A DNA stretch of 64,000 bases. It comes from an uncultured Olsenella sp. (GTDB taxonomy: Bacteria; Actinomycetota; Coriobacteriia; Coriobacteriales; Atopobiaceae). The position numbers and the translations under genes are program-made. Each line of letters opens with the position of its first letter. The stretch's first letter is position 1. The DNA is taken from NCBI GenBank assembly GCA_949291295.1, contig CASEVE010000001.1, positions 60,331 through 124,330 of the forward strand, read 5' to 3'. Shown in pieces: positions 1-64,000 of this stretch. The notes under the pieces were generated by a model. The model was not told the origin of the DNA, did no database searches, and saw nothing but the letters and a program-made list of their open reading frames with translations.

Positions 1-1083
1 CTCAAGCTCGCGGCGGATGTCTGCCACGATTGAGTAGATCGAGTCGCGCACGTCGGCGCCGTTGACCACCACGGAGAATGAGTCGACGCCCGTGGGGATG
101 TGCTCAACGGAGACGCCGTAGCGCTCCAGGATAGTGAGGGCGCGGCGAACAAAGCCCACCTCGTTGGACATGTGAGCCTTCTTCACGTGCACGGATATAA
201 AGTCGCGCTTGCCAGCAATACCGGTGATGAGGTGCTCGTCCTCGCCCGCACGGGCCTTCTCGCGGATGATCGTGCCCACGTCGTCCGGGCGATTGGTGTT
301 CTTGATCTGGATGGGGATATTCACCTCGCGCACCGGGAAGATGGCCTCCTCCTGAAGGACCGAGGCTCCCATGTAGGAGAGCTCGCGCATCTCGTCAAAG
401 GTGATGCGGCGGATGGAGCGCGGGTTCTCCACGATGCGCGGGTCCGCCGAGAGAAAGCCGGAGACGTCGGTCCAGTTCTCGTAGAGGCCGGCGTCGATGC
501 AGCGCGCGAGGATGGCGCCCGTGATGTCACCTCCGCCGCGCTGGAAGAGCTTGATCTGGCCGTCCACCGTGGCGCCGTAAAAGCCGGGCAGCACAAAGGA
601 GCCCTGGCGCACCATGACGTCCTTGAGGCGCACGGCGGTGCGCTCCATGTCCACCTCGCCGTTGTGGTGGAAAACCACCACGTCAGCCGCGTCCACAAAG
701 GGCATCTGCAGGTACTCGGCCATGAGGTGGGCGGTGAACCACTCGCCACGGGAGACCACGTACTCGGGCGAGTGCTTCTTGATGTTCTTGGCAAAGAGCT
801 CAAACTTCTCGTGAACCGGCCACTTGAGGCCCAGCTCGTCGGCAATGTCAACAAAGCGCTGCTCGATGTCGGCGAGAAGGGCGGTGCAGTCCACGTGGTA
901 CTGGATGTGCGCGTTCACCAGCAGGAGCAGGTCAGTAATCTTGTTGTCCGCCGAGAAACGCTTGCCTGCCGCGGAGACAACCACGAAGCGACGGTCCGGG
1001 TCGGACTCGACGATGTCCTTGACCTTGCGGAACTGCTCGGCGGACGCGACGGAGGACCCGCCGAACTTTGCGATCTTGATCAT
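1..1083 (-). CDS. lysC: aspartate kinase (3' end beyond window)
   Basis: Aspartokinase phosphorylates aspartate, the first step toward lysine, threonine and methionine, in the cytoplasm. The reverse strand reads MIKIAKFGGSSVASAEQF from an ATG at 1083, with the family's N-terminal KFGGSSVA nucleotide-binding motif at residues 5-12. 361 residues are visible. An ACT-type region begins near residue 300 (HVKKAHMSNEVGFVRRA), and the C-terminus lies outside the window. The gene follows hom on the same strand with 58 bp between them, so the two are probably one transcript with hom first. The paired ACT domains known in this family make it the likely point of threonine or lysine feedback, the more so because the neighbouring Hom appears to lack an ACT domain. 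The family is certain; the gene symbol is by analogy. Confidence 0.93.
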   Translation of the reverse strand, partial: MIKIAKFGGSSVASAEQFRKVKDIVESDPDRRFVVVSAAGKRFSADNKITDLLLLVNAHIQYHVDCTALLADIEQRFVDIADELGLKWPVHEKFELFAKNIKKHSPEYVVSRGEWFTAHLMAEYLQMPFVDAADVVVFHHNGEVDMERTAVRLKDVMVRQGSFVLPGFYGATVDGQIKLFQRGGGDITGAILARCIDAGLYENWTDVSGFLSADPRIVENPRSIRRITFDEMRELSYMGASVLQEEAIFPVREVNIPIQIKNTNRPDDVGTIIREKARAGEDEHLITGIAGKRDFISVHVKKAHMSNEVGFVRRALTILERYGVSVEHIPTGVDSFSVVVNGADVRDSIYSIVADIRRELE

Positions 1084-1129
1084 GAGAAAAACTCATCCTT
1101 TCTGGATGGGACTAGAGCAAAACCTGGTC

Positions 1130-1166
1130 GATGATGACAAACTACCCTGTCACCTTTGTCATCATC
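1130..1166. repeat. REP-like palindrome overlapping the hom stop codon
   Basis: Perfect 12-bp arms GATGATGACAAA / TTTGTCATCATC enclose a 13-base loop. The left part of the structure contains the last codons of hom, and the TAG at 1142-1144 lies in the loop. The core resembles the palindrome at 21012-21042, since both contain TGACAA, CTGTCACC and TTGTCA. There is no T-run, so it is not a classical terminator. It may act on mRNA stability between hom and the aspartokinase gene. Confidence 0.7.
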
Positions 1167-2281
1167 GCGGCCATGAACGAGGTGGGGTCGGCGAGAAGCG
1201 CCTCGGAGAAAATCGCCCGCGCGCCCTCGGCGGTGAGATCGCGCACGAGGTAGGCACCCTTGCCGTATGGCTCCTCCCCGTCGAGCTCTGCCGCGGTGCG
1301 AAACACGTAGTCGCCACGCAGCAGCGTGGGATCGTAGGTAAGGCCGCGTGAGAAGTCGTAGGCGGGGCGGCGCGCACCCGTGGCACAGTCGAGCACGTCC
1401 TGCACGATCGCGTTTCCCGTGGGCAGGCTCCCGGCACCCTGGCCGTAGAACTTGAGCTCCCCCACCGTGGTGGCGTCAAGCGTCACGAGGTTGAAGTTGC
1501 CGGGAACGTTGGCCTCGAGCGACTCCACGGGAACGGCCACCGGCTCAACGGCCACCGCGTAGCGCTCGCCCTCCCTCACACCACGGCCGAGCAGCTTCAC
1601 CGTGCGCCCATGGGCGGCAAAGAGGTCGAGATCGGCCTTGGTGAGGGTGCGGATGCCCGTCACCGGGAGGTCCTTCTCGCATGCCACGTCAAAGGCCACG
1701 CTGGCCGAGATGATGGTCTTGTTGGCCACGTCGATGCCGTCGATGTCCGCGGAGGGGTCGCGCTCGGCGTAGCCAAGACGCTGTGCCTCGGCAAGGACGT
1801 CGTCAAACTCGGCACCTTGCTTGCGCATGGCGTCGACAATGTAGTTTGTTGTCCCGTTCATGATGCCCGAGAAGGACGTGATCTCGTCGACGCGACGGGC
1901 CTTCTCGATGCCCGCGATCCAGGGGATGCCGCCGCCAACCGCAGCCTCGATGTAGAGGCCCACGCCAGAGGCCTGCGCCGCAGAGGCAAACTGCGCAAAG
2001 TGCGCCGCCACAACGGCCTTGTTGGAGGTCACAACGTGCTTGCCGGCAGCCAGGGCAGCCATGATGTAGGTATGCGCGGGCTCGACGCCTCCCATGCACT
2101 CCACCACGAGCTCAATCTCGCCGTCGGCGACAATCTCGTCAAAGCTGGACGTCATGCGCGGGTCAGAGAGCCTATCGGGCAGCTCGAGGATGCGGGCCAC
2201 CTCCACCTGGGGCACGCGTGCGGAGATGATCTCGTCCACGCCGCGGCCAACCGTACCGTAGCCGAGAAGGGCAATCTTCAT
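1142..2281 (-). CDS. hom: homoserine dehydrogenase
   Basis: Reduces aspartate semialdehyde to homoserine with NAD(P)H, the branch point to threonine and methionine. The Rossmann GYGTVGRG motif is at residues 7-14. The MNGTTNYI segment and the D-x-x-G-x-D-x-x-x-K catalytic signature (DIDGIDVANK) follow. I start at the ATG at 2281 because the fold begins there and an AAAG/GGA stretch lies just upstream; an in-frame ATG at 2311 adds ten unlikely residues. At 379 aa it is shorter than the common form of about 430 aa, and I cannot see a C-terminal ACT domain, so threonine inhibition through this enzyme is doubtful. It is divergent from thrC (100 bp apart) and leads the hom-aspartokinase transcript. 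Confidence 0.95.
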   Translation of the reverse strand: MKIALLGYGTVGRGVDEIISARVPQVEVARILELPDRLSDPRMTSSFDEIVADGEIELVVECMGGVEPAHTYIMAALAAGKHVVTSNKAVVAAHFAQFASAAQASGVGLYIEAAVGGGIPWIAGIEKARRVDEITSFSGIMNGTTNYIVDAMRKQGAEFDDVLAEAQRLGYAERDPSADIDGIDVANKTIISASVAFDVACEKDLPVTGIRTLTKADLDLFAAHGRTVKLLGRGVREGERYAVAVEPVAVPVESLEANVPGNFNLVTLDATTVGELKFYGQGAGSLPTGNAIVQDVLDCATGARRPAYDFSRGLTYDPTLLRGDYVFRTAAELDGEEPYGKGAYLVRDLTAEGARAIFSEALLADPTSFMAAMMTKVTG

Positions 2282-2381
2282 TGACGTCCAATCTTTCGAA
2301 TGTGTGTCCATCGAGCGGGGCGCGGCGCCCGAAGGCTATGATACTTGCATCCAAAGCAACGCCCCGGAGCAAGGAGCACCC

Positions 2382-3866
2382 GTGAACACGTTCTACCACA
2401 GCACGCGCTCTGCCGCTGATTCCGTAACAAGCAAGCAAGCAATTCTCGCCGGAATTGCACCAGACGGGGGCCTCTACGTCTCCGACGAGCTGGGCGAGAA
2501 GTCCATCTCGCTCGAGGCCGTCTGCAACCGCGGCTTCCAAGATACGGCCACCGACGTGCTGGGAACGCTGCTTCCCGACTACACGGAAGACGAGCTCACC
2601 AGCTGCGTAAACGCCGCCTACGGCGTCCAGTGGGACAGCGAGGCCATCTGCCCCGTGACGCCCCTCGGCACCGACTGGCTGCTCGAGCTCTACCACGGCC
2701 CCACCTGCGCCTTCAAGGACGTGGCCCTTCAGATGCTGCCGCAGCTCATGCGCGTGGCGCGTGCTGGCGACGGCCGCAAGATCATGGTGGTCACCGCCAC
2801 CTCCGGCGACACCGGCAAGGCCGCACTCGACGGCTTTGCGGGCGTGGAGGGCACGGGCGTCACCGTGTTCTACCCGCACGGCAAGGTCTCCGACATCCAG
2901 CGCCTCCAGATGGTCACGCAGCTTGGCGGCAACGTGGCGGTGTGCGCCGTGCGCGGCACCTTCGACGACTGCCAGGGCGAGGTCAAGCGCATCTTCTCCG
3001 ACCGCAATCTCGCCGCGCGCCTTGCCGAGAAGGACGTGGTGCTCTCGAGCGCCAACTCCATCAACGTTGGCCGCCTGGCGCCGCAGGTCACCTATTACTT
3101 TGACTCCTACGCGCAGCTCGTCCGCCGTGGCGCTGTGCGTATGGGCGAGGAGGTCACCTTCTGCGTGCCCACCGGCAACTTCGGCGACGTCCTCGCGGGC
3201 TACTACGCCAAGCGCCTGGGCCTGCCCGTCCGCCGCCTCATCGTGGCATCCAACGCCAACAACGTCCTCACGGACTTCCTCACCACCGGCACCTATGACC
3301 GTCGTCGCGACTTCCACAAGACCATCTCGCCCTCCATGGACATTCTCGTCTCGTCCAACCTCGAGCGCCTGCTCTACTTTGCCTCCGAGGGCGACTGCGA
3401 GCTTGTCTCCTCCCTCATGGCAGACCTTGCCGAGAAGGGCGTCTACACGGTGCCCGAGCGCGTGATGGACAAGATTCAGAGCCTCTTTGCCTGCGGCTGC
3501 GCCAACGACAAGGACACGCGCGAGACCATCCTCAACACCTGGCGCGAGCTCGACGTGCTCATCGACCCACATACCGCGGTGGCAAAGCACGTGCTCGACG
3601 CGTTCCCCACCGACGGCACCGAGCGCGTCTGCCTCTCCACGGCAAGCCCCTACAAGTTCTGCTCCGACGTGCTTGCCGCGCTAGGCGAGGTCACAGATGG
3701 CATGAACGACTTCGCGTGCATGGACGCGCTCGAGCGGCTCACGGGCACCTCTGCCCCCGCCCAGCTCTCCGGTCTGCGCGTGGACGCGGTGCTGCACGAC
3801 GACGTCTGCGATCGTGAGCACATGGGCAGCTTTGTTGAGAGCGCCTGCGCAAGGGTGTTCCTGTGA
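2382..3866 (+). CDS. thrC: threonine synthase
   Basis: Converts O-phosphohomoserine to threonine with pyridoxal phosphate. The protein is 494 aa, the usual size for the bacterial type. The PLP lysine lies in GPTCAFKDVALQML (Lys112), followed by a serine/glycine-rich ATSGDTGKAAL phosphate-binding loop and CVPTGNFGDVLAGYYAK. I chose the GTG at 2382 because AAGGAG sits 6 bases upstream and the family N-terminus (NTFYHSTR) starts there; upstream codons to 2304 are open but lack a ribosome site. It is divergent from hom, so the 100-bp gap holds both promoters (a TATGAT at 2337-2342 is one candidate -10). The stop overlaps the thrB start by four bases. Confidence 0.95.
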   Translation: MNTFYHSTRSAADSVTSKQAILAGIAPDGGLYVSDELGEKSISLEAVCNRGFQDTATDVLGTLLPDYTEDELTSCVNAAYGVQWDSEAICPVTPLGTDWLLELYHGPTCAFKDVALQMLPQLMRVARAGDGRKIMVVTATSGDTGKAALDGFAGVEGTGVTVFYPHGKVSDIQRLQMVTQLGGNVAVCAVRGTFDDCQGEVKRIFSDRNLAARLAEKDVVLSSANSINVGRLAPQVTYYFDSYAQLVRRGAVRMGEEVTFCVPTGNFGDVLAGYYAKRLGLPVRRLIVASNANNVLTDFLTTGTYDRRRDFHKTISPSMDILVSSNLERLLYFASEGDCELVSSLMADLAEKGVYTVPERVMDKIQSLFACGCANDKDTRETILNTWRELDVLIDPHTAVAKHVLDAFPTDGTERVCLSTASPYKFCSDVLAALGEVTDGMNDFACMDALERLTGTSAPAQLSGLRVDAVLHDDVCDREHMGSFVESACARVFL

Positions 3867-4771
3867 TCGGCGCCGACGGTCGCGAGCGGCCCATGGTCAT
3901 CGTGCGCGTCCCGGCGACGAGCGCAAACGTGGGCGTGGGCTTTGACTGCCTGGGCCTCGCGCTCGACCTCACCGCCACGTTTCTCATGACGCCCGCGGAG
4001 AAGCTCGAGGTCGTGGGCTGCGAGGAGCGCTTTCGCGGCGAGGACAACCTCGTCTGGCAGAGCTATCTCGACGCCTGTCGCGAGCTTGGCCTTGAGGCGC
4101 AGCCGCTTCACATCACGATTCTCTCCCCCATTCCGCTCTCGGGCGGCCTAGGCTCGAGCTCGGCCTGCGTGATTGCGGGCATCGGGGCCGCGATGGCGCT
4201 CTCGCCCGAGGGCTTTGACCGCACGCGGGCGCTCGAGCTCGCCGTGAGGTTGGAGGGACACCCCGACAACGTGGCGCCAGCGCTTCTCGGCGGTCTGGTG
4301 AGCTCCTTCGTTGACGGGGACATCACCACGTCGACGCGCATGGACGTGGCCGACAACCTGCGCTTTGTTGCCGTGGCGCCGCCCTATGAGGTGCGCACCG
4401 CAGAGGCGCGGCGCGTCCTTCCCACCGAGGTCTCCCGCGACACGGCCGTCTGGCAGATGGGCCGATGCGTGGCCATGGTGCGCGCGCTCGAGACCGGCGA
4501 CGCCGAGCTGCTAGGAGCCGCGTGCCACGACAAGCTGCACGAGCCCTATCGCGCGAAGCTCATCCCGGATTACGACTCCCTACGCACTGCGGCTCTCGAG
4601 GCCGGAGCCTACGCGTTTATGATCTCTGGCTCCGGGTCCACGATGATTGCCGTCGCTGACGGGGACGAAGCCGCCGCAAACGTGGCAGCCGCAATCGCAG
4701 GCACCTGCCCCGGCTACTGGCTGCGCACCCTTCCGGCAAACATCCTCGGCACCACCGTCGAGGTCCACTAG
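3863..4771 (+). CDS. thrB: homoserine kinase
   Basis: GHMP-family kinase that makes O-phosphohomoserine for ThrC. All three GHMP motifs are visible: PATSANVGVGFD near the N-terminus, the ATP loop PLSGGLGSSSACV at residues 91-103, and the C-terminal SGSGSTMIAV. It is 302 aa, normal for the family. The GTG at 3863 forms a GTGA overlap with the thrC stop and has AAGGG upstream, which suggests translational coupling; an internal ATG at 3893 (MVIVRVPATS) would also give a full domain but lacks a good ribosome site. No clear terminator follows, only two direct copies of GGTCCTTCTCGGCC at about 4776 and 4794. Confidence 0.95.
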   Translation: MIGADGRERPMVIVRVPATSANVGVGFDCLGLALDLTATFLMTPAEKLEVVGCEERFRGEDNLVWQSYLDACRELGLEAQPLHITILSPIPLSGGLGSSSACVIAGIGAAMALSPEGFDRTRALELAVRLEGHPDNVAPALLGGLVSSFVDGDITTSTRMDVADNLRFVAVAPPYEVRTAEARRVLPTEVSRDTAVWQMGRCVAMVRALETGDAELLGAACHDKLHEPYRAKLIPDYDSLRTAALEAGAYAFMISGSGSTMIAVADGDEAAANVAAAIAGTCPGYWLRTLPANILGTTVEVH

Positions 4772-4827
4772 CAGGGGTCCTTCTCGGCCTGTGGTCCTTC
4801 TCGGCCCCACCTCTTCCGTCCCTTTGG

Positions 4828-4952
4828 CTGAGTGGGCACAAAGATTCAACCAATCCGACCCATGGGGCTTAAGTGGGCACTCTCTAGCTGGGGTTTTATC
4901 CCAGCGCCCCCTTGAGTGGGCACAGCAGGTTCAACTTTTGTGCCCACTCAAG
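4828..4952 (+). repeat. 120-bp structured repeat element, copy 1
   Basis: GAGTGGGCAC-type boxes occur at 4830, 4871 and 4914 on the plus strand (steps of 41 and 43 bp), and a final inverted copy lies at 4940-4949. The first and last boxes extend through a conserved GTTCAAC-like tail. The last two form a hairpin with 13-14-bp arms (4911-4952). The whole element aligns base for base over long stretches with the reverse complement of 6281-6404, including the shared segments GGCTTAAGTGGGCACTC and AGCTGGGGTT. The two copies flank the gene at 4997-6079 in opposite orientation. Confidence 0.85.
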
Positions 4953-4996
4953 ACGCGGGCAAGGCAACGTCGACCATTCCACGACACACCCCGGGC

Positions 4997-6079
4997 CTAC
5001 GAAGGCCGCACGCAGCGCACCCACGGGCCGAGAAGAACCCTGCGAAGCTCAAACTGCGCCCTCCTAAACCCTGTATCGCCAAAATCAACTTCAACGCCGA
5101 GGCTGTCTGCCACCATGCGGGCAAGCTCATCCGTTAGCGGCCGCGACGACAGCTGGAACTTCTCGACCACAATGACCTCATTTCCCACGTGGTTGAGAAT
5201 GTTTCCCTTTCGTGCGTCGGAGACCTTTCTTCCCGGCTGCTTATGAACCTCCTCGCCCTTGTACTCCACAATGAGGCCGTTGTCCCACGTAAGGTCGCAG
5301 ACATACCCATCGACGCCATAGGTGGCGGCGTCTGCGGCGGAAAGAGGCGTCATGATGTTGAGCCGCGGCGCCGCAAGGCCATATCCACCCCGGCTGCGCG
5401 GCAGCGAGAGAAGCAGCGTCGTTCTCACCTCGCCCGGAGACGCCGCATGCTCAACCGCAAGGTCGAGAAGACCGAGCACCCTGAGCGCTCCTCTCGGCAT
5501 TCGCAGTCCCGCTTGTCCGCGGACCCTCCCAACCTCATCGAGCCACGCCCGCATAGACGCAACCGAAATCAGCGCAGGACCATGGCCAAGGCCCGTCCTG
5601 GACCCGACATCCGGTACAAAGAGCCCCATGAACTCGCTCATCAACTCAAGAAGAGAGACGTCGTCAAGAAACGGCGCCACCTGAAGGATGCAAAGCGAGA
5701 CGCTCGCAACAAGAACGCCCTCCCGCGACTCCAGAAACGTCCCCGCAGGATATGGCCCAGCACAGAGATGCCTAACCGCCCCGGGATGGTGCTCCCTTCC
5801 CGACTGCGTGGAGACCAGATAGTCAACCAGCCGCGCGTCGCTCGTAGGCAGACCAAGCCTCTTAAGGTCTCTCCTAAGAACGCGCCGAGAAAGACGCGCT
5901 GGCGCCGAGGTCAAAGACGTCATGCGCGGCAGAGGGCCACGGTTGACACGCGCGCTCTCATCAAACAGCAGCCTGCACAACAGGTTGCCGGGATTCTCCC
6001 GAGCCAGCGCGCGACGAGCCTCCCGCCACAGCGCGATTCCCGTAAAGTAGCCCAGGCACAGCCTATCGTCATCTCTCAT
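4997..6079 (-). CDS. PD-(D/E)XK-like hypothetical protein
   Basis: I do not recognise a named function. The C-terminal 100 residues look like a restriction-endonuclease-type (DUF559-like) core. YVCDLTWDNG with Asp262 is followed by LIVEYKGEE with Glu272 and Lys274, the D...E-x-K spacing of PD-(D/E)XK nucleases, then a strand VGNEVIVVEKFQL. The N-terminal 240 residues are alpha/beta-rich without a motif I can name. Coriobacterial genomes carry many proteins of this general layout, sometimes labelled AbiEi-like. The ATG at 6079 is preceded by GGGAGGG with proper spacing, so I prefer it over one at 6118. The gene stands alone and is bracketed by two inverted copies of a 120-bp repeat, which suggests it moves or is maintained with them. 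A Vsr-like or defence role is possible but unproven. Confidence 0.6.
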   Translation of the reverse strand: MRDDDRLCLGYFTGIALWREARRALARENPGNLLCRLLFDESARVNRGPLPRMTSLTSAPARLSRRVLRRDLKRLGLPTSDARLVDYLVSTQSGREHHPGAVRHLCAGPYPAGTFLESREGVLVASVSLCILQVAPFLDDVSLLELMSEFMGLFVPDVGSRTGLGHGPALISVASMRAWLDEVGRVRGQAGLRMPRGALRVLGLLDLAVEHAASPGEVRTTLLLSLPRSRGGYGLAAPRLNIMTPLSAADAATYGVDGYVCDLTWDNGLIVEYKGEEVHKQPGRKVSDARKGNILNHVGNEVIVVEKFQLSSRPLTDELARMVADSLGVEVDFGDTGFRRAQFELRRVLLGPWVRCVRPS

Positions 6080-6280
6080 GGCATCCCTCCCTGACCGGAA
6101 GGTACGACACGCACACAAGGGAGGCAGTGCTCATTTTGGTTTCTGCAGAAATGACCCCTGTAAGCTCCGTGAAAGTTAGCGAGAAGAACGACAATCATCC
6201 TCGCTCAATGCCGGCGATAGCAAATCAAACGCAACGGCCGCCGCTTCGCCGTTATCCCCGCCCCGCCGCGCCGCCCCGCC

Positions 6281-6404
6281 GTGAGTGGGCACAAAAGTTG
6301 AACCACTCGTGCCCACATAAGGTACTTCTCGACAAGAACCCCAGCTCAGGAGTGCCCACTTAAGCCGTCCGCATCGGAGTAGTTGAAACTTTGTGCCCAC
6401 TCAC
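6281..6404 (-). repeat. 120-bp structured repeat element, copy 2 (inverted)
   Basis: Boxes GTGCCCACAT, GTGCCCACTT and GTGCCCACTC start at 6309, 6352 and 6393 (steps 43 and 41), and an opposite copy GAGTGGGCAC starts at 6283. Read on the minus strand it matches copy 1 (4828-4952) in box order, spacing and much of the intervening sequence. The outer ends form inverted arms, GTGAGTGGGCACAAA against TTTGTGCCCACTCAC. It lies 200 bp upstream of the nuclease-like gene. Confidence 0.85.
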
Positions 6405-6451
6405 GGAGAGGCCCGGCAACGGAGAGGCCGAGAAGAACGACGTCGCCCCGC

Positions 6452-6489
6452 AAAAAACGACGGCGGACCCGGGAGGAGGTCCGCCGTCG
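6452..6489 (-). terminator. terminator of the liv operon
   Basis: On the minus strand a 12-bp stem CGACGGCGGACC / GGTCCGCCGTCG with an 8-base loop is followed by six T (A at 6452-6457 on plus). It is 24 bp past the livF stop. Confidence 0.9.
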
Positions 6490-6512
6490 CCTGACGCCAT
6501 GATCGGTGGAGG

Positions 6513-7223
6513 TCATCCGCCGAGGTAGGCCTTCCTAACGTCATCGTCAACAAGCAGCTCGGCACCGGTGCCGGTCTTCTTGATGGTGCCAATCTCAAGG
6601 ACGTAGGCACGGTCGGCAATGGAGAGCGCCATGTTGGCGTTCTGCTCGACGAGAAGAATCGTGGTGCCCGCCTCGTTGAGCTGCTTCACGATGTCAAAGA
6701 TCTCCTGAACCAAAATGGGGGCCAGGCCCATCGAAGGCTCATCCAGCATGAGCAGACGCGGGCGGCTCATGAGGGCGCGTCCCATCGCAAGCATCTGCTG
6801 CTCGCCGCCAGAAAGTGTGCCCGCCACCTGGCTGCGACGCTCCTTCAGGCGCGGGAAGTGCGTATACACCTTCTCGAGCGTCTCCTTGTTCTCCGCGTCG
6901 GAGCGGGTGTAGCCACCCATCTCAAGGTTCTCAGCAACGCTCATCTGGGTAAACACACGCCTGCCCTCGGGACAGAGCGCAAGGCCGCGCTTCATGACCT
7001 TGTGCGCCGGAACGCCCACGATCGAGCCGCCGTCAAACTCCACCGAACCCGAGTCGGGCTTGATGAGGCCCGCAATGGTGTTGAGCGTTGTGGACTTACC
7101 CGCGCCGTTAGCGCCGATCAGCGTCACGATCTCGCCCTCGTTGATGTCAAAGGAGATGCCGCGCACAGCCTTGATGGCCCCATAGGAGACGTGCAGGTCC
7201 TTTACGGAAAGCAGGGTAGCCAT
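6513..7223 (-). CDS. livF: branched-chain amino acid ABC transporter, ATP-binding subunit LivF
   Basis: Second ATPase of the LIV importer. The Walker A motif GANGAGKST, the ABC signature LSGGEQQMLAMGRALM and the Walker B motif LLMLDEPSMGL are intact, and the QEIFDIVKQLNEAG segment and short C-terminus are typical of LivF. It has 236 aa, the family's usual length. Its ATG abuts the livG stop. It is the last gene of livJHMGF and is followed by a strong terminator. It works at the inner face of the membrane with LivG to power LivH/LivM. Confidence 0.95.
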   Translation of the reverse strand: MATLLSVKDLHVSYGAIKAVRGISFDINEGEIVTLIGANGAGKSTTLNTIAGLIKPDSGSVEFDGGSIVGVPAHKVMKRGLALCPEGRRVFTQMSVAENLEMGGYTRSDAENKETLEKVYTHFPRLKERRSQVAGTLSGGEQQMLAMGRALMSRPRLLMLDEPSMGLAPILVQEIFDIVKQLNEAGTTILLVEQNANMALSIADRAYVLEIGTIKKTGTGAELLVDDDVRKAYLGG

Positions 7224-8078
7224 CTACTTCACCTCCTGCTTGCCGAGATAGGCCTCGATGACGCGCGGGTCGTTTTGAATCTGCTCGGGCGTACCCTTGG
7301 CGATGATCTTGCCGTAGTCCAGCACGCCCACAACCTCGCACACACCCATGACGAGCGACATGTCGTGCTCGATGAGCAGGATCGCAATCTGGAACTCGTC
7401 ACGGATCTTCTGGATGTTCTCCATCAGCTCCTCGGTCTCAGCCGGGTTCATGCCGGCCGCAGGCTCGTCGAGGAGCAGCACCTTGGGGCTCGTGGCAAGC
7501 GCGCGCAGAATCTCGAGACGCCTCTGGGCGCCATACGGGAGGTTGCCCGCCTGGGTGTCTGCGTACTTGCGCATGTCAAAGATGTCGAGAAGCTCAAGCG
7601 CGCGGTCGTGGAACTCCGCCTCCTGCTTCCAGTGACCAGGAAGACGCAGCATATCCGTGATGAGGTGCGTCTTCATGGTGTTGCCAAAGCCCACGAGCAC
7701 GTTCTGCTCAACGGTCATCTGGGAAAAGAGTCGGATGTTCTGGAAGGTGCGGGCGATTCCCATGCGGTTGACCTCTGCCACGGACTTGCCCGCCGTGTCA
7801 TAGCCGTCAACGAGCACGGTTCCACGGGTGGGCTGATAGACGTTGGTCAGCAAGTTGAAGATCGTGGTCTTGCCCGCACCGTTGGGACCGATGAGGCCAG
7901 AGATCTCCGTGCGACCCATGGCAATGTTGAAGTCATCAACGGCCGTGAGTCCGCCAAAGTCGATACCCAGGTGCTCCGCCTGCAGCACCGGGATGGTGCC
8001 AAGGTCGCGCTCGGGAATGAGGTTGGGCGTCTCCATCTGCACGAGAACGGAGCGGTGCTTCTTCTTCTCGCTAGACAT
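7224..8078 (-). CDS. livG: branched-chain amino acid ABC transporter, ATP-binding subunit LivG
   Basis: First ATPase of the LIV importer. Walker A is GPNGAGKTT, the signature region is LPYGAQRRLEILRALA and Walker B is VLLLDEPAAGMNP. The C-terminal VVGVLDYGKIIAKGTPEQI extension with the 'PRVIEAYLG' tail is typical of LivG. It has 284 aa, slightly longer than average because of a charged N-terminal stretch (MSSEKKKHRS). It overlaps the livM 3' end by 8 bp and abuts livF, so translation is probably coupled along the operon. Confidence 0.95.
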   Translation of the reverse strand: MSSEKKKHRSVLVQMETPNLIPERDLGTIPVLQAEHLGIDFGGLTAVDDFNIAMGRTEISGLIGPNGAGKTTIFNLLTNVYQPTRGTVLVDGYDTAGKSVAEVNRMGIARTFQNIRLFSQMTVEQNVLVGFGNTMKTHLITDMLRLPGHWKQEAEFHDRALELLDIFDMRKYADTQAGNLPYGAQRRLEILRALATSPKVLLLDEPAAGMNPAETEELMENIQKIRDEFQIAILLIEHDMSLVMGVCEVVGVLDYGKIIAKGTPEQIQNDPRVIEAYLGKQEVK

Positions 8079-9231
8079 CGGCGCTCACCTCCTCCCCCTT
8101 CGCGGCGTCCGCGGGCGCGTCGTCTTTCTTCTTCCACGGAAAGTCGCGGTTCATGACTCGCTCGATGATGCGAGAGAGCGAGAAGTCATAGGAGCCGAGA
8201 AGTCCCTGCGGCCTAAAGATCATCACGAGGATGAGCACGATGGCGTAGGCAATCATGCGGTACTCGGAGAACGCGCGCAGCGCCTCGGGCAGGATGGTGA
8301 GCACGGTGGCGGAGAGCGCTGAGCCGAGCATGGAGCCCATGCCGCCAAGAACCACCATGACCAAGATCTCGATGGACTTCATGAAGCCGAAGTAGGCGGG
8401 CTGCAGGACGCCGATGCATCCGGCGTAGAGGCCGCCGGCCATGCCCGCAAAGAACGCGGACGCAACGAAGGCGAGCGTCTTGTAGTAGGTGGTGTTGACA
8501 CCTGTGGCCTCAGCGGCGATCTCGTTGTCACGGATGGCGAGAATGGCGCGGCCGTGACGAGACTTCATCATCGTGTGGATGAGGAAGCACACTATGGCCA
8601 CGCAGGCAAAGACAAGAAGGAAGCTCGAGTAGCCGGGTATTCCGGTGAGACCCTTTGCGCCGCCCGTGAGCTTGAAGCCGAGGACGCTGTCGATGTTGAG
8701 CATCACAACGCGAATGATCTCCGCAAAGGCGAGGGTGATGATGGCGAGGTAGTCGCCCTTGAGGCGCAGTGCCGGAATGCCGATGATGATGCCGGCAACG
8801 GCTGCGCACAGGCCTCCCACAAGAAGGCCGCCAATGACGAGCAGAACCGTGAGCGGCGTGCCCGTCGTGAAGTCCCGCGCACCAACGCCGAGCACCTCGG
8901 CCATGCGCATCACAAAGATCGCGCAGCCATAGGCGCCCACGGACATAAAGCCCGCGTGTCCGAGCGGCAGCTGACCGAGGTAGCCGGTCGCAATGTTGAG
9001 CGAGACTGCCAGGATGATGTAGACGCCAACCTGCTCAAGAACCGTGGACTGATAGCGCGTGATGGCACCGCCGTCAATCATGAGCTCGCCCACAACGAGG
9101 ACGAGAAGAACCAGCACGGCGTTGATCGCATAGCGCACGGGCATCGGCAGGGTCTTCTTGCTTCCGGACGCGCCGCCGCGTCCGCCGGTGGAAATGATGG
9201 GGCGCTTATCGGTCATGATCTCCTCTTCCAT
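8071..9231 (-). CDS. livM: branched-chain amino acid ABC transporter permease LivM
   Basis: Membrane permease of the LIV importer, 386 aa. About nine hydrophobic segments follow a polar N-terminus of about 30 residues. Conserved LivM segments are visible: LSLNIATGYLGQLPLGHAGF, IGIPALRLKGDYLAIITL, and the C-terminal GGMGSMLGSALSAT. The tail after the last helix is charged (PWKKKDDAPAD) and cytoplasmic. Two starts are possible: the ATG at 9231 (GGGGG upstream) and the ATG at 9216 (GAGGAG immediately upstream). It lies 12 bp after livH and overlaps livG. Confidence 0.93.
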   Translation of the reverse strand: MEEEIMTDKRPIISTGGRGGASGSKKTLPMPVRYAINAVLVLLVLVVGELMIDGGAITRYQSTVLEQVGVYIILAVSLNIATGYLGQLPLGHAGFMSVGAYGCAIFVMRMAEVLGVGARDFTTGTPLTVLLVIGGLLVGGLCAAVAGIIIGIPALRLKGDYLAIITLAFAEIIRVVMLNIDSVLGFKLTGGAKGLTGIPGYSSFLLVFACVAIVCFLIHTMMKSRHGRAILAIRDNEIAAEATGVNTTYYKTLAFVASAFFAGMAGGLYAGCIGVLQPAYFGFMKSIEILVMVVLGGMGSMLGSALSATVLTILPEALRAFSEYRMIAYAIVLILVMIFRPQGLLGSYDFSLSRIIERVMNRDFPWKKKDDAPADAAKGEEVSADV

Positions 9232-9243
9232 GCTCGCACCCCC

Positions 9244-10122
9244 TTAGACCTTCTCGCTCATCGTGCGGCCGAAGATGCCCGTGGGCCTTACGATGAGAAC
9301 GATGATGAGCAGAAGAAAGACCACGGCGTCCTTCCAGACGGAAAGGCCGAGCCACGTGACGATCATCTCGGCAAAGCCGACGATGAGGCCACCCACCACG
9401 GCGCCCGGAATCGAGCCGATGCCTCCGAGGACCGCCGCGACAAACGCCTTGGTGCCGAGCATCATGCCCATGGTCGGAGACGCCTGGGTGTAGGCCATCG
9501 CGTAGAGCACAGCTCCAATGCCCGCGAGCGCCGAGCCCACGGCAAAGGTGAATGAGATCGTGGAGTTGACGTTGATGCCCATGAGGCGCGCGGCGCCCAT
9601 GTCCTCCGACACGGCGCGCATGGCCTTGCCGAGCTTGCTCTTCTGGACGAGCAGCGTCAGGGCGACGGTAGCCACAATGGTCACGAGCACGGTCACCACA
9701 GCCGGGAACGAGAGCGCGAGCCCGCCGAGGTTGATCGTGGAGATGTCAGTGAAGGCGGGAACCACCTTGGGATCGGCGCCAAAGACGAGCTGGGCGCCAT
9801 TCTCCAGGAAGTACGAGACACCAATGGCGGTGATGAGGATGGAGAGCCTCGGCGCGTTTCTCAGCGGCGCATACGCAACCTTGTCGATGATCACGCCCAT
9901 CAGCGTGCAGGCAACGATGGAGAGCAGGATGGCAAGTACGGGGTTGAGCCCCAACTGGGCCATGACGAGCCAGGAGACGTACGCGCCCACCATGATGATG
10001 TCGCCGTGGGCAAAGTTGAGCAGCAAGATGATGCCGTACACCATCGTGTAGCCCAGCGCCACGAGCGCGTAGATGCTGCCAAGCTGCAGGCCATTGAGGA
10101 CTTGCGACAGGAAAATGTCCAA
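9244..10122 (-). CDS. livH: branched-chain amino acid ABC transporter permease LivH
   Basis: Partner permease to LivM, 292 aa, with eight or so membrane segments. It has the family's N-terminal LNGLQLGSIYALVALGYTMV and LLNFAHGDIIMVGAYV segments and the EAA-like KAFVAAVLGGIGSIPGAVVGG loop that contacts the ATPases. It is separated from the binding-protein gene by 125 bp holding a strong hairpin, so it is probably expressed at a lower level than livJ from the same promoter. Confidence 0.95.
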   Translation of the reverse strand: MDIFLSQVLNGLQLGSIYALVALGYTMVYGIILLLNFAHGDIIMVGAYVSWLVMAQLGLNPVLAILLSIVACTLMGVIIDKVAYAPLRNAPRLSILITAIGVSYFLENGAQLVFGADPKVVPAFTDISTINLGGLALSFPAVVTVLVTIVATVALTLLVQKSKLGKAMRAVSEDMGAARLMGINVNSTISFTFAVGSALAGIGAVLYAMAYTQASPTMGMMLGTKAFVAAVLGGIGSIPGAVVGGLIVGFAEMIVTWLGLSVWKDAVVFLLLIIVLIVRPTGIFGRTMSEKV

Positions 10123-10194
10123 GCTGACACTTCCTCTCTGTCAATCGGGCGAGAAGGGCGGTGTCCGTGCGCCTCTCGCCGGCCTACCGTGAAA

Positions 10195-10223
10195 GGGGCA
10201 CCGAGCCGTAGGCTCGATGCCCC
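10195..10223 (-). terminator. partial terminator / attenuating hairpin between livJ and livH
   Basis: On the minus strand a GGGGCA/TGCCCC plus CGAGCC/GGCTCG stem with a 3-base loop is followed only by TTTC. The weak T-run suggests partial termination or a 3' stability element. Either would raise binding-protein mRNA over permease mRNA, as is common in importer operons. Confidence 0.65.
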
Positions 10224-10247
10224 GGGAGGACCTTGGCCTTCAGGAAC

Positions 10248-11453
10248 CTAGGCCTCGATCGTGTCGAAGGTCACCTCGGAGCCGTCCTCGGCAAAGGTGA
10301 TGATGAGGGAGGACTTAACAGGGTCGCCGTTGTCCTCGTAGGAGATGGAGCCAGTGACGCCATCAACGGTGCTGGCAAAGATGCCGTCGATAACGGCCTG
10401 CTTGTAGTCCTCGGAGCCCGCCTCGAGCCCGGCCTCCTCAGCGGCAGTGAGGCCAGCGGCGAGGACCATGGCGGCATCGTAGCCAAGGGCGCAGAAGTTG
10501 GTGGGCGTCTCGTCGTAGGCGGCCTCGTAGTCGGCGATGAACTGCTTGGTCACGTCGGACTCGTTGGACGCGGAGAAGGCGCAGCAGTAGTAGCAGTCGT
10601 GCAGGTCGGCCGCGTCGGCGTAGTTCTCGGAGCCACCGTAGATGCCCGACCAGCCGTCGACGCCAAGGAACACCTTGTCATAGCCCTGCTGGCGCGCCTG
10701 GGTGACGATCATGCCGTCCTCGTTGTAGTAGTTGGGAAGCAGAATCGCATCCGGGTTGGTGGCGAGGATGTTGGTGATCTGGGTGTTGAAGTCAACGTCG
10801 CCGTCGGAGTAGGACTCCTGCGTGGTGATGGTGATGCCGAGGGACTCAGCCTCCTCGCAGAAGGCCTTGTTGACGCCCTCGTTGTAGTCGTCGCCGGTCT
10901 TATAGAGGGTGGCAACGTTCTTGTAGCCCTGCTTGGAGGCAAAGTCTGCCATGACGACGCCCTGGACGGGGTCGGTCACGCAGGCGCGGAAGGTGTTGGT
11001 GCCGTAGGTGACGACGTCGGCCGCCGTGGCGGACGGGGTCACGCAGGGCATGTTGTCGGCAACGGAGGCCTGGGCAACGGCAATCGAGGGGATGGTGGTG
11101 ACGTCACCGACGATACCGGTCACGCCGTCATTCTGAACAAGGCTGTTGTAGGCGTTAACGGCCTCGGTGGCATCGCCCTTCTCGTCGTAGACAAAGGTCT
11201 CGATTTCCTTGCCGTTGATGCCGCCATCAGCGTTGAGCTGGTCAAAGTAAAGCTGGGCACCGTTCAGGCAGGCAAGTCCATACTGGGCGTTGTCGCCGGA
11301 GTGCGGGCCCATGATGCCAACCTTGATGGAAGTGGCCGCGTCGTCGCCCGCGGAGTCGCCGCCGTTGTTGCCGCCGCAGCCAACGAGGCCAAGAGCAAGG
11401 GCAGCAGCCGCGGAACCCGTAACAAACTGACGCCTGGAAACGTTCTCAAACAT
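10248..11453 (-). CDS. livJ: branched-chain amino acid ABC transporter substrate-binding lipoprotein
   Basis: Extracellular receptor that delivers Leu/Ile/Val-type substrates to LivHM. The N-terminus carries a twin-arginine-like signal (SRRQFVTGSAAAALALGLVGC) ending in a lipobox LVGC, so it is probably a lipid-anchored protein, perhaps Tat-exported. An Asp/Gly linker and a type I periplasmic-binding fold (Peripla_BP_6) follow: KVGIMGPHSGDNAQYG, GIVGDVTT, FLGVDGWSG. It has 401 aa. The ATG at 11453 has GGGAGGAG upstream; the open frame to 11519 has no such site. It is the first gene of livJHMGF. Just upstream are a GCTTTT/AAAAGC hairpin and an AT-rich stretch that probably holds the promoter. 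Confidence 0.93.
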   Translation of the reverse strand: MFENVSRRQFVTGSAAAALALGLVGCGGNNGGDSAGDDAATSIKVGIMGPHSGDNAQYGLACLNGAQLYFDQLNADGGINGKEIETFVYDEKGDATEAVNAYNSLVQNDGVTGIVGDVTTIPSIAVAQASVADNMPCVTPSATAADVVTYGTNTFRACVTDPVQGVVMADFASKQGYKNVATLYKTGDDYNEGVNKAFCEEAESLGITITTQESYSDGDVDFNTQITNILATNPDAILLPNYYNEDGMIVTQARQQGYDKVFLGVDGWSGIYGGSENYADAADLHDCYYCCAFSASNESDVTKQFIADYEAAYDETPTNFCALGYDAAMVLAAGLTAAEEAGLEAGSEDYKQAVIDGIFASTVDGVTGSISYEDNGDPVKSSLIITFAEDGSEVTFDTIEA

Positions 11454-11582
11454 GTCTTTCTCCTCCCGTCGCTTTTCTAATAAAAGCGTGAAAACTAAGC
11501 TACGCCCTAAAGCGTGCACGTGTGGTTATTTGGAGGATTTGTTAACCGAGACGTGACGATACGGACACGTCCGAAACAAAGC

Positions 11583-12053
11583 TCATCGCACGCGGCGACG
11601 CGCAAGCCAGGCAACCACATGTGCAACGAGCACACCCGTCGCAAGCCCTGAAAGGTCGATGAGCACGTCGGTAAGCTGACCGGAGCGTCCGGGAACAAAG
11701 AGCTGCAGACACTCGTCGGCAACGGGGACAAAAACCGTAAGGAAGACTATCGAGGCATGAGTTACGCCCTCTGACCTCAGCGCCCGGTACAGGCCGCGCG
11801 CAATCACCCCAAGCACGGCATACTCCGAGAAGTGCGCGCACTTTCTGACAAGAAGCGACATGACGTTGACGTCGGTGAGACCCAGGGCCTCAAAGACGGG
11901 CTGCACCAGGGACACGAACATCCCGCTCTCAATTGAGGACTGCGGTCCCTGGATAAGGGAGTGCCCCCAGATGAAGGCTATCCAACAGCATAACGCGACG
12001 GCCCACCTGAGGGAGGACCGCCGCGCCGAGTCGAAGCGAGGGGTGGGGCTCAC
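11583..12053 (-). CDS. VanZ-like family membrane protein
   Basis: A small integral membrane protein (156 aa) with four hydrophobic segments and the VanZ-family signature around KCAHFSEYAVLG and VPVADECLQLFVPGRSGQLTDVLIDLSG. VanZ-like proteins are linked to low-level teicoplanin resistance in one system, but most members have no known role. The GTG start overlaps the stop of the upstream gene (GTGA), so it is co-translated with the unknown protein at 12050-13291. Confidence 0.85.
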   Translation of the reverse strand: MSPTPRFDSARRSSLRWAVALCCWIAFIWGHSLIQGPQSSIESGMFVSLVQPVFEALGLTDVNVMSLLVRKCAHFSEYAVLGVIARGLYRALRSEGVTHASIVFLTVFVPVADECLQLFVPGRSGQLTDVLIDLSGLATGVLVAHVVAWLARRRVR

Positions 12054-13291
12054 GCCTGCGCCGCCATGAGCGGGGCAAAGTGCTTGGGAACGTACTCGCT
12101 CGAGATGTCGGAGAGACGAGCGCTCGAGCTTATACCGCCCTCGAGAAGGCGCAGCACGCGCCTCGTGTGACGCTGAACCGAGGGAGAGAGGTTCTTCGAA
12201 ATCTCGTCCTCGATGAGGTAGTCGATGTAGGTGGCGGTGTCGACGACCTCGGGGTGACCCGCGGGAGTCCTGAAGGGGATGACGGAGGTCTGCGGCTCAA
12301 GACCCTCGGGCTCGTCAAGGGTGTCGGCACCACCAACGGTGTCGATGAAGCTCGCGGGCCTGCTGGCGGCCTGCTGCTCGGCAATGTGCTCGTCCATGGA
12401 GTTAAGGGCGCGAATCCACTCGTCCGTCTCATCAAGGTCGCGGGCGTTCTTGCGCTCGGGATAGGCTCCCTCGTCAATCTGGGCCACGCGGCGAGAAATA
12501 CCCTGGGCGCGCGCGGCGCGCTCGACGAGGCGCTCCTCATCGGTGCGCGAGAAGTCGGAGGGAATCATGAATGAGTCGGTATCGGTGATGAAGTTCATGC
12601 TCTTTTCGCTCTTTCCAACAGCCTGCTGCAGCCAGCTGGCACCCAGATCAGCAACGGTGCCATCGGCACGCTCAACGACGGGCACGCCGTCCATGATGTT
12701 TGCCCCCATCCGCTCGCGCAGGGTCGCCGCGACGCCCTGGGCGCGATGCGCCATGCGCGCGCGGAAGGAGACCTTGTTTACGTAGTTCTCGGCAATCTGC
12801 TCGTAGGTACCTGCCTCATGGCTCGGTGCGTGGGCGTGACGAGCGTCCTGCTCCTCAGCGTCCCTAGGCTCTGCCGCAGGCTGGCCGGCACGCATGTGAC
12901 GCAGGGCGCCTGCCTTCTCGTTGCGGACCTCGGCGGGCGCCTTCGGCGTGGCCTCGGACTTGACCTCAACCGCATCCTCGGCTCCGGACTTGACCTCAGC
13001 CTTTATCTCGACCTCGGGCTTTTGCTCGGAAGCCATGGGGGCAGAGGCAGGCTTGTCGTCATGGTCCGCGACGGTCTCGCGCTTGTTCATGGTGGCGAGA
13101 AGGACCCCGCCCATGATGGCGCCCGTAAGGAAGGCACCGCCCACAAGACCGGCAGAGAAGGAGAGCGCGGGATTGGTGAAGACCTCGCTCACGGCCTCCC
13201 CCAGTGAGAGACCATGTGCCACCTGTGGCGCAGCCAGCGCAGAGACGCTCAGAAGGCCCGCCACAACCGCGGGGTTCCTGTTCTCACCCAT
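12050..13291 (-). CDS. hypothetical single-pass membrane protein
   Basis: No family recognised. The 413-aa protein has an N-terminal hydrophobic stretch (residues about 8-27), a second membrane segment (ALSFSAGLVGGAFLTGAIMG, about 41-65), then a long polar, acidic and Ala/Glu/Lys-rich region likely to be disordered. A more ordered part (EQIAENYVNKVSFRARMAHR) and a charged C-terminal helix-rich part follow. A predicted promoter lies 145 bp upstream. It shares a four-base stop/start overlap with the VanZ-like gene. The layout suggests an envelope or cell-division-associated anchor protein, but this is a guess. Confidence 0.7.
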   Translation of the reverse strand: MGENRNPAVVAGLLSVSALAAPQVAHGLSLGEAVSEVFTNPALSFSAGLVGGAFLTGAIMGGVLLATMNKRETVADHDDKPASAPMASEQKPEVEIKAEVKSGAEDAVEVKSEATPKAPAEVRNEKAGALRHMRAGQPAAEPRDAEEQDARHAHAPSHEAGTYEQIAENYVNKVSFRARMAHRAQGVAATLRERMGANIMDGVPVVERADGTVADLGASWLQQAVGKSEKSMNFITDTDSFMIPSDFSRTDEERLVERAARAQGISRRVAQIDEGAYPERKNARDLDETDEWIRALNSMDEHIAEQQAASRPASFIDTVGGADTLDEPEGLEPQTSVIPFRTPAGHPEVVDTATYIDYLIEDEISKNLSPSVQRHTRRVLRLLEGGISSSARLSDISSEYVPKHFAPLMAAQA

Positions 13292-13435
13292 ATGCTCCCG
13301 CTCCTCTCAGAGACGGAAGACGAGACGATCGTCAAACCATGAGATTGCGCCCCTTGGGGCGTGAGTTTGTGTCAACGGTTTGGGTTTCGTTTCATCTTCG
13401 TGTACCGTGACTCGACCGATTGCTCGGACTTATTG

Positions 13436-13465
13436 AATATAACTGCTTTCGCGCGTCCTATGCAA
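13436..13465 (-). promoter_or_regulatory. predicted sigma-A promoter for the 13291-12050 operon
   Basis: On the minus strand TTGCAT (13465-13460) and TATATT (13441-13436) are 18 bp apart. This is a good vegetative match between the rho terminator and the gene starting at 13291. Confidence 0.5.
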
Positions 13466-13494
13466 GGGTTTGCATTCTGTTGAGTATAGGTTTC

Positions 13495-13534
13495 GAAAAA
13501 ATGCGCCCGCCATGCCAAGAGACATGACGGGCGC
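13495..13534 (-). terminator. rho terminator
   Basis: Minus strand: GCGCCCGTCATG / CATGGCGGGCGC stem (one mismatch), 8-base loop, then ATTTTTTCG. It is 23 bp past the rho stop. Confidence 0.9.
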
Positions 13535-13556
13535 AGACAGCACAATGGGTTAAGGC

Positions 13557-15494
13557 CTAGGAAACGTAGCCTGTCTGTGACGCCTTTCGGGCGCTGCGAA
13601 TGAGGAAGTCGTTGTTGGAGTCGGTCTCCTTGAGGCCGCGCACGAGAGCGTTTGCGGCCCTCTCCACGTTGTTCATGTTGGCAAGAACACGCCTCAGGCC
13701 CCACACCAGAGGCTGGTACTCGGGATCGATGAGCAGGTCCTCGTTGCGCGTGCCGGACGCCACCGGGTCGATGGCCGGGAAGATGCGCTTGTCGGCAAGC
13801 TCGCGGTCGAGCTTAAGCTCCATGTTGCCGGTACCCTTGAACTCCTCGAAGATGACCTCGTCCATCTTGGAGCCCGTGTCCACGAGCGCGGAGGCGATGA
13901 TGGTGAGCGAGCCACCGTTCTCGATGTTTCGCGCGGCGCCAAGGAACTTCTTGGGCGGGTAGAGGGCGGCAGAGTCAACGCCACCAGAGAGGATGCGACC
14001 GCTTGCGGGCTGCGCCAGGTTGTAGGCACGGGCGAGGCGGGTGATGGAGTCGAGGACAACAACAACGTCCTCCCCCAGCTCAACCAGACGCTTGGCGCGC
14101 TCGATGACGAGCTCCGAGACGCGCGTGTGGTTCTCGGCGGGCATGTCAAAGGTCGAGGCAACAACCTCGCCCTTGATGGAGCGCTCCATGTCGGTGACCT
14201 CTTCCGGGCGCTCGTCGACGAGCAGGCAGAAGAGATGGACCTCGGGGTTGTTGGTGGCAATGGACTGGCAGATCTTCTTGAGGACCGTGGTCTTGCCGGC
14301 CTTGGGCGGACTCACGATAAGGCCGCGCTGGCCCTTGCCAATCGGAGAGACAAGATCGATGGCGCGCCCGGTGATGGACTCCTTGCCGCACTCCATGACA
14401 AGGCGCTCGTTGGGATAGACGGGCGTGAGGTCGCGGAAGCGGGGACGGGCCTTGAGGTTCTCGGGGGGCCGGCCGTTGACTGAGGTGACGGTTTGAAGCG
14501 GAGGATACTTGCTGTTTGAGCGCCCGGGGCCAACAGTGCCCACGATGCGGTCTCCCGGACGAAGGCCAAGCGAGCGGATGAGCTGCTGGTGCACGAAGGC
14601 GTCGTCGTCGCCCTCCATGTAGTTTCCGGTGCGCACCCAGCCGTAGCCCTCGTTTCCAATCTCAAGGATGCCGTCGGCGGAGCGGAAGCCCTCGGCGCGC
14701 GCGGCTGCGGCGTAGACGATCTCCACGAGCTCGCCCTTTCGCACTCCCGCGTAGTCAATGCCAAGTTCGACGGCCTTGGCGCGCAGCTCGGCGACTTTCA
14801 TGGCGGAGAGCTCGTCGCGACTCAGGGAGGGCTCAGAAACCATGTCCTGGCGACGGTTGCGCCTGCGGTCGCGGCCGTTCTGACGACGGCCCTGACCAGT
14901 CTGAGATCCGTTTGCGCCCTTCTCGGCAGCCCCGTCCTTGGCGCGATCGGCCGCGTGCCTGCGCTTGCGTCCGCGCCCGCCCTCGGCGTGCTGCGAGGAA
15001 TCGTCATGGGACTCCTGGGCGTCGCCCTCCTGGGAGGAGAGCGTCTGCGAGGGCATCGGCGTTGGCTCGGAGCTGGCTACCGTTGCCTCCTGGGTGAGTC
15101 TTGTCATCTCGTCGGGCGTCTCCGCAGACTCGGTCTTGCGGGGCCGGCCGCGACGGCGCTTGGGAGCCTCGGGTGCCGCCTGCTGCTCGCCCTCGGCGGG
15201 TGCGGGGGCAGCAGCGCTGGAGCTCCCCGCCTGGGGCTCAGGCGCGGCCTGTGCCGCGGCGGACTCGGACTTCCTCGGACGACCGCGGCGGCGCTTGGGT
15301 GGCCAGGGCTCCCCCGCTGCCTCCGCCGCTGCGCGCGCAGCCTCCTCGGCGGCGCGAGCGGCCTCCATCTCGGCCTTGGTCCTGCGACGTCGCCGTGGCT
15401 TGGCGGGGGCCTCCTCGGTCTTCTCGGCTGGCAGGGCGGCTTGGTTGGAAGCGGCCTCAGCCGAAGCGGCAGCGGAGATCACATCGTCCGGCAT
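13557..15494 (-). CDS. rho: transcription termination factor Rho (extended N-terminus)
   Basis: Hexameric RNA helicase that ends transcription. The core from about residue 226 is canonical: an N-terminal RNA-binding domain ([16 protein letters not shown], with [17 protein letters not shown]), the P-loop [13 protein letters not shown], the [10 protein letters not shown] segment and the Q/R-loop [14 protein letters not shown]. The protein is 645 aa, about 220 more than E. coli Rho. The extra N-terminus is Ala/Glu- and Arg-rich and disordered in look, with two AT-hook-like motifs (KRRRGRPRK at about 67-75 and 112-120) and a basic [15 protein letters not shown] patch. Such insertions are known in actinobacterial Rho and extend RNA binding. 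I start at the ATG at 15494 (GAGAGG upstream); upstream in-frame codons to 15614 lack a ribosome site. It is flanked by its own terminator. Confidence 0.95.
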
Positions 15495-15600
15495 ATATCT
15501 ACCTCTCATGGTTTTACACGCACAAAAGCACACAGCCCGGCCACACGTGATGGCAACGGAATAGTACCTGCGTGTTCGAGCACTCTGCTCGCAAAATAAC

Positions 15601-15641
15601 TGGGGCAACCGCATACGTATTCAGACGATGCGATTGCCCCA
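15601..15641 (-). terminator. hairpin between the MarR-type gene and rho
   Basis: TGGGGCAA-C/T-CGCAT arms (14 bp, one mismatch) at 15601-15614 and 15628-15641. On the minus strand it is followed by GTTATTTTG. It probably ends the upstream regulator transcript; it could also lie in a long rho leader. Confidence 0.6.
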
Positions 15642-15673
15642 TATATTAGCACGTATCAGATAAAAAGAAACAC

Positions 15674-16378
15674 TTAACTCTGAGTCTGACCCTCATCGAC
15701 GGCCTCGGAGTTGCGCGGACGGCGCCTCACCACAATGGACTCGATCCTTTCCGCGAGGGCCTGAGCGTACTCGACGCCGGCCTCCGTGAGGGCAACGCTC
15801 GTGGTGTGGTTGCCACCCGTGGTGTGGGAGCGCACGACAAGGCCGCTCTCGCTCAGGGAGGAGACGGACATGGAAACCGTGGGCTGAAGGAGCTTGAGCG
15901 CATCGACGATCTGCATGATCGTGAGGGAATCAGTCTCCGCGCAGTACAGACCAAGAAGGACAAGGTCACCGGCCTTGCAGTACAGGGAGCCCATGGCATC
16001 AACGTACTTGATGATGCGCTCCGGAGAGGTGCGCGAGAGCGCGCGGCCGGAGGGAATCTGCGCGCGCGTCTGCCCGGCGAGCTCGAGAACGCGCTCGCAG
16101 CCCCTCTCGGAAATCGAGCAGACAACGTTGCGACGGTCGACCTCTCCCTCGGCGCGCTCGATGAGGTCAAGGTCAAAGAGGTGGTTGGTCCTGTGCGTCA
16201 TGGTAGGACGCAGGGCACCCTGGTACTCGGCGATGGCAGAGGTCTTGATGGGGCAGTCCGCTTCACGAAGACGGCACAAAATTGCAAACTCCTCGAACGT
16301 GAGACGGTCCTCCGAGGGGGTCATCTGACGAACGACGTTGTAAGCCCTACGCACCGAAATGTATTCCTTGAGGTCCAA
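15674..16378 (-). CDS. double MarR-type winged-helix regulator
   Basis: The protein carries two winged-helix units in one chain. Residues about 1-110 (LTFEEFAILCRLREADCPIK, then ALRPTMTHRTNHLFDLDLIER and a VDRRNVVCSISERG wing) look like a MarR DNA-binding domain. Residues about 125-215 (GDLVLLGLYCAETDSLTIMQ, then LQPTVSMSVSSLSESGLVVR) look like a second one. MarR proteins normally act as dimers of single domains, so this may be a fused, monomeric version. I prefer the TTG at 16378 (DLKEYISVRRAYN; GAGAGAGG upstream) over the ATG at 16426, which has no ribosome site. It lies between argS and rho. Its ligand and targets are unknown. Confidence 0.75.
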   Translation of the reverse strand: MDLKEYISVRRAYNVVRQMTPSEDRLTFEEFAILCRLREADCPIKTSAIAEYQGALRPTMTHRTNHLFDLDLIERAEGEVDRRNVVCSISERGCERVLELAGQTRAQIPSGRALSRTSPERIIKYVDAMGSLYCKAGDLVLLGLYCAETDSLTIMQIVDALKLLQPTVSMSVSSLSESGLVVRSHTTGGNHTTSVALTEAGVEYAQALAERIESIVVRRRPRNSEAVDEGQTQS

Positions 16379-16465
16379 AGCCCCTACCTCTCTCAAAAGC
16401 GGGTCAAACAAAATGCAATCATACAAACTAGCGATGATTTTTGCACTCGTTCAAAAAAATGTAAA

Positions 16466-16496
16466 GTGCCCAGGCGCCCGCGGCGACGTCGGGCAC
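16466..16496 (-). terminator. argS terminator
   Basis: Minus strand: GTGCCC...GGGCAC outer arms with an inner GC-rich stem, then TTTACATTTTTTT. It sits directly after the argS stop. Confidence 0.7.
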
Positions 16497-16500
16497 GTTG

Positions 16501-18345
16501 CTACATGCTCTGGGGTGCAGACACGCCGATGAGCGAGAGCGTGAGGGCGAGCACGCGGCGCGTGGCGTCGCACGCGGCGAGGCGCGCGTGGCTCAGGCCC
16601 TCGTCGAGTGGGCGGCCGGCACCGGGAAGCACCTGGCAGACGGTGTAGAACGAGTGGAACTCGGCAGCGAGCTCCTCCGCGTAGTGCGTGAGGCGGAACG
16701 GAGCCCGGTCGCGAGCGCAGCTCTCAACAAGCCCCGGCAGCTCGGCGAGCTTGCGGGCAAGCGCGGCCTCTGCGGGAGTATCGAGAAGCCCCAGGTCGTA
16801 GCTCTCCCCCACGGCACGCGCGGCAACCTCGTCCATGCCGAGGGCCTGAGCCTCCTCAAGGGTGACGCCCGCGCCGCGGCGCAAGATCGAGCAGATGCGC
16901 GCGTGAGCGTACTGCACGTAGTAGACGGGGTTCGTGTTGTCCTGGCGCTTCACGCGCTCGATGTCAAAGTCGATCATCTGGTTGGAGGACTTGGAGATGA
17001 GCGTGTAGCGCGTGGCGTCGGCACCAACCTCGGCGAGAAGCTCGTCGAAGGTGACCATCGTGCCCTTGCGCTTGGACATGCGCACGGGGTTGCCGTCGCG
17101 CAGCAGGTTCACGAGCTGGCCGAGAAGCACCTCAAACTGCGTGGGATAGCCGAGCGCCTCGCAGGCGGACTGGACGCGCTGGATGTAGCCGTGGTGGTCA
17201 GCGCCCCAGATGTCGATCACGTGGTCGACGCGCTGGAACTTGTTCCAGTGGTAGGCAACGTCGGAGGCAAAGTAGGTGTACTCGCCGTTGGTCTTGATGA
17301 GCACGCGGTCCTTGTCGTCACCAAAGGTGGTGGAGCGGAACCACAGGGCGCCGGCCTCGTCGCGGTAGAGGTGACCCATGTCGTCGAGGGCCTTGAGCGC
17401 GCGATCAACGGCAGAGGTGCCGTCCTCGCCCTTCACGTAGAGGCTGCGCTCGGAGAACCACACGTCGAAGTCGCAGCGCGCATCGTGGCAGGTACCGCGG
17501 ATGGAATCGAGCATCCAGAGGTAGGCGCGCTCGCGAAACTCCGCCATGCGCTCGTCCTCGGATGCGGCAGCCCAGCGCTCGCCGTCCTCGCGCACAAAGC
17601 GCGCGGCAATGTCAACGATATAGTCGCCACCGTAGGCGTTGCCACCCAGGGCCTCGTTGAAGGCGTCCGTGAGCGGGTGCGTCTCGGGGCGCTCGTCGTT
17701 CTCGTCGGCCACAAAGGCCTCGCGGTCGGCAAGAAGGACCTCGCGCGCCTCGTCGAGAGAGGCGCCGCGCTCCCCCATCACTTGAAGGAGCTGCTGGTAG
17801 CGCATGGAGATGGAGTGCCCGAAGACGTCCATCTGGGAGCCGTGATCGTTGACGTAGTACTCACGCTCCACGTCGTAGCCCACGTGCTCGAACACGCGGC
17901 AGAGCGAGTCACCGATGGCAACCCAGCGGCCGTGGCCAATGTGCAGCGGACCCACCGGGTTTGCGGAGACAAACTCAACCTGGATCTTGGTGCCCTCGCC
18001 CATGGTGGAGCGAGCGTAGGCGTCTCCCTGCTCGCGCACGGTACGGAAGATCTCGTTGGCAGAGGCGGTGGCAAGGTAGAAGTTGATGAAACCAGGGCCG
18101 GCCACCTCAACGCGGTCAACGGAGGGGCCCTGCGCGAGGTGGGAAACGATTGCGTCGGCTATCTGGCGCGGGGCGCGGCGGGCGAGCTTGGCGGAGCGCA
18201 GCGCCACCGTGGAGCTCCAGTCGCCGTTTGCGGGGTCGGCAGGTCGCTCGAAGCCGAGGTCGGAAATCTCGAAGGCGGGCAGCTCACCTGCCTCCTGGGC
18301 TGCGGCAATGGCGGCTCGGACGAGCTCCTCGATCTTCTCGGGCAT
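16501..18345 (-). CDS. argS: arginyl-tRNA synthetase
   Basis: Charges tRNA-Arg with arginine. It is a class I synthetase of 614 aa. The ATP-binding HIGH motif is in PVGPLHIGHGRWVAIGD and the second signature, KMSKS-like, is RMSKRKGTMVTFDELL. The N-terminal Add-1 domain (GFERPADPANGDWSS) and the C-terminal anticodon-binding domain (VQYAHARICSILRR and PFRLTHYAEELAAEFHSFY) are in place. It is monocistronic by the look of its terminator. Nothing unusual. Confidence 0.97.
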   Translation of the reverse strand: MPEKIEELVRAAIAAAQEAGELPAFEISDLGFERPADPANGDWSSTVALRSAKLARRAPRQIADAIVSHLAQGPSVDRVEVAGPGFINFYLATASANEIFRTVREQGDAYARSTMGEGTKIQVEFVSANPVGPLHIGHGRWVAIGDSLCRVFEHVGYDVEREYYVNDHGSQMDVFGHSISMRYQQLLQVMGERGASLDEAREVLLADREAFVADENDERPETHPLTDAFNEALGGNAYGGDYIVDIAARFVREDGERWAAASEDERMAEFRERAYLWMLDSIRGTCHDARCDFDVWFSERSLYVKGEDGTSAVDRALKALDDMGHLYRDEAGALWFRSTTFGDDKDRVLIKTNGEYTYFASDVAYHWNKFQRVDHVIDIWGADHHGYIQRVQSACEALGYPTQFEVLLGQLVNLLRDGNPVRMSKRKGTMVTFDELLAEVGADATRYTLISKSSNQMIDFDIERVKRQDNTNPVYYVQYAHARICSILRRGAGVTLEEAQALGMDEVAARAVGESYDLGLLDTPAEAALARKLAELPGLVESCARDRAPFRLTHYAEELAAEFHSFYTVCQVLPGAGRPLDEGLSHARLAACDATRRVLALTLSLIGVSAPQSM

Positions 18346-18566
18346 TCTGGCTCCCTCATCAGTTCTTCTCGATGCGATTCTTGTTGCAACTGGAAGAGTT
18401 TAGCAGAGTCGCGGCGCTTTCCCCTCGTCGGCGCGCGCGAGAGGCCCGTCTCCTTGTTCCTACCCCATATTTGGTGTACCACCGGCGGCCTCTGGCGCCA
18501 AAGGCCGCCCACATGCCTGTTGATGACCGGTTTTTGCCGCAACAACAGCTGTCGAGAAGTACGAGA

Positions 18567-18598
18567 AGGCCCGCCGCGCAACGGGGCGCGACGGGCCT
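18567..18598 (-). terminator. terminator-like hairpin after the secreted repeat protein gene
   Basis: Minus strand: AGGCCCG(T)CGCGC stem with a GC-rich partner and a 6-base loop, then TTCTCG. It is 24 bp past the stop at 18623. The remaining argS-side gap (18346-18566) also contains a GGCGGCC/GGCCGCC hairpin at about 18504-18527 and no gene. Confidence 0.6.
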
Positions 18599-18622
18599 GG
18601 CAATCAGGGCAAGATGAAATCT

Positions 18623-19372
18623 CTAAGAGCAGTTCTTGCAAACACGGTTCTTGCCAGCAGCCATTGCGTCTGAAATGGAACCAGACATGATGCTACTAGA
18701 ATGAGACCTCTTCAGAGACGGACAATCGCTCGTCGTATGCCAGACCTCGCCACCAGGAACCCAGTACACGTTTCCTGACTGAGGGTTACTCGGCTCGGGA
18801 GTAGGGTTCTGCGGCTGGCTCGGCTCAGGCGTAGGGTTCTGCGGCTGGTTGGGCAGCGTGTCCGCCCAGCCCTTTGCTACTGCATACCACGCAGTGCCCT
18901 CGCCCTTCCAGCCGCGAGAAACCAGCGCATCGTTTTCCGCCCTGTCGGTAGTGTAGTTGTGGGTGCCCGTCTCGGCATAGGGATTGTACTGGCGATACAC
19001 GGTCACAGAGCCGCCGGAGAACCAGCTGTGGCCCTCCTTGGTCCAGCCAAGCTCCGCAAGCTTCTCGTACTCGGTGACGTTCATGGTGTAATGGTGATCG
19101 CCGCCGTTGACATAGCCGTTGTAGAGACGATAGACCTCGTCGCCCTTCTCGGGCGCAACCCAGCCAACGCCCTCGTAGGTCCACGCCTTTGCCGCGAGCG
19201 AGTCCCTCTCGACAACGCTGCTCGTATAGAAGTGCTCGCCGGTCCACTGGTTGTAGAGGCGATACATCTCCACCCCGCCCTCGGCGCGTGCCACGGTCGG
19301 GCACACAACAAGGGCAACCAGCAGGACAAATGCGGTTGCAAGCACGTGGGCGAAACGACGGTTCTTCTCCAT
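18623..19372 (-). CDS. secreted YRLYN-repeat protein with C-terminal Cys domain
   Basis: A 249-aa exported protein. It has a Sec signal (residues 1-30, ending TVARAEGG) and three tandem repeats of about 43 residues (about 36-165) of the DUF5648-like type with YRLYN, EHFYT/DHHYT/THNYT and W-x-x-EG motifs. A Pro-rich linker (PTPEPSQPQNPTPEPSNPQ) and a C-terminal domain VYWVPGGEVWHTTSDCPSL...VCKNC follow. The C-terminal Cys pattern resembles small metal-binding domains found at the ends of Firmicute and Actinobacterial secreted proteins. The same repeats occur in the protein at 20109-20900 and in the phage lysin at 34637-35572, which points to cell-wall binding. No enzyme domain is visible. Confidence 0.8.
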   Translation of the reverse strand: MEKNRRFAHVLATAFVLLVALVVCPTVARAEGGVEMYRLYNQWTGEHFYTSSVVERDSLAAKAWTYEGVGWVAPEKGDEVYRLYNGYVNGGDHHYTMNVTEYEKLAELGWTKEGHSWFSGGSVTVYRQYNPYAETGTHNYTTDRAENDALVSRGWKGEGTAWYAVAKGWADTLPNQPQNPTPEPSQPQNPTPEPSNPQSGNVYWVPGGEVWHTTSDCPSLKRSHSSSIMSGSISDAMAAGKNRVCKNCS

Positions 19373-19497
19373 AGGGCATCCCCTTTCTCAAGCCTTAGTG
19401 CATCCTGAATGTAGCACCCGCGCGGAGCGTTTTAGTGCCGCTTTCCGCAAGCGGCACCACCCGCGGGAGGTGCGGCCGATACCAGAGCACCGAGAGT

Positions 19498-19912
19498 GTC
19501 GAGAAATGTCGGCCGGTGTACCGTCTTGGATGAAATCGCGCCGAGAAATGCCAGCCTCTGAACCAGCGGGGGCGAGGACGCGTCGAGAAAACCTGCCCCG
19601 TGTACCAAGTACGCCAGACGTACGCCGAGAATAGCCGGCCCCCGTACCAGCTACGCTAGGCACATGCCGAGAATAGCGGCCAGGTGTACCAAACGTAAAT
19701 CCACTATGAATCTGACCCCGGTACATTCGCCCGGTTTTCTCGGCAGAGAGCAGCCCAAATTGGTACAGAGGCCGGATTATCTCGGCAGAAAACAAGCACG
19801 GCCAGCAGGTCGGTCGGAGTTCCTAACTCAGGCTCCAAGGGCATTGGTACACAGGCAGGTTTTTCTCGGCATAGGCCATTCAAGCCCGGTACAGAGGCCC
19901 GTCTTTCTCGGC
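19498..19912. repeat. 42-bp-periodic flip array A
   Basis: Five units in minus orientation (GCCGAGAA...GTACC) start at 19498, 19540, 19582, 19624 and 19666, exactly 42 bp apart. Units in plus orientation (GGTACAG...TCTCGGC) start at 19720, 19762, 19846 and 19888, and a decayed one sits at the expected 19804. The step across the flip is 54 bp. Each unit is 25 bp with conserved ends and a variable middle; linkers are 17 bp and differ. No gene lies in the 736-bp gap 19373-20108, which holds this array, two hairpins (19925-20036) and little else. Confidence 0.9.
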
Positions 19913-19924
19913 ACGGCACAGCGT

Positions 19925-19974
19925 GTGGACCGATGGCGACAGTCCTAAGGACCAAACTGTCGCCTTGCGTCCAC
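19925..19974. repeat. long palindrome, GTGGAC family, copy 1
   Basis: GTGGAC...GTCCAC outer arms, GGCGACAGT / ACTGTCGCC inner arms and a GTCCT-A-AGGAC tip make an almost continuous 50-bp palindrome. Confidence 0.8.
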
Positions 19975-19986
19975 AGCGCTCAATGC

Positions 19987-20036
19987 GTGGACCGTCCGCG
20001 ACAGTTTGAAGCTCCAAACCGTCGTCTTGCGTCCAC
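19987..20036. repeat. long palindrome, GTGGAC family, copy 2
   Basis: GTGGAC...GTCCAC outer arms and GCGACAGTTTG / CAAACCGTCG inner arms. It has the same family and length as copy 1, 62 bp further on. Such paired palindromes are typical of REP/BIME elements. Confidence 0.8.
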
Positions 20037-20108
20037 AAAAAGCGTCCCCGCAGGCGAGAAGAACCACCCGCGGGGACTGTTCCCTAAGCGTCAGTCACAT
20101 CCCGAAGC

Positions 20109-20900
20109 TCAGCCAACGCCCTCAGCAAATCCCCAGGCGTACCAGCCGATGCCCTCGTAGGCCCATCCAAGCTCGACAAGTGCGTCTCGCTCGGCGCGAT
20201 CGGTGGTGTAGTGGTGAGCACCAACCTCTGCATTGGGGTTGTAGAGACGGTAGAGCGGCATGACCGCCATCGGGGCAGAGTTGAAAATCGCGCCCTCGCC
20301 GCGCCAGCCAACGGTCTGAAGGGTCTCGTACTCGTGCACGTCTGTCGTGTAGTGGTGGTCTCCGCCCGGCACGAGGGGGTTATAGAGGCGGTAGACCGCC
20401 GGGTAGATGGGCGACGCCACGCTCATCTTGCACACCATGCCGATGCTCTCGGGATTCTTCTCCATCCACTCGACCGTAGCACCCTCAACCGTCCAGCCAA
20501 CGGTAGCTAGATGGTCCTTCTCAGCGGCATCTATGGTGTAGAGGTGCTCTCCGGTATAGGGGTTGTAGAGGCGATAGACCTCGCAGGTGGTTCCCTTGCC
20601 GACCACGGACTCGGGGTAGTCCGCATACGCGCTGTCGGGCATGCCACCACCGAGCGCCGCGTGAAGCTGGTCTTTTGTCAGCTTGTCGATATCCCACACG
20701 TCACCCTCGGGGATGACGATGGTGAAGAGGCCCTCCTCCGTGGTGCTGTCTCCCTCGCGGTCAAGCTCGTCGGTCACCGTCCACTCGTTGCCCCACTCGT
20801 CCGTCACGACCCTCGTCTCAGCAAACGCGGCAACAGGTGCCAGCGCAAGGGCAAGGCACGTTGCCACAGCCAAAAGGCCAAGTCCAGTCGTTCGTCTCAT
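20109..20900 (-). CDS. secreted YRLYN-repeat protein
   Basis: 263 aa with a Sec signal (residues 1-27, ending AAFAET), then a unique acidic domain (about 28-105: VVTDEWGNEWTVTDEL) and three DUF5648-like repeats (CEVYRLYNPYTGEHLYT, AVYRLYNPLVPGGDHHYTT, MPLYRLYNPNAEVGAHHYTT). It lacks the C-terminal Cys domain of the neighbour at 18623. GAGGAGG lies before the ATG. The unique domain (TKDQLHAALGG) has no family I know. Probably a surface or released wall-associated protein. Confidence 0.8.
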   Translation of the reverse strand: MRRTTGLGLLAVATCLALALAPVAAFAETRVVTDEWGNEWTVTDELDREGDSTTEEGLFTIVIPEGDVWDIDKLTKDQLHAALGGGMPDSAYADYPESVVGKGTTCEVYRLYNPYTGEHLYTIDAAEKDHLATVGWTVEGATVEWMEKNPESIGMVCKMSVASPIYPAVYRLYNPLVPGGDHHYTTDVHEYETLQTVGWRGEGAIFNSAPMAVMPLYRLYNPNAEVGAHHYTTDRAERDALVELGWAYEGIGWYAWGFAEGVG

Positions 20901-21011
20901 GCGACCTCCTCACCTCGTCGTGGTGCTGATACCAAACACTTTAGTTCAGCAATCCTTAAGGAATGGGCTGAGGCGGTCAGCGAGGCGGATGCCGCCGCAG
21001 GCGGCGGCAAA

Positions 21012-21042
21012 CATGACAAAAGTGCCTGTCACCATTGTCATG
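21012..21042. repeat. REP-like palindrome
   Basis: CATGACAA / TTGTCATG arms with an inner GTG/CAC pair around CCTGT. It resembles the palindrome overlapping the hom stop (1130-1166). Confidence 0.75.
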
Positions 21043-21046
21043 AAAT

Positions 21047-21119
21047 GTGTCGGTTCACGTCCCCGCAAGAAGAAAAGGGGACCCCAACCGACACTTCCAC
21101 GGCGGAAAACGTCGGTTGG
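21047..21119. repeat. alternating hairpins, GTCGGTT family
   Basis: GTGTCGGTT (21047-21055) pairs with AACCGACAC (21086-21094), reinforced by GTCCCC/GGGGAC. The same CCAACCGAC (21084-21092) can instead pair with GTCGGTTGG (21111-21119). The two folds are mutually exclusive. Together with 21012-21042 they fill most of the 274-bp gap 20901-21174; no gene is visible there. Confidence 0.75.
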
Positions 21120-21174
21120 AGTCCACAGAAAGTCACAGAATCCGCGCGGCCAAACCCATGCGCGAGAAGAGCCG

Positions 21175-22662
21175 CTACGCCGTGGGACGACCACTCTCCG
21201 CGCGCTCCTCGCGGGCAAGCTCGGCCCGCAGGTCGGCAAGGCCCAGCTCCAGGCCAACGGGGTAGGTCTGCGGGTTCAGGAAGCGTGCCACCGCCGGGTC
21301 GAGCCGCATGAGCGCCTCGCGGCAGCGCTCGCGCGCCACCTCGATGCCCTCGGGCTCGCCCACGCGCTCACCGTGGCGCACCACCTCCACGAGCAGCTCC
21401 TCGGGCTCGCCGGAGAGCCGATGCACGAGATACGGGTCGAGGATGTCGATCATCTCCCGCGCCGTGCCGCCTCGAGCCACCTCGTCCACGACGAGCATGT
21501 CCGCAACGGGGCGACCAGCCTGGTCGTAGAAGCGCTGCACGTGCTGCACGCCGGGGACGGTGCGCTTGTAGGACTGCTCGGAGAGCTTGATCACGGGCGT
21601 CCAGGGCTCGCCCTCGCCACGGCGCACAGCGGAGAGCTTGTAGACGCCGCCGAGCGAGGGCTGCGGGTCGCACGTGGCGAGCTTGGTGCCCACGCCAAAG
21701 GAGTCGATGGGCGCGCCCTGCGCAAAGAGCGACTGGATGGTGTACTCGTCAAGGTCGTTGGAGACGGAGATCTTCACGTACGGCAGCCCCGCCTCGTCAA
21801 AGGCCGCGCGCGCCTCCTTGGAAAGACGCGCCAGGTCGCCGGAGTCAAGGCGCACCGCAGAGAGCCGCTCGCCGGCAGCCTCCATCTCCTTGGCAACCGT
21901 AATGGAGTTCTGAATGCCCTGGTGCACGTCGTAGGTATCGAGAAGAAGCACGCAGTTCTTGGGGCTCGACTTGGCAAAGGCACGGAAGGCCTCAAGCTCG
22001 CTCGGAAACGCCATGACCCAGGAGTGCGCGTGCGTGCCAAACACGGGAATGCCGTAGATCTTGCCCGCAAGCACGTTTGACGTGGAAGAGGCACCGGCAA
22101 TGTAGGACGCACGGGCCACGGCAAGGCCGCCGTCTGGACCCTGGGCCCGGCGCAGGCCGAAGTCAGAGACGGGGTGGCCCTCCGCCGCACGCACCACACG
22201 CGCGGTCTTGGTGGCAACGAGCGTCTGGAAGTTCACCAAGTTGAGCAGCGCCGTCTCGATGAGCTGGCAGTCGATGACGGGACCCTCAACGCGCACCATG
22301 GGCTCGCGCCCAAAGACGATCTGTCCCTCGGGCACCGCGTGAACCGTAAGGTCAAGCCGGTGGTTGCGCAGGTACTCAAGAAAGGCCGGCTTGAACATGG
22401 GGCCGCCGCCGGGCGCCTGGATGCCCGCAAGGTAGGCGATGTCGTCATCCTCAAAGACGAAGTTCTCAACGAGGTCGGCAATCTGGCCGGTGCCGCAGCA
22501 CACGGCGTAGCCGCCATCGAAGGGACAGTCGCGGAAGAAGGCGTTGAAGCACGCCTCACCGTGCGCGAGGCCGGACTCCCAGAACCCCTGCGCCATCGTG
22601 AGCTCGTAGAGGTCGGTGTTGAGGCATACGTCAGTGGGCTTGGTGCGATCGGTAAGAGACAT
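21175..22662 (-). CDS. pncB: nicotinate phosphoribosyltransferase
   Basis: Makes nicotinate mononucleotide from nicotinate and PRPP for NAD salvage. It has 495 aa, the long bacterial type. Conserved segments are the N-terminal LNTDLYELTMAQGFWESG, the FGLRRAQGPDGG loop with the regulatory-type arginines, GTHAHSWVMAF, the LLLDTYD strand and SAVRLDSGDLARLSK, and IDSFGVGTKLATC for phosphate binding. It starts at the ATG at 22662. The small coiled-coil protein gene at 22672-22977 lies 9 bp upstream, so the two share a transcript. Confidence 0.95.
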   Translation of the reverse strand: MSLTDRTKPTDVCLNTDLYELTMAQGFWESGLAHGEACFNAFFRDCPFDGGYAVCCGTGQIADLVENFVFEDDDIAYLAGIQAPGGGPMFKPAFLEYLRNHRLDLTVHAVPEGQIVFGREPMVRVEGPVIDCQLIETALLNLVNFQTLVATKTARVVRAAEGHPVSDFGLRRAQGPDGGLAVARASYIAGASSTSNVLAGKIYGIPVFGTHAHSWVMAFPSELEAFRAFAKSSPKNCVLLLDTYDVHQGIQNSITVAKEMEAAGERLSAVRLDSGDLARLSKEARAAFDEAGLPYVKISVSNDLDEYTIQSLFAQGAPIDSFGVGTKLATCDPQPSLGGVYKLSAVRRGEGEPWTPVIKLSEQSYKRTVPGVQHVQRFYDQAGRPVADMLVVDEVARGGTAREMIDILDPYLVHRLSGEPEELLVEVVRHGERVGEPEGIEVARERCREALMRLDPAVARFLNPQTYPVGLELGLADLRAELAREERAESGRPTA

Positions 22663-22671
22663 CGCGCCCTC

Positions 22672-22977
22672 CTATCCAAGAACGGTGATGGCAACCCACA
22701 CGGCAGCGACCACCACAATGGCGAGAATGACGAGCTTCTGCCCCAGGGGCATCTTAAGATCGTCATCGGGCTCCATCAGCTTTCGCCCGCGCTCGCGGGC
22801 AGCGGCGTCTCTGCGGGCAGCCTCACGCTGGGCCTCGCTCGCAGCGCGCTCCCGGCGCAGCCGTTCAAGCTCGGCGCGCTCCGCTGACTCCCGAGCCGCC
22901 TGCTCTCGCGCGGCCTTCTCGGCTCGCAGCTGCTCGAGCTCGGCGCGCTCCTCGTCGGTAAGCTTGTCGTCCGCCAT
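22672..22977 (-). CDS. small tail-anchored coiled-coil protein
   Basis: 101 aa. Residues 6-66 are almost pure Glu/Arg/Ala/Leu heptads (ERAELEQLRAEKAAREQAAR), predicted as one long coiled coil. A Pro-containing hinge and a C-terminal membrane helix (KLVILAIVVVAAVWVAITVL) follow. No enzymatic motif is seen. Membrane anchor at the C-terminus, bulk in the cytoplasm. Function unknown. Confidence 0.75.
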   Translation of the reverse strand: MADDKLTDEERAELEQLRAEKAAREQAARESAERAELERLRRERAASEAQREAARRDAAARERGRKLMEPDDDLKMPLGQKLVILAIVVVAAVWVAITVLG

Positions 22978-23039
22978 GGTCCCTCCGTCTTTGTACGTCG
23001 ACAGAGCCTAATGATATACCCCTTGAGGCGTCTGCGGGC

Positions 23040-23993
23040 TCACAGCTCCGGACCAACGACCCCCGTGGCGTCAAAGGCAGGGACAAAGCTCTCCGAGACG
23101 GTGCCGCCCTCCTGCCACCAGATCCGCTCAAAACCCAGGTCGTCGGCGTGACAGAGCACGATCTCGTACTCCTCGTCCAAGACCGCCCCGGAAAGCGGTC
23201 CTCCCGCGCGACGACACGCCTCGTTGGGCGTGTACTGATTCATTATCGAGAGGTCAACGTCGTTTCCGGCAAGCTCCCACACGCGATCGAGCACGGCACA
23301 TGAGTCGTCGGCGTGGCTCGGCAGCACCAGGTGGCGCACGATGATGCCTCGGCGCATCGCACCGTCCTCGGAAACCTCGCGTCCCCCTTGGGCGCGCACC
23401 CCTTGTACCATGGCGAGAAGCGCCTCGGATGCAACCTCCGGATAGTCGGGCGCCGACGAGAGCTCGCCGGCAAGGCGCCCGCTCGCATACTTGAAGTCGG
23501 TGAGCCACACGTCCACCACGTCCGCCAGCGAGCGGACCACCTCGGCACGCTCGTAGCCCGAGGTGTTGCACACGATGGGCAGCGAGAGCCCCGCATCGCG
23601 GGCGAGAAGAACCGCCTCGCGCACCGTTGGCGCAAAGTGAAGCGGCGTCACGAGGTTGATGTTGAGCGCACCTTGCCCCTGGAGCTCGAGCATCATCTCT
23701 GCGAGCCGGCGCGTCGAGACGGGCAGGCCAAAGCCCTCGCTCGAGATCTCGTGATTCTGGCAGAAGACGCAGCGCAGCGGGCATCCCGAGAAGAAGATGG
23801 CGCCGGACCCAGCCTCCCCCGAGATGGGCGGCTCCTCCCAGAAGTGCAGGGCACTTCTCGCCACGCGAAGCTCAGAGGTCATGCCGCAGACGCCCGCACG
23901 CCCGGCGGAGCGGGCGACGCCGCAGCGCCGGGGACAGAGCTCGCAGGCATCGTATGCCTGGGCGGAGAGCATGTTCTTATCGGCAGCACTCAT
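23040..23993 (-). CDS. radical SAM protein, PflX type
   Basis: Radical S-adenosylmethionine protein with the cluster motif C-x3-C-x2-C in FFSGCPLRCVFCQNHEIS. An extra N-terminal Cys motif (CELCPRRCGVARSAGRAGVCG) is characteristic of the PflX/COG1313 group, relatives of pyruvate formate-lyase activase whose substrates are mostly unknown. It has 317 aa from the ATG at 23993. A C-terminal IMNQYTPN segment is conserved in the group. The glycosyltransferase-like gene ends 8 bp upstream, so it is co-transcribed. No glycyl-radical enzyme is encoded nearby. Confidence 0.88.
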   Translation of the reverse strand: MSAADKNMLSAQAYDACELCPRRCGVARSAGRAGVCGMTSELRVARSALHFWEEPPISGEAGSGAIFFSGCPLRCVFCQNHEISSEGFGLPVSTRRLAEMMLELQGQGALNINLVTPLHFAPTVREAVLLARDAGLSLPIVCNTSGYERAEVVRSLADVVDVWLTDFKYASGRLAGELSSAPDYPEVASEALLAMVQGVRAQGGREVSEDGAMRRGIIVRHLVLPSHADDSCAVLDRVWELAGNDVDLSIMNQYTPNEACRRAGGPLSGAVLDEEYEIVLCHADDLGFERIWWQEGGTVSESFVPAFDATGVVGPEL

Positions 23994-24000
23994 CGTATGC

Positions 24001-25203
24001 TCACGACCTGGTGTTCTTGTGAAAGGGCCTCTCGCGCTCGCGGAGCTTCTCCGCCTCCTCCTCAAAGGCCTCGTCGGCGGGCGAAATGAGCTCGTCCTCG
24101 CCGGTCGAGGGGTCATAGTGGTGGAGAAGAACGGGCTCAAAGAGGTGCAGGTGCCAGGCAAAGAGCATCGACACGCCCAGAAGCACGCAGAAGATGGCAA
24201 TGCGCGGCAGCGTGTCTACCTGCGTCATGACGAGCGAGCCAAGGCACAGCAGGGCCGTCCACGAGTACATGAGTAGCACGGCCTGACGCTGGTCGAAACC
24301 CTCGGCCATGAGGCGGTGGTGGATGTGGCCGCGATCGGCGTGCCCGATGCTCACGTGACCGCGAAGGCGCCGGACGATGGCCGAGAAGGTGTCGATGATG
24401 GGCACCGCGGCAATGACGAGCGGGACGATGGTCGTGGTGAGGCCAGCCACGCGCGTCACGGAGAGAAGCGACGAGGCGCCAAGGGCAAAGCCGAGCGTAA
24501 GAGCCCCGGAGTCACCCATGAAAACCGAGGCGGGATGGAAGTTGTAGCGCAGAAAGCCCAGGGAGGACCCGGTGACGGCAATGGAGAGCGCGGCGGCGTC
24601 CAGACGCCCCGCCATGAGGGAGAGCACAAACATCGTGAGGCTGGCGATGCACGAGATGCCCGCAGCAAGACCGTCAAGGCCGTCGATGAGGTTGATGATG
24701 TTGGTATACGCAACGAGATAGATCACCGTGATGGGATAGGCCAGCCACTCCAGGGTCACAAAGCTACCCGGGACAAAGGGGTTGGAGATGTCACCGATCA
24801 CAAGGCCGGCAGCCACGGCAAGAATCGCGGCGATGACCTGGCCCAAAAGCTTCTGGAGAGGCTTTAGCGAGTAGCGGTCGTCAAGAAGGCCGGTGAAGAA
24901 AATCACGAGAAACGCAAGGACGAGCAGCCAGTAGTCCACCTGAAGCTTAGGGGACGGCACGAGGACGGCAGGCCACCCGAGATAGGTAGTCCCGAGGTAC
25001 TGAACAACAAAGGCGGCGACGATGCCCAGGAAGATGGCAATGCCGCCCATGCGGGGAATGGGCTCCTTGTTGATGCGCCGGGCGCTCGGGTAGTCAACGG
25101 CGTCAACGGCAATAGCAATGCGTCGCGCAAGTGGCGTGCTGGCAAGGGTGGTGACAAGCGCCGCGACAAACAGACACAGGTAGGAAATCCAGTGTGGAAC
25201 CAA
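24001..25203 (-). CDS. undecaprenyl-phosphate GlcNAc-1-phosphate transferase (WecA/TagO type)
   Basis: Transfers a sugar-1-phosphate from a UDP-sugar to undecaprenyl phosphate, starting wall teichoic acid or other envelope polymers. About eleven membrane helices carry the family motifs: FFTGLLDDRYSLKP (Asp-Asp), NIINLIDGLDGLAAG, FMGDSGALTLGF and HIHHRLMAEGF, where the HxHHRL loop separates WecA/TagO from MraY. I choose the TTG at 25203 because GGGGAGG lies 6 bp upstream and the first helix begins at once; open frame continues to an ATG at 25266 without a ribosome site. The cytoplasmic C-terminal tail (about 50 residues) is charged. Confidence 0.9.
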   Translation of the reverse strand: MVPHWISYLCLFVAALVTTLASTPLARRIAIAVDAVDYPSARRINKEPIPRMGGIAIFLGIVAAFVVQYLGTTYLGWPAVLVPSPKLQVDYWLLVLAFLVIFFTGLLDDRYSLKPLQKLLGQVIAAILAVAAGLVIGDISNPFVPGSFVTLEWLAYPITVIYLVAYTNIINLIDGLDGLAAGISCIASLTMFVLSLMAGRLDAAALSIAVTGSSLGFLRYNFHPASVFMGDSGALTLGFALGASSLLSVTRVAGLTTTIVPLVIAAVPIIDTFSAIVRRLRGHVSIGHADRGHIHHRLMAEGFDQRQAVLLMYSWTALLCLGSLVMTQVDTLPRIAIFCVLLGVSMLFAWHLHLFEPVLLHHYDPSTGEDELISPADEAFEEEAEKLRERERPFHKNTRS

Positions 25204-25351
25204 CGCTCGCCTCCCCGTTCTCATTGCCGCCCATCCAACCTCGCTCATGATAGCGGAAGCTCGCACAGAGATGCTGAACGAGAATTAAGGTTCATGGAGC
25301 GTTGAACGCACGCTTCTTATCACTCTTACGGAGAAGAACATGCAAGTCAAG

Positions 25352-25381
25352 ACTGGTTTCTCGGCACGACTGACCTATAGT
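25352..25381 (+). promoter_or_regulatory. predicted promoter of the 6S RNA
   Basis: TATAGT at 25376-25381 is a good -10, with a weak -35 (TGGTTT, 25354-25359) 16 bp upstream. The start would fall at about 25388, where the RNA stem begins. The spacer contains TTTCTCGGCA, the same decamer that ends the array units. Confidence 0.5.
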
Positions 25382-25387
25382 TGAGGT

Positions 25388-25557
25388 GTCGTTCCCCTGC
25401 GGGCAAACTGGGTGAACCGACAAGCGTTACTTGGGAGTCCGATATCTCGTGTTCAGTACGGAGATTCCCCGGTGATGGGAAAGCCGGAACGCGCGATGGG
25501 GACACCCACCTTATGAGAGGTGGGTTCATTGACGCACCGCAGGGGACGGCTTTTTTT
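25388..25557 (+). ncRNA. ssrS: probable 6S RNA
   Basis: A 160-nt non-coding stretch is closed by complementary ends GTTCCCCTGCGG (25391-25402) and CCGCAGGGGAC (25537-25547), followed by seven T. Inside are a large purine-rich bulge region and, on the 3' side, a hairpin ACCCACCT/AGGTGGGT. A long closing stem, open central bubble, side hairpin and terminator-like end are the 6S RNA architecture, which binds the housekeeping RNA polymerase. It has its own promoter and lies just before a tRNA gene. It lacks the apical motif of SRP RNA. The call rests on structure, not on a profile search. Confidence 0.7.
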
Positions 25558-25560
25558 GTG

Positions 25561-25589
25561 TTGACACGTGACACGCAAAACGTCACAAT
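25561..25589 (+). promoter_or_regulatory. predicted tRNA-Ala promoter
   Basis: TTGACA at 25561-25566 and CACAAT at 25584-25589, 17 bp apart, 20 bp before the tRNA. Confidence 0.55.
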
Positions 25590-25609
25590 ATCCAACGCGC
25601 GATGCGCCT

Positions 25610-25685
25610 GGGGACGTAGCTCAGCTGGGAGAGCGCTGCCTTCGCAAGGCAGAGGCCGGGGGTTCGAATCCCCTCGTCTCCACCA
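25610..25685 (+). tRNA. tRNA-Ala (anticodon CGC)
   Basis: 76-nt cloverleaf. Acceptor stem GGGGACG/CGTCTCC, D arm with TAGCTCAGCTGGGAGAGC, anticodon arm CTGCC-TTCGCAA-GGCAG with anticodon CGC, T arm with GGTTCGAATCC, and an encoded CCA end. It reads GCG alanine codons, which are abundant in this genome. Confidence 0.97.
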
Positions 25686-25694
25686 GGACTGTTC

Positions 25695-25729
25695 GGGCCC
25701 GGATGCTTTGGCATCCGGGCCCTTTTCTT
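25695..25729 (+). terminator. tRNA-Ala terminator
   Basis: Perfect 12-bp stem GGGCCCGGATGC / GCATCCGGGCCC, loop TTTG, followed by TTTTCTT. Confidence 0.95.
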
Positions 25730-25758
25730 GTCGCGGGGCCGTACCCGGAGTATGCGCC

Positions 25759-26116
25759 GCCGAGAAAACCAGCCCTCTGTACCAGTTTTCGAAATTGACG
25801 CCGAGAAATGCCCGCCTCTGTACCGCTCACCAAGACCGTGCGCCGAGAAAGTTGGCCTTCTGTATCAGCGGGGGACGCAGCACGGGCGGGTGGTCGGTAC
25901 AGCAGCAGGCTTTTCTCGGCACGGACGGTACAGCAACAGGCTTTTCTCGGCACTTCGCAGGGCAACGCGGTACAGCGGCAAGGTTTTCTCGGCACCCTGC
26001 AGGGCAACGCGGTACAGTAGCCGGGTTTTCTCGGCACTCCGCACCAAAACTGGTACAGACCTTCGGCTTTCTCGACACGCCCCTCGAAACCGGTACAGAC
26101 CCGGGTTTTTCTCGGC
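25759..26116. repeat. 42-bp-periodic flip array B
   Basis: Three minus-orientation units start at 25759, 25800 and 25842. Six plus-orientation units start at 25896, 25927, 25969, 26011, 26052 and 26092. Steps are 41, 42, then 54 across the flip, then 31, 42, 42, 41 and 40. Unit structure is as in array A (GGTACAG, 9 variable bases, TTTCTCGGC). Linkers partly repeat (AGGGCAACGC twice). It fills the 456-bp gap between the tRNA terminator and the convergent ABC ATPase gene; nothing else is seen there. Confidence 0.9.
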
Positions 26117-26141
26117 ACCGAGACAGGCGAGCGGCGCGGCC

Positions 26142-26969
26142 CTAGTAGGAGCCGCGAAGCGAGTACCAGCCGTCAGACTCCCCCACCACGAGCGGCACAC
26201 CAAAGAGCTCGCTCATGACCTCGCTCGTGAGCAGCTCGGCCTTGAGACCGTCGGCAAAGACCTCGGCGTCCTTGATGAGAAGGACGCGCTCGATGGCAGG
26301 GATGATGTCTTCGGGGTAGTGCGTCACGAGCACCACCGAGCGCCCCTCAGCGGCAAGCGTGCCCATGGTCCTGCGCACGTGGTACATGCCCTCGGGGTCA
26401 AGTCCCGTGCACGGCTCGTCGAAGATGAGGACCTGCGGGTTGCGCACCAGCTCGCGTGCCACGAGCACGCGGCGGACCTGCCCGGTCGAGAGCGTCATCA
26501 CGTCGCGTGGCGCAAGCTCGTCGATGCCAAGTCGCTCGAGGGCGTCCATGGCGAGCGAGCGGTCCTTCTCGCTTACGTCACCGCGCAGGGGCACACCGAG
26601 CGTACCGAAGAGGCCACCAGTGACGATGTCGATCACGGGAAGGTGCACGCGCACCTGATCGTGCATCGTGGAGCTCACGATGCCCAGGGTTCGCTTGATG
26701 TCAGCGAGCTGCGGGCGCTCCTGGCCGCGAAAGCGCACGGGTGGCTCCTCGCGCCAGATTGGGAAGACCTCGCGCGTGAGCAGCTGTATGAACGTGGACT
26801 TCCCCGCGCCGTTGGGGCCGAGAAGCGCCACGTGCTCGCCCTCCGCGAGGCTGAAGTCCCCCACGTGAAGGATCGTCTTTCCGCCGCGCACCACGCTCGC
26901 ATCATGTATCTGGAAGAGCGGCGTGTCGAGGTTCTTCTCGTCCGCGAAGCTCGTCTTGTTGGTTTCCAT
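26142..26969 (-). CDS. ABC transporter ATP-binding protein, YlmA/ModF-like
   Basis: 275-aa ATPase with Walker A (LLGPNGAGKSTFIQ), a signature region unusual in sequence (MTLSTGQVRRVLVARELV) and Walker B (VLIFDEPCTGLDPEG). The segment GIVSSTMHDQVRVHLPVIDIVTGGLFG between Walker A and the signature matches the COG1119 group (YlmA/PhrA/ModF). Those proteins are stand-alone ATPases without a permease gene nearby, as here. AAAGGGGG precedes the ATG at 26969. It is divergent from ilvA (120 bp apart). Substrate unknown. Confidence 0.85.
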   Translation of the reverse strand: METNKTSFADEKNLDTPLFQIHDASVVRGGKTILHVGDFSLAEGEHVALLGPNGAGKSTFIQLLTREVFPIWREEPPVRFRGQERPQLADIKRTLGIVSSTMHDQVRVHLPVIDIVTGGLFGTLGVPLRGDVSEKDRSLAMDALERLGIDELAPRDVMTLSTGQVRRVLVARELVRNPQVLIFDEPCTGLDPEGMYHVRRTMGTLAAEGRSVVLVTHYPEDIIPAIERVLLIKDAEVFADGLKAELLTSEVMSELFGVPLVVGESDGWYSLRGSY

Positions 26970-27089
26970 TGTGTGCCCCCTTTCGGCATGCCGGCCCAAG
27001 CTCGCACCGGCGAGGACTACTATAGGCAGACCAAAACATCCCCGACGCGCCAAGATGCGCGCCGTCACCAACTGGCAAAGGAGCCCGCC

Positions 27090-28310
27090 ATGGCAGAGAT
27101 GCTCACGCTCGAGGCGTTTGAGGAGGCGTCCGAGAAGGTCCGCGAGGTCACGCTTGAGACCAAGCTCGTGGAGAGCCCGCACTTCTCCGCGCAGACGGGC
27201 AACCGCGTGTGGCTCAAGCCCGAGAACCTCCAGCGCACCGGCGCCTACAAGGTGCGCGGCGCCTACTACAAGATCTCCACCCTCTCCCCCGATGAGCTGG
27301 GGCGCGGCATCATCACCGCGAGCGCGGGCAACCACGCCCAGGGCGTGGCCTTTGCCGCCACGCGAGCGGGGGCGCGCTCGGTGGTGGTGATGCCCGAGAC
27401 CACGCCGCTCATCAAGGTCGAGCGCACCAAGCACTACGGTGCCGAGGTGGTGCTGCACGGCGACGTCTACGACGAGGCGTGCGACCACGCCCTCGAGCTG
27501 GCGGAGCGCGAGGGCTACACCTTCATCCACCCGTTTAACGACCCGACCGTCTCCACCGGTCAGGGCACCATTGCCATGGAAGTCGTGCAGGAGCTGCCGC
27601 TCGTGGACACGATTCTCGTTCCGGTGGGCGGCGGCGGGCTGGCCTGCGGCGTGGCCACGTTTGCCAAGCTCTACAACCCCAAGATTCGCGTCATCGGCGT
27701 GGAGCCGGCAGGCGCGCCGTCGCTTACGGCCGCGCTTGAGGCGGGCGACCCCGTGCGCCTGCCGAGCGCCAATACCATTGCTGACGGCACCGCGGTCCTG
27801 GAGGTGGGCGACAAGGTCTTTCCGTACCTGCGCGACAACCTTGACGACGTCATGACCGTGTCGGACGACGAGCTTGTGGTGGCGTTTCTCGACATGGTGG
27901 AGAACCACAAGATGATCGTGGAGAACTCCGGCCTGCTCACGGTGGCGGCGCTCAAGCACCTGCCGGCGGAGAACAAGCGCGTGGTCTCCATCCTCTCCGG
28001 CGGCAACATGGACGTCATCACGATGAGCTCGGTGGTGCAGCACGGCCTCATCATGCGCGACCGCATCTTCACCGTGAGCGTGCTGCTCCCCGACCGACCG
28101 GGCATGCTCGTGCGCGTGGCTCAGGCCGTGGCCGAGCAGAACGGTAACGTCATCAAGCTGGAGCACAACCAGTTTGTCTCGACCAACCGCAACGCCGCCG
28201 TTGAGCTGCGCGTCACGATCGAGGCCTTTGGCACCGACCACAAGACGCAGATCGTGGACGCCCTCAAGGAGGCGGGCTTCTCGCCCACGCTGGTTCAGAC
28301 GTCGCTGTAG
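27090..28310 (+). CDS. ilvA: threonine ammonia-lyase with ACT domain
   Basis: Deaminates threonine to 2-oxobutanoate, the entry to isoleucine, with PLP. The catalytic lysine is in RTGAYKVRGAYYKI, the phosphate-binding loop is VPVGGGGLACGVAT, and a single C-terminal ACT domain (about residues 330-406, FTVSVLLPDRPGMLVRVAQ) is present. At 406 aa it is the TdcB/short IlvA type. AAAGGAG lies 6 bp before the ATG. It is followed by array C and then ilvDBNC on the same strand, so its product feeds the next operon. The ACT domain suggests isoleucine or valine control. Confidence 0.95.
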   Translation: MAEMLTLEAFEEASEKVREVTLETKLVESPHFSAQTGNRVWLKPENLQRTGAYKVRGAYYKISTLSPDELGRGIITASAGNHAQGVAFAATRAGARSVVVMPETTPLIKVERTKHYGAEVVLHGDVYDEACDHALELAEREGYTFIHPFNDPTVSTGQGTIAMEVVQELPLVDTILVPVGGGGLACGVATFAKLYNPKIRVIGVEPAGAPSLTAALEAGDPVRLPSANTIADGTAVLEVGDKVFPYLRDNLDDVMTVSDDELVVAFLDMVENHKMIVENSGLLTVAALKHLPAENKRVVSILSGGNMDVITMSSVVQHGLIMRDRIFTVSVLLPDRPGMLVRVAQAVAEQNGNVIKLEHNQFVSTNRNAAVELRVTIEAFGTDHKTQIVDALKEAGFSPTLVQTSL

Positions 28311-28330
28311 CGCCCGCCGCGCGCCAACGC

Positions 28331-29007
28331 GCCGAGAAGAGCCGGGGACCGTACCCGCGGGGCTGTCCCCTCTTCGGCAAACGCCGAGAAAGACCGGGAG
28401 CTGTATCGGCTTGCCGGGCCCCGCGCCGAGAAAGGCCTGGTGCTGTACCGCGGCGCCGGGTCCCGTGCCGAGAAAACCTGGGTGCTGTACCGCGGCGCCG
28501 GGTCCCGCGCCGAAGAATAACGTCCGCTGTACCGCCGCCCGCCGTTGGGCGCCGAGGAATGCGGCCCACTGTACCGATATTTCTCATTCCTGCCGAGAAA
28601 GACGGACCGCTGTACCGCCTTGCCACGTGCTGGCGGATTGCCCCTGGTACAGAGGTCCACATTCCTCGTCGCGAAGTGCGTCGAACCGGTACAGAGGACG
28701 ACAATTCGCGGCGCCTCGCAGCAAGCGAGGATGCAGATAGCCGTCTCTTTCGTTGCCCCAAGGCGTAAGGCGGTACAGAGGGCCGTCTTTCTCGGCACCC
28801 AACGGCGGGCGGCGGTACACCGGACGGTTTTTCTCGGCAGCGAGCGTCGGCAGCTGGTACAAGACCCGGGTTTTCTCGGCAGCGAGCGTCGGCGCTGGTA
28901 CAGGACCCGGGTTTTCTCGGCAGGCAGGCAGACGGGCAGCCTGGTACGGGGCTCGGCATTTCCCGGCAGGCGGAGCGAGCCTGGTACAGCCCCCGCTTTT
29001 CTCAGTC
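28331..29007. repeat. 42-bp-periodic flip array C (largest)
   Basis: Seven minus-orientation units start at 28331, 28383, 28425, 28467, 28509, 28551 and 28592. Nine plus-orientation units start at 28646, 28688, 28730 (decayed), 28772, 28814, 28856, 28897, 28943 and 28983. Nearly all steps are 41 or 42, and the flip step is again 54. Some linkers repeat (GCGGCGCCGGGTCCCG, GCAGCGAGCGTCGG). A GGGGCTGTCCCC palindrome at 28359-28370 explains the one long step after unit 1. It lies between ilvA and the ilvD leader; 29008-29128 holds nothing I can identify. Confidence 0.92.
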
Positions 29008-29127
29008 GCGTGCAGCCACGTACCAGCGCTGAGCCATCAATGCGCATGCAACCGCTCGCCCGTGGAAACGCTACCGTTCACGGCCGATTACCCGCCGGAA
29101 ACACGAGCCGCGTAGAGTACCCATCAC

Positions 29128-29366
29128 TGAGCAAATGCGATGACAGGGCCAGTACGGGCCGCATCCGTCCCACAGCGAGCGGGCAGCGTGAGAACCCGCG
29201 CCGGACGGCCCCGAAGACTCCCTCGAGCAGCTCGCGAGAACCTCTGCGCGCTCACCGGGCCACCCCCGCCAACGCGCCGAGAAGTACCGCGCGCCGGCAG
29301 CCACCGTAAAGGCTTCGAGGCCACGCCTCGCATTTCTCACACCAACAAGAGAAAGCGAGGGGGAAC
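29128..29366 (+). promoter_or_regulatory. candidate leucine T-box leader of ilvD
   Basis: The leader carries T-box Stem I landmarks in order: GATGACAGGG (29139-29148), a CCAGTAC specifier-loop 5' strand, AGCGAGC...GTGAGAACCCGC (29174-29198, compare the AGAGAGC...GTGNGA distal motif), then CCGAAGACTCCCT, whose CTC (29218-29220) would be the Leu specifier. GTACCGCG (29284-29291) resembles the T-box 3' core, but the four bases that pair with the tRNA end (normally TGGN) read AAGT. Just before the start, CCTCGC (29326-29331)/GCGAGG (29355-29360) and TTTCTC/GAGAAA bury the ribosome site. A competing GAGGC-CAC-GCCTC hairpin (29317-29329) would free it. This fits translational control, as in actinobacterial ileS leaders. 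Confidence 0.5.
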
Positions 29367-31031
29367 GTGGAACTCAGAAGCGACATGATCAAGCGGGGGC
29401 TGGCGCGCGCGCCGCACCGGAGCCTCCTCAAGGCTGACGGCCTCACCGATGAAGAGCTCGACCGACCGCTCGTGGCCGTGGTCTCCGCCCAGAACGAGGT
29501 CATCCCGGGACACCTCCACCTCCAGCAGATCGCCGACGCCGTCAAGGCGGGTATCCGCATGGCTGGCGGCACCCCATTGCAGGTCAACACCATCGGCGTG
29601 TGCGACGGCATCGCGATGAACCACGAAGGCATGCACTACAGCCTCACCTCCCGCGAGGTTATCGCGGACTCCGTTGAATGTGCGGTCCAGGGCCACCAGT
29701 TCGACGCGATGGTCCTCATCCCCTCCTGCGACAAGATCGTCCCCGGCATGCTCATCGCCGCGGCGCGCCTCGACATCCCGACCGTGCTCGTCTCCGGCGG
29801 CCCGATGCTCGCCGGTCGCGGGCGCGACGGCAGCCAGACCGACCTCAACTCTCTCTTCGACGCCGTGGGCCAGGTCACCGCCGGCACCATGACCGAGGAG
29901 GAGTGCCACTGGCTCGAGGGCACGGCCTGCCCCACCTGCGGCAGCTGCTCCGGCATGTTCACCGCAAACTCCATCTGCTGCCTCGCCGAGGCCCTCGGCA
30001 TCGCCCTTCCCGGCAACGGCACCGTGCCCGCCGTCTACTCCGAGCGCATCCGCCTCGCCAAGCAGGCCGGTATGAAGGTCATGGAGCTGGTCGAGAAGAA
30101 CCTCACCGCCCGCCAGATCATCACCTCCGCCGCCATCCACAACGGCATGGTGCTCGACATGGCCTTCGGCGGCTCCACCAACACGATGCTCCACCTCACG
30201 GCCATCGCGCAGGCCGCCGGCTGCCCCGTCACGATGGACGACTGGGACCGCGCGAGCGCCGAGACCCCCAACATCGTGCGCATCGCGCCGGCCGGCCCGC
30301 TCCACATCCAGGACCTGAACGACGTCGGCGGCGTCTCCGCCATCATCGGCGAGCTCGGCCGCACGGGGCATCTCGACATGAGCGCCCTCACCTGCCACGG
30401 CACCATGGCCGAGTGGGTTGCCTCCTGCCCGCCCGTGGACAGCGAGGTCGTCCGCAGCGTGGACAACGCCTACTCCCCCGACGGCGGCCTCAAGGTCATG
30501 CGCGGCAGCCTCGCGCCCGACTGCGGCGTCGTCAAGAAGAGCGCCGTGGACCCGGGCATGTGGCAGCACAGCGGCCCCGCGCGCGTCTTCGACTCTGAGG
30601 AGGAGGCCTGCAAGGCCATCTTCGGCGGGGCGATAAACCCGGGCGACGTGGTGGTCATCCGCTACGAGGGCCCCGCGGGCGGCCCCGGCATGCGCGAGAT
30701 GCTCACCCCCACCTCCGCCATCTGTGGCATGGGCCTCGCGAGCTCGGTGGCCCTTATCACCGACGGGCGCTTCTCCGGCGCCTCCAAGGGCCCGTGCATC
30801 GGCCACGTCTCCCCCGAGGCGGCCGCCGGCGGCCCTATCGCGCTTGTTGAGGAGGGCGACATCATCGACATCGACATCCAGGCCGGCACGCTCGAGCTGC
30901 GCGTCCCCGAGGAGGTTCTCGCCGAGCGCCGCGCCGCGTGGCAGCCGCCCGCACCCAAGTACACCACGGGAGTCCTCTCCCGTTACGCAAAGCTGGTCAC
31001 GAGCGCAGACAAGGGGGCCTACCTCTCATGA
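29367..31031 (+). CDS. ilvD: dihydroxy-acid dehydratase
   Basis: Fe-S enzyme making 2-oxoisovalerate and 2-oxo-3-methylvalerate for Val, Leu and Ile. It has 554 aa, the standard length. The cluster cysteines are in [10 protein letters not shown] and [15 protein letters not shown], and [10 protein letters not shown] and the C-terminal [19 protein letters not shown] are typical. The GTG at 29367 follows GAGGGGG, which can be masked by the leader hairpin. Its stop overlaps the ilvB start by four bases. First gene of ilvDBNC. Confidence 0.96.
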
Positions 31032-32908
31032 TTACCGTTGAGGAGAAGATCGCCCGGCGCCAGCGCGCCATCGAGGGGCGCCCGTTTGGCCCGGGCAGCC
31101 ACACCGAGCACGAGGGCAAGACCATGACCGGGGCACAAGCCATTATCGCCAGCCTCGAGGCCGAGGGCGTGGACACCATCTTTGGCTACCCCGGCGGCCA
31201 GGCCATCAAGATCTACGACGCCCTCTACGACTCCAAGAAGATCCACCACGTGCTCGCCCGCCACGAGCAGGGCGCCACACACATGGCGGACGGCTACGCG
31301 CGCGCCACGGGCAAGGTGGGCGTGGTACTCGTCACCTCTGGCCCCGGCGCCACCAACACCGTGACGGGCATCGCCACCGCCTACATGGACTCCGTGCCCA
31401 TGGTCGTCATCACGGGCCAGGTCACGCGCGGCGTCATCGGCACGGACGCCTTCCAGGAGTCCGACATCGTGGGCATCACGATGCCCATCGTCAAGCACAG
31501 CTTCCTGCTCCAGTCCACCGACGAGCTCACCAAGACCTTCCGCGAGGCCTTCTACATCGCCTCGACCGGACGGCCGGGCCCCGTCCTCATTGACATCCCG
31601 AGCGACCTCTCCGGCTCCGAGATGGTCTTCCACTACCCGGACACGGTGAACATCCCGAGCTACCGCCCCACCTATAAGGGCAACGCGAAGCAGGTCAAGC
31701 AGGCCGCCGAGCTCATCTGCAAGGCAGAGCGCCCGCTCATCATGGCCGGCGGCGGCATCGTGGCCTCCCACGCCTGCCCCGAGCTCGTGGAGCTCGCCGA
31801 GCGCATGCAGATCCCCGTGGTCACCACCCTCATGGGCAAGGCGGCCATCCCCTGCTCCAACCCGCTCAACCTCGGCCCCGTGGGCATGCACGGCTCCAAG
31901 TACGCCAACATGGCCGTCACCGAGTCCGACCTCATCATCGCCTGCGGCGCGCGCTTCTCGGACCGCGTGACCGGCAAGGTCTCCGAGTTTGCCCCGCATG
32001 CCAAGATCATCCACATCGACATCGACCCGGCCGAGATCGGCAAGATCGTGAACCCGGACGTGCCCATCGTCGGCGACGTCAAGGTGGTTCTTGCCGCCGT
32101 GAACGAGCGCCTGGAGAAGATGGGCGCCCAGCCCGCGTGCGTCGCGTGGCGCGACGAGGTCTTCAGCTGGCGCGAGCGCTGGCCGTTCTACACCCCGGAC
32201 TTTGCTGACTACGAGGGCAAGATCGCGCCCGAGGTCCTTCTCGAGACGCTCTCTGACAAGCTTGACCCGCACGCATCCATCGTCACCACCGAGGTGGGCC
32301 AGCACCAGATGTGGGCCCTGCAGAACATCCACCGCGAGCACGCGCGCACCTTCATCTCCTCCGGCGGCCTCGGCACGATGGGCTTTGGCTTCCCCGCCGC
32401 CATCGGCGCCAAGATCGGCTGCCCGGACGAGCAGGTTGTCTGCATTGCCGGCGACGGCTCCTTCCAGATGAACAGCCAGGAGATGGCCACGGCCAAGATC
32501 AACAACGTGCCGGTCAAGGTCCTCATCATCGACAACCGCGCCCTTGGCATGGTCCACCAGTGGCAGCACCTCTTCTACAACGATCGCTTCTCGTTCACCG
32601 AGCTGGCCGACAACCCCGACTTTGTGAAGCTCGCCGACGCCTACGGTTGGCGCGCAAAGCGCATCGAGCGCCCCGAGGAGGTCGACGCCGCCCTCGACGA
32701 GATGCTCGCCTCCGACGAGCCCTACCTGCTCGACGTCATGATTCCCGCGCAGCAGACCGTCTACCCGATGGTCGCACCCGGCGCCCCCATCGACGACATC
32801 ATCGGCGCCCTTGACGTCACGCTCGGTGGCGTGCGCGTCACCGAGAAGGGCTTTGGCGAGGCGGGGCGCCCGCGCGTGAAGCCGTCCCACGAAGGAGTTG
32901 ATGAGTGA
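31028..32908 (+). CDS. ilvB: acetolactate synthase large subunit
   Basis: Thiamine-diphosphate enzyme forming acetolactate and acetohydroxybutanoate. The ThDP glutamate is in [18 protein letters not shown], the FAD-region [15 protein letters not shown] segment reads [14 protein letters not shown], and the Mg/ThDP motif is [12 protein letters not shown]. The ATG at 31028 overlaps the ilvD stop (ATGA). It gives 626 aa and a 32-residue N-terminal extension before the family start [17 protein letters not shown]; an in-frame ATG at 31124 is the alternative. AAGGGGG upstream favours the longer form. It pairs with IlvN, encoded directly after it. Confidence 0.95.
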
Positions 32909-33387
32909 TGAACTACCTGCTCTCGGTTCTCGTTGAGAACAAGCCGGGCGTGCTCTCCCGCGTGACGGGCCTCATCAGCCGCCGCGGCTTCAACATCGAG
33001 TCGCTGACCGTCGCCCCCACGGAGGACGAGAGCCTCTCCCGCATGACCATCATCGTGGAGGCCGACGAGGTGGGCTTCGAGCAGATCACCAAGCAGCTGC
33101 ACAAGCTCGTTTCGGTCTACAAGATCTCCGACCTCACCTACGAGGAGGCCGTCGAGCGCGAGCTCGTGCTCTTCAAGGTGCAGGCCTCGCCTGAGCGCCG
33201 CCACGAGGTCATCGAGATCGCCAACGTCTTCCGCGCCAAGGTCGTCGACGTGGGCAAGAACACGCTCACGATCGAGGCCACCGGCACCGCGAGCAAGCTC
33301 GACGCGATGGAGGACCTCTTCCGCAGCTACGGCATAAAGCAGCTCACGCGCACCGGCAAGATTGCCATGTCGCGCGGCGCGCAATGA
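32905..33387 (+). CDS. ilvN: acetolactate synthase small (regulatory) subunit
   Basis: 160-aa regulatory partner of IlvB. It has an N-terminal ACT domain ([31 protein letters not shown]) that binds valine, and the ALS_ss_C C-terminal domain (RREVIEIA-like [20 protein letters not shown]). GAAGGAG is placed for either the GTG at 32905 or the ATG at 32908; the ilvB stop lies between them, so translation is coupled. The stop codon lies inside a palindrome (33384-33414). Confidence 0.95.
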
Positions 33388-33414
33388 TACAAAGGGACAG
33401 TCCCTTCGTATCAT
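33384..33414. repeat. REP-like palindrome overlapping the ilvN stop codon
   Basis: ATGATAC...GTATCAT outer arms and a perfect AAGGGAC-A-GTCCCTT centre. It contains the ilvN TGA at 33385-33387 and lies in the 65-bp gap before ilvC. Confidence 0.75.
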
Positions 33415-33452
33415 CCCAGGTACATACGGCCCCACAAGCAAAGGAGAAGAAC

Positions 33453-34451
33453 ATGGCCGTCGACATCTATTACGAGAAGGACGTGGACCCGAGCGTCATC
33501 CAGGGCAAGAAGGTTGCCATCATCGGCTACGGCTCGCAGGGCCACGCCCACGCGCTGAACCTCCTGGACTCCGGCGTGGACGTCCGCGTGGGCCTGCGCG
33601 AGGGCTCCAAGTCCGCCCAGGCCGCACAGGAGGCCGGCCTCAAAGTCATGAGCATGGACGACGCTGCCGAGGAGGCCGACGTCATCATGATGCTCGTCCC
33701 CGACGAGACCCAGCCCAAGGTCTACGAGGAGCACATCGCGCCGCACCTCAAAGCCGGCGACACCCTCGCCTTTGCCCACGGCTTCAACATCCACTACGGC
33801 TACATCAAGGCCCCCGAGGACGTCAACGTCATCATGTGCGCCCCCAAGGGCCCGGGCCACATCGTGCGCCGCCAGTACACCGAGGGCTCCGGCGTGCCCG
33901 ACCTCGCCTGCGTCTACCAGGACGCCACCGGCGACGCCTGGGACATCGTCCTGTCCTACTGCTGGGGCGTCGGCGGCGCCCGTTCCGGCATCATCAAGGC
34001 CACCTTCAAGGAGGAGACCGAGGAGGACCTCTTCGGTGAGCAGGCGGTGCTCTGCGGCGGCCTCGTCGAGCTCGTGAAGGCCGGCTTCGAGACCCTGACC
34101 GAGGCGGGCTACCCCGAGGAGCTGGCCTACTTCGAGGTCTACCACGAGATGAAGATGATCGTCGACCTCATGTACGAGTCCGGCATCCACTTCATGAACT
34201 ACTCGATCTCCAACACCGCCGAGTACGGCGAGTACTACGCCGGCCCGCAGGTCATCAACGCCGAGTCCCGCGAGGCCATGAAGCGCATCCTCGCCCGCAT
34301 CCAGGACGGCTCCTTCGCGCAGGAGTTCGTTGACGACTGCAACAACGGTCACAAGTGGCTGCTCGAGAAGCGCGAGGAGATCAACTCCCACCCCATCGAG
34401 AAGACCGGCGAGAAGATCCGCTCCATGTTCAGCTGGATCAAGAAGGACTAG
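33453..34451 (+). CDS. ilvC: ketol-acid reductoisomerase
   Basis: NADPH- and Mg-dependent isomeroreductase of Val/Ile synthesis, 332 aa, class I length. The Rossmann motif is [15 protein letters not shown], the central GAPKGPG-like segment reads [14 protein letters not shown], and the C-terminal knotted domain has [16 protein letters not shown] and the metal ligand region [23 protein letters not shown] precedes the ATG at 33453. It is the last gene of ilvDBNC; no clear terminator of its own follows, possibly because the prophage begins here. Confidence 0.96.
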
Positions 34452-34595
34452 CCGATAGCGAGCCGTACTAGTCACACGTGCGCCTAGCTGCGATTTTAGC
34501 GCCACATGAGCCGCAAAAGCCGTAATAAGCAGCAATTATGGACGGACTCGGGACGCGGAAACAGCATCAAACACAAAACCGTATAGACACGAAAA
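34452..34595. other. gap holding the presumed left prophage junction
   Basis: 144 bp between ilvC and the phage terminator. There is no tRNA, no open frame of note and no strong hairpin. The left attachment site probably lies here, but without the right end I cannot define it. Confidence 0.5.
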
Positions 34596-34629
34596 GGCCC
34601 CTCCCCCGCCCGAAGGCGGGGGAGGGGCC
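34596..34629 (-). terminator. terminator of the phage late operon
   Basis: Perfect 15-bp stem GGCCCCTCCCCCGCC / GGCGGGGGAGGGGCC with a 4-base loop, followed on the minus strand by TTTT. It is 7 bp past the lysin stop. Confidence 0.92.
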
Positions 34630-34636
34630 GCTGCCG

Positions 34637-35572
34637 CTAGTCGACCTTGCACAGAATGCCCTCGACCGTCCATCCGGACGCCTCGAGCGCCGAGGCCTCG
34701 TCCTCGAGGGCGAGCATGTGATCGCCGCTGCGAGGGTCGTAGAGGCGCATGAGGTCGCGCCTCGTGCCCGCGCGCCATGCCGCGCCCTCGTAGTCCCAGC
34801 GCGCGATGACGAGCGTGCCAACCTCCGTGGGGTCGCGCGACCAGACGTGGCCGCCATCTTCATATGGGTTGTAGAGGCGGTACACCTGCGAGCCTTTGCC
34901 CTGGCGGAACTTCACGCCCTCGTACCGCCAGCCAACGCCGACCAGCGACTCGGCCTCCTCGCGGCTGGTTGTGAAGTGATGGCGGTTGGCGTAGGGGTTG
35001 TAGAGGCGGTAGACGCCGTCCTTCACGGCCTCGATCGACACCCTCTCCTCCTCTTCCTCTCCGTCGAGGATCGCGTTGACCTGCCTGGCCAGCTCTCCCA
35101 TGCGGGCGTGCAGGTAGGGTCCCGGGCAGTTGGTGGCCGCGTACATCTGGTGCTCGGTGAGCGAGCCGCTGGAGTCGCCGGTGTACTCCAGGCGAAAGCC
35201 GTGACGGCGGCAGATGTCGGCGCAGAGCCTCACCAGGGAGTCCCATGACTTCTGGGAGATGGGCCACTCGCCGCCCGTGGACGAGTTGGCCACCTCGATG
35301 GTGATGGCCCTGTTGTCGTTCCAGGAGCTTGAGGAGCACCAGGAGCGGTCTCCCTCGTCGACGCAGCCCACGATCTCGCCCTCGTAGCCGATGCAGTAGT
35401 TGGAGCTCGCGTTGCGGCCGCGCACGTCGAAGCTCTCGGCGCATCGCTCCCCTGTCCACACGGCACACATGTGGTGCGGGGTGATCTTGCAGGCGCGGCA
35501 GCCGGATCGTCCGGAGCTGTGGTTGTAGCTCGGGTTCCTGTGGATGCTGTCGCACAGCGAGCTGTAGCCCAT
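34637..35572 (-). CDS. endolysin: N-acetylmuramoyl-L-alanine amidase with YRLYN repeats
   Basis: 311-aa lysis enzyme. The N-terminal domain (about 1-165) is an Amidase_2/PGRP fold, which cuts the stem peptide from muramic acid: HHMCAVWTG near residue 33 and AITIEVANSS are typical, and EHQMYAATNCPGPYL near residue 140 supplies a C-terminal zinc-site Cys. The C-terminal half has three DUF5648-like repeats (GVYRLYNPYANRHHFTT, QVYRLYNPYEDGGHVWS, DLMRLYDPRSGDHMLAL), the same family as the host's secreted proteins at 18623 and 20109. These presumably bind the host wall. No signal peptide, so export depends on the holin encoded upstream. Confidence 0.88.
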   Translation of the reverse strand: MGYSSLCDSIHRNPSYNHSSGRSGCRACKITPHHMCAVWTGERCAESFDVRGRNASSNYCIGYEGEIVGCVDEGDRSWCSSSSWNDNRAITIEVANSSTGGEWPISQKSWDSLVRLCADICRRHGFRLEYTGDSSGSLTEHQMYAATNCPGPYLHARMGELARQVNAILDGEEEEERVSIEAVKDGVYRLYNPYANRHHFTTSREEAESLVGVGWRYEGVKFRQGKGSQVYRLYNPYEDGGHVWSRDPTEVGTLVIARWDYEGAAWRAGTRRDLMRLYDPRSGDHMLALEDEASALEASGWTVEGILCKVD

Positions 35573-35574
35573 GC

Positions 35575-35655
35575 CTACGCCTCCTCCTCGTCCTCGCCGC
35601 GCCCATTGGTGAGCTCGGCCTCGGCCTCGGGTGTAGGGAACTCGTTCTCCTCCAT
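35575..35655 (-). CDS. small acidic phage protein
   Basis: 26 residues (MEENEFPTPEAEAELTNG...), very acidic, with GGAGAGG before the ATG. It fits between the holin and lysin genes with 2 bp to the lysin start. It may be a true small lysis-cassette protein or a translated leader. No family. Confidence 0.45.
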   Translation of the reverse strand: MEENEFPTPEAEAELTNGRGEDEEEA

Positions 35656-35717
35656 TGCCTCTCCTCTCAGACAGATGACGCCGCTCGTCAGCGGCGGCGT
35701 CGGGTACGGGAAGTGAC

Positions 35718-35993
35718 TCACTTCGCCAGGGAGCCCCTGGCGGCGCTCAGGCCGATGAGGGCGCCTCCGAAGAGCGCCAGGTAGCTGCACGTCTGCGTGA
35801 CCTCGGTGGCAAGCGGCCACCCCCACACGCCCGCGAGCCCCGAGTAGAATGCTCCCAGCGCGGGCAGTGCGATGAGCACCACCCACTTGAGCGCCGTGTA
35901 GACGGGGCCTGGCAGCCAGTAGGTGCGCGGCACGTCCTCGACGGGGACGTCCTCGGCCTCGATCGTCTCTTTCTCTTTCTCTTCCTCTTCCAT
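35718..35993 (-). CDS. phage holin, r1t/LL-H type
   Basis: 91 aa with an acidic N-terminal tail (MEEEEKEKETIEAEDV). Two membrane helices follow (ALKWVVLIALPALGAFYSGLAG and CSYLALFGGALIGLSAA) around a polar turn ATEVTQT. The helix order and YTALKWVVLIALPALGAFY signature match the r1t holin family, which opens the membrane so the lysin can reach the wall. It is encoded just before the lysin in the same transcript. Confidence 0.85.
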   Translation of the reverse strand: MEEEEKEKETIEAEDVPVEDVPRTYWLPGPVYTALKWVVLIALPALGAFYSGLAGVWGWPLATEVTQTCSYLALFGGALIGLSAARGSLAK

Positions 35994-36005
35994 GTTGTCC
36001 TCCTC

Positions 36006-36329
36006 CTATCCGAGACCCATCTGTGTCAGCACGGCGCCCACGATGGCGCCGAGCACGGCGGTGAGCACGTACCAGGTGACCTTGTCCCACTTGTCGGCCT
36101 TCTCCTTGGCGGGCGCGGACTGGACCTGGCTGATCTGCACGGAGAGCGAGTCCATCTTGCCGGACTGCTTGTCGAGCTTGCCCTCGATGCGCGTCATCTG
36201 GTCCGCCCTGAACCTGTCGGTGGTCTCGAGCTGCACGATCCTGTCTCTGCACTCGTCCAGCTCGCGGCCGTGGCTAGAGAGGCGCTCCTCGTGGCTCTTG
36301 AGCTTGCGCTCGATCTCGCCCATCTCCAT
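36006..36329 (-). CDS. XhlA-like coiled-coil membrane protein
   Basis: 107 aa. Residues 1-75 form a polar coiled coil (IERKLKSHEERLSSHGRELDE), followed by a C-terminal membrane segment VTWYVLTAVLGAIVGAVLTQ. The layout matches the haemolysin XhlA family encoded next to holins in phage lysis cassettes. GAAGGG lies upstream of the ATG at 36329. It is the first gene of the lysis cassette after the inserted recombinase region. Confidence 0.75.
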   Translation of the reverse strand: MEMGEIERKLKSHEERLSSHGRELDECRDRIVQLETTDRFRADQMTRIEGKLDKQSGKMDSLSVQISQVQSAPAKEKADKWDKVTWYVLTAVLGAIVGAVLTQMGLG

Positions 36330-36542
36330 CTGTGGCACCCTTCTGTCAACGGCTGGCTGGCGTCGTCCGCGGGCGCCAGAGCGTCCGCGCCGACCTCCAC
36401 GGTCTGGGACGCGCCGGCGGACATGGTCGTCGCGTCCACGCCCGCCGCCAAATCCCACTCGCGCGGCGAAGAATCCCGGGCTCCCGCGCCGGCGTCGGCC
36501 ACGCTTTTGTCCTGGGATTTCCGACGTGAGAAAGGAACCGAC

Positions 36543-37439
36543 ATGCTCGTCTCGATGGCCGCGCTCGCATATGTTTCTGCCAAGTCGATCCGCCTGAGGG
36601 GCAACACCCTGGAGGGCTATGAGAGCGCCCTGCGCGTCCACGTCCTGCCCCGGTGGGCGGCGACCGACATAGAGGAGATCGACCCGCGCGACATCCAGCG
36701 CTGGGTGGACGGGTTCGAGCGCCCGGGCGCGGCAGAGAAGGCCTACAAGACGCTCAGGCAGGTCATCCGATGGGCGATGCGCCACTATCGCCTGCGCCTG
36801 CGCATCTGGGACCCCACCAGCCACGGGGTGGAGCTGCCGCGCAAGGCGGCGTACCGCCCGCGCGTGCTCGACGCGCGCGAGCTCAAGTCGATGCTTCGCG
36901 GCCTGTGGGGACGGGTCCCGCCCGCCGTGGAGGCGGTGGCCATCATCGGCTCGTGTCTCGGGGCGCGGCGGGGCGAGGCGTGCGCCGTCGACCTCGCGCG
37001 ATCCGTGGACTGGCGCACCGGCGAGGTCGCGCTCGGCCCGTCGCTCCAGGTCGTGCGCGGAAGGCTCACCGTGCTTCCCGCAAAGACGCCCAAGAGCGAG
37101 CGCGTGGGGGTGCTGCCGTCCTTCGCGCTGCGCCGTCTGCGCCAGCTCTTCCCTCGCCACAGGAGACGCGGGCTCGTCTCGCAGGGCATGAGACCCGACG
37201 AGGTCGCGCGGCGCCTGCGCTCCTCCTGCCGCCGGCTGGGCCTCCCTCACGTGCCGCCCAAGCAGCTTCGACACACGTGGGCAACGCTCGCCGTCGAGGC
37301 GGGCGTCTCGATAGAGACCGTGGCGATGATGCTCGGCCACACCGACGTCGGCACTGCGTACGAGCACTACATCGTCAGCCGGAGGGGGATATGTCGCGAG
37401 GCCCAGCGGAAGGTCGAGTCCCTCATCATGTCGACGTAG
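36543..37439 (+). CDS. tyrosine recombinase of the tail-fibre inversion system
   Basis: 298-aa tyrosine recombinase, the only plus-strand gene in the phage. A SAM-like core-binding domain (about 10-80) is followed by the catalytic domain with Arg in GARRGE (142/143), Lys near 181, the box KQLRHTWAT (Arg243, His244; the usual first His is Lys240), LGHTDVGTA (His266) and the nucleophile Tyr in TAYEHYI (273 or 276). GAAAGGA lies upstream of the ATG. It ends 20 bp before the inverted repeat at 37460, inside the late tail/lysis region far from the integrase at 63 kb. I infer that it inverts the adjacent 419-bp segment; most known fibre invertases are serine recombinases, so this is a different solution. 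Confidence 0.88.
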   Translation: MLVSMAALAYVSAKSIRLRGNTLEGYESALRVHVLPRWAATDIEEIDPRDIQRWVDGFERPGAAEKAYKTLRQVIRWAMRHYRLRLRIWDPTSHGVELPRKAAYRPRVLDARELKSMLRGLWGRVPPAVEAVAIIGSCLGARRGEACAVDLARSVDWRTGEVALGPSLQVVRGRLTVLPAKTPKSERVGVLPSFALRRLRQLFPRHRRRGLVSQGMRPDEVARRLRSSCRRLGLPHVPPKQLRHTWATLAVEAGVSIETVAMMLGHTDVGTAYEHYIVSRRGICREAQRKVESLIMST

Positions 37440-37459
37440 GGCGACGCGGGGAGCCGAAT

Positions 37460-37479
37460 CTCCGAGATTCCCTATCCCG
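37460..37479 (+). repeat. left inverted repeat of the invertible segment
   Basis: CTCCGAGATTCCCTATCCCG, a perfect inverted copy of 37859-37878. It begins on an in-frame CTC codon (the L of NLRDSLSR) in both reading directions, so inversion keeps the frame. Confidence 0.95.
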
Positions 37480-37666
37480 CGCGGTCACGATCGGCTACGA
37501 CGCCCAGTCGGCGGTCGCTGAGCAGCAGGTGTCAAGCAACCAGGCGGTCAGGCTGCACGTGAGGGGCGACATGGGCAACTACATCCTCATCGCGAGCCTG
37601 ACCGGAATCTCCCTCTATGACTCCGATGCGGGCAGGTCGGTTTGGTTCATCGGGGCGAACTCCTAG
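37460..37666 (+). other. silent alternative tail-fibre C-terminal cassette
   Basis: A promoterless, start-less plus-strand coding stretch. It reads NLRDSLSR, then AVTIGYDAQSAVAEQQ, ending with SVWFIGANS and a TAG at 37664-37666. From NLRDSLSR it is 69 residues, exactly the length of the expressed fibre end, and alignable to it (NYILIASLTGISLYDSDAG against RYMLVAADSYLGLYNVTTS). It becomes the end of the fibre gene if the segment between the inverted repeats is flipped. Confidence 0.92.
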
Positions 37667-37671
37667 GCCTC

Positions 37672-38619
37672 CTAGCTCATGTTTTGCCGCCACACCCACG
37701 AGCTCGTCGTGACGTTGTAGAGGCCCAGATACGAGTCGGCGGCGACGAGCATATACCGGCCGTCGTCTGTCTCTACCGCCACGACGACGCGCTGGGCGGC
37801 CGCGTAGCTCGTCCCGATCTGCGCGGCCGTCGTGTCGAGCTCTCTGAGCGTGACGGTCCGGGATAGGGAATCTCGGAGGTTAGAGATGCCGAGGTATTCC
37901 TGCGCCTCCTCAAGGGTGCTACCACCGGTGCCGCCGTTTTCGATCTGTACGACGGGCTGCCATGACGGCAGGTTGCTTGCGCCGTCCATGTAGAGGAGGC
38001 CGCTCCCGGGCGGGACGTGCCCCATCATCAGCTTGTCGCTCGGGCCGTAGGACGCGTTGACGCAAGGGATGGAGCCGGCCTCCCATCCCGAGGAGTCGAC
38101 CCCGAGCCCCCCGTAGGCCTGGGGGAGGACGCCGGCTCGCGGCCCGCTCGCTCCGGCTCCGGTGTTGTCGAAGCCGTTCCACATGGCGCCCTGGCCCTCG
38201 ACGGCCACGACGTTGTGGGGGGAGACCCCCTGGTTCACGAAGAGGAAGCTCCCGTCGGTTTGGGTCAGGTCCGCGCCGGTTCCTCCGTGGGCGATCGGCA
38301 GCACGCCGGTCACGCCCGGTCGTGGGGACGCCTTGAAGACGCTCTCCGCGCTCGATGAGCCCAGGTTGACGAGCATGGACGGACCTCTCGTGAGGCCGCT
38401 CCCGCCCTTGTTGACGGGCACGACGGGCAGCTTGCTCACTGGGATCGAGGGCAGGCGGTCGGACGAGAGTGTGCCCGAGCTGACGTCGGATGCGTCGTGA
38501 ACGTGTCCTATGGGCGACTTCTTGTCCAACTCGCCGCGGATTGCGTCGGCGAGGTACTTGAGGCCCTTGAGGGTGAGCACCTTGGCCCCGGAGACGATCC
38601 TGTCGGTTAGCGCCGCCAT
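37672..38619 (-). CDS. phase-variable tail fibre protein
   Basis: 315 aa. The N-terminal part (KVLTLKGLKYLADAIRGELD) probably attaches to the baseplate. Several GGTG-type fibre repeats follow (VNKGGSGLT, IAHGGTGA, QAYGGLGVD, IENGGTGGST), then the variable C-terminal 69 residues starting at NLRDSLSR, the likely receptor tip. The last 207 bases (37672-37878) lie inside the invertible segment and can be replaced by the opposite-strand cassette at 37460-37666. It follows the tail-collar fibre gene by 1 bp. No reverse transcriptase is nearby, so this is not a diversity-generating retroelement. Confidence 0.9.
   Translation of the reverse strand: MAALTDRIVSGAKVLTLKGLKYLADAIRGELDKKSPIGHVHDASDVSSGTLSSDRLPSIPVSKLPVVPVNKGGSGLTRGPSMLVNLGSSSAESVFKASPRPGVTGVLPIAHGGTGADLTQTDGSFLFVNQGVSPHNVVAVEGQGAMWNGFDNTGAGASGPRAGVLPQAYGGLGVDSSGWEAGSIPCVNASYGPSDKLMMGHVPPGSGLLYMDGASNLPSWQPVVQIENGGTGGSTLEEAQEYLGISNLRDSLSRTVTLRELDTTAAQIGTSYAAAQRVVVAVETDDGRYMLVAADSYLGLYNVTTSSWVWRQNMS
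37859..37878 (-). repeat. right inverted repeat of the invertible segment
   Basis: Reverse complement of 37460-37479, inside the tail fibre gene. Similarity extends a few bases further with mismatches (GTCACG on the cassette side). Confidence 0.95.
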
Positions 38620-38620
38620 G

Positions 38621-39211
38621 TCAGACCTCCTGTCCCGCGGGCCTGCCGGAGAGGTCGGGGAAGACCTCGGAGGCGGTCTCCGCCCCGCATGCGATCGTTT
38701 CGTCGTAGACCTTGTGCTCGTGGGGGAAGACGGCGTCGATGTCGTCCTCGGTTATCTCGTAGATGCTGACGACGAAGTCGGGGTCGAATGTCGCGGTGAC
38801 CTCAGCGTCCTCGCCGACGTAGGTGACGACGTAGAGGAGCTTCTCAACGAGCGTCTCCCCGCCCTTCGGCATGAGCTCCGGCGCGTCGTCGTGCCCGTAC
38901 GCGTAGAGGACCTCGGTTCCGTCGGGGCCCTTCGCGTACAGGCCGAGCTCGGACCACTCGAAGTCGGCGTCCTGGTCCTCGTTGGAGTAGCGGACCCCGA
39001 TGACGGCCCGACCGTCCTCGGTCCTCGTCGCCATCGTGATGGACGCCTCGGCCCGCGGGCTCGAAACAGACGTCATGTCGGCCGGCGACGCGCCCTCCGG
39101 CATGTCGCCGTCGCCCAGCACCGCGCGCGTGAAGGTTATCGTCTGCCCCGCGAGCACCCCCGCGACGAGGGACTCGCCGGCGTCCGTCAGGTGGTTGTCA
39201 GCGAACCTCAT
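38621..39211 (-). CDS. phage tail-collar fibre protein
   Basis: 196 aa. The N-terminus (RFADNHLTDAGESLVAGVLAGQTITFTRAVLGDG) and following strands (FEWSELGLYAKGPDGTEVLYAYG) match the N-terminal domain shared by phage tail-collar fibres (DUF3751 type), which docks fibres on the baseplate. It is encoded between baseplate gpI and the variable fibre, as in P2-like phages. Confidence 0.82.
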   Translation of the reverse strand: MRFADNHLTDAGESLVAGVLAGQTITFTRAVLGDGDMPEGASPADMTSVSSPRAEASITMATRTEDGRAVIGVRYSNEDQDADFEWSELGLYAKGPDGTEVLYAYGHDDAPELMPKGGETLVEKLLYVVTYVGEDAEVTATFDPDFVVSIYEITEDDIDAVFPHEHKVYDETIACGAETASEVFPDLSGRPAGQEV

Positions 39212-39254
39212 GCATCCCCCTCACCTAGGTAGACCACCTCTCTCGACGTGGCCC

Positions 39255-39776
39255 TCAGGGCCACCCCCGCCCTTGGGGCGAAGTCGCGAAGAGGCCGATC
39301 ATCACTGAGTCGAGCTTGCTCGAGAGCCTCTTCACCTTGTGCAGCATGTCGAGGAACCGCTCGAGGTTCGACCCGACCGCGGTCGGGTCGGTCGTGTAGA
39401 CCTTGAAGTGGTGCGGCGCCCCGCTGTACCGGGGCCACTCGACCACGCGGCCCTCGCCGAAGTAGGCGCTGATCACGCTCTCGACCGCCCCGACGGTCCC
39501 CTGCGTCTGGTGGACGCGGTCGCTCTCGAGGATGAGCCTGCGCTTCGTCTCGAGCGGGGCCCCGGAGTCGTACCAGCGCACGTCGAGCGCCCAAGCCAGC
39601 TCGTCGAGGTACGCCTCGGGGAGCCATGCCACGGCGTCCCACACGCTGAGGGCGGCGAGGGACGGCGCGAGCGAGCGGAACACCTCGTCGACGCCCGACG
39701 CGAGAGCCGCGTCCGCGAGGTCGCCTCGCATCCACGTCGGCAGCAGCCTCACGAGCTCGAGGTCGGCGAGCCTCAA
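39255..39776 (-). CDS. baseplate protein gpI (P2-like)
   Basis: 173 aa, phage tail protein I family. RLADLELVRLLPTWMRGD at the N-terminus, then SVWDAVAWLPEAYLDELAWALDVRWYD and LETKRRLILESDRVHQTQGT are the family core. The TTG at 39776 gives a TTGA overlap with the gpJ stop; a GTG at 39785 is the alternative. It works with gpJ and gpW at the baseplate edge. Confidence 0.85.
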   Translation of the reverse strand: MRLADLELVRLLPTWMRGDLADAALASGVDEVFRSLAPSLAALSVWDAVAWLPEAYLDELAWALDVRWYDSGAPLETKRRLILESDRVHQTQGTVGAVESVISAYFGEGRVVEWPRYSGAPHHFKVYTTDPTAVGSNLERFLDMLHKVKRLSSKLDSVMIGLFATSPQGRGWP

Positions 39777-41137
39777 TCGGACCACCCCGCCCTCGACTCG
39801 ATCACGTGCGCGACCGCACGCTCCCCGCTGTGCCTCGCGACCTGGTCGCCGCGGACCGCGGCGTGCGAGGGGCTCGCGACGTCGCAGCGGATCGCCCCCG
39901 CCTCCATGACGTAGGCGATGAGGACGTCGGGGTTGACGTCGCGCCCCAGGGCGGAGTCCTGAGCCGCGACGTAGCGGTCTATGGCGCCGCCCTCCCCCTC
40001 GACCGCGGCGACGACGGCCGCCTCGTCGGTCGGGGAGCAGTAGTACGTGACGTCGATGTCGTAGGGGACCGTGATAGGAGCCTCGACGGTGACGACGTCG
40101 GTCATGGGGCGCACCGACGAGGAGCTGACCGCGGCGCTCACGGCCTCCAGGACGTCCTCCCCGGGCATCTCGCCCCCCTCCATGATCGGGATCACCCTGA
40201 CGCGGCCGTCCATGCGGCGCCTCACCGCGACCGTGACGCTCCCGGAGGACGACAGCCCGGGCCCGAGCGAGACGTCCAGCAGCGAGCGCTCGTAGGTCCA
40301 GGTGAAGCCGGTCGTCGCCCCGTTGACCGTCAGGAGCTCGCCGGGCTCGAGGAGGTCTCCTCCGACGAGGGCGTGCCCGTCGTAGACCGCGCACTCGACG
40401 GTGTCGTCGTAGTCCTCGGAAACGACGCCCACGTCGGCGATGCCCGGGTCCGCCGTCATCGCCCAGTAGCGGTAGGCGAGCTCCGGGCCGGCGGTCGAGA
40501 ACGCGTTCGGCGCGAGCCTGATGCGCTCTCGCAGGCGGTCGTCCCCGTCGGCCGTGTACGGCTCCCCGTCGTCCCCGCCGTGGGTCTCGTCGATGTTCGC
40601 GACCGACGAGACGTAGGGGATGAGGTCGACGAGCGAAGACACCTCGCCTGCCGGCACGCCGTTGCCGCCCTCGCCGGGGTCGGTGCAGCTCGCCGCGACG
40701 TCCGCGGTGAGGCCCCCGGGGGCTATGACGGCGTCCTCGTCGGTCGCGAAGTAGGTCTCGCCGTCGGCGGTCGCCCGCGTTCCGGACGGGATGGCGGTCG
40801 CCCGGTCGAGCGGCCCGGAGAGCGTGAAGCGCAGGGTGCACGTCGCCGGGGTGGGGTCGATCCTCTCGACCCCGACCCGCTCGCCCATGGCGTCGAGCAC
40901 CTGCCCGCGGGCGTATCGGAGCAGCGTCTGCCGCGACGCGTCGTTCGCCCTGCTCGCGTACGCAACGAGAACGGCGACGGTCGCCTCTGCGAAGATCCGC
41001 CTCTCGTCCCCCGGGTAGAGGGGCTCCCCGACCCCGGACTCGAGCGACGTCAGCACGCCCTCGTAGATGGACGCGCTGTCGACGTCGACGAGGTTCAGGG
41101 ACTCGTCGTAGGTGTCGGTCGATGTCGTCTCCGTCAT
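39773..41137 (-). CDS. baseplate protein gpJ (P2-like)
   Basis: 454 aa, Baseplate_J family. Typical segments: SLESGVGEPLYPGDERRIFAEA near the N-terminus, IPSGTRATADGETYFATDEDA, and DGDDRLRERIRLAPNAFSTAGPELAYRYWAM. The last forms the conserved Gly/Arg centre of the family. It is part of the baseplate ring that triggers sheath contraction. Confidence 0.92.
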   Translation of the reverse strand: MTETTSTDTYDESLNLVDVDSASIYEGVLTSLESGVGEPLYPGDERRIFAEATVAVLVAYASRANDASRQTLLRYARGQVLDAMGERVGVERIDPTPATCTLRFTLSGPLDRATAIPSGTRATADGETYFATDEDAVIAPGGLTADVAASCTDPGEGGNGVPAGEVSSLVDLIPYVSSVANIDETHGGDDGEPYTADGDDRLRERIRLAPNAFSTAGPELAYRYWAMTADPGIADVGVVSEDYDDTVECAVYDGHALVGGDLLEPGELLTVNGATTGFTWTYERSLLDVSLGPGLSSSGSVTVAVRRRMDGRVRVIPIMEGGEMPGEDVLEAVSAAVSSSSVRPMTDVVTVEAPITVPYDIDVTYYCSPTDEAAVVAAVEGEGGAIDRYVAAQDSALGRDVNPDVLIAYVMEAGAIRCDVASPSHAAVRGDQVARHSGERAVAHVIESRAGWSD

Positions 41138-41140
41138 CTC

Positions 41141-41416
41141 TCACTCCCTCGGTGATATGCGCGCCGCGACGGAGAGGTCTCCCAGGGCCGCGTCCCTCGC
41201 GTCGGCCCCCGTGAGGACCTCGTCGAGGCTCGCGCGGGGCTCGTACGTCCCGACCACCCACTCGGCGTCGACGTTCAGGCGCCACGACTCCGTGCCCGGG
41301 GCGTCCACCAGGGACCTGTCCACGCCCTTGGTCCTCGCGTACGGGACCTCCCCGCGAAAAGTCCTCAGGAGGTTCAGCACGCATGTCGGCGGGGCCGAGT
41401 TTCCGTGTGCGAGCAT
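41141..41416 (-). CDS. baseplate protein gpW/gp25-like
   Basis: 91 aa. NLLRTFRGEVPYARTKGVDRSL resembles the LxTxxGERP-type core of gp25/gpW baseplate proteins, and the position between gpV-like and gpJ genes is where P2 has gpW. Sequence support is modest, context strong. Confidence 0.65.
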   Translation of the reverse strand: MLAHGNSAPPTCVLNLLRTFRGEVPYARTKGVDRSLVDAPGTESWRLNVDAEWVVGTYEPRASLDEVLTGADARDAALGDLSVAARISPRE

Positions 41417-41434
41417 CAGGTCACATCCTCGTGT

Positions 41435-41962
41435 CTACGGCATCTTCAGCGCGCGCTGCGAGTCGGTCGGCCCCACGGAGACTGCGGAGGTCGCCCCGGG
41501 CGACGATATGCCCGGCGTGAGGCCCCCGACGGTGCGCCGCTCCAGCCTCAGCCCGCTCTCGTCCTCGGCGTACTCCTCGAAGCTGAGCGAGATGGTGGCG
41601 GACGCCCACGCGCCGTCGGGGCGCATGAGGACGTCGCTGTGTGACGCGCTCTTGAGCAGGAAGAGGTCTGCCGCGAAGGTCCTCCCGTTCAGGTAGAACG
41701 GCGCGTAGGTCCCGACGCGCCGGGACCAGTCGTCGAACTCGTCCCGGGGGTCTCGCCCCGTCGCGCTCGCCGCAGCCGTGTACGAGAGGTCTATCGTCGC
41801 GAGGTCCAGCGCGACCGTCTGGGTCGCCGGCTCCCCCTCCTTGTCCTGGTTGCGCTCGACCGATACCGACCTGCTCGAGGAGAGCTCAGATATGGGGCGG
41901 GCGCAGCCCGGGGAGACGCCCCACGAGAACCCGTCCCACTCTGCCTGGGTTGCCATCGTCAC
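41435..41962 (-). CDS. phage tail/baseplate protein, unassigned
   Basis: 175 aa, with no motif I can name. WDGFSWGVSP, FDDWSRRVGTYAPFYLNGRTF and ATISLSFEEYAE suggest a beta-rich structural protein, perhaps gpU-like (tail terminator or hub adaptor). It starts with a GTG overlapping the stop of the spike-like gene (GTGA), inside the baseplate module. Confidence 0.6.
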   Translation of the reverse strand: MTMATQAEWDGFSWGVSPGCARPISELSSSRSVSVERNQDKEGEPATQTVALDLATIDLSYTAAASATGRDPRDEFDDWSRRVGTYAPFYLNGRTFAADLFLLKSASHSDVLMRPDGAWASATISLSFEEYAEDESGLRLERRTVGGLTPGISSPGATSAVSVGPTDSQRALKMP

Positions 41963-42285
41963 GCCCCCCTACGGTCTCGGGGCGTCTCGAAGTCACCCGC
42001 GGTGACGGTCCCGGTCACCGCGAGGTCGCCGTCGAAGGTGACGCTCTCGCCGAGCCGGGCGTTCCACGCGCCGTCGGCGCGGCAGAGGACGATTCCGTCG
42101 CCGTCCTCGAATCGGGCGCAGACCACGAGGTCGCCCGGGGCCACGTCGCACATGCCGTTGAGCATCGTCCAGTGCATCGCGAGCGGCCGGGTCACGACGT
42201 CGCCGCCGACGGTCGGCACGACACGGGCCCTGGTGCCCTCGATGGAGCTGATGCGGGCCTTGAAGATTGGCCGGATGTCCGCCAT
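41959..42285 (-). CDS. baseplate spike protein (gpV-like)
   Basis: 108 aa. An OB-like N-terminus (ARISSIEGTRARVVPTVGGDV) with the GDLVVCARFEDGDGIVLCR core of small baseplate-V/DUF2577-type proteins, and a short C-terminal strand repeat (ESVTFDGDLAVTGTVTAGDF) suited to a trimeric spike. GGGGG precedes the ATG. It follows the gpD-like hub gene. Confidence 0.7.
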   Translation of the reverse strand: MADIRPIFKARISSIEGTRARVVPTVGGDVVTRPLAMHWTMLNGMCDVAPGDLVVCARFEDGDGIVLCRADGAWNARLGESVTFDGDLAVTGTVTAGDFETPRDRRGA

Positions 42286-42293
42286 GGCGCCCC

Positions 42294-43214
42294 CTAGTAG
42301 CCGAGTGGCCTGGTCAGCCAGACCTTGGCCCTGCTGTCGAAGTAGTCGTGCCTGATGCGGCAAACGACCGCCGTTCCGTCCCAGCTCGCCGCGGCGCTCG
42401 CGGAGAGGTCGAGGACGGAGCCGGCGGCGTACCGCCGGAGCATGCTGTCGGTGCGGATGATCATCTGAGTGGCCTCGCGGTTCTCGGCGCGCAGCAGCCC
42501 CCTGGCCCACCGCTCGGCCTCGCCCGCGCTCGAGATGCGCTCGGGCACGACCTTCCTCAGGAGCTTTCCCCCGGCGCCGGCGTCGAACGTGCCGGTGGTC
42601 GTGCCGTCGGTGACCTCGCACGCGCCGTAGGAGCGCGCGGAGTCGTCGCGGAACTCGTAGTCGACGCCGGGCGTGACGCAGAGCTCGCCGGCCACCGCCT
42701 GCCCCTCGGCCCAGAGGCCCGAGAAGCAGACGAGCGCCCCGTCGTGGACGATCAGCGACGCCCCCTCGTAGGTGAGCCTGCGGTTGAGGAACGCGAGATC
42801 GCTCTCGTTGTCCTGCTCGACGTAGGCATACTCGAAGTTGGTGAGCCCATAGGTCTGGTAGGTCAGGCCGTGTCGCCGCGCGACCTCGCCCACGAGCTGG
42901 AAGAGCCGCACGCGCTCCCACGACTTGCAGCGTCGCTCGCGCATCTCGCGCGGAGCCGGGTAGGCCGTGACGGTGAGGTGGCTGGACTGCGGCACGACCG
43001 ACGAGACGAGCATCCGACCGGTGCGGGCGGCGCCGTCCTCTACGGCGATGGAGTCGCCGGGGGCAGGCCGCCAGCGGTCCCAGAGGTTGCGGACGTCGCC
43101 GAAGTCCACGGTCAGGGCGTCGAGGCCGCCCCAGGCGCGCTGGTCGCACCAGCAGCGGCCCACGGAGACGTCCGGGTAGATGTCGACGCCCTCGTAGATG
43201 ATCCTGAAGCTCAC
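42294..43214 (-). CDS. tail hub protein (gpD-like)
   Basis: 306 aa, late-control gpD/XkdQ family. FRIIYEGVDIYPDVSVGRCWCDQRAWGG at the N-terminus, FQLVGEVARRHGLTYQTYG and QDNESDLAFLNRRLTYEG in the middle, and RWARGLLRAENREA near the C-terminus are typical. The GTG at 43214 overlaps the gpX stop (GTGA) and has GGAGG 5 bp upstream; a GTG at 43226 is possible. It forms the central hub above the spike. Confidence 0.88.
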   Translation of the reverse strand: MSFRIIYEGVDIYPDVSVGRCWCDQRAWGGLDALTVDFGDVRNLWDRWRPAPGDSIAVEDGAARTGRMLVSSVVPQSSHLTVTAYPAPREMRERRCKSWERVRLFQLVGEVARRHGLTYQTYGLTNFEYAYVEQDNESDLAFLNRRLTYEGASLIVHDGALVCFSGLWAEGQAVAGELCVTPGVDYEFRDDSARSYGACEVTDGTTTGTFDAGAGGKLLRKVVPERISSAGEAERWARGLLRAENREATQMIIRTDSMLRRYAAGSVLDLSASAAASWDGTAVVCRIRHDYFDSRAKVWLTRPLGY

Positions 43215-43444
43215 TTGCGCCTCCACGGGGGCAGGGTGTCGGGGCTCTCGACGCGCTCCACGAGCGGCAGGTCGATGGACTCACCGCCCTCGAAGAGCAC
43301 GACGTCGCAGAGGTCGGGGTTGGCGGCGATGATCGTGCTCGCCATGACCTCCTGCCCGTAGGCCCGCCCCGCGAGCAGGTCGAAGGACTCGCCCGCGCGG
43401 CATGCGTAGGGTCGGTGGCCCGTGACCTCGACGGTGCTAGGCAT
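43211..43444 (-). CDS. tail protein gpX (LysM-like)
   Basis: 77 aa. CRAGESFDLLAGRAYGQEVMAS with IIAANPDL and a Pro-rich end matches phage tail protein X, a small LysM-like protein that joins tube and hub. It overlaps the tape-measure 3' end by 8 bp and the hub start by 4 bp. Confidence 0.88.
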   Translation of the reverse strand: MPSTVEVTGHRPYACRAGESFDLLAGRAYGQEVMASTIIAANPDLCDVVLFEGGESIDLPLVERVESPDTLPPWRRK

Positions 43445-45395
43445 AGGCCACCTCCGCCCTCGACGCGAGGACCTCGGCCAGGAAGTCCCCGAACTCCGCC
43501 TGTGACTGTCTCAGCGCGGCCACGACGTCATCCTTCGACGCGTTGCCGCGCACCTCGACCCTTGGCGAGTATGTCATGCCCGACAGGTCGATGACCGTCC
43601 CGCCGCCGGACGCCGCCGCGGTGACGGGCGCCGCCGGCGCCGAGTAGGCGCCGAGCATGTGTCCGGCCATCTGCCAGTAGCGCACGTTCTGGGCGCGATA
43701 GGCCGGGTTGAAGCTGATGACCGCCTCGTTGGGGTACCTCGGGTCCTCTCCCGCGACGTAGGGGCCGGTCGTGAAGCCGCCCCTCGCGTAGCCGAAGAAG
43801 GACGCGATGCCGCCGATGGCGCCGCCCGCGAGGTCGGCGATGGCCCCTGCCGCCTGCCCGGCGAGGGACACGAGGTCCCCGAGGAACCCCACGACCGGCG
43901 AGAGCGCGCCGGCGAGGGTGCCGAGGAAGCCGCAGAGCGACGAGATGGGGCCGCTGAGCGCGCCGAGCAGGCCCGCGACGGGAGGGAGCAGCGAGTTCAC
44001 GATGTTCGTGAGAGGTCCGATGAGCGGCACGATGAAGCTGTTCAGCAGCGACGTCGCCACGCCGACGATCGCGGAGATGATCGGCGTCAGCGCCGAGACG
44101 AGGCTCGTGAGCGGCGGAAGGATGGCCGAGATGATCTGCATGCACGCCGAGATGATGGGCGTGAGGAAGCCTATGAGCGGAGGGAGGATGGCCATGACTA
44201 TCTGCGAGAGCAGCGGAAGCACCGCGGACAGCGCGCTCATGAGCGGCGGGAGCACCGCCTGGGCCATCGACGCGAGCGGGGGGCCGACGGCCTGTATGAG
44301 CCCGCTGAGCGCCGGCCCCACGCTCGAGATGAGCGGCTGGAGCATCTGGAGGGCGCCCGTGAGGCCCGAGAAGATGTCCTCGCCCGTGAGCTCCGGGAGT
44401 CCGAGACCGAGCGTCGAGGAGACGGTGTTCCATATGCCGGCCAGCGCCTCGGAGAGCGCCGGCGCCACCGCCCCGAACGCCCCGGAGAGCGCGTCGGGGA
44501 GGCTCTTGGCGACGGACTGGGCTATGCGCTGCACGACCGGGCCGACGTTCTTGGCCACGCTCCCGATCGAGTCCATGAGCTGGTCGGTCAGCTCGCCCAT
44601 GTCGGAGTCGCTTCTGCCGAGCCCCGTTAGCCAGTTGTCCCACGCGGACTTGGCGGTGTTGACGGACCCCTCGATGGTGGTCGCGGCCTCGAGCGCCGTG
44701 GTGCCCGTGATTCCCAGGTTGTCCTGCACGGCGTGGATGGCCTTGATGACGTCGGAGAACTTCGAAGGGTCGAGCGACTCGCCGGTCAGCTTCGACGCGT
44801 CGGAGACCAGGCGCTCCAGCTCCGTCTTGGTGCCGCCGTAACCGAGCTTGAGGTTGTCCAGCATCGCGTAGTTCCCTCGCATGAGGGACTGGTACGTCTG
44901 CTGGATGCTGGATATGTCGGTGCCCATCTTGTTGGCGTTGTCCGACATGTCCTTGATGGCGAGGTCGGCGTACTGCGCCGCCGCCTCGGTGTCTCCGCCG
45001 AGGGACTGGATCAGGCTCGCCGAGAAGTTGGTGGCCTGCTCCATGTACGTGTTGGCGGAGACGCCGGCGGTCTTGTACGCCTCGGCGGCGTACTGTTGCA
45101 CCGTGCCGGAGCTCTCCTTGAAGAGCGTGTCGATGCCGCCGATGAGCTGCTCGTACTGCGAGTAGTTCTGCAGCGCCGACGCGCCCGCCGCCATCGTCGC
45201 GGACGCCACGGCGCCGCCTGCGACGGCCACGCCCTTGGCGATGGTCGACCCGACCTTGGCCGCGGCGGACGCCGCGCCCTTCATCTTGGAGATGCCCGCG
45301 AGCTTCTTCTCGACGCCCTGGATGGCCTTCTCGAGGGACGGGTCGATCTTGCCGGCGAGGGAGATAATCGCCTGCATAGTCTTGCCCGATGCCAT
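43437..45395 (-). CDS. tail tape measure protein
   Basis: 652 aa. A polar N-terminal coiled region comes first (KIDPSLEKAIQGVEKKLAGI). The conserved TMP_2-type segment follows (QYEQLIGGIDTLFKESSGTVQQYA, DISSIQQTYQSLMRGNYAMLDNLKLGYGGTKTEL). Residues about 330-520 are degenerate 14-residue hydrophobic repeats around PPL-L/I (VGPPLASMAQAVLPPLMSAL), probably membrane-active at DNA injection. A C-terminal globular part ends in PRVEVRGNASKDDV. At about 650 residues it sets a short tail of roughly 100 nm by the usual 1.5 angstrom per residue rule. Confidence 0.93.
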   Translation of the reverse strand: MASGKTMQAIISLAGKIDPSLEKAIQGVEKKLAGISKMKGAASAAAKVGSTIAKGVAVAGGAVASATMAAGASALQNYSQYEQLIGGIDTLFKESSGTVQQYAAEAYKTAGVSANTYMEQATNFSASLIQSLGGDTEAAAQYADLAIKDMSDNANKMGTDISSIQQTYQSLMRGNYAMLDNLKLGYGGTKTELERLVSDASKLTGESLDPSKFSDVIKAIHAVQDNLGITGTTALEAATTIEGSVNTAKSAWDNWLTGLGRSDSDMGELTDQLMDSIGSVAKNVGPVVQRIAQSVAKSLPDALSGAFGAVAPALSEALAGIWNTVSSTLGLGLPELTGEDIFSGLTGALQMLQPLISSVGPALSGLIQAVGPPLASMAQAVLPPLMSALSAVLPLLSQIVMAILPPLIGFLTPIISACMQIISAILPPLTSLVSALTPIISAIVGVATSLLNSFIVPLIGPLTNIVNSLLPPVAGLLGALSGPISSLCGFLGTLAGALSPVVGFLGDLVSLAGQAAGAIADLAGGAIGGIASFFGYARGGFTTGPYVAGEDPRYPNEAVISFNPAYRAQNVRYWQMAGHMLGAYSAPAAPVTAAASGGGTVIDLSGMTYSPRVEVRGNASKDDVVAALRQSQAEFGDFLAEVLASRAEVAYA

Positions 45396-45421
45396 GGCGC
45401 CCGCACCCTCCTATCCTGCCG

Positions 45422-45939
45422 TCACTTCCCGATGCGCGCGAATCCCTGCCGGCTCTTCGCCAGCTCCCTGCGCATTCGCTCGTTGCGCTCGCTCGCCTCG
45501 TCCACGGCCTCGCCGTAGTCGCGCACGAACTCGAGGAGGGGGCGTCGCGCTATCTCGTACGGGCTGCAGCTGTACTCGTGGGAGTACTCTCGGATGGCTC
45601 GTCTGAGCCGCTTCCCCGAGACGCCCCATCCGCACCGAGCGCGAAAAAACGGCCGACCTGCATGAGCTTGACGATATCGCGGCCGGTGATGCGCTCGAGG
45701 TCGGCGACGTCAACGGACGGGTCTGCCGCGACGCAGCCCTCGAAGGCGAGGTAGACGTGGAAGCCGTAGTCCTGCTCGGCGAGGGCCGCGCCGCCGCCGC
45801 CCTCCGCCTGCCTCTTTGCGTTGGCCCGTGCCTCCGCCCGGCAGAAGCCGTCGAAGGTGATTGCGTCCATGTCGCACTTGAGCTCCGCGCGCTCCTCGCC
45901 GTTGACGAGCAGCGGCCTGCCCAGCTTGATGGTCTCCAT
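45422..45939 (-). CDS. tail assembly chaperone gpGT (-1 frameshift product)
   Basis: Made when ribosomes reading gpG slip back one base at TTTTTTC (45649-45643; G-frame codons cgT TTT TTC). The extension then reads on past the gpG stop through EYSHEYSCSPYEIARRPLLEF and YGEAVDEASERNERM to a TGA at 45424-45422. The extension's charged helical sequence is clearly coding, while the third frame here is not. G and GT coat the tape measure during tail assembly. The arrangement, position and slippery site are the standard G-GT case. No separate start exists for the extension. Confidence 0.88.
45550..45939 (-). CDS. tail assembly chaperone gpG
   Basis: 129-aa unshifted product. The core domain (METIKLGRPLLVNGEERAEL to DIVKLMQVGRFFALG) is followed by a low-complexity Ser/Thr tail (SDEPSESTPTSTAAA) translated only in the zero frame. 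GGGAGG precedes the ATG at 45939. It lies directly upstream of the tape measure gene, as in lambda and P2. The 101-bp gap to the tube gene (45940-46040) is GC-rich with hairpin potential but no gene. Confidence 0.88.
   Translation of the reverse strand: METIKLGRPLLVNGEERAELKCDMDAITFDGFCRAEARANAKRQAEGGGGAALAEQDYGFHVYLAFEGCVAADPSVDVADLERITGRDIVKLMQVGRFFALGADGASRGSGSDEPSESTPTSTAAARTR
45643..45649 (-). promoter_or_regulatory. -1 ribosomal frameshift site
   Basis: Heptamer T TTT TTC in the gpG frame, a classical X XXY YYZ slippery sequence, 96 bp before the gpG stop. Confidence 0.88.
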
Positions 45940-46040
45940 GTGTGTCCTCCCGTGTGATTCGTGTGGGCGGGGTTGCGCGTCTCCCGCCCGATACGGGCTG
46001 TCGGGCGCCCGTCGGCCAGCCCTCCCGCGGGGCCCGTCAG

Positions 46041-46550
46041 CTAGAGCAGTGACTCCATGCCCTCGGAGTAGTCGACCCCGTTGAACTTGAAGATGCCGTT
46101 GAGCTGGTCGACGAGCAGCACCTCCGCGCCGTTCTTGACGAGGCGGAAGCGCGTCACGCCGAGCGTCACCTCGTTCTCGGGGGCGCTGCCGACCTCGCCG
46201 GAGACGCCTGGGATGGTCTTGCCGTTGGCCCTCATGAACGCCTTGTAGCCGTCCAGCCTCGAGTTGCCGTCGCTGCCCACTGACTGGAGGGCGAAGCGGA
46301 CCTCGACCTCCTTGGCGCCCGGGGCGCACAGCTCGGCGAAGGCCTCGTCGGGGCTGCCGACGGTGATCGTGGCCTCCATGGCGTCGACGTTGCCCGGGAC
46401 GGGCACCTCGACCGTTCCGCCGGCCTTGAGCTCGACGGTGGTGAGCGTGATCTCGGGCAGCGTGAAGTTGGCGTTGCGCGCGACGCGCCTGCCGCCGCAG
46501 TAGACGGTGGAGCCGGCGACGGCGCCGGTGATGTCGATCCAGCCTGACAT
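46041..46550 (-). CDS. major tail tube protein (P2 FII-like)
   Basis: 169 aa. TLPEITLTTVELKAGGTVEVPVPGNVDAMEATI and DGYKAFMRANGKTIPG fit the FII tail tube family, with a C-terminal FRLVKNGAEVLLVDQLNGIFKFNG strand. Its start overlaps the sheath stop (TAATG). It forms the inner tube through which DNA passes. Confidence 0.9.
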   Translation of the reverse strand: MSGWIDITGAVAGSTVYCGGRRVARNANFTLPEITLTTVELKAGGTVEVPVPGNVDAMEATITVGSPDEAFAELCAPGAKEVEVRFALQSVGSDGNSRLDGYKAFMRANGKTIPGVSGEVGSAPENEVTLGVTRFRLVKNGAEVLLVDQLNGIFKFNGVDYSEGMESLL

Positions 46551-48061
46551 TACTCATCACCATCCTCGAAGTAGGCCGCGAATCCGGCGTCGGTGTACGC
46601 CACGCGGATGGTCGCGGACTTGAGCGGCGGCGTGGGCGTGGCCTCGGCGTCCCAGACGAAGTCGCCCCGCATGAGCTGCGTCGTGTCGTTCCCCTCGACC
46701 AGGAACTCGATTGTTGGCTCGCCGATGAGGGCGCCCATGGTCACGAAGCGGTCGAGCTGCTCTTGCTCCGCGTTGACGATGCGGTCCTTGAGGGCGCGCG
46801 TCATTGGGCTGTCGATCTCCGGGCCCCAGCGCAGCTGGAAGTTGTTCGTGATGTCGAACAGCACCCGCATGTTGGCCGCGAAGTACGAGCGCGGGTCGAC
46901 GCTCGGGTTGTCTGCGTCGTAGGCCGCGGTGTGCGGCCCCCAGAGCACCCACTCGCCGGCCCAGCCGACGACCGTCGTGACGCCCTTTTCGTTGAGCGAG
47001 TTAGCCGTCTGCTGGTCGAAGCCGCGGTTCTTGGCGTTGTCGCCGAAGAACTGCCTGGTCACGGGCACGGCCTTGTTGGACGGGCTCTCGAAGGGCACGC
47101 CGTCGTGGGACTGGTCGACCCGCTGCGAGGCCGCCACGAAGAGCGTGGAGACGTGGAAGAGGCGGCCGTCGGCGTCCTCGGCCATCGGCCAGCACGCAAC
47201 GCAGCGCTCGCTCGAGTAGTTGCTCCTCGCCTTCCACGCCAGGGCCTTTGCGATGGTGTCGATCATCGTGGAGCCGTCGGAGGGGTCGACGAGCGGGAGG
47301 TCGGCCGCCACGATCGAGTTCCAGTGCCCGTTGACGGACTGGGACGCGGCCACGAGGGCCTCGTAGACGTCGGGGTCCTGGGACCAGCCCGGCGCGGCGA
47401 GCAGGTTCGGGACCACGAACTGTTCCTGCCAGAGCAGGGCGAGAGACTGGATTCCGGAGTACTGGCCGTCCGAGGTCACCGTGCCGATCACGTCCTCGGC
47501 GTCGACGGCGTCAGGGTCCATCTCGGAATAGGTGACCTTCGCCGCGCCGTCCTCGATGTCGCCGCCGTCGACGGCGGTGATGACGAGCCTGCCGTTGACG
47601 GCGTCGTAGTCGAGCGCGTAGTCGGCGCCCTCGACGTATGTCGTGGAGCCGGTCGAGTCCTTGACGGCGACGGTGTCGATGACGGCGGTGTCGGTCGCGA
47701 CCTCGGCGCGGCCCGCGACGAAGCTCACGTCCTTCTCGGACTCGGCGGACGCCCTGTGGACTGCCGGGTCGAGGACGTTGACCACGTAGATGGGGCCGAC
47801 GCCCTCGCCGCCGCTGTCGAAGTGGGCGGCGATCGCCTCGCAGAGGGTGAAGCCGCCGAAGTCGGTGGAGTACCCCACCTTGGCGCGGGCGTCGGCGAGG
47901 CTGGAGATGCGCACGGGCACGTTGACCACGTCCATCTCGGAATAGCCGCGCACGAGGCCCACGGGGGCGGTGCCGAAGTAGACCGGCACGGTGGCGCTCT
48001 CCACGACCCTCTGGACGACGGAGTCGTCCAGCAGGCCGTACGCGCCGTGCTTGTAAGCCAT
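46550..48061 (-). CDS. tail sheath protein (P2 FI-like)
   Basis: 503 aa contractile sheath. VPVYFGTAPVGLVRGYSEMDVVNVPVRISSLADARAKVG at the N-terminus, and RWGPEIDSPMTRALKDRIVNAEQEQLDRFVTMGALIG with the TIRVAYTDAGFAAYFE C-terminal strand, are typical of phage sheaths, which place conserved domains at both ends with a variable insertion between. AGGAGG lies 5 bp before the ATG at 48061. It establishes a myovirus-type tail. Confidence 0.92.
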   Translation of the reverse strand: MAYKHGAYGLLDDSVVQRVVESATVPVYFGTAPVGLVRGYSEMDVVNVPVRISSLADARAKVGYSTDFGGFTLCEAIAAHFDSGGEGVGPIYVVNVLDPAVHRASAESEKDVSFVAGRAEVATDTAVIDTVAVKDSTGSTTYVEGADYALDYDAVNGRLVITAVDGGDIEDGAAKVTYSEMDPDAVDAEDVIGTVTSDGQYSGIQSLALLWQEQFVVPNLLAAPGWSQDPDVYEALVAASQSVNGHWNSIVAADLPLVDPSDGSTMIDTIAKALAWKARSNYSSERCVACWPMAEDADGRLFHVSTLFVAASQRVDQSHDGVPFESPSNKAVPVTRQFFGDNAKNRGFDQQTANSLNEKGVTTVVGWAGEWVLWGPHTAAYDADNPSVDPRSYFAANMRVLFDITNNFQLRWGPEIDSPMTRALKDRIVNAEQEQLDRFVTMGALIGEPTIEFLVEGNDTTQLMRGDFVWDAEATPTPPLKSATIRVAYTDAGFAAYFEDGDE

Positions 48062-48101
48062 GCGCACCTCCTAGTGCGTTGTTCGGTTCTGTGCTGCTGC
48101 C

Positions 48102-48719
48102 CTACAGGTACTCCTGCAGGAAGCTCGGGGACGCCTGGCCCCGGACGAAGCGCGCCTCGACCCAGGCGAACCAGAACGGGTAGAGGTCTGGGATGCTCCC
48201 CTGGTCGTCGTAGGGTCCGAAGCGGATGGGCGCGGACCGGTCGATCGAGAGCCCTCCCGCGTCCCTGGCGTTTCGGAGCTCGCGCAGGAGCGCGTCCACG
48301 AAGGACCACGCGTCGCGCCACCCGTCGTCGTAGCTCGGAGCGAGCTCGTCGGCCTCGCGGCGGGCGTAGCCGCCGACGGGTCCGCCCGACGGTTCCCAGA
48401 CGTCTCGCCCGTGCAGGCCCGGGTTCCAAGCGGAGAGGTGGAGCCTCACCGTCATGGACTGCGTGCGCGCCGCAGCGTCGTCCTCGCCGTCGGTCACCTG
48501 CACGAGGATGCCGGGGTGCGGGAAGAGGTAGGGCGGTGCGACCATCTGGGGCCCGGTCGGCCAGTACATGCCGTGGACCGCGGGGTGGACGAGCTCGTAG
48601 TCGTAGCTCCCGTCGTCCACGTCGCGCCAGTCGTCCGGGGGGAGCTTGAGTTCCACCTTCGGGCAGACCTCCTCGGCGAGCCAGTCCATGACGCACTGGA
48701 CGTCGGTCACGACGGCCAC
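48102..48719 (-). CDS. phage neck/tail-completion protein, unassigned
   Basis: 205 aa, Trp/Tyr-rich (DWLAEEVCPKVELKLPPDDWRDVDDGSYDYELVHP). Near its C-terminus it has a beta-rich PIRFGPYDDQGSIPDLYPFWFAWVEARF that resembles tail-terminator proteins. The position between the head-tail joiner and the sheath supports a neck or tail-terminator role. Confidence 0.6.
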   Translation of the reverse strand: MAVVTDVQCVMDWLAEEVCPKVELKLPPDDWRDVDDGSYDYELVHPAVHGMYWPTGPQMVAPPYLFPHPGILVQVTDGEDDAAARTQSMTVRLHLSAWNPGLHGRDVWEPSGGPVGGYARREADELAPSYDDGWRDAWSFVDALLRELRNARDAGGLSIDRSAPIRFGPYDDQGSIPDLYPFWFAWVEARFVRGQASPSFLQEYL

Positions 48720-48722
48720 GCG

Positions 48723-49028
48723 CTACCACCCCCTCGTGACGTCGACCTCCGCGACTCCCATCTCGTCGCGCCAAGCGAGCACGACGTACGAGCGCCCGTC
48801 CACGGAGATCTGCTCTCCGGGCCGCCTGCGGGCGGGCATGTCCTCGGCGCGCGCGAAGATCCGCGACGCGTCGGAGGGCACGCCCGCCCCGAGGTCCGCG
48901 TCGGCGCGCTCGACCCGGTCGATGACGCAGGGGACGGCCCTCCCGTCCACGCTGTGCTCGTCAGCGAGCTCCGCGAGGCTCAGGAAGACCGCGGCCCTGT
49001 CCCTCTCGACCGCGTCCCTGAGGGCCAC
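48723..49028 (-). CDS. head-tail joining protein
   Basis: 101 aa. LRDAVERDRAAVFLSLAELADEHSVDGRAVPCVID, then PGEQISVDGRSYVVLAWRDEMGVAEV, matches the small phage head-tail joining family (FII-of-lambda/XkdH type, sometimes mislabelled as a sugar transporter). The GTG start overlaps the upstream stop (TAGTG). Confidence 0.72.
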   Translation of the reverse strand: MALRDAVERDRAAVFLSLAELADEHSVDGRAVPCVIDRVERADADLGAGVPSDASRIFARAEDMPARRRPGEQISVDGRSYVVLAWRDEMGVAEVDVTRGW

Positions 49029-49399
49029 TACTCCACCTCGGCGGCGGTGAGGTCGGGGGCCCGCTCGGCCGCCTCGATTGCCGCTACGAGCTGGGCCTTG
49101 GTCTTCTTCCCGGCCCTGATGCCGTACTCCTCGGCTATCTCCGCGAGCTCGGCGCGGGTCATGTCGGCGAGGTCGGCAGCCTCCCCGGGCTCGTCGGCGC
49201 CGTTCTCCCCGGCCGGCCGCCAGTCGGCGGGCTCGGGCTCGGGGGGCTCTGCGGGCGCGGCGCCGACGTACTCGGCCACGCCCTCGGCCACCCACTGCTC
49301 CTCGACGCGGGGGTCCGCCTGGAAGACGTCCCCGACGTGCCTGGTGCGGCGCCTGCGGCCGTCGAACCAGAGGAGGTCGTGCTTGGTAGCGCGGATCAT
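49028..49399 (-). CDS. head-tail region protein with SAP/HeH-like end
   Basis: 123 aa. The N-terminus (MIRATKHDLLWFDGRRRRTRHVGDVFQA) is followed by an acidic Pro/Glu linker and a C-terminal helix-extended loop-helix motif (DMTRAELAEIAEEYGIRAGKKTKAQLVAAIEAAE) like the SAP/Rho-N/HeH fold. Such tails are common on phage gpFI-type head-completion proteins. Its exact role is unknown. Confidence 0.65.
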   Translation of the reverse strand: MIRATKHDLLWFDGRRRRTRHVGDVFQADPRVEEQWVAEGVAEYVGAAPAEPPEPEPADWRPAGENGADEPGEAADLADMTRAELAEIAEEYGIRAGKKTKAQLVAAIEAAERAPDLTAAEVE

Positions 49400-49423
49400 G
49401 GTTCCCTCCTTCCCGTCCCGCGG

Positions 49424-50494
49424 CTATGCCGTGAGGAGCGACTTCGCGACGATGAACGGGTTCTTGTTCATGGGCGCGGGCAGCGGGCGGGCGCTGAGGG
49501 TCAGCGTGCGGACGTTGTCGTCTGCGTTCGCCACGTACTTGGGGACGCGGCGGCGCCCGTAGGTGTGGAACTCGCCGTCGGCCTGCTCGATCTGGGAGAC
49601 GGCGCCGTAGAGCATGTGGCCCGCGCGCGGGGCGGTCATGACGCCGCTGCCGGGCGCGATGTAGGTCTGCGCCGCGCCGGAGTCGTCGGTGTAGGTCTCG
49701 TCGTAGCTGATGACGCGGATGTTGTGGCCTCGGACGCTCAGGACGCACATGAGCGACGCGCCGGGGGCCTCGACGGCCGGGACGACCTCGCCGAGCTGGT
49801 AGCGGCGGTTGTCGAGCAGCTGGTAGACCCTCTCGTCGTTCACGATGGCGTCGGCGACGTCGGGCGCGCAGACGAAGTCCGCGGCGGGCAGGCCCGCCTG
49901 CGTGAGCTTGTGGACCATGTCCGCCATGTCGCCGAGGATGTCAGCGCCGTCGGCGTCCCACTTGGTGGTGACGGAGACGGCGGCGGGGTTGGAGTCCTCG
50001 GAGTAGTACCTGACAACGCCGGGGGTGCCCGCCGCGTCGTCGTCGGCGATCTGCGTCAGCGTCACGCCGTTCTCGGTCATGACCTGCGCGCACATCCACT
50101 CCTCGCGGCGGGTGATGGCGGCGTCGAGCTCGGAGAGATCGCTCATGGCGAGCAGCTGGGCGCGCTGCTGAGGGGAGACCTCCCCGAAGAGGGCCTCGCC
50201 GAAGCCGCGCTTGGTGACGTCGTCGAGCGTGATGGGGCGCTTGGGCGCCACGGTGGGCGGCGTGTAGGCGCTCATCTCGGTGCCGGTGCGGGTCATGGGG
50301 AAGCCGTTCTGGTACGGCGTGACCACGGGCGCGAGGCGGCGGTCGCCGTCCTTGTACTCCACGAGGACCTGCTCGGTGTTGAAGACGTCGGCTGCGACGC
50401 TCGGGAAGTACGTGTCGCGCAGGAAGGAGGACGCGGGGTTGATGCCCTCCACCGCCTGGATGAGGCGGGCGGTGCTGTAGATGTCGATGGCCAT
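49424..50494 (-). CDS. major capsid protein (lambda gpE-like)
   Basis: 356 aa, Phage_cap_E family. LIQAVEGINPASSFLRDTYFPS at the N-terminus, EYKDGDRRLAPVV, and the C-terminal GHMLYGAVSQIEQADGEFHTYGRRRVPKYVANADDNVRTLTLSARPLPAPMNKNPFIVAKSL region are typical. It is encoded right after the decoration protein, as in lambda. Confidence 0.93.
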   Translation of the reverse strand: MAIDIYSTARLIQAVEGINPASSFLRDTYFPSVAADVFNTEQVLVEYKDGDRRLAPVVTPYQNGFPMTRTGTEMSAYTPPTVAPKRPITLDDVTKRGFGEALFGEVSPQQRAQLLAMSDLSELDAAITRREEWMCAQVMTENGVTLTQIADDDAAGTPGVVRYYSEDSNPAAVSVTTKWDADGADILGDMADMVHKLTQAGLPAADFVCAPDVADAIVNDERVYQLLDNRRYQLGEVVPAVEAPGASLMCVLSVRGHNIRVISYDETYTDDSGAAQTYIAPGSGVMTAPRAGHMLYGAVSQIEQADGEFHTYGRRRVPKYVANADDNVRTLTLSARPLPAPMNKNPFIVAKSLLTA

Positions 50495-50508
50495 GTGGTG
50501 CCTCCCTC

Positions 50509-50910
50509 CTAGTCGATGGATCCGGTCGTGAGGATGCCCTGCGTGCGGAGGTACTGCCAGTCCGCGGCGGTCATCGCGTAGGACTTGGTGGCGAGCGCCT
50601 CGCGGCGGAAGTGGCCGGAGACGTAGGCGGTCGCGCAGACGGCGTCCTCGGATCCGGTGTCCACGTCCTCAGCGAGGACGTAGACGGCGGGGCTCGTGAC
50701 CGTGATGGACCCGGAGCCGCTCGCGGTGATGGCGAGTGCGGAGGCCACGACGGTCAGCTCGCCGCCAGCCGCGCCGGAGACGAGGGTGCCGCGCGCGAGC
50801 GCGCCCTGGCCCTCGGCCAGCTTGACCGTGGCCACGTGGGCCGTCGGCGTGGCGCTCGCGAAGATGTCGTTGCGCTCGCAGGTCCCGACCTGCTCGTAGA
50901 GGTCAGCCAT
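50509..50910 (-). CDS. head decoration protein (lambda gpD-like)
   Basis: 133 aa. VKLAEGQGALARGTLVSGAAGGELTV and VYVLAEDVDTGSEDAVCATAYVSGHFRREAL fit the HDPD decoration fold, which caps the threefold positions of the expanded capsid. GGAGG lies 9 bp before the ATG, which overlaps the protease/scaffold stop (TAATG). Confidence 0.88.
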   Translation of the reverse strand: MADLYEQVGTCERNDIFASATPTAHVATVKLAEGQGALARGTLVSGAAGGELTVVASALAITASGSGSITVTSPAVYVLAEDVDTGSEDAVCATAYVSGHFRREALATKSYAMTAADWQYLRTQGILTTGSID

Positions 50911-51329
50911 TATCGGGCGCCTCCCTTCCACTCGTTGAAGAGCTCGGCGCACTGCTGGACTTCCCTCTTCGCCTGCTGCTCCTCGTCCTGCTCGTCGTCG
51001 CCCGGGCCTCCGTTTGGCTCCGGGTCGACCTCGTCGGTCCCGGACTCCTCGGCGTCGCTCTGGGCGTCGGCGAGGAACTGGGCGGCCGCCCTTCGGTCGT
51101 CCTCCGTCGCGGCGTCGCGGCGCCTCACCTGGGCGCGCAGGGCCGCGAGGGCCATCTGCTCGGCGTCCATCGGGCGCTCGCCGTACTTGGCCTCGCGGAC
51201 GAGGTCCGCCGGGAGGCCGCCCGCGACCTCGTCGATGGCCGCGAGTCGGTCGCGCTCGGCCTGGCGAGCCGCCGCCTCGATCTCGGCCACGAGGTCGGGG
51301 TGCTGCTCGCGCAGCTCGGAGAGGTTCAT
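50910..51329 (-). CDS. nested scaffolding protein (Nu3-like, in-frame internal start)
   Basis: An ATG at 51329 (MNLSELREQHPDLVAEI) inside the protease gene has its own strong ribosome site (GGGGAGAGC just upstream). It would yield the 139-residue charged, helical C-terminal part alone. Lambda makes its Nu3 scaffold from the same kind of internal start in gene C. The sequence (AARQAERDRLAAIDEV, then acidic Gln/Glu-rich) suits a scaffold. Inferred, not proven. Confidence 0.7.
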   Translation of the reverse strand: MNLSELREQHPDLVAEIEAAARQAERDRLAAIDEVAGGLPADLVREAKYGERPMDAEQMALAALRAQVRRRDAATEDDRRAAAQFLADAQSDAEESGTDEVDPEPNGGPGDDEQDEEQQAKREVQQCAELFNEWKGGAR

Positions 51330-52166
51330 GCTCTCCCCCTTCTCTTCGGTTGCCGCACAGGGCGGCGCTGCCATTTCGGACACGGCGGGCGTGGCCGCCG
51401 GTGCCTGCGTGACGCGGCGCACGCTTGCGGAGACGCGCGCCGCTAGGTCGGGGACGTGCCGGAATCGGCTCAGGTCGTGGGCCACGCCCGCGATGACGGT
51501 CTCCCCGCCCTCGTCGGTCGTGACCTCGTCCGCGCCCCCCTCGCCCGAGTAGTCGTCCAGCTCGTCGGCGAAGCCCGCGTCCACGATCTCCTGCCCGACC
51601 AGCCACGTCTCCGCCTCGACCACGGGGCGGAGCTCCTCGACGGTCCGCCCGGTCTTCGCGGAGTAGACGCCGAGCATGGCGCGCACGCCGGCGTCCATGT
51701 CCGCGGACAGGGCCCGCACGTCCGAGCCGGTGTAGTAGCCGCAGAGGGCGAGTGCCCCCTCGTGGACCATGAGGATGGAGCCGGGCGTCACGACCACGCG
51801 GTCACCCGCGCACGCGATGACGCTCGCGGCGCTCGCGGCGATGCCCTCCACGCGGACGGTGACCTCCGCCGGCAGCGCCCTGAGCACGTCGTGGATGGCG
51901 AGCCCCGCGTAGAGGTCGCCGCCGCAGCTGTTGAGGCGCACGGTCACGTGCGACGCCTCGCGGAGCCGCGCGAGCTCGCGGTTGACGGTCTCGGAGGTGA
52001 CGGCGGGCTCGCCCGTGCGCTCCCCCGTCCACCAGTCGCGCTCGTCGGCTGCCATGACGTCGCCGTAGAGCGTGAGCTCGTACTCTCCGCCGCCCACGTC
52101 GGCCACGGCGAGGCGAGGCGCGGCCGCGGAGGCCCGCCCCTTCCTGGAAAAGATGCTCACTTGCAC
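50910..52166 (-). CDS. head maturation protease with C-terminal scaffold
   Basis: 418 aa. The N-terminal domain (about 25-230) is a ClpP-like serine protease: nucleophile Ser112 in GIAASAAS, catalytic His135 in MVHEGAL, and LNSCGGDLYAGLAIHD for the oxyanion strand. The C-terminal 140 residues are the scaffold, also made separately from an internal start. The fused protease cleaves scaffold and capsid parts during head assembly. Lies between portal and decoration genes, exactly the lambda C/Nu3 position. Confidence 0.9.
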   Translation of the reverse strand: MQVSIFSRKGRASAAAPRLAVADVGGGEYELTLYGDVMAADERDWWTGERTGEPAVTSETVNRELARLREASHVTVRLNSCGGDLYAGLAIHDVLRALPAEVTVRVEGIAASAASVIACAGDRVVVTPGSILMVHEGALALCGYYTGSDVRALSADMDAGVRAMLGVYSAKTGRTVEELRPVVEAETWLVGQEIVDAGFADELDDYSGEGGADEVTTDEGGETVIAGVAHDLSRFRHVPDLAARVSASVRRVTQAPAATPAVSEMAAPPCAATEEKGESMNLSELREQHPDLVAEIEAAARQAERDRLAAIDEVAGGLPADLVREAKYGERPMDAEQMALAALRAQVRRRDAATEDDRRAAAQFLADAQSDAEESGTDEVDPEPNGGPGDDEQDEEQQAKREVQQCAELFNEWKGGAR

Positions 52167-52169
52167 CCC

Positions 52170-53804
52170 CTATGCGTTTGTGGTTGTCGCCGTCTCGGGC
52201 GACGCGGGCTGCGCTGAGGCGAGGGCCTCGTTCTCGCGCGCCAGGCGCCGCACGTTGTCGTCCCAGTCGGACCCGTTGATGCGCTCGGCCGCGGCCTCCC
52301 GGGTCGTGATGCCCGCGGAGACGGCGGTGAGCTCGGCGTTGATCTCCTTGGTTGGGTCGAGCTGGCCCTGGCTGGGGCCAATCCACTCGCAGCGGAGGTA
52401 GGCTGCGCGTCGCACGGGGTCCGTGAAGAAGCCCGGGGCCTCGAGGCGGCCGATCGCGACGGCCTCGGAGACGAAGAGCTCCCAGACGGGGCGGCAGAAG
52501 TCGCTCACGAGCCACGAGCGGCGCATGCGGAAGGCCTTCCACGCCTCGAGCAGAGCCGCGCGGCTCGCGCTGTAGCTCGAGTTGAACTTCTTGAGAAGCA
52601 GGTCCGCGGGGATCTCGAGAGCCGCGCCCACCTGCGTGGCCATGGACGTCACGAAGGCGTCGAAGCCGGAGTTGGGGCGGCTCGGGTCGCCGAACACGAC
52701 GTCCTCGCCCGGCAGCATGTAGTTGATGGTGCCCGGCCCGAGCTCGTACTCGCTGGGGTCGTCGCTCGCGGCGGCGTCGGGGCCGCCCTGCCCGTCGCCG
52801 ACCTCGTTGAACGGGTTGTCGGTCGGGTCCTCCGTCTTGACGAAGGCGGAGAAGGACGCCTGGATGACCGCAGCCTCGAGCTCGGCCGTGGTGTAGCGCC
52901 TGACCTGCAGCAGCGGCTCGATTGCCTGAGCGAGGTACGGAACGCCGCGGTGCTGGTCGGGCCGCTCCGCCTCCATCATGTGAAGGACGTTGGGCAGGCC
53001 CGTCTTGGGGCCCACGGCGGGGACGCGGCGGAACTCTGCCGACTCGACGTCGTCGGGTGTCTCGAACGGGTGGTGGCTGCAGAGCCAGTACGCGACTACC
53101 TCGCCGGTCCTGGAGATCTCCACGCCGTCGTAGATGAGGTTGCCGTTGTCCGGGTTGCGTCCCGTCGTGACCGCCATGGGCGGGACGCGGGACGCCTCTC
53201 GGCCGTACGTCGCCCCGCTTTCCCAGGGGGTGCAGACGAGGTCGGCCTCCACGATGCGCAGGCGCAGCGTGTACGGGCGCAGGGACGAGCCCTTGTGGCG
53301 CGAGACGAGGGCGAAGGCGTCGCCGCTCATGAGCCACGCCTGCACGGCGACCTGCTGCATCTCCCAGAAGTCGCTGAGGCCCAGCGCGTCGCACGCGCGC
53401 CGGTCGTTCGCCCACAGGCGGAACTCCCGCAGGGCCGCGTCGCCCCAGGCGGCGGCGTCGTCGTCGGACACGCCCAGCGCCGGGGCGTCTACGCGCGGGC
53501 GCGGCACGACGCCCGTGCCCACGACGTTGGTTCTCACGGTGCGGACGGCGCTCGTGGCGATGGGCGCCGCCATGTAGAGCATGCGGCTGCGCTGCCTGAG
53601 CGTCAGGCTGTTGTCGTCGATGTCGCGGGCCGGCGACCCGGACCACGCCGTGAAGCCCTTGAGTCCGCGCCTCGTCCAGCTCGCCCCGGCGTCGGAGTAG
53701 CCGGACGCGGAGCGGGAGGGCGCCGCGGACATGGGGGCGGACGTGGTGGGCGGAGAGCCGGCCACGGGGACGCGGCGGCGCCGGTTGCTGCAGTGCTTGG
53801 CCAT
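52170..53804 (-). CDS. portal protein (lambda gpB-like)
   Basis: 544 aa, lambda-type portal. LTLRQRSRMLYMAAPIATSAVRTVRTNVVGTG, VRRYTTAELEAAVIQASFSAFVKTEDP and LLKKFNSSYSASRAALLEAWKAFRMRRSWL are characteristic. It forms the dodecameric DNA channel at one head vertex. An Arg/Ser-rich N-terminus (MAKHCSNRRRRVPVAG) is poorly conserved, and the true start could be further in. Confidence 0.92.
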   Translation of the reverse strand: MAKHCSNRRRRVPVAGSPPTTSAPMSAAPSRSASGYSDAGASWTRRGLKGFTAWSGSPARDIDDNSLTLRQRSRMLYMAAPIATSAVRTVRTNVVGTGVVPRPRVDAPALGVSDDDAAAWGDAALREFRLWANDRRACDALGLSDFWEMQQVAVQAWLMSGDAFALVSRHKGSSLRPYTLRLRIVEADLVCTPWESGATYGREASRVPPMAVTTGRNPDNGNLIYDGVEISRTGEVVAYWLCSHHPFETPDDVESAEFRRVPAVGPKTGLPNVLHMMEAERPDQHRGVPYLAQAIEPLLQVRRYTTAELEAAVIQASFSAFVKTEDPTDNPFNEVGDGQGGPDAAASDDPSEYELGPGTINYMLPGEDVVFGDPSRPNSGFDAFVTSMATQVGAALEIPADLLLKKFNSSYSASRAALLEAWKAFRMRRSWLVSDFCRPVWELFVSEAVAIGRLEAPGFFTDPVRRAAYLRCEWIGPSQGQLDPTKEINAELTAVSAGITTREAAAERINGSDWDDNVRRLARENEALASAQPASPETATTTNA

Positions 53805-53812
53805 GCGACCCC

Positions 53813-54076
53813 CTACCAGTCCCTGATGTAGACGCCGACGCTCCTGCGCCGGCCTCCCCTTCCGCCCGACGCGAGGGCGGCCTCGTCCTCGGCCACCTTC
53901 GTCTCGAGCGCTGCGATCATGTCGGTGATCTCCGCGAGGTTCGCGCGCGACAGGCTGCGCGTGCCGATCGTGTAGCTCTGAGCGCCGTCGAGGATGGCCC
54001 GCTCGGCCTCGTAGTAGAGCTCGAGGCGCCGGGCGTTGCTCTCGAGGCGCCTGCGGATGACGACGAGGGACGCCAT
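53813..54076 (-). CDS. small head protein (gpW-position, DUF6148-like)
   Basis: 87 aa. RRLELYYEAERAILDGAQSYTIGTRSLSRANLAEITDMIAALETKV is the pattern of the small phage family often labelled DUF6148/gpW. Encoded between large terminase and portal as in lambda (A-W-B), so likely a head-completion protein. Confidence 0.78.
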   Translation of the reverse strand: MASLVVIRRRLESNARRLELYYEAERAILDGAQSYTIGTRSLSRANLAEITDMIAALETKVAEDEAALASGGRGGRRRSVGVYIRDW

Positions 54077-54086
54077 GCCAACCCCC

Positions 54087-56000
54087 CTACCAGTCCTCGG
54101 CGGCCCTTAGCCGCGCGTTTCTCCTGCGATGACCCCCGTGCGGAGCCCCGGGCCGCGCGTCCCCGGCCATCTGGCGCTCGAGGGCGTCCCAGTCCGGGTT
54201 GAGGACGGCCAGCGCCGCGAGGGCGTAGTTCCGGCAGTCGAGCGCCTCGTTGCGCTCGTGGCCGGGTATCTTCTCCCAGCGCCAGCGCGAGCCGGCGCCC
54301 GTCCTGCTGAGGACGAGCCGCTCCGAGAGCAGGCCCGAGAAGAAGCCCTCGTCGTAGCCGCGGCCGCGCGGGAAGTGGCAGTAGCGCGGGCCGGGCTCCT
54401 GGACCTTGAGGGCCGACATGATCTGGGCCTTGCCGGCGTCGACGCCGATCGTGTAGAGCCAGCAGGTGCGGCGCTTGTCCCGTATGGCCACGCGGGTCGG
54501 CACCGCGACGTACGGCACGCCCTCGCCGCCCTTGCCCTTGATGGCGAAGACGCGGGACGCCTGCCGCTGCCGGCAGCGCTCGTAGACCTCCTGCGTGTAG
54601 TGCCCTCCCGAGTCGACGCACGTCACGGAGGCGCGCACGCCCCTGCCGTCGCGCCGGCGCCAGACGTGCGCCACCACGCCGTCCAGCCGCTCCCAGGCCT
54701 CGTCGGAGTCCGGCCGCCCCGCGATGACGCCCTTCTCGAGCCCCCACGTCTCGCCCCAGCGCCCGTGGCCCACGGCCTCGTACTCGAGGCGCGTGTCCTG
54801 CACGTCGACGCCGACGGTGACGACGAGGGCGCCGTCAGGCAGCTCGACGGGCGTGCCGTCCGGGCGCTGCCCGTAGTCCTCGCGGCGGGCCATCATCTCG
54901 TCGTCGGTGGCGAGGTCTCCGCGGTCCTCCCACAGGCGACCGAAGAGGGTGTTGTAGACGACCTGGAGGCGCTGGGGGTCATCGCGGGCCTCCAGGAAGT
55001 CGAGGCAGATGCGGGACCACGGCGTCCAGGGGGAGCAGAAGGCGTTGAGCCAGAAGCTGCGGGTGCGCGTCGCGTCGAGCGCAGCGGGGTTGTCGGCCCG
55101 CCACCGGCTCGGCGCCTCGCGCGCGGCGCGCTCGGGGACGAGGCAGCCGCACGACGGGCAGCACCAGGCGGGCTCGCCCTTCAGGCGGTAGGTCCTGCGC
55201 CCGTTCACGCGGTCCGTCTCGTATTCGAAGCGGATCTGGTCGAATTCTATGTCGTGCCACTCGCCGCACTCGGGGCAGCGCGTCACCCATCGCTCCTGGG
55301 TGCCGCCGGCGTAGGCCACCTCGATGGCGGATGAGCCCCTGACGGTCGGCGTGGAGACCTCGATGGCCTTCGCGTTGTAGAAGGTCGTCTGTCGGGCCTC
55401 GGCGAGCTTCCACGGGTCGCCCTCGCGGCCCGCCGACACCGCCCACCGGTCCCTCTCGTCGCCGATGATGTAGCGCGCGGGGGTGGACGCGAGCGCGGAG
55501 GCCGCGTTCGAGCCCGTCATCATCAGCATGCCCCCCGGGAAGGTCTTCTGGAGCACGTTCGACGCGCCCCTCCTGCCCCTCTCGGCGTCCCGGACCTTGC
55601 TCCTGAGCCTCGGGCAGTCCCTGATCATCGGCTCGACCCTCAGGCGCGAGAACTTCTTCGCGTCCTCGAGCGTGGGCTGGACGAGGAGCACCGTCCCCGG
55701 GTCCTGGTCCATGAGGTAGGCGAGGCAGTTGAGCTCGCACTCGGTCTTGCCGATCTGGGAGCCGGCGACGATGACCACCTTGCGGACGCGCGGGTCGGTG
55801 AAGGCGCGCATCGGCTCGGCGAGGTAGGGCGTGCGGGAGGTGCGCCAGGGGCCCGCCTCGGCGCTCGCCTCCGGCGACAGGCGCCGGTAGCGGTCGGCCC
55901 ACTCGTCGACCGTCAGGGACTCGGGGGGACGGAAGCCCCTGACGGCCCGCGAGAGGGTCGCGTTGAGGTCAGCCAGCCTCTGGGTCTCCGTCCTCGGCAT
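54087..56000 (-). CDS. terminase large subunit (lambda gpA-like)
   Basis: 637 aa DNA-packaging ATPase/nuclease of the GpA family. The N-terminal ESLTVDEWADRYRRLSPEASAEAGPW, the Walker A-like AGSQIGKTE (79-87), the DERDRW segment, a zinc-finger pair (RCPECGEWHDIEF and WCCPSCGCLVPE) and the nuclease region VTVGVDVQDTRLEYEAVGHG are all present. It overlaps the small-subunit gene by 32 bp. A lambda-type enzyme suggests cos-site packaging. Confidence 0.94.
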   Translation of the reverse strand: MPRTETQRLADLNATLSRAVRGFRPPESLTVDEWADRYRRLSPEASAEAGPWRTSRTPYLAEPMRAFTDPRVRKVVIVAGSQIGKTECELNCLAYLMDQDPGTVLLVQPTLEDAKKFSRLRVEPMIRDCPRLRSKVRDAERGRRGASNVLQKTFPGGMLMMTGSNAASALASTPARYIIGDERDRWAVSAGREGDPWKLAEARQTTFYNAKAIEVSTPTVRGSSAIEVAYAGGTQERWVTRCPECGEWHDIEFDQIRFEYETDRVNGRRTYRLKGEPAWCCPSCGCLVPERAAREAPSRWRADNPAALDATRTRSFWLNAFCSPWTPWSRICLDFLEARDDPQRLQVVYNTLFGRLWEDRGDLATDDEMMARREDYGQRPDGTPVELPDGALVVTVGVDVQDTRLEYEAVGHGRWGETWGLEKGVIAGRPDSDEAWERLDGVVAHVWRRRDGRGVRASVTCVDSGGHYTQEVYERCRQRQASRVFAIKGKGGEGVPYVAVPTRVAIRDKRRTCWLYTIGVDAGKAQIMSALKVQEPGPRYCHFPRGRGYDEGFFSGLLSERLVLSRTGAGSRWRWEKIPGHERNEALDCRNYALAALAVLNPDWDALERQMAGDARPGAPHGGHRRRNARLRAAEDW

Positions 56001-56523
56001 CGTCGGTCGACCATCCCTTCCGCTCGCGCACCATCCGCGCGTAGGCGGCTGGGTCGTACTCGTACTGGGAGAGGTCCTCGAGGGCGGCGCACACCTCGCG
56101 GCGGACTATCTCGGAGACCTCGGGGGCGCTGCGGCCCGCGGCGTCCACCGAGACGCGCCCGGGTATCGCCAGGAGCGCCGACCGGACCCCGTAGACGAGC
56201 TGCGTGACCGCCGCCTCGACGTCCTCCGCCGAGTGCATGCGCCCCTCGAGCTCGGCGAGGCGGATTTCCTCCTGCCGGGCCCTCGCCTCCTTGTAGTCGG
56301 CCTCGGCCCGGAGCTTCTTCTTCTCGGCGTCGGAGTCCTCGGCGGCGCGGCCCTCCGCCCTCGCCACGCAGTACGCGACGTAGGACTGGATGGCGAGGTC
56401 GAGGTCGTACTTCGGGGGCCTCCCCTCGCCCTTGAAGACGCCCTCGGCGGCGAGCTGGTTGACGCGCCGCTGCGTGATCCCGAACGCCCTCGCGAGGCGC
56501 GCGGAGCCGACCGTCTCGGGCAC
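55969..56523 (-). CDS. terminase small subunit (Nu1-like)
   Basis: 184 aa. The N-terminal winged-helix (VGSARLARAFGITQRRVNQLAAEGVFKGEGRPPKYDLDLAIQSYV) is the Nu1-type DNA-binding fold that recognises the packaging site. A long helical part (EKKKLRAEADYKEARARQEEIRLAELEGRM) and a C-terminal part that contacts the large subunit follow. Confidence 0.88.
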   Translation of the reverse strand: MPETVGSARLARAFGITQRRVNQLAAEGVFKGEGRPPKYDLDLAIQSYVAYCVARAEGRAAEDSDAEKKKLRAEADYKEARARQEEIRLAELEGRMHSAEDVEAAVTQLVYGVRSALLAIPGRVSVDAAGRSAPEVSEIVRREVCAALEDLSQYEYDPAAYARMVRERKGWSTDDAEDGDPEAG

Positions 56524-56657
56524 GGGACCGCCTCCCTCGGGAACGGAAACCGACGTTTTTCAAGTCTTGGGTAATCGAGGTTTTTTGGGGGCACCGAGCG
56601 CGCAGGCGTTTCGCCCCTCGGAAGGACCCGCGACAAAGCGAGGGCAGTGCATTTAAC
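56524..56657. other. gap before terminase; candidate packaging-site region
   Basis: 134 bp without a gene, with AT-rich runs GACGTTTTTC and GAGGTTTTTTGGGGG and several short repeats. Lambda-type phages carry cos next to the Nu1 gene, so this is where a packaging site would be expected; none can be shown from sequence alone. Confidence 0.35.
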
Positions 56658-57278
56658 TCAAACGAGGCCGCACTGTCTCATGTGATGCTCGAGCCTCGTG
56701 GCCATGATCTCGCTGAGCCTCTCGCGGCTGCGCTCGTCGTTGCCCCGGTTCATGACCATCTGCGGGACGGACGGGCCGAAGTTGCCACCCGCCCATCCGC
56801 TCCCCACGCGCCTCACCGGGCCGTACTTCGACACGCCCGGTATGTACATGCGAGGTGACTCGACCGAGTACCTGCCGCCCTCGGTTCCAGGGGGCGACCA
56901 GTGCCCGATGGTTGTGGGAGATCCCTTCACGTACTCGGCGGTGATCTTGTAGGGCGCGGAGTTCCGGCGCTTGCTCGCCGGGCTGAGCGCCCTGGCAAAC
57001 GACTTCACCGGCTGGGGCCCTCCCCTGTACACGAGCTCCAGGGTGGCCAGCCCACCGCGCACCGAGACGCCTCCCCGCGAGCTCTTGTTATTCGGGTTGA
57101 GCGAGGCCTTCTTGGCGTTGTAAACCTTCATCGCCTCGAGCCCGATGGGTCCGGGGGCGCGAGTCCTCATGTCGCTGATGGTGCGCTGCACGCACCTCGC
57201 CCAGTCGTCGCCGTGCCCCCACAGCCGTCGGGAGAACTCCTTCGAGTCGAGCAGTCTCGCAGTCACATCGACCGGCAT
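56658..57278 (-). CDS. minor tail protein Z-like
   Basis: 206 aa. The C-terminal part (GPVRRVGSGWAGGNFGPSVPQMVMN, then ERLSEIMATRLEHHMRQCG) resembles prophage minor tail protein Z of the lambda neck region. The N-terminal part contains IGLEAMKVYNAKKASLNPNNKS. Odd placement: Z-like genes normally lie among the neck and tail genes, but here it sits upstream of terminase as one of the first late genes. Confidence 0.6.
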   Translation of the reverse strand: MPVDVTARLLDSKEFSRRLWGHGDDWARCVQRTISDMRTRAPGPIGLEAMKVYNAKKASLNPNNKSSRGGVSVRGGLATLELVYRGGPQPVKSFARALSPASKRRNSAPYKITAEYVKGSPTTIGHWSPPGTEGGRYSVESPRMYIPGVSKYGPVRRVGSGWAGGNFGPSVPQMVMNRGNDERSRERLSEIMATRLEHHMRQCGLV

Positions 57279-57286
57279 CCGTCACC

Positions 57287-57478
57287 TCACCTCATGAGGT
57301 CCAACGGTGAGCCGTGGTTCTCGAAGCACCAGTCGATGCCCTCGTACCTGTCGACGCTCACGACCGTCCCGACGGACGGGGCGGGCTCCCTCGGCTCGAG
57401 GCCCAGAGCGCGCAGCATCGCCCTTGACATCGAGGTGTTGTAACGGAGCGCAATCATCGCCAGCTCGCCCTTGGACAT
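57287..57478 (-). CDS. small phage protein, first late gene
   Basis: 63 aa (MSKGELAMIALRYNTSMSRAM...), basic N-terminal helix and C-terminal DRYEGIDWCFENHG. No family known. GGGGGCGGA precedes the ATG at 57478; an ATG at 57496 would add six residues. The leader terminator T-run abuts the upstream start. Confidence 0.55.
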   Translation of the reverse strand: MSKGELAMIALRYNTSMSRAMLRALGLEPREPAPSVGTVVSVDRYEGIDWCFENHGSPLDLMR

Positions 57479-57496
57479 TCCGCCCCCGATCTCCAT

Positions 57497-57525
57497 GAGA
57501 AAGGCCGCCCGGCACCGGACGGCCT
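57497..57525 (-). terminator. terminator in the leader of the late genes
   Basis: Minus strand: AGGCCGTCCGG / CCGGGCGGCCT (one mismatch) with a 2-base loop, then TTTCTC. It lies only bases before the first late gene and downstream of a promoter-like region, so late expression may require read-through. Confidence 0.75.
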
Positions 57526-57552
57526 CACTGTCTCGCGCTCGTGCGCACCATA

Positions 57553-57580
57553 CCTATACCACGGGAAATGCGGAGACTAA
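57553..57580 (-). promoter_or_regulatory. candidate late promoter
   Basis: Minus strand: TTAGTC (57580-57575) and TATAGG (57558-57553), 16 bp apart. The -35 overlaps the repeated TCGTGACTAA/TTAGTCACGA motif, so regulation by the repeat-binding protein is likely. Confidence 0.4.
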
Positions 57581-57623
57581 TCGTGACTTTTCGTGACTAA
57601 CGGTGTTTTTTCGTGACTAACGA
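57575..57623. promoter_or_regulatory. operator-like direct repeats
   Basis: TCGTGACT starts at 57581, 57591 and 57611 (steps of 10 and 20 bp, one and two helical turns). The last two extend as TCGTGACTAACG, and an overlapping GACTAA lies at 57575. They sit between the hicB terminator and the late-gene leader. Confidence 0.75.
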
Positions 57624-57645
57624 TGAAACGCCCGCGCATCGGAAA

Positions 57646-57673
57646 GGGGCCGCGACCCGAAGGCCACGGCCCC
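57646..57673 (-). terminator. hicAB terminator
   Basis: Minus strand: GGGGCCG...CGCGGCCCC stem with a CTTCGG tip, followed by TTTCC. 40 bp past the hicB stop. Confidence 0.75.
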
Positions 57674-57712
57674 GCTCGCTGGGACCCCGAGGGCGATGGC
57701 GAGGCGATCGCG

Positions 57713-58147
57713 CTACGCCGTCGCCATCGCCCTCTCGTAGTCGCGATACTCCAGCCTGGCGTTGACGGAGTCGACCGTGATGCGCGTGTTGCGCCCGTCC
57801 CTCCACCCGACCAGCGCCCCGGAGGCGAGCATCTGCGTCACGCGCGGCCGGGAGACCCCGAGCTTCTCCGCGGCCTCGCTCGCCGACACGGTGGGGATGG
57901 CGTCTCGCGACACCTCAACGCCGATGAGGATGACGCGGCCCCCGTGCTCCGGCTCGTTGCCGAAAGTCGGCTCCGGCGGCTCGACGCCGCGAATCAGCCA
58001 GTCCTCAGCCGTCCCCCTGAGCCAGTCGGCGGCCATCTCGGCCGCGTCGTTGAGCGACACGCCCTGCGTCCCGCCCTCGAGGCCGAACGGGAACGCGAGA
58101 ACGTAGCCGTCGGACTCGAACAGCTCGAACTCCCGAAGAATGAACAT
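57713..58147 (-). CDS. hicB: HicB-type antitoxin with HTH
   Basis: 144 aa. The N-terminal half (FELFESDGYVLAFPFGLEGGTQGVSLNDAAEMAADWLRG) has the HicB fold that covers the toxin. The C-terminal part (PTVSASEAAEKLGVSRPRVTQMLASGALVGWRDGRNTRI) is a MerR/excisionase-like helix-turn-helix that would bind the hicAB promoter. GGGAGG precedes the ATG. It follows hicA by 40 bp and ends at its own terminator. It could also bind the TCGTGACT repeats next door (speculative). Confidence 0.85.
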   Translation of the reverse strand: MFILREFELFESDGYVLAFPFGLEGGTQGVSLNDAAEMAADWLRGTAEDWLIRGVEPPEPTFGNEPEHGGRVILIGVEVSRDAIPTVSASEAAEKLGVSRPRVTQMLASGALVGWRDGRNTRITVDSVNARLEYRDYERAMATA

Positions 58148-58187
58148 GGGTACCTCCCTGCGACGCGCGATGCCCAGAGGGGCGGGG

Positions 58188-58361
58188 CTACTTGAGCCCC
58201 GCCTGCTTCTTGATCTTCTCGAAGAGCTGGTTCGGTATCTCCCTGTGCCTCGGCACCTGCGTGAACCTCTTGCCGTCCGTCCAGTGCTCGTGGTTCGTGC
58301 CGCCGTCAGGGTGGAAGCCGTTGCTCCTGAGAAGGTCGGTCACCTCTTTCCTCTTGACCAT
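58188..58361 (-). CDS. hicA: HicA-type mRNA interferase toxin
   Basis: 57 aa (MVKRKEVTDLLRSNGFHPDG, then GTNHEHW and FTQVPRHREIP). This is the double-stranded-RNA-binding-like HicA fold with the catalytic His in GGTNHEHW and the conserved VPRHREIPNQLFEKI-type helix. HicA cuts mRNA when HicB is lost. AAAGGAG lies just before the ATG. Short enough to be missed by length-filtered gene calls. Its strong upstream promoter makes hicAB an independently expressed, likely prophage-stabilising or superinfection-related unit. Confidence 0.88.
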   Translation of the reverse strand: MVKRKEVTDLLRSNGFHPDGGTNHEHWTDGKRFTQVPRHREIPNQLFEKIKKQAGLK

Positions 58362-58382
58362 CGCTCTCCTTTCGACGCCTCT

Positions 58383-58411
58383 ATCTTAACTCACTTAATA
58401 TGTATGGTCAA
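58383..58411 (-). promoter_or_regulatory. hicAB promoter
   Basis: Minus strand: TTGACC (58411-58406), 17-bp spacer, TAAGAT (58388-58383). Near-consensus housekeeping promoter, 22 bp before hicA. Confidence 0.8.
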
Positions 58412-58445
58412 CAGTAATCTTCACCGAGCTGATGACGACCGGCAC

Positions 58446-58480
58446 AAAAAACGCCCCGCACGGAGCTGCCATGCGGGGCG
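58446..58480 (-). terminator. terminator of the early operon
   Basis: Minus strand: CGCCCCGCATGG / CCGTGCGGGGCG stem (12 bp, central mismatch only) with a 5-base loop, then TTTTTT. 40 bp past the stop at 58521. It isolates hicAB from the early genes. Confidence 0.93.
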
Positions 58481-58520
58481 CGCTGGTCGCGAGGAGCCTC
58501 GATGATCTTCTGCCATCGGC

Positions 58521-59057
58521 TCACGTCGCGCTCCCCTCCCCCCTCGCCACCGCCGTGAGGAGATGCGAGTCCACTATGTCCAGCCCCACGCGGCAGAGGT
58601 CCGCGACGACCTGTCCCGACCGGGGCGAGTACTTCATCCTCCTGGCGGCCTCCGCCCACGTGAGGGCGTGCACGTACCTCATCTCCATCGCCGTGGCAAC
58701 GCGCTCCCCCGCCAGGCTCGCGACCCCGCCGCTCAGGTCACCGCCGTCGCCGCCCCAGATGAGGGAGTTGGCGAGACGGATGATCGCGTCGTCCTCGGCG
58801 AGCAGGGGCGCGCGCGAGCTCTCGTAGTCCATGCGGTCGTCGGTCGCGGCCATCCGGTCGCGGACCGCGCCCGAGCGCCCCATAGCCTCGTAGCCCTGCG
58901 CGTGCAAGCCCTCGCGACCCTCCATCGAGGAGATCGTGCCGAGGATGCTCGCCCTCTCGCGGGCGGCGTCCCTGACGGCCTCGAAGAAGTCCTCGGAGCG
59001 CACGTACGTCGCCAGGTCGAGGCGGCGCACCCTCGGCCTCGGGGACGGCGCGCTCAC
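58521..59057 (-). CDS. sigma-region-4-like phage regulator (ArpU-like)
   Basis: 178 aa. The C-terminal 75 residues (ATAMEMRYVHALTWAEAARRMKYSPRSGQVVADLCRVGLDIVDSH) look like a sigma-70 region 4 helix-turn-helix. Phage ArpU/DUF1492 proteins have this layout and switch on late genes. The N-terminal part is helical (DFFEAVRDAARERASILGTISSMEG). The GTG start overlaps the upstream stop (GTGA). Last gene of the early operon, just upstream of the late control region, which suits such a role. Confidence 0.7.
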   Translation of the reverse strand: MSAPSPRPRVRRLDLATYVRSEDFFEAVRDAARERASILGTISSMEGREGLHAQGYEAMGRSGAVRDRMAATDDRMDYESSRAPLLAEDDAIIRLANSLIWGGDGGDLSGGVASLAGERVATAMEMRYVHALTWAEAARRMKYSPRSGQVVADLCRVGLDIVDSHLLTAVARGEGSAT

Positions 59058-59551
59058 TCGCCCGCCCCCATGTCCCGGAGGGCGCCCCTCTGGTCGGTCA
59101 TCGCCGCGGGGTCGTTCGAGATGACCGCCGCCAGCGCCCTCGCGAGCTCGCGCGCGTCGCACACCCAGCGCCGGCGCACGCGGCCCTGCGCGCGCGGCCC
59201 GGTGCCCAGGGGGGCGCCGGCTATGGAGCGGACCGTGCCCGTGGGCCCCCCGCCCCTGCCCCGGTCAGCCATGACGAGGGCGGGCCCGCCTGGGGTCTCG
59301 ACCTCGAGCAGGACGACGTCGTTCGGACCCCCGAGGAGCGCGGAGAGGGCCGCCCCCCGCCTCCTCTCGGCCTCCCTCTCCTCCGCCTCCGCGGCGCGGC
59401 GCTCGGCCTCGCGGCAGTCCGCGAGCCTCCGGACCCAGTTGTAGACCGTCTGGTAGCTGATCCCGTGGCGCCTGGACGCCTCGGCCACCGTGGCGCCCCC
59501 GTCGACCACCTCCGACGCCACCTCGAGCCTCGTCTTCTCGTCGTAGGCCAA
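59054..59551 (-). CDS. phage helix-turn-helix protein
   Basis: 165 aa. The N-terminal helix-turn-helix (RLEVASEVVDGGATVAEASRRHGISYQTVYNWVRRL) is of the transposase/resolvase type. A charged helix (ERRAAEAEEREAERRRGAAL) and a beta-rich C-terminal part (NDVVLLEVETPGGPALVMADRG) follow. Possibly a terminase-like or DNA-binding protein. I use the TTG at 59551 (AAGGGG upstream) because the fold begins there; the open frame extends to 59707 over the previous gene. Confidence 0.6.
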   Translation of the reverse strand: MAYDEKTRLEVASEVVDGGATVAEASRRHGISYQTVYNWVRRLADCREAERRAAEAEEREAERRRGAALSALLGGPNDVVLLEVETPGGPALVMADRGRGGGPTGTVRSIAGAPLGTGPRAQGRVRRRWVCDARELARALAAVISNDPAAMTDQRGALRDMGAGE

Positions 59552-59576
59552 CTCTTCGCACCCCTTCCCCGTACAA

Positions 59577-60227
59577 TTAGTTCTTCTCGTGACGGGCGCC
59601 CGCTGCCGCGGCCCGCCCGTCGCCGCCGACCTGCGCCTTCCCGCCCCGGGCGGGCGTGCGCGCCGCCCCACGCGTTGGCAGCCCGTTGGCAGCCTCCCCG
59701 CACGCATCTCGGATGCGGCGGGCCACCTCTCTTGCGCCTTTGCGGTCGATGACGAAGCCGGCGCCGATGTCGCTGAGCAAACTCGCCAGCGCCAGCAGCG
59801 CCTCGCGGTCGACGGCCCGCACGGTCCTCGCGGTGACGAGCTCGGGGTGCCGGTAGCCCTCGACGGCGGACATGATCGCGCAGTAGAGCTCGTCCTCCGC
59901 CCCGTCCGCGCCCTCCAGGCGCTCGCGGCACCACTCGTAAATGGAGTCGATGCCGCGCTCGGCCGGGTCTACCTCACTGCGACGGCTCTGCGACACCCCG
60001 CACGTCGCAGACGCGTCGCTGTGTGTCGCAGTAGTGTCGGAGCTTGTCGGAGTAGGCTCGATGAGGTCGGCGAGGCGGTACCACGCGTCGTGGTCGTAGC
60101 GCGACTTGCCGCTCGTGAACGTCCCGATGGTCCGCGCGACAACCTCTCCGGTGAACTCCTCCCGGTAGGCACGCTCCCGACACTCAAGGGCGATGCGCCG
60201 CCTCTCGTCATCTGTCACACCTGCCAT
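59577..60227 (-). CDS. hypothetical phage protein
   Basis: 216 aa from the ATG at 60227 (MAGVTDDERRRIALECRERA). GTFTSGKSRYDHDAWYRLADLIEP and DREALLALASLLSDIGAGFVIDR are repeated themes in several Coriobacteriia phage proteins ('RLADLI' boxes), but I know no function. C-terminus basic (AARTPARGGKAQVGG). Confidence 0.6.
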   Translation of the reverse strand: MAGVTDDERRRIALECRERAYREEFTGEVVARTIGTFTSGKSRYDHDAWYRLADLIEPTPTSSDTTATHSDASATCGVSQSRRSEVDPAERGIDSIYEWCRERLEGADGAEDELYCAIMSAVEGYRHPELVTARTVRAVDREALLALASLLSDIGAGFVIDRKGAREVARRIRDACGEAANGLPTRGAARTPARGGKAQVGGDGRAAAAGARHEKN

Positions 60228-60237
60228 CGGTCTCACC

Positions 60238-60414
60238 CTACCTGTCCTCGTTTTCCTCGCAGACGGTCCAGAGCGCGTCCGCCGCCCAGAACATGTCCTC
60301 GGCATCCGCCCTCGCCTCCGCCCAGTCGGGCCTCGGCGCGCTCAGCGCGCGCAGGGCGCGCCTCGCGGCGTCTCGGATCTCGCCCACGATGGCGCGGGCG
60401 TCCCTATCGGTCAT
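60238..60414 (-). CDS. small phage protein
   Basis: 58 aa (MTDRDARAIVGEIRDAARRA ... ALWTVCEENEDR). Helical and acidic at the C-terminus. It overlaps the next gene by 11 bp, typical for this operon. No family. Confidence 0.55.
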   Translation of the reverse strand: MTDRDARAIVGEIRDAARRALRALSAPRPDWAEARADAEDMFWAADALWTVCEENEDR

Positions 60415-60586
60415 CAGTCGTCACCGCCCCCGCCATCTCGCCTAGAGCACGAATCTCGTCTTCCATGTTCGAAAGCACCTCCGGCAGGAGCTTGGAGCCG
60501 TCGCGGTCTGACTCGGACCACACGAGCGTCATCTCGCCCAGCAGGTGCGCCGTCAGCCACGTGGCGCGTGCCTCAGTCTCCGTCAT
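60404..60586 (-). CDS. small phage protein
   Basis: 60 aa (MTETEARATWLTAHLLGEMT ... MAGAVTTDDR), amphipathic helices, no family. The start overlaps the 3' end of the previous gene. Confidence 0.55.
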   Translation of the reverse strand: MTETEARATWLTAHLLGEMTLVWSESDRDGSKLLPEVLSNMEDEIRALGEMAGAVTTDDR

Positions 60587-60965
60587 CGCCGCGCCTCCAA
60601 TCGCCGCCATCTCGCAGCGCCTCCCAGAAGCGACCGCCGATGAGCGCGCGGCCCGTGCCCTCGCAGACGCGGCCCACACACGTGCCGCTGGAGTCGTTGA
60701 TCGTGTACGTGCCGCCCCTCGCCGTCACCGCGACGATCGTGCCGTCGGCTCCCCTCGTCGTCATCCAGTGCCTCCTGTGGTAGTCGCGCCTCGCCTTGCG
60801 GCACCGCTCGCAGCGGCACCCGTAGTTGTATCCCGTAGTCGTGCCGTGCAGCGGGTGGCCGGGGTCGGCGCGCATCTCAGCGAGCCGCCTCACGCGGCAC
60901 TCGTAGGCCTGCGCCTTGCGGCGCGCGGCGTTTCTCGAGAGCGCCATCTCTCCGTCGGGCCTCAT
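60573..60965 (-). CDS. phage protein with Cys-rich basic motif
   Basis: 130 aa. HGTTTGYNYGCRCERCRKARRDYHRR is a compact Cys/His-rich motif (C-x-C-x2-C with flanking His) seen in many actinophage small proteins, possibly a zinc or HNH-like nucleic-acid-binding unit. A second beta-rich part (TIVAVTARGGTYTINDSSG) follows. The ATG at 60965 overlaps the upstream stop (ATGA). Confidence 0.6.
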   Translation of the reverse strand: MRPDGEMALSRNAARRKAQAYECRVRRLAEMRADPGHPLHGTTTGYNYGCRCERCRKARRDYHRRHWMTTRGADGTIVAVTARGGTYTINDSSGTCVGRVCEGTGRALIGGRFWEALRDGGDWRRGDDGD

Positions 60966-61183
60966 GCGTCATCCTCGATGACTCGCGCGCCGCAGTGGGC
61001 GCAGTAAAGCGCGCCGTCATAGAGCGGGTACCTACACTCGGTGCACTCCCCGAACACGGCGCGGCACGTCCTTTCGGGCACGTAGACGACCTGGTCACCG
61101 TCGCGCGTCATGACGCACACCGCCTTCGGGCGCTCGCCGTGGTCCCACTCGTCGGAGAGGCTTATTCTCAGGTAGGCCATCAC
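60962..61183 (-). CDS. small zinc-ribbon protein
   Basis: 73 aa. Two CxxC knuckles (FGECTECRYPLYDG and LYCAHCGARVIEDDA) form a zinc ribbon at the C-terminus after a strand VYVPERTC. Start GTG 61183 or ATG 61180. Related in its PERTC and CxHCGARV motifs to the next gene upstream, so the two are probably tandem duplicates. Confidence 0.65.
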   Translation of the reverse strand: MMAYLRISLSDEWDHGERPKAVCVMTRDGDQVVYVPERTCRAVFGECTECRYPLYDGALYCAHCGARVIEDDA

Positions 61184-61416
61184 GCGCTCACCACCCTCGC
61201 GCCGCAGTGCGGGCAGTACTCAGGCGCATACCATCCCTTGTCCGGGCGATAAGTCTCCCGGCTGAGGTGGCTGCACTCGCCGCACCGGTACTCGCCGTCG
61301 ATGGGCGCGCCCATGCGACACGTCCGCTCCGGCAGGTAGCGCCTAAGCTCGGTACCGCGCCTGACGTTGAGCACGGAGGGGAACCGCTGGGCCTTGTCGA
61401 TTTCGATGGTGCTCAT
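61180..61416 (-). CDS. small zinc-ribbon protein, paralogue
   Basis: 78 aa. RYLPERTCRMG, then YRCGECSHLSRETY and YCPHCGARVVSA, the same order as in 60962-61183. The ATG at 61416 overlaps the stop of the upstream gene. Role unknown. Confidence 0.65.
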   Translation of the reverse strand: MSTIEIDKAQRFPSVLNVRRGTELRRYLPERTCRMGAPIDGEYRCGECSHLSRETYRPDKGWYAPEYCPHCGARVVSA

Positions 61417-61724
61417 CACTCCCCCTCCCTCGGCTTGCCCCACGCGCAGAAGCCGTCGGGGCTCACGAACATCTCGTCAAAGCGCTCGCACATCAGCTTC
61501 TCGGAGTCCGCGAGCGGGCTCGGGTGCGCGTGCTCGCAGTCCCGGCAGCGCGTGATGAGCTCGCGTATCTCCTGCGGGTAGCGCCTGACCTCGCCGTCCT
61601 TGAACCTGGCCTCGACCGTAACGGGGTTCACCACGACGTACTCGGTCAGCTTGCCTTTGAGGATCCTGTAAACGTCGAGGGACGGCTCGAAGGTGGCCGT
61701 CATCGTTTCCTTCTCGTCCATCAC
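61416..61724 (-). CDS. small Cys-containing phage protein
   Basis: 102 aa. LITRCRDCEHAHPS and LMCERFDEMFVSPDGFCAWG give a C-x2-C...C...C pattern like the 'CxxCxxG-type' phage zinc proteins. The N-terminal half is beta-rich (VVNPVTVEARFKDGEVRRYP). Overlaps its neighbours by a few bases. Confidence 0.65.
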   Translation of the reverse strand: MMDEKETMTATFEPSLDVYRILKGKLTEYVVVNPVTVEARFKDGEVRRYPQEIRELITRCRDCEHAHPSPLADSEKLMCERFDEMFVSPDGFCAWGKPREGE

Positions 61725-62011
61725 AGCCTCCCCTCGCTCACGCGCTTCTGGAGGCGCTTGACCTCGAGCGCGAGGTCCCCGCGCTCGTCGTCAGGTCGCA
61801 GCTCCATGACCATAGCCTTGAGCGCAATCAGCTGCTCCTTGGTGTCCTGCGCCGCCATGGCGTCGGTGAGCGCGTCGGCCATCGCCTCGTTGCGCTCGTA
61901 GGCGCGCATGGCGGACGCCCGCCCATCCATCTGGTAGCTCTCGTAGTATCGGTCAGCCTTATCTTGGTACTGGTCGCGCAGCTTGGATAGGACTCTCATG
62001 TCGGCCATCAC
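61721..62011 (-). CDS. small helical phage protein
   Basis: 96 aa, strongly helical and charged (VLSKLRDQYQDKADRYYESYQ; LALEVKRLQKRVSEGRL), probably a coiled coil. No family recognised. Confidence 0.6.
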   Translation of the reverse strand: MMADMRVLSKLRDQYQDKADRYYESYQMDGRASAMRAYERNEAMADALTDAMAAQDTKEQLIALKAMVMELRPDDERGDLALEVKRLQKRVSEGRL

Positions 62012-62733
62012 GCATCACCCGCCAGCGCCTTGGCGCGGCGCACGAGGTCTTTCTGCATGTCGAAGCGGCAGCTTCTAACGTCGTGTCCGCATCCAGGGGG
62101 CTGTGGCTGGTCACTGTGGCAGAAGTACTTGCAGACGTGCTTCTCCGCGTCCTTCTCCAGCCGCTCCCAGCTGTCCTTGGGCGCGGGGCGCTTGACGCGT
62201 GTTCCGTACGCCATGCCTTCCAGCGAGCGGCGCGTATTATCGCTCAGGTCGCCGAATCCTTCCGTCTGGTACCCGCGGATGCTCCACCAGTCGCACGTAA
62301 AGGCGAACGAGACCGCCTCGAACCAGTCGCCGTCCTTGTCCAGCAGCTTGTCGCCCGGTCGCACCGGCCCCCCGTCCTCGAAGCGCGGCCACTCCATGCC
62401 CTCGGGCATGAGGCGGAGACGCATGACAGCCATCGCGTCCGCCCACCCGGTCTCCAGGTCGATGCCGAGCGCGGAGCACAGCTCGGCGCATCGGTTGTCT
62501 GCATCCTGGAAGTCTCGGCACAGCGCCTCCACTCCGCCGTGCCTGCGCACCCACGCGATGGCCTCGGCGTCCTCGGCGGAGCGCTCGCCCATCTTGAAGC
62601 AGTCCGCGGCGTGCTCCCGCTCGATCTGGTCGGCAATCCGTGCCATCATGCGCGCCCTGACCTTGCCCACGGACGACCAGGAGTGCTCCTCCTGCTCCCT
62701 CGCCAGCTCTCGGAGCCTGTCGACTCCCTTCAT
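62008..62733 (-). CDS. hypothetical phage protein with Cys/His-rich C-terminus
   Basis: 241 aa. The N-terminal helix bundle (DRLRELAREQEEHSWSSVGKVRARMMARIADQIE) is followed by GPVRPGDKLLDKDGDWFEAVSF, and a C-terminal Cys/His cluster (HVCKYFCHSDQPQPPGCGHDVRSC) could bind a metal. The HxCKYFxH pattern recurs in phages of this bacterial class, function unknown. Confidence 0.62.
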   Translation of the reverse strand: MKGVDRLRELAREQEEHSWSSVGKVRARMMARIADQIEREHAADCFKMGERSAEDAEAIAWVRRHGGVEALCRDFQDADNRCAELCSALGIDLETGWADAMAVMRLRLMPEGMEWPRFEDGGPVRPGDKLLDKDGDWFEAVSFAFTCDWWSIRGYQTEGFGDLSDNTRRSLEGMAYGTRVKRPAPKDSWERLEKDAEKHVCKYFCHSDQPQPPGCGHDVRSCRFDMQKDLVRRAKALAGDA

Positions 62734-62751
62734 TTCGTCCCCCTCCCCCCG

Positions 62752-62976
62752 TCAGCCCCAGCTGACGGAGCCGTCCTCGCGGACCTCGGCCGCGCCGGCG
62801 CCCAGGTCGCGGCACAGCCCCTCCAGCTCGTCGATCGCGCCGTCGAGGCGCGCCTCCCCCGTGGTGCCCGGCGCCGCGGCGGCCCAGCCCCTCGCGAGGG
62901 CCTCGAGCCTTGCCCCGGCGAGCTCCCTGACCGTTGCCAGGCTGACCACAGACCTCTCCGCCATCTCGTCTGTCAT
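62752..62976 (-). CDS. small phage protein after the integrase
   Basis: 74 aa (MTDEMAERSVVSLATVRELA ... GAAEVREDGSVSWG), helical, no family. Its ATG overlaps the integrase stop (ATGA), so it is co-translated; an accessory role in integration or excision is possible on position alone. Confidence 0.55.
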   Translation of the reverse strand: MTDEMAERSVVSLATVRELAGARLEALARGWAAAAPGTTGEARLDGAIDELEGLCRDLGAGAAEVREDGSVSWG

Positions 62977-63938
62977 ACCGTCCCCCTCCCGGGCGCGGCG
63001 CCGCGCCCGATCGTTTCCCTGAACGCCTCGGCCGCCGCCGCGTCCCTGCCCGGGAGCACGTGGCCGTAGAGCCTGAGCGTCGTGGCCACGTCGGCGTGGC
63101 CGAGCCTCTCCTGCACCACCCGGATGTTCACGCCCGCCGCCAGGAGCGCAGTGGCGTGCGTGTGCCGCAGCGTGTGGAAGTGCGCCCACCCTGGCAGCCC
63201 TAGGGCAGCGCACGCCGCCTTGAGGGCGTCGTTGAGCGCCGAGGGCGCCGTGAGGGCACCCGACTCCGTCACGATCGGCGCGTCGGGCCCGAGCTCGCCC
63301 TGCTCCTCGAGGGCGCGCGCCACGACGGCGTCGTCAGCCGCGGTGATCGTCACGCGCCGGTCGTCGCCTCCCTTGGTGGCGTCCTGCCGGTGCAGCCCGC
63401 CGGCCTCCACGACGGTCCCGCACACGAGCAGGTCCGGCACCGACGCCCGGCGGTCCCTCCGCCGCAGGCCCGCGACCTCCGACGCCCTCATGCCCGTGAC
63501 CAGGCCGAGGTACACCGCCAGCGCGTCTCGCTTGCGCCTCGACCACGGGCCTCCCCCGAGAAGGGCGCCCTCCGCCCACGCGCCGAGCCTCGCGGCCTCG
63601 GGCTCGCTGAGGGCTCGGGCGCTCTCGGAGGCCCCGGGCCTCGCCGAGGGGTGCTCGACGTCGGCCATGGGCGTTGACTCGCAGAGGCCCTGGCGCACGG
63701 CCCACCTCAGCGCCGAGCAGAGGAACCAGTGCGTGCCCGCCACCGTTGACGGCGCGAGCCCCATGCCGCCAGCGGAGCGAGGGGCGAGCATGCGGCGGTA
63801 GGCGGCCGTGACCTGCCGCGGCGTCAGCGCGTCCACGGTCGCGCCGGGCAGGGCCGCGCAGACGCGTCGCAGGTGGGTTCGGTACGAGCGCGCGGTGTTG
63901 GCTGTTGATGTGCAATAAGAAATAGCCCAAGCGTGCAT
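62973..63938 (-). CDS. phage integrase (tyrosine recombinase)
   Basis: 321 aa. Core-binding domain about 10-95 (TANTARSYRTHLRRVC; AGTHWFLCSALRWAVRQG), catalytic domain with Arg151 (GMRASEVAGL), Lys189 (DATKGGDDRRV), FHTLRHTHAT (His255, Arg258), GHADVATTLRLYGHV (His281, Tyr291). All catalytic residues are present. The ATG at 63938 yields a slightly short N-terminus, and an upstream arm-binding part could exist beyond an alternative start. It heads the leftward early operon. Confidence 0.92.
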   Translation of the reverse strand: MHAWAISYCTSTANTARSYRTHLRRVCAALPGATVDALTPRQVTAAYRRMLAPRSAGGMGLAPSTVAGTHWFLCSALRWAVRQGLCESTPMADVEHPSARPGASESARALSEPEAARLGAWAEGALLGGGPWSRRKRDALAVYLGLVTGMRASEVAGLRRRDRRASVPDLLVCGTVVEAGGLHRQDATKGGDDRRVTITAADDAVVARALEEQGELGPDAPIVTESGALTAPSALNDALKAACAALGLPGWAHFHTLRHTHATALLAAGVNIRVVQERLGHADVATTLRLYGHVLPGRDAAAAEAFRETIGRGAAPGRGTV

Positions 63939-64000
63939 CGCGATCCGAGCACCGCGTGCATCTGAAATTGAGCAGTTCGTGCAAGTTGGGCCGTGCCCTC
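63939..64000. other. region upstream of the integrase, window edge
   Basis: 62 bp. GATGCACGC occurs twice, at about 63932 (the integrase start) and 63954. Could belong to the integrase promoter or an attachment-site arm; too short to decide. Confidence 0.3.

Follow-up and report, generated by a model that had tools for sequence, protein, structure and literature searches.

A probable two-state, Rin-type switch of the tail-fibre tip in a P2-like prophage of an uncultured Olsenella

Why should a tail-fibre gene run across one arm of a perfect inverted repeat, while a second reading frame with a different end faces it from the other arm? The question is raised by a prophage locus in an uncultured Olsenella sp., which we analysed within a window of 64,000 nucleotides, the whole stretch of contig CASEVE010000001.1 to which all positions refer. 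The two arms, each of 20 bp, are perfect reverse complements of each other (20/20) and enclose a segment of 419 bp, 37460..37878. A first-pass annotation had described these arms, together with the peptide NLRDSLSR read across the repeat on both strands in one frame, a run of 69 residues from its N to the stop in each reading, and stop codons placed symmetrically about position 37669. All of this is borne out by the sequence when recomputed with scripts, the stops lying at 37664-37666 (plus strand) and 37672-37674 (minus strand), 5 bp apart. When the 419-bp segment is reversed in silico, the fibre frame still reads through to the alternative stop codon.

A perfect 20-bp inverted repeat with arms 100-1000 bp apart arose in none of 60 dinucleotide-preserving shuffles of the window, and the 20-mer, allowing up to two mismatches, occurs at just these two places in the 2.28-Mb assembly. 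The window holds nine overlapping 20-mer inverted pairs in four places, four of them (in two places) spaced 100-1000 bp, so that the repeat by itself is not unique; it is the coding symmetry, rather than the repeat alone, that distinguishes the segment. Within the arms, TTCCCTATCCC is found at 37468 (+) and 37860 (-), its sole two copies in the window (0.01 expected by chance).

Other repeats were also observed. A perfect 23-bp inverted repeat (4928-4950 with 6282-6304, ~1.36 kb apart) lies outside the prophage. Repeat units of ~42 bp with GGTACAG...TTTTCTCGGCA occur in both orientations at 25758-26118 and 28330-28923, in arrays that flank a host gene resembling threonine deaminase. Another contig of the genome has a third ATTCCCTATCCC, which was considered as a possible distant cassette and dropped; it sits in a 392-aa ORF that does not resemble a fibre and, judged by eye, adjoins an ABC-transporter-like ORF.

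What enzyme might act on the repeat? The end of a tyrosine recombinase gene lies 20 bp from the left arm; the first-pass annotation mentioned neither this gene nor the Rin family. Its reading frame is uninterrupted, with a core-binding domain near the N-terminus (from residue 13) followed by the catalytic domain, and the family profile aligns to XerC/XerD-type structures. Residues R142, K181, R243, H266 and Y273 are invariant across 30 aligned recombinase sequences, and Y273, going by the XerD alignment and the known motifs of such enzymes, is presumably the nucleophile. The segment is thus accompanied by a PF00589 enzyme of tyrosine type and not by a serine recombinase of the Gin/Cin type. 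A second tyrosine recombinase, likely the integrase, is encoded at the opposite end and shares 39% identity with the first over 80 aa only, leaving a tyrosine recombinase with no arm-binding domain next to the fibre and separate from the integrase. The second enzyme also has no long extra N-terminus (its XerC profile match starts at residue 11), and the arm therefore does not separate invertase from integrase here.

The phage, apparently dormant in the bacterial chromosome, is contractile-tailed and P2-like according to its predicted tail genes (Table 1). No Pfam family matched the fibre gene itself. Contig and window end at the same point, so that no right border of the prophage was found.

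Table 1. Predicted features of the prophage and of the invertible segment, in window coordinates
Feature	Position	Strand	Description
Endolysin (Amidase_2)	34637-35572	-	Pfam
Holin (Phage_holin_Dp1)	35718-35993	-	Pfam
Tyrosine recombinase gene, predicted invertase (Rin-like)	36543..37439	+	298 aa; Pfam PF14659 residues 13-56, PF00589 residues 141-277
Silent tip cassette	37457..37666	+	69 codons from N of NLRDSLSR, plus stop
Left arm of inverted repeat	37460..37479	+	Site ATTCCCTATCCC at 37467-37478; proposed 7-bp core TTCCCTA 37468-37474
Active tip	37672..37881	-	Last 69 codons of fibre gene, plus stop
Tail-fibre gene	37672..38619	-	315 aa, constant part residues 1-246; weak PHROG tail fibre match, E 0.0044
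Right arm of inverted repeat	37859..37878	-	Within fibre gene; site ATTCCCTATCCC at 37860-37871; proposed core 37864-37870
Upstream fibre or collar-type gene	38621..39211	-	phrog_7037 tail fiber protein, E 6e-40
Tail_P2_I gene, contractile-tail baseplate	39255-39773	-	Pfam PF09684, E 1.1e-18; above curated cut-off
Baseplate_J gene, contractile-tail baseplate	39773-41137	-	Pfam PF04865, E 8.3e-53; above curated cut-off
GpU gene	41435-41962	-	Pfam, below curated cut-off
Hub GPD gene	42294-43226	-	Pfam, above curated cut-off
Tail tube FII gene	46041-46550	-	Pfam, above curated cut-off
Sheath gene	46550-48067	-	Pfam, below curated cut-off
Second tyrosine recombinase, likely integrase	62973..63938	-	PF00589, E 2.9e-21; opposite end

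The silent and active tips are homologous (BLASTP E 3e-6, 38% identity over 64 aa), and when the eight shared residues NLRDSLSR are left out of the alignment the real score is reached by none of 2000 residue shuffles. Their GC contents at the three codon positions are 0.57/0.46/0.86 (silent) and 0.59/0.49/0.87 (active). AlphaFold2 models built on a 12-sequence tip alignment place five strands in identical order in both, with mean pLDDT values of 85.8 for the silent and 83.0 for the active tip. The silent tip is a conserved homologue of its active counterpart, coding-like in base composition and predicted to adopt the same five-strand fold; no start codon belonging to it was found in its context. 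At E <=0.001 neither the silent tip (against the PDB and viral models) nor the active tip (against the PDB) matched a known fold, and fold searches are thus silent on the receptor. The two tips would be expected to bind different cell-surface receptors.

Is the arrangement peculiar to this phage? Profile scans for the recombinase found 78 loci among the viral contigs and 80 among the species genomes, from which those at ~37% identity or more were studied: 23 from viral contigs and 16 from species genomes which, with the window and two named phages, make 42. They come from Eggerthellaceae, Collinsella, an OL-1 record, a Bifidobacteriaceae assembly, phage contigs with no named host and the two named phage records. 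The window's recombinase is homologous to many that lie beside the same site in Coriobacteriia loci; homologues in the Bifidobacteriaceae assembly and in Bifidobacterium phage PMBT6 are 39% and 37% identical. Matches to the recombinase occur in 6 of 31 genomes of its own genus at E <=1e-10 (the window's included, the others being 28-32% identical), in 19 of the 396 sampled from the class at E <=1e-30 and in 4 of 140 from the family at E <=1e-60, the window's own genome again being counted in both. A scan of viral contigs with the closest recombinase subgroup gave five loci, all on contigs already reached. For the fibre, two stretches in the viral contigs fitted a search pattern, neither of them a relative, and the phage collection held no match; the first 18 bp of the repeat had no match in the viral contigs.

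The wider site table covers 34 of the 42 loci. Three that are near-identical to others (L018, L022 and L025, to L096, L021 and L101 respectively) were left out, as were L035, another piece of the L031 contig, and L032, L098, L099 and L106, which have too little sequence past the recombinase and yielded one site or none. In 32 of the 34, sites in both orientations follow the recombinase, as TTCCNTATCCC or a variant of it; L020 and L092 are cut off. A first, narrower site search had found no inverted pair in L023, L026, L030, L031, L095, L098, L103, L104 and L105, among others, and a free search for inverted 11-mers then revealed variant cores of their own in these loci, L098 lying outside that search. 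Two-site relatives (L029, L036, L097 and L107) exist, and hence the binary form is not unique to the window.

At these sites the reading frame is maintained. Read as D/H-S-[VLI]-S, the site leads into an open tip of at least 50 codons in 88 of 89 cases, compared with 11 and 35 for the other two frames. In the wider table 138 of 143 sites are in frame with an open tip, and the PMBT6 locus is a poor fit (30, 94 and 14 codons). In all 24 loci where at least two sites were scored, every copy within a locus has an identical free base; the search left this base open, but copies with quite different cores would have escaped it. Between loci the 7-mer varies, as TTCCCTA, TTCCGTA, TTCCTTA, TTCCATA, TTCTCTA, TTCGCTG, TTCCAAA, TTCTGTA, TTCCTTG and TTGCTTG; the wider table matched each exactly, so that within-locus identity there is no independent evidence. 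The three bases directly before the core are GGA in the fibre-side copy of 22 of 23 loci, with the window (AGA) as the exception, and the 70 non-fibre-side copies have GCA (35), GGA (17), TGA (12) or others (6). With GGGA before the fibre-side core in 27 of 32 loci of the wider table, the usual layout reads as GGGA-7 bp-TCCC, a short dyad around the core, which is the expected form of a tyrosine-recombinase site. The exact crossover would fall within this core.

Three features of individual relatives are recorded here for their own sake. L105, from an uncultured Coriobacteriia assembly, has twelve copies of ATTCCTTGTCCC at 5937-8284, eleven facing one way and a single one the other; they form a large array of what are predicted to be small fibre ends. 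In L103 a ~190-bp inverted repeat (~4303-4492 with 5064-5253) spans two whole Rin-type cassettes, the same silent unit apparently occurring on each side. The fibre-adjacent genes deposited as "integrase" in Bifidobacterium phage PMBT6 (L199) and in ctl617 (L200) are relatives of the recombinase with inverted sites nearby, and may encode invertases.

Comparisons between relatives reveal the inversions themselves. When L015 is aligned with L094, recombinase (93%) and constant fibre end (93%) are collinear but the intervening cassette is inverted (84%), and at the site the aligned blocks share 13 bp; the active tip of L015 corresponds to a silent one in L094. The fibre copies of these two loci agree at 55/60 positions before the core and 17/60 after it, and the L015 active tip matches the L094 silent cassette at 24/60 before and 47/60 after. 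Likewise the inner segment of L028 is inverted in L100 (596 bp, 94%): after the core, opposite-strand copies agree at 58/60 and 52/60 positions and same-strand copies at 29/60 and 28/60. The inner segment of L019 equals that of L028 (100%). Both contrasts are between related phages and do not show a single clone in its two states. Three further pairs (L016/L034, L024/L102 and L025/L021) had no inversion, their cassettes being in the same orientation or not common to both. Among relatives, then, two comparisons reveal inverted segments whose breakpoints fall at the site; neither includes this phage.

For this phage, the collections searched held no flipped copy. P0121, the representative of the cluster that matches the window fibre, shares its tip and differs in 2 of 315 residues; it stands for four sequences that may include the window's own, and is weak evidence either way. 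Among database proteins none was found with the silent tip: of 37 candidates, not one reached E <=0.01. This absence so far rests on very few sequences of this phage. P0122, a 46% relative, diverges from the window past LRDSLS into a longer, unrelated end, which fits tip exchange at that point.

We propose that the recombinase (36543-37439) would recombine the two inverted sites, with strand exchange within the TTCCCTA core, so flipping the 419-bp segment and joining the constant fibre part (residues 1-246) to one or other of the two 69-residue tips; the swap would likely change which cells the phage can attach to. Since there are only two sites, in opposite orientation, a flip is possible and cassette deletion is not, making this a binary switch and not a shufflon. 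Such a Rin-type inversion switch is very probably the correct explanation. We infer that the recombinase acts on these two sites and that both orientations occur in this phage, and an effect of the tip swap on host range would be expected.

Could the locus instead be a former Rin locus, worn down to two sites, with a dead recombinase and one tip permanently silent? The failure to see a flipped copy or a silent-tip protein would fit such a locked state, as would two particulars that could, from the sequence, reduce recombinase activity: the window's enzyme has two extra residues (RL), derived from a 6-bp tandem duplication and absent from 29 aligned relatives, and the left half-site on the fibre side is GAGA, against GGGA in 27 of 32 fibre-side sites. 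Yet the recombinase frame and invariant residues are intact, the silent tip has no internal stop and keeps its coding-type composition and its homology to the active tip, and a recombinase 92% identical to the window's is found elsewhere (P0001, on a 35.7-kb contig); we consider permanent locking improbable. That the enzyme serves merely to integrate the prophage, with a repeat that arose by accident or works as a transcription terminator, is scarcely credible. Pfam and PHROGs do call the protein an integrase, as do the annotations of its relatives in the two best-matching named phages, but a second tyrosine recombinase stands at the opposite end, the relatives keep their position beside the fibre with an in-frame site, and the between-site segments are inverted among them. 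The arms, ~380 bp apart, are too distant for a hairpin terminator.

Flipping might also serve something other than host range, such as evasion of antibodies or of surface decoys that inactivate phage, with the receptor unchanged. The like strand layout predicted for both tips would agree with this, as would fold searches that gave no receptor lead, but the tips share just 38% of their aligned residues, and according to PMC6109161 host range is altered by fibre-tip variation in the well-studied Gin/Cin systems; this purpose seems unlikely to us. We return, then, to the Rin-type inversion switch, and regard the locus as likely to be a real, working binary fibre switch. As an invertible fibre-tip cassette, the two-state switch proposed by the first-pass annotation is well supported by its adjacent recombinase, family-wide site and frame, and inversions in relatives; its flipped state is unseen.

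How does this locus compare with known systems? The Rin shufflon is described in PMC6109161 from Bifidobacterium prophages Bb423phi1, Bl30698phi1 and Bl157phi1. As in the window, a tyrosine-family recombinase distinct from the integrase adjoins the receptor-binding-protein locus there, and a constant N-terminus is combined with alternative C-termini. The Bifidobacterium rix site, TTCCCTAACCC, agrees with TTCCCTATCCC of the window at 10 of 11 bases and is likewise short, asymmetric and inside the gene; in the window such a site lies inside the fibre gene and at each cassette. The likeness is one of site and layout, with Rin taken from its description. Bifidobacterium Rin has several cassettes, and its variant orientations are documented in reads and virions, whereas the window has two and is known from assembled sequence. 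With two sites and two tips, it falls short of the three or more C-terminal cassettes of a Rin shufflon. Eggerthella lenta clade 1 prophages, according to PMC8778435, also carry a Rin shufflon, in a host that would belong to the same class, Coriobacteriia; the recombinase is next to small Rv genes, the integrase is at the opposite wing, and the repeat ttccgtat matches the window at 7 of 8 positions. Those prophages have several Rv genes and Siphoviridae-like structural proteins, in contrast to the P2-type contractile-tail genes of the window. A second inversion described in PMC6109161, in Bifidobacterium tRNA-Met prophages, resembles the window in its ~500 bp and two alternative gene ends, but has an 8-bp site, CAGGGTTA, no adjacent recombinase and genes of unknown function.

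The Gin (Mu) and Cin (P1) systems share with the window the two-state swap of tail-fibre C-termini, and their phages are contractile-tailed. Gin and Cin, however, are serine recombinases, whereas the enzyme beside the window's segment is a tyrosine recombinase. No title in the literature searched described a two-state tyrosine invertase on a contractile-tail fibre. Among the related viral records none of 18 had the Baseplate_J gene, in a search positive for 3 of 14 control genomes; no record was rated 90% complete, and the absence is therefore unproved. A tblastn search with the window's Baseplate_J and Tail_P2_I found no match in the flanks of 30 related loci, three of which (L015, L024 and L094) partly matched the constant fibre. 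The Rin kind is already known; what is new is that a phage with a P2-like contractile tail carries it as a two-state form.

From the comparisons, the crossover would lie at a short core, which stays the same within a phage but varies from one phage to another. It may be, though we hold the idea tentatively and rather doubt it, that the 7-bp core, which lies between GGGA and TCCC arms and has the form TTCCNTA (in a broader version TTNNNNR), is the strand-exchange overlap for a whole class of phage invertases and also a private lock, and that the window is the contractile-tail, binary version of a module that moved to a P2-like phage. If so, with one core per phage, tips would recombine within their own locus only, and a change of core would found a new, isolated tip library. 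The short core also bears on a question put in PMC6109161, how direction is controlled by a tyrosine invertase that has no arm-binding domain. With one enzyme, two sites, two tips and no deletion products, this locus would be the simplest testable form of a predicted multi-cassette class, and it suggests that such fibre variation is in use outside the siphovirus-like phages.
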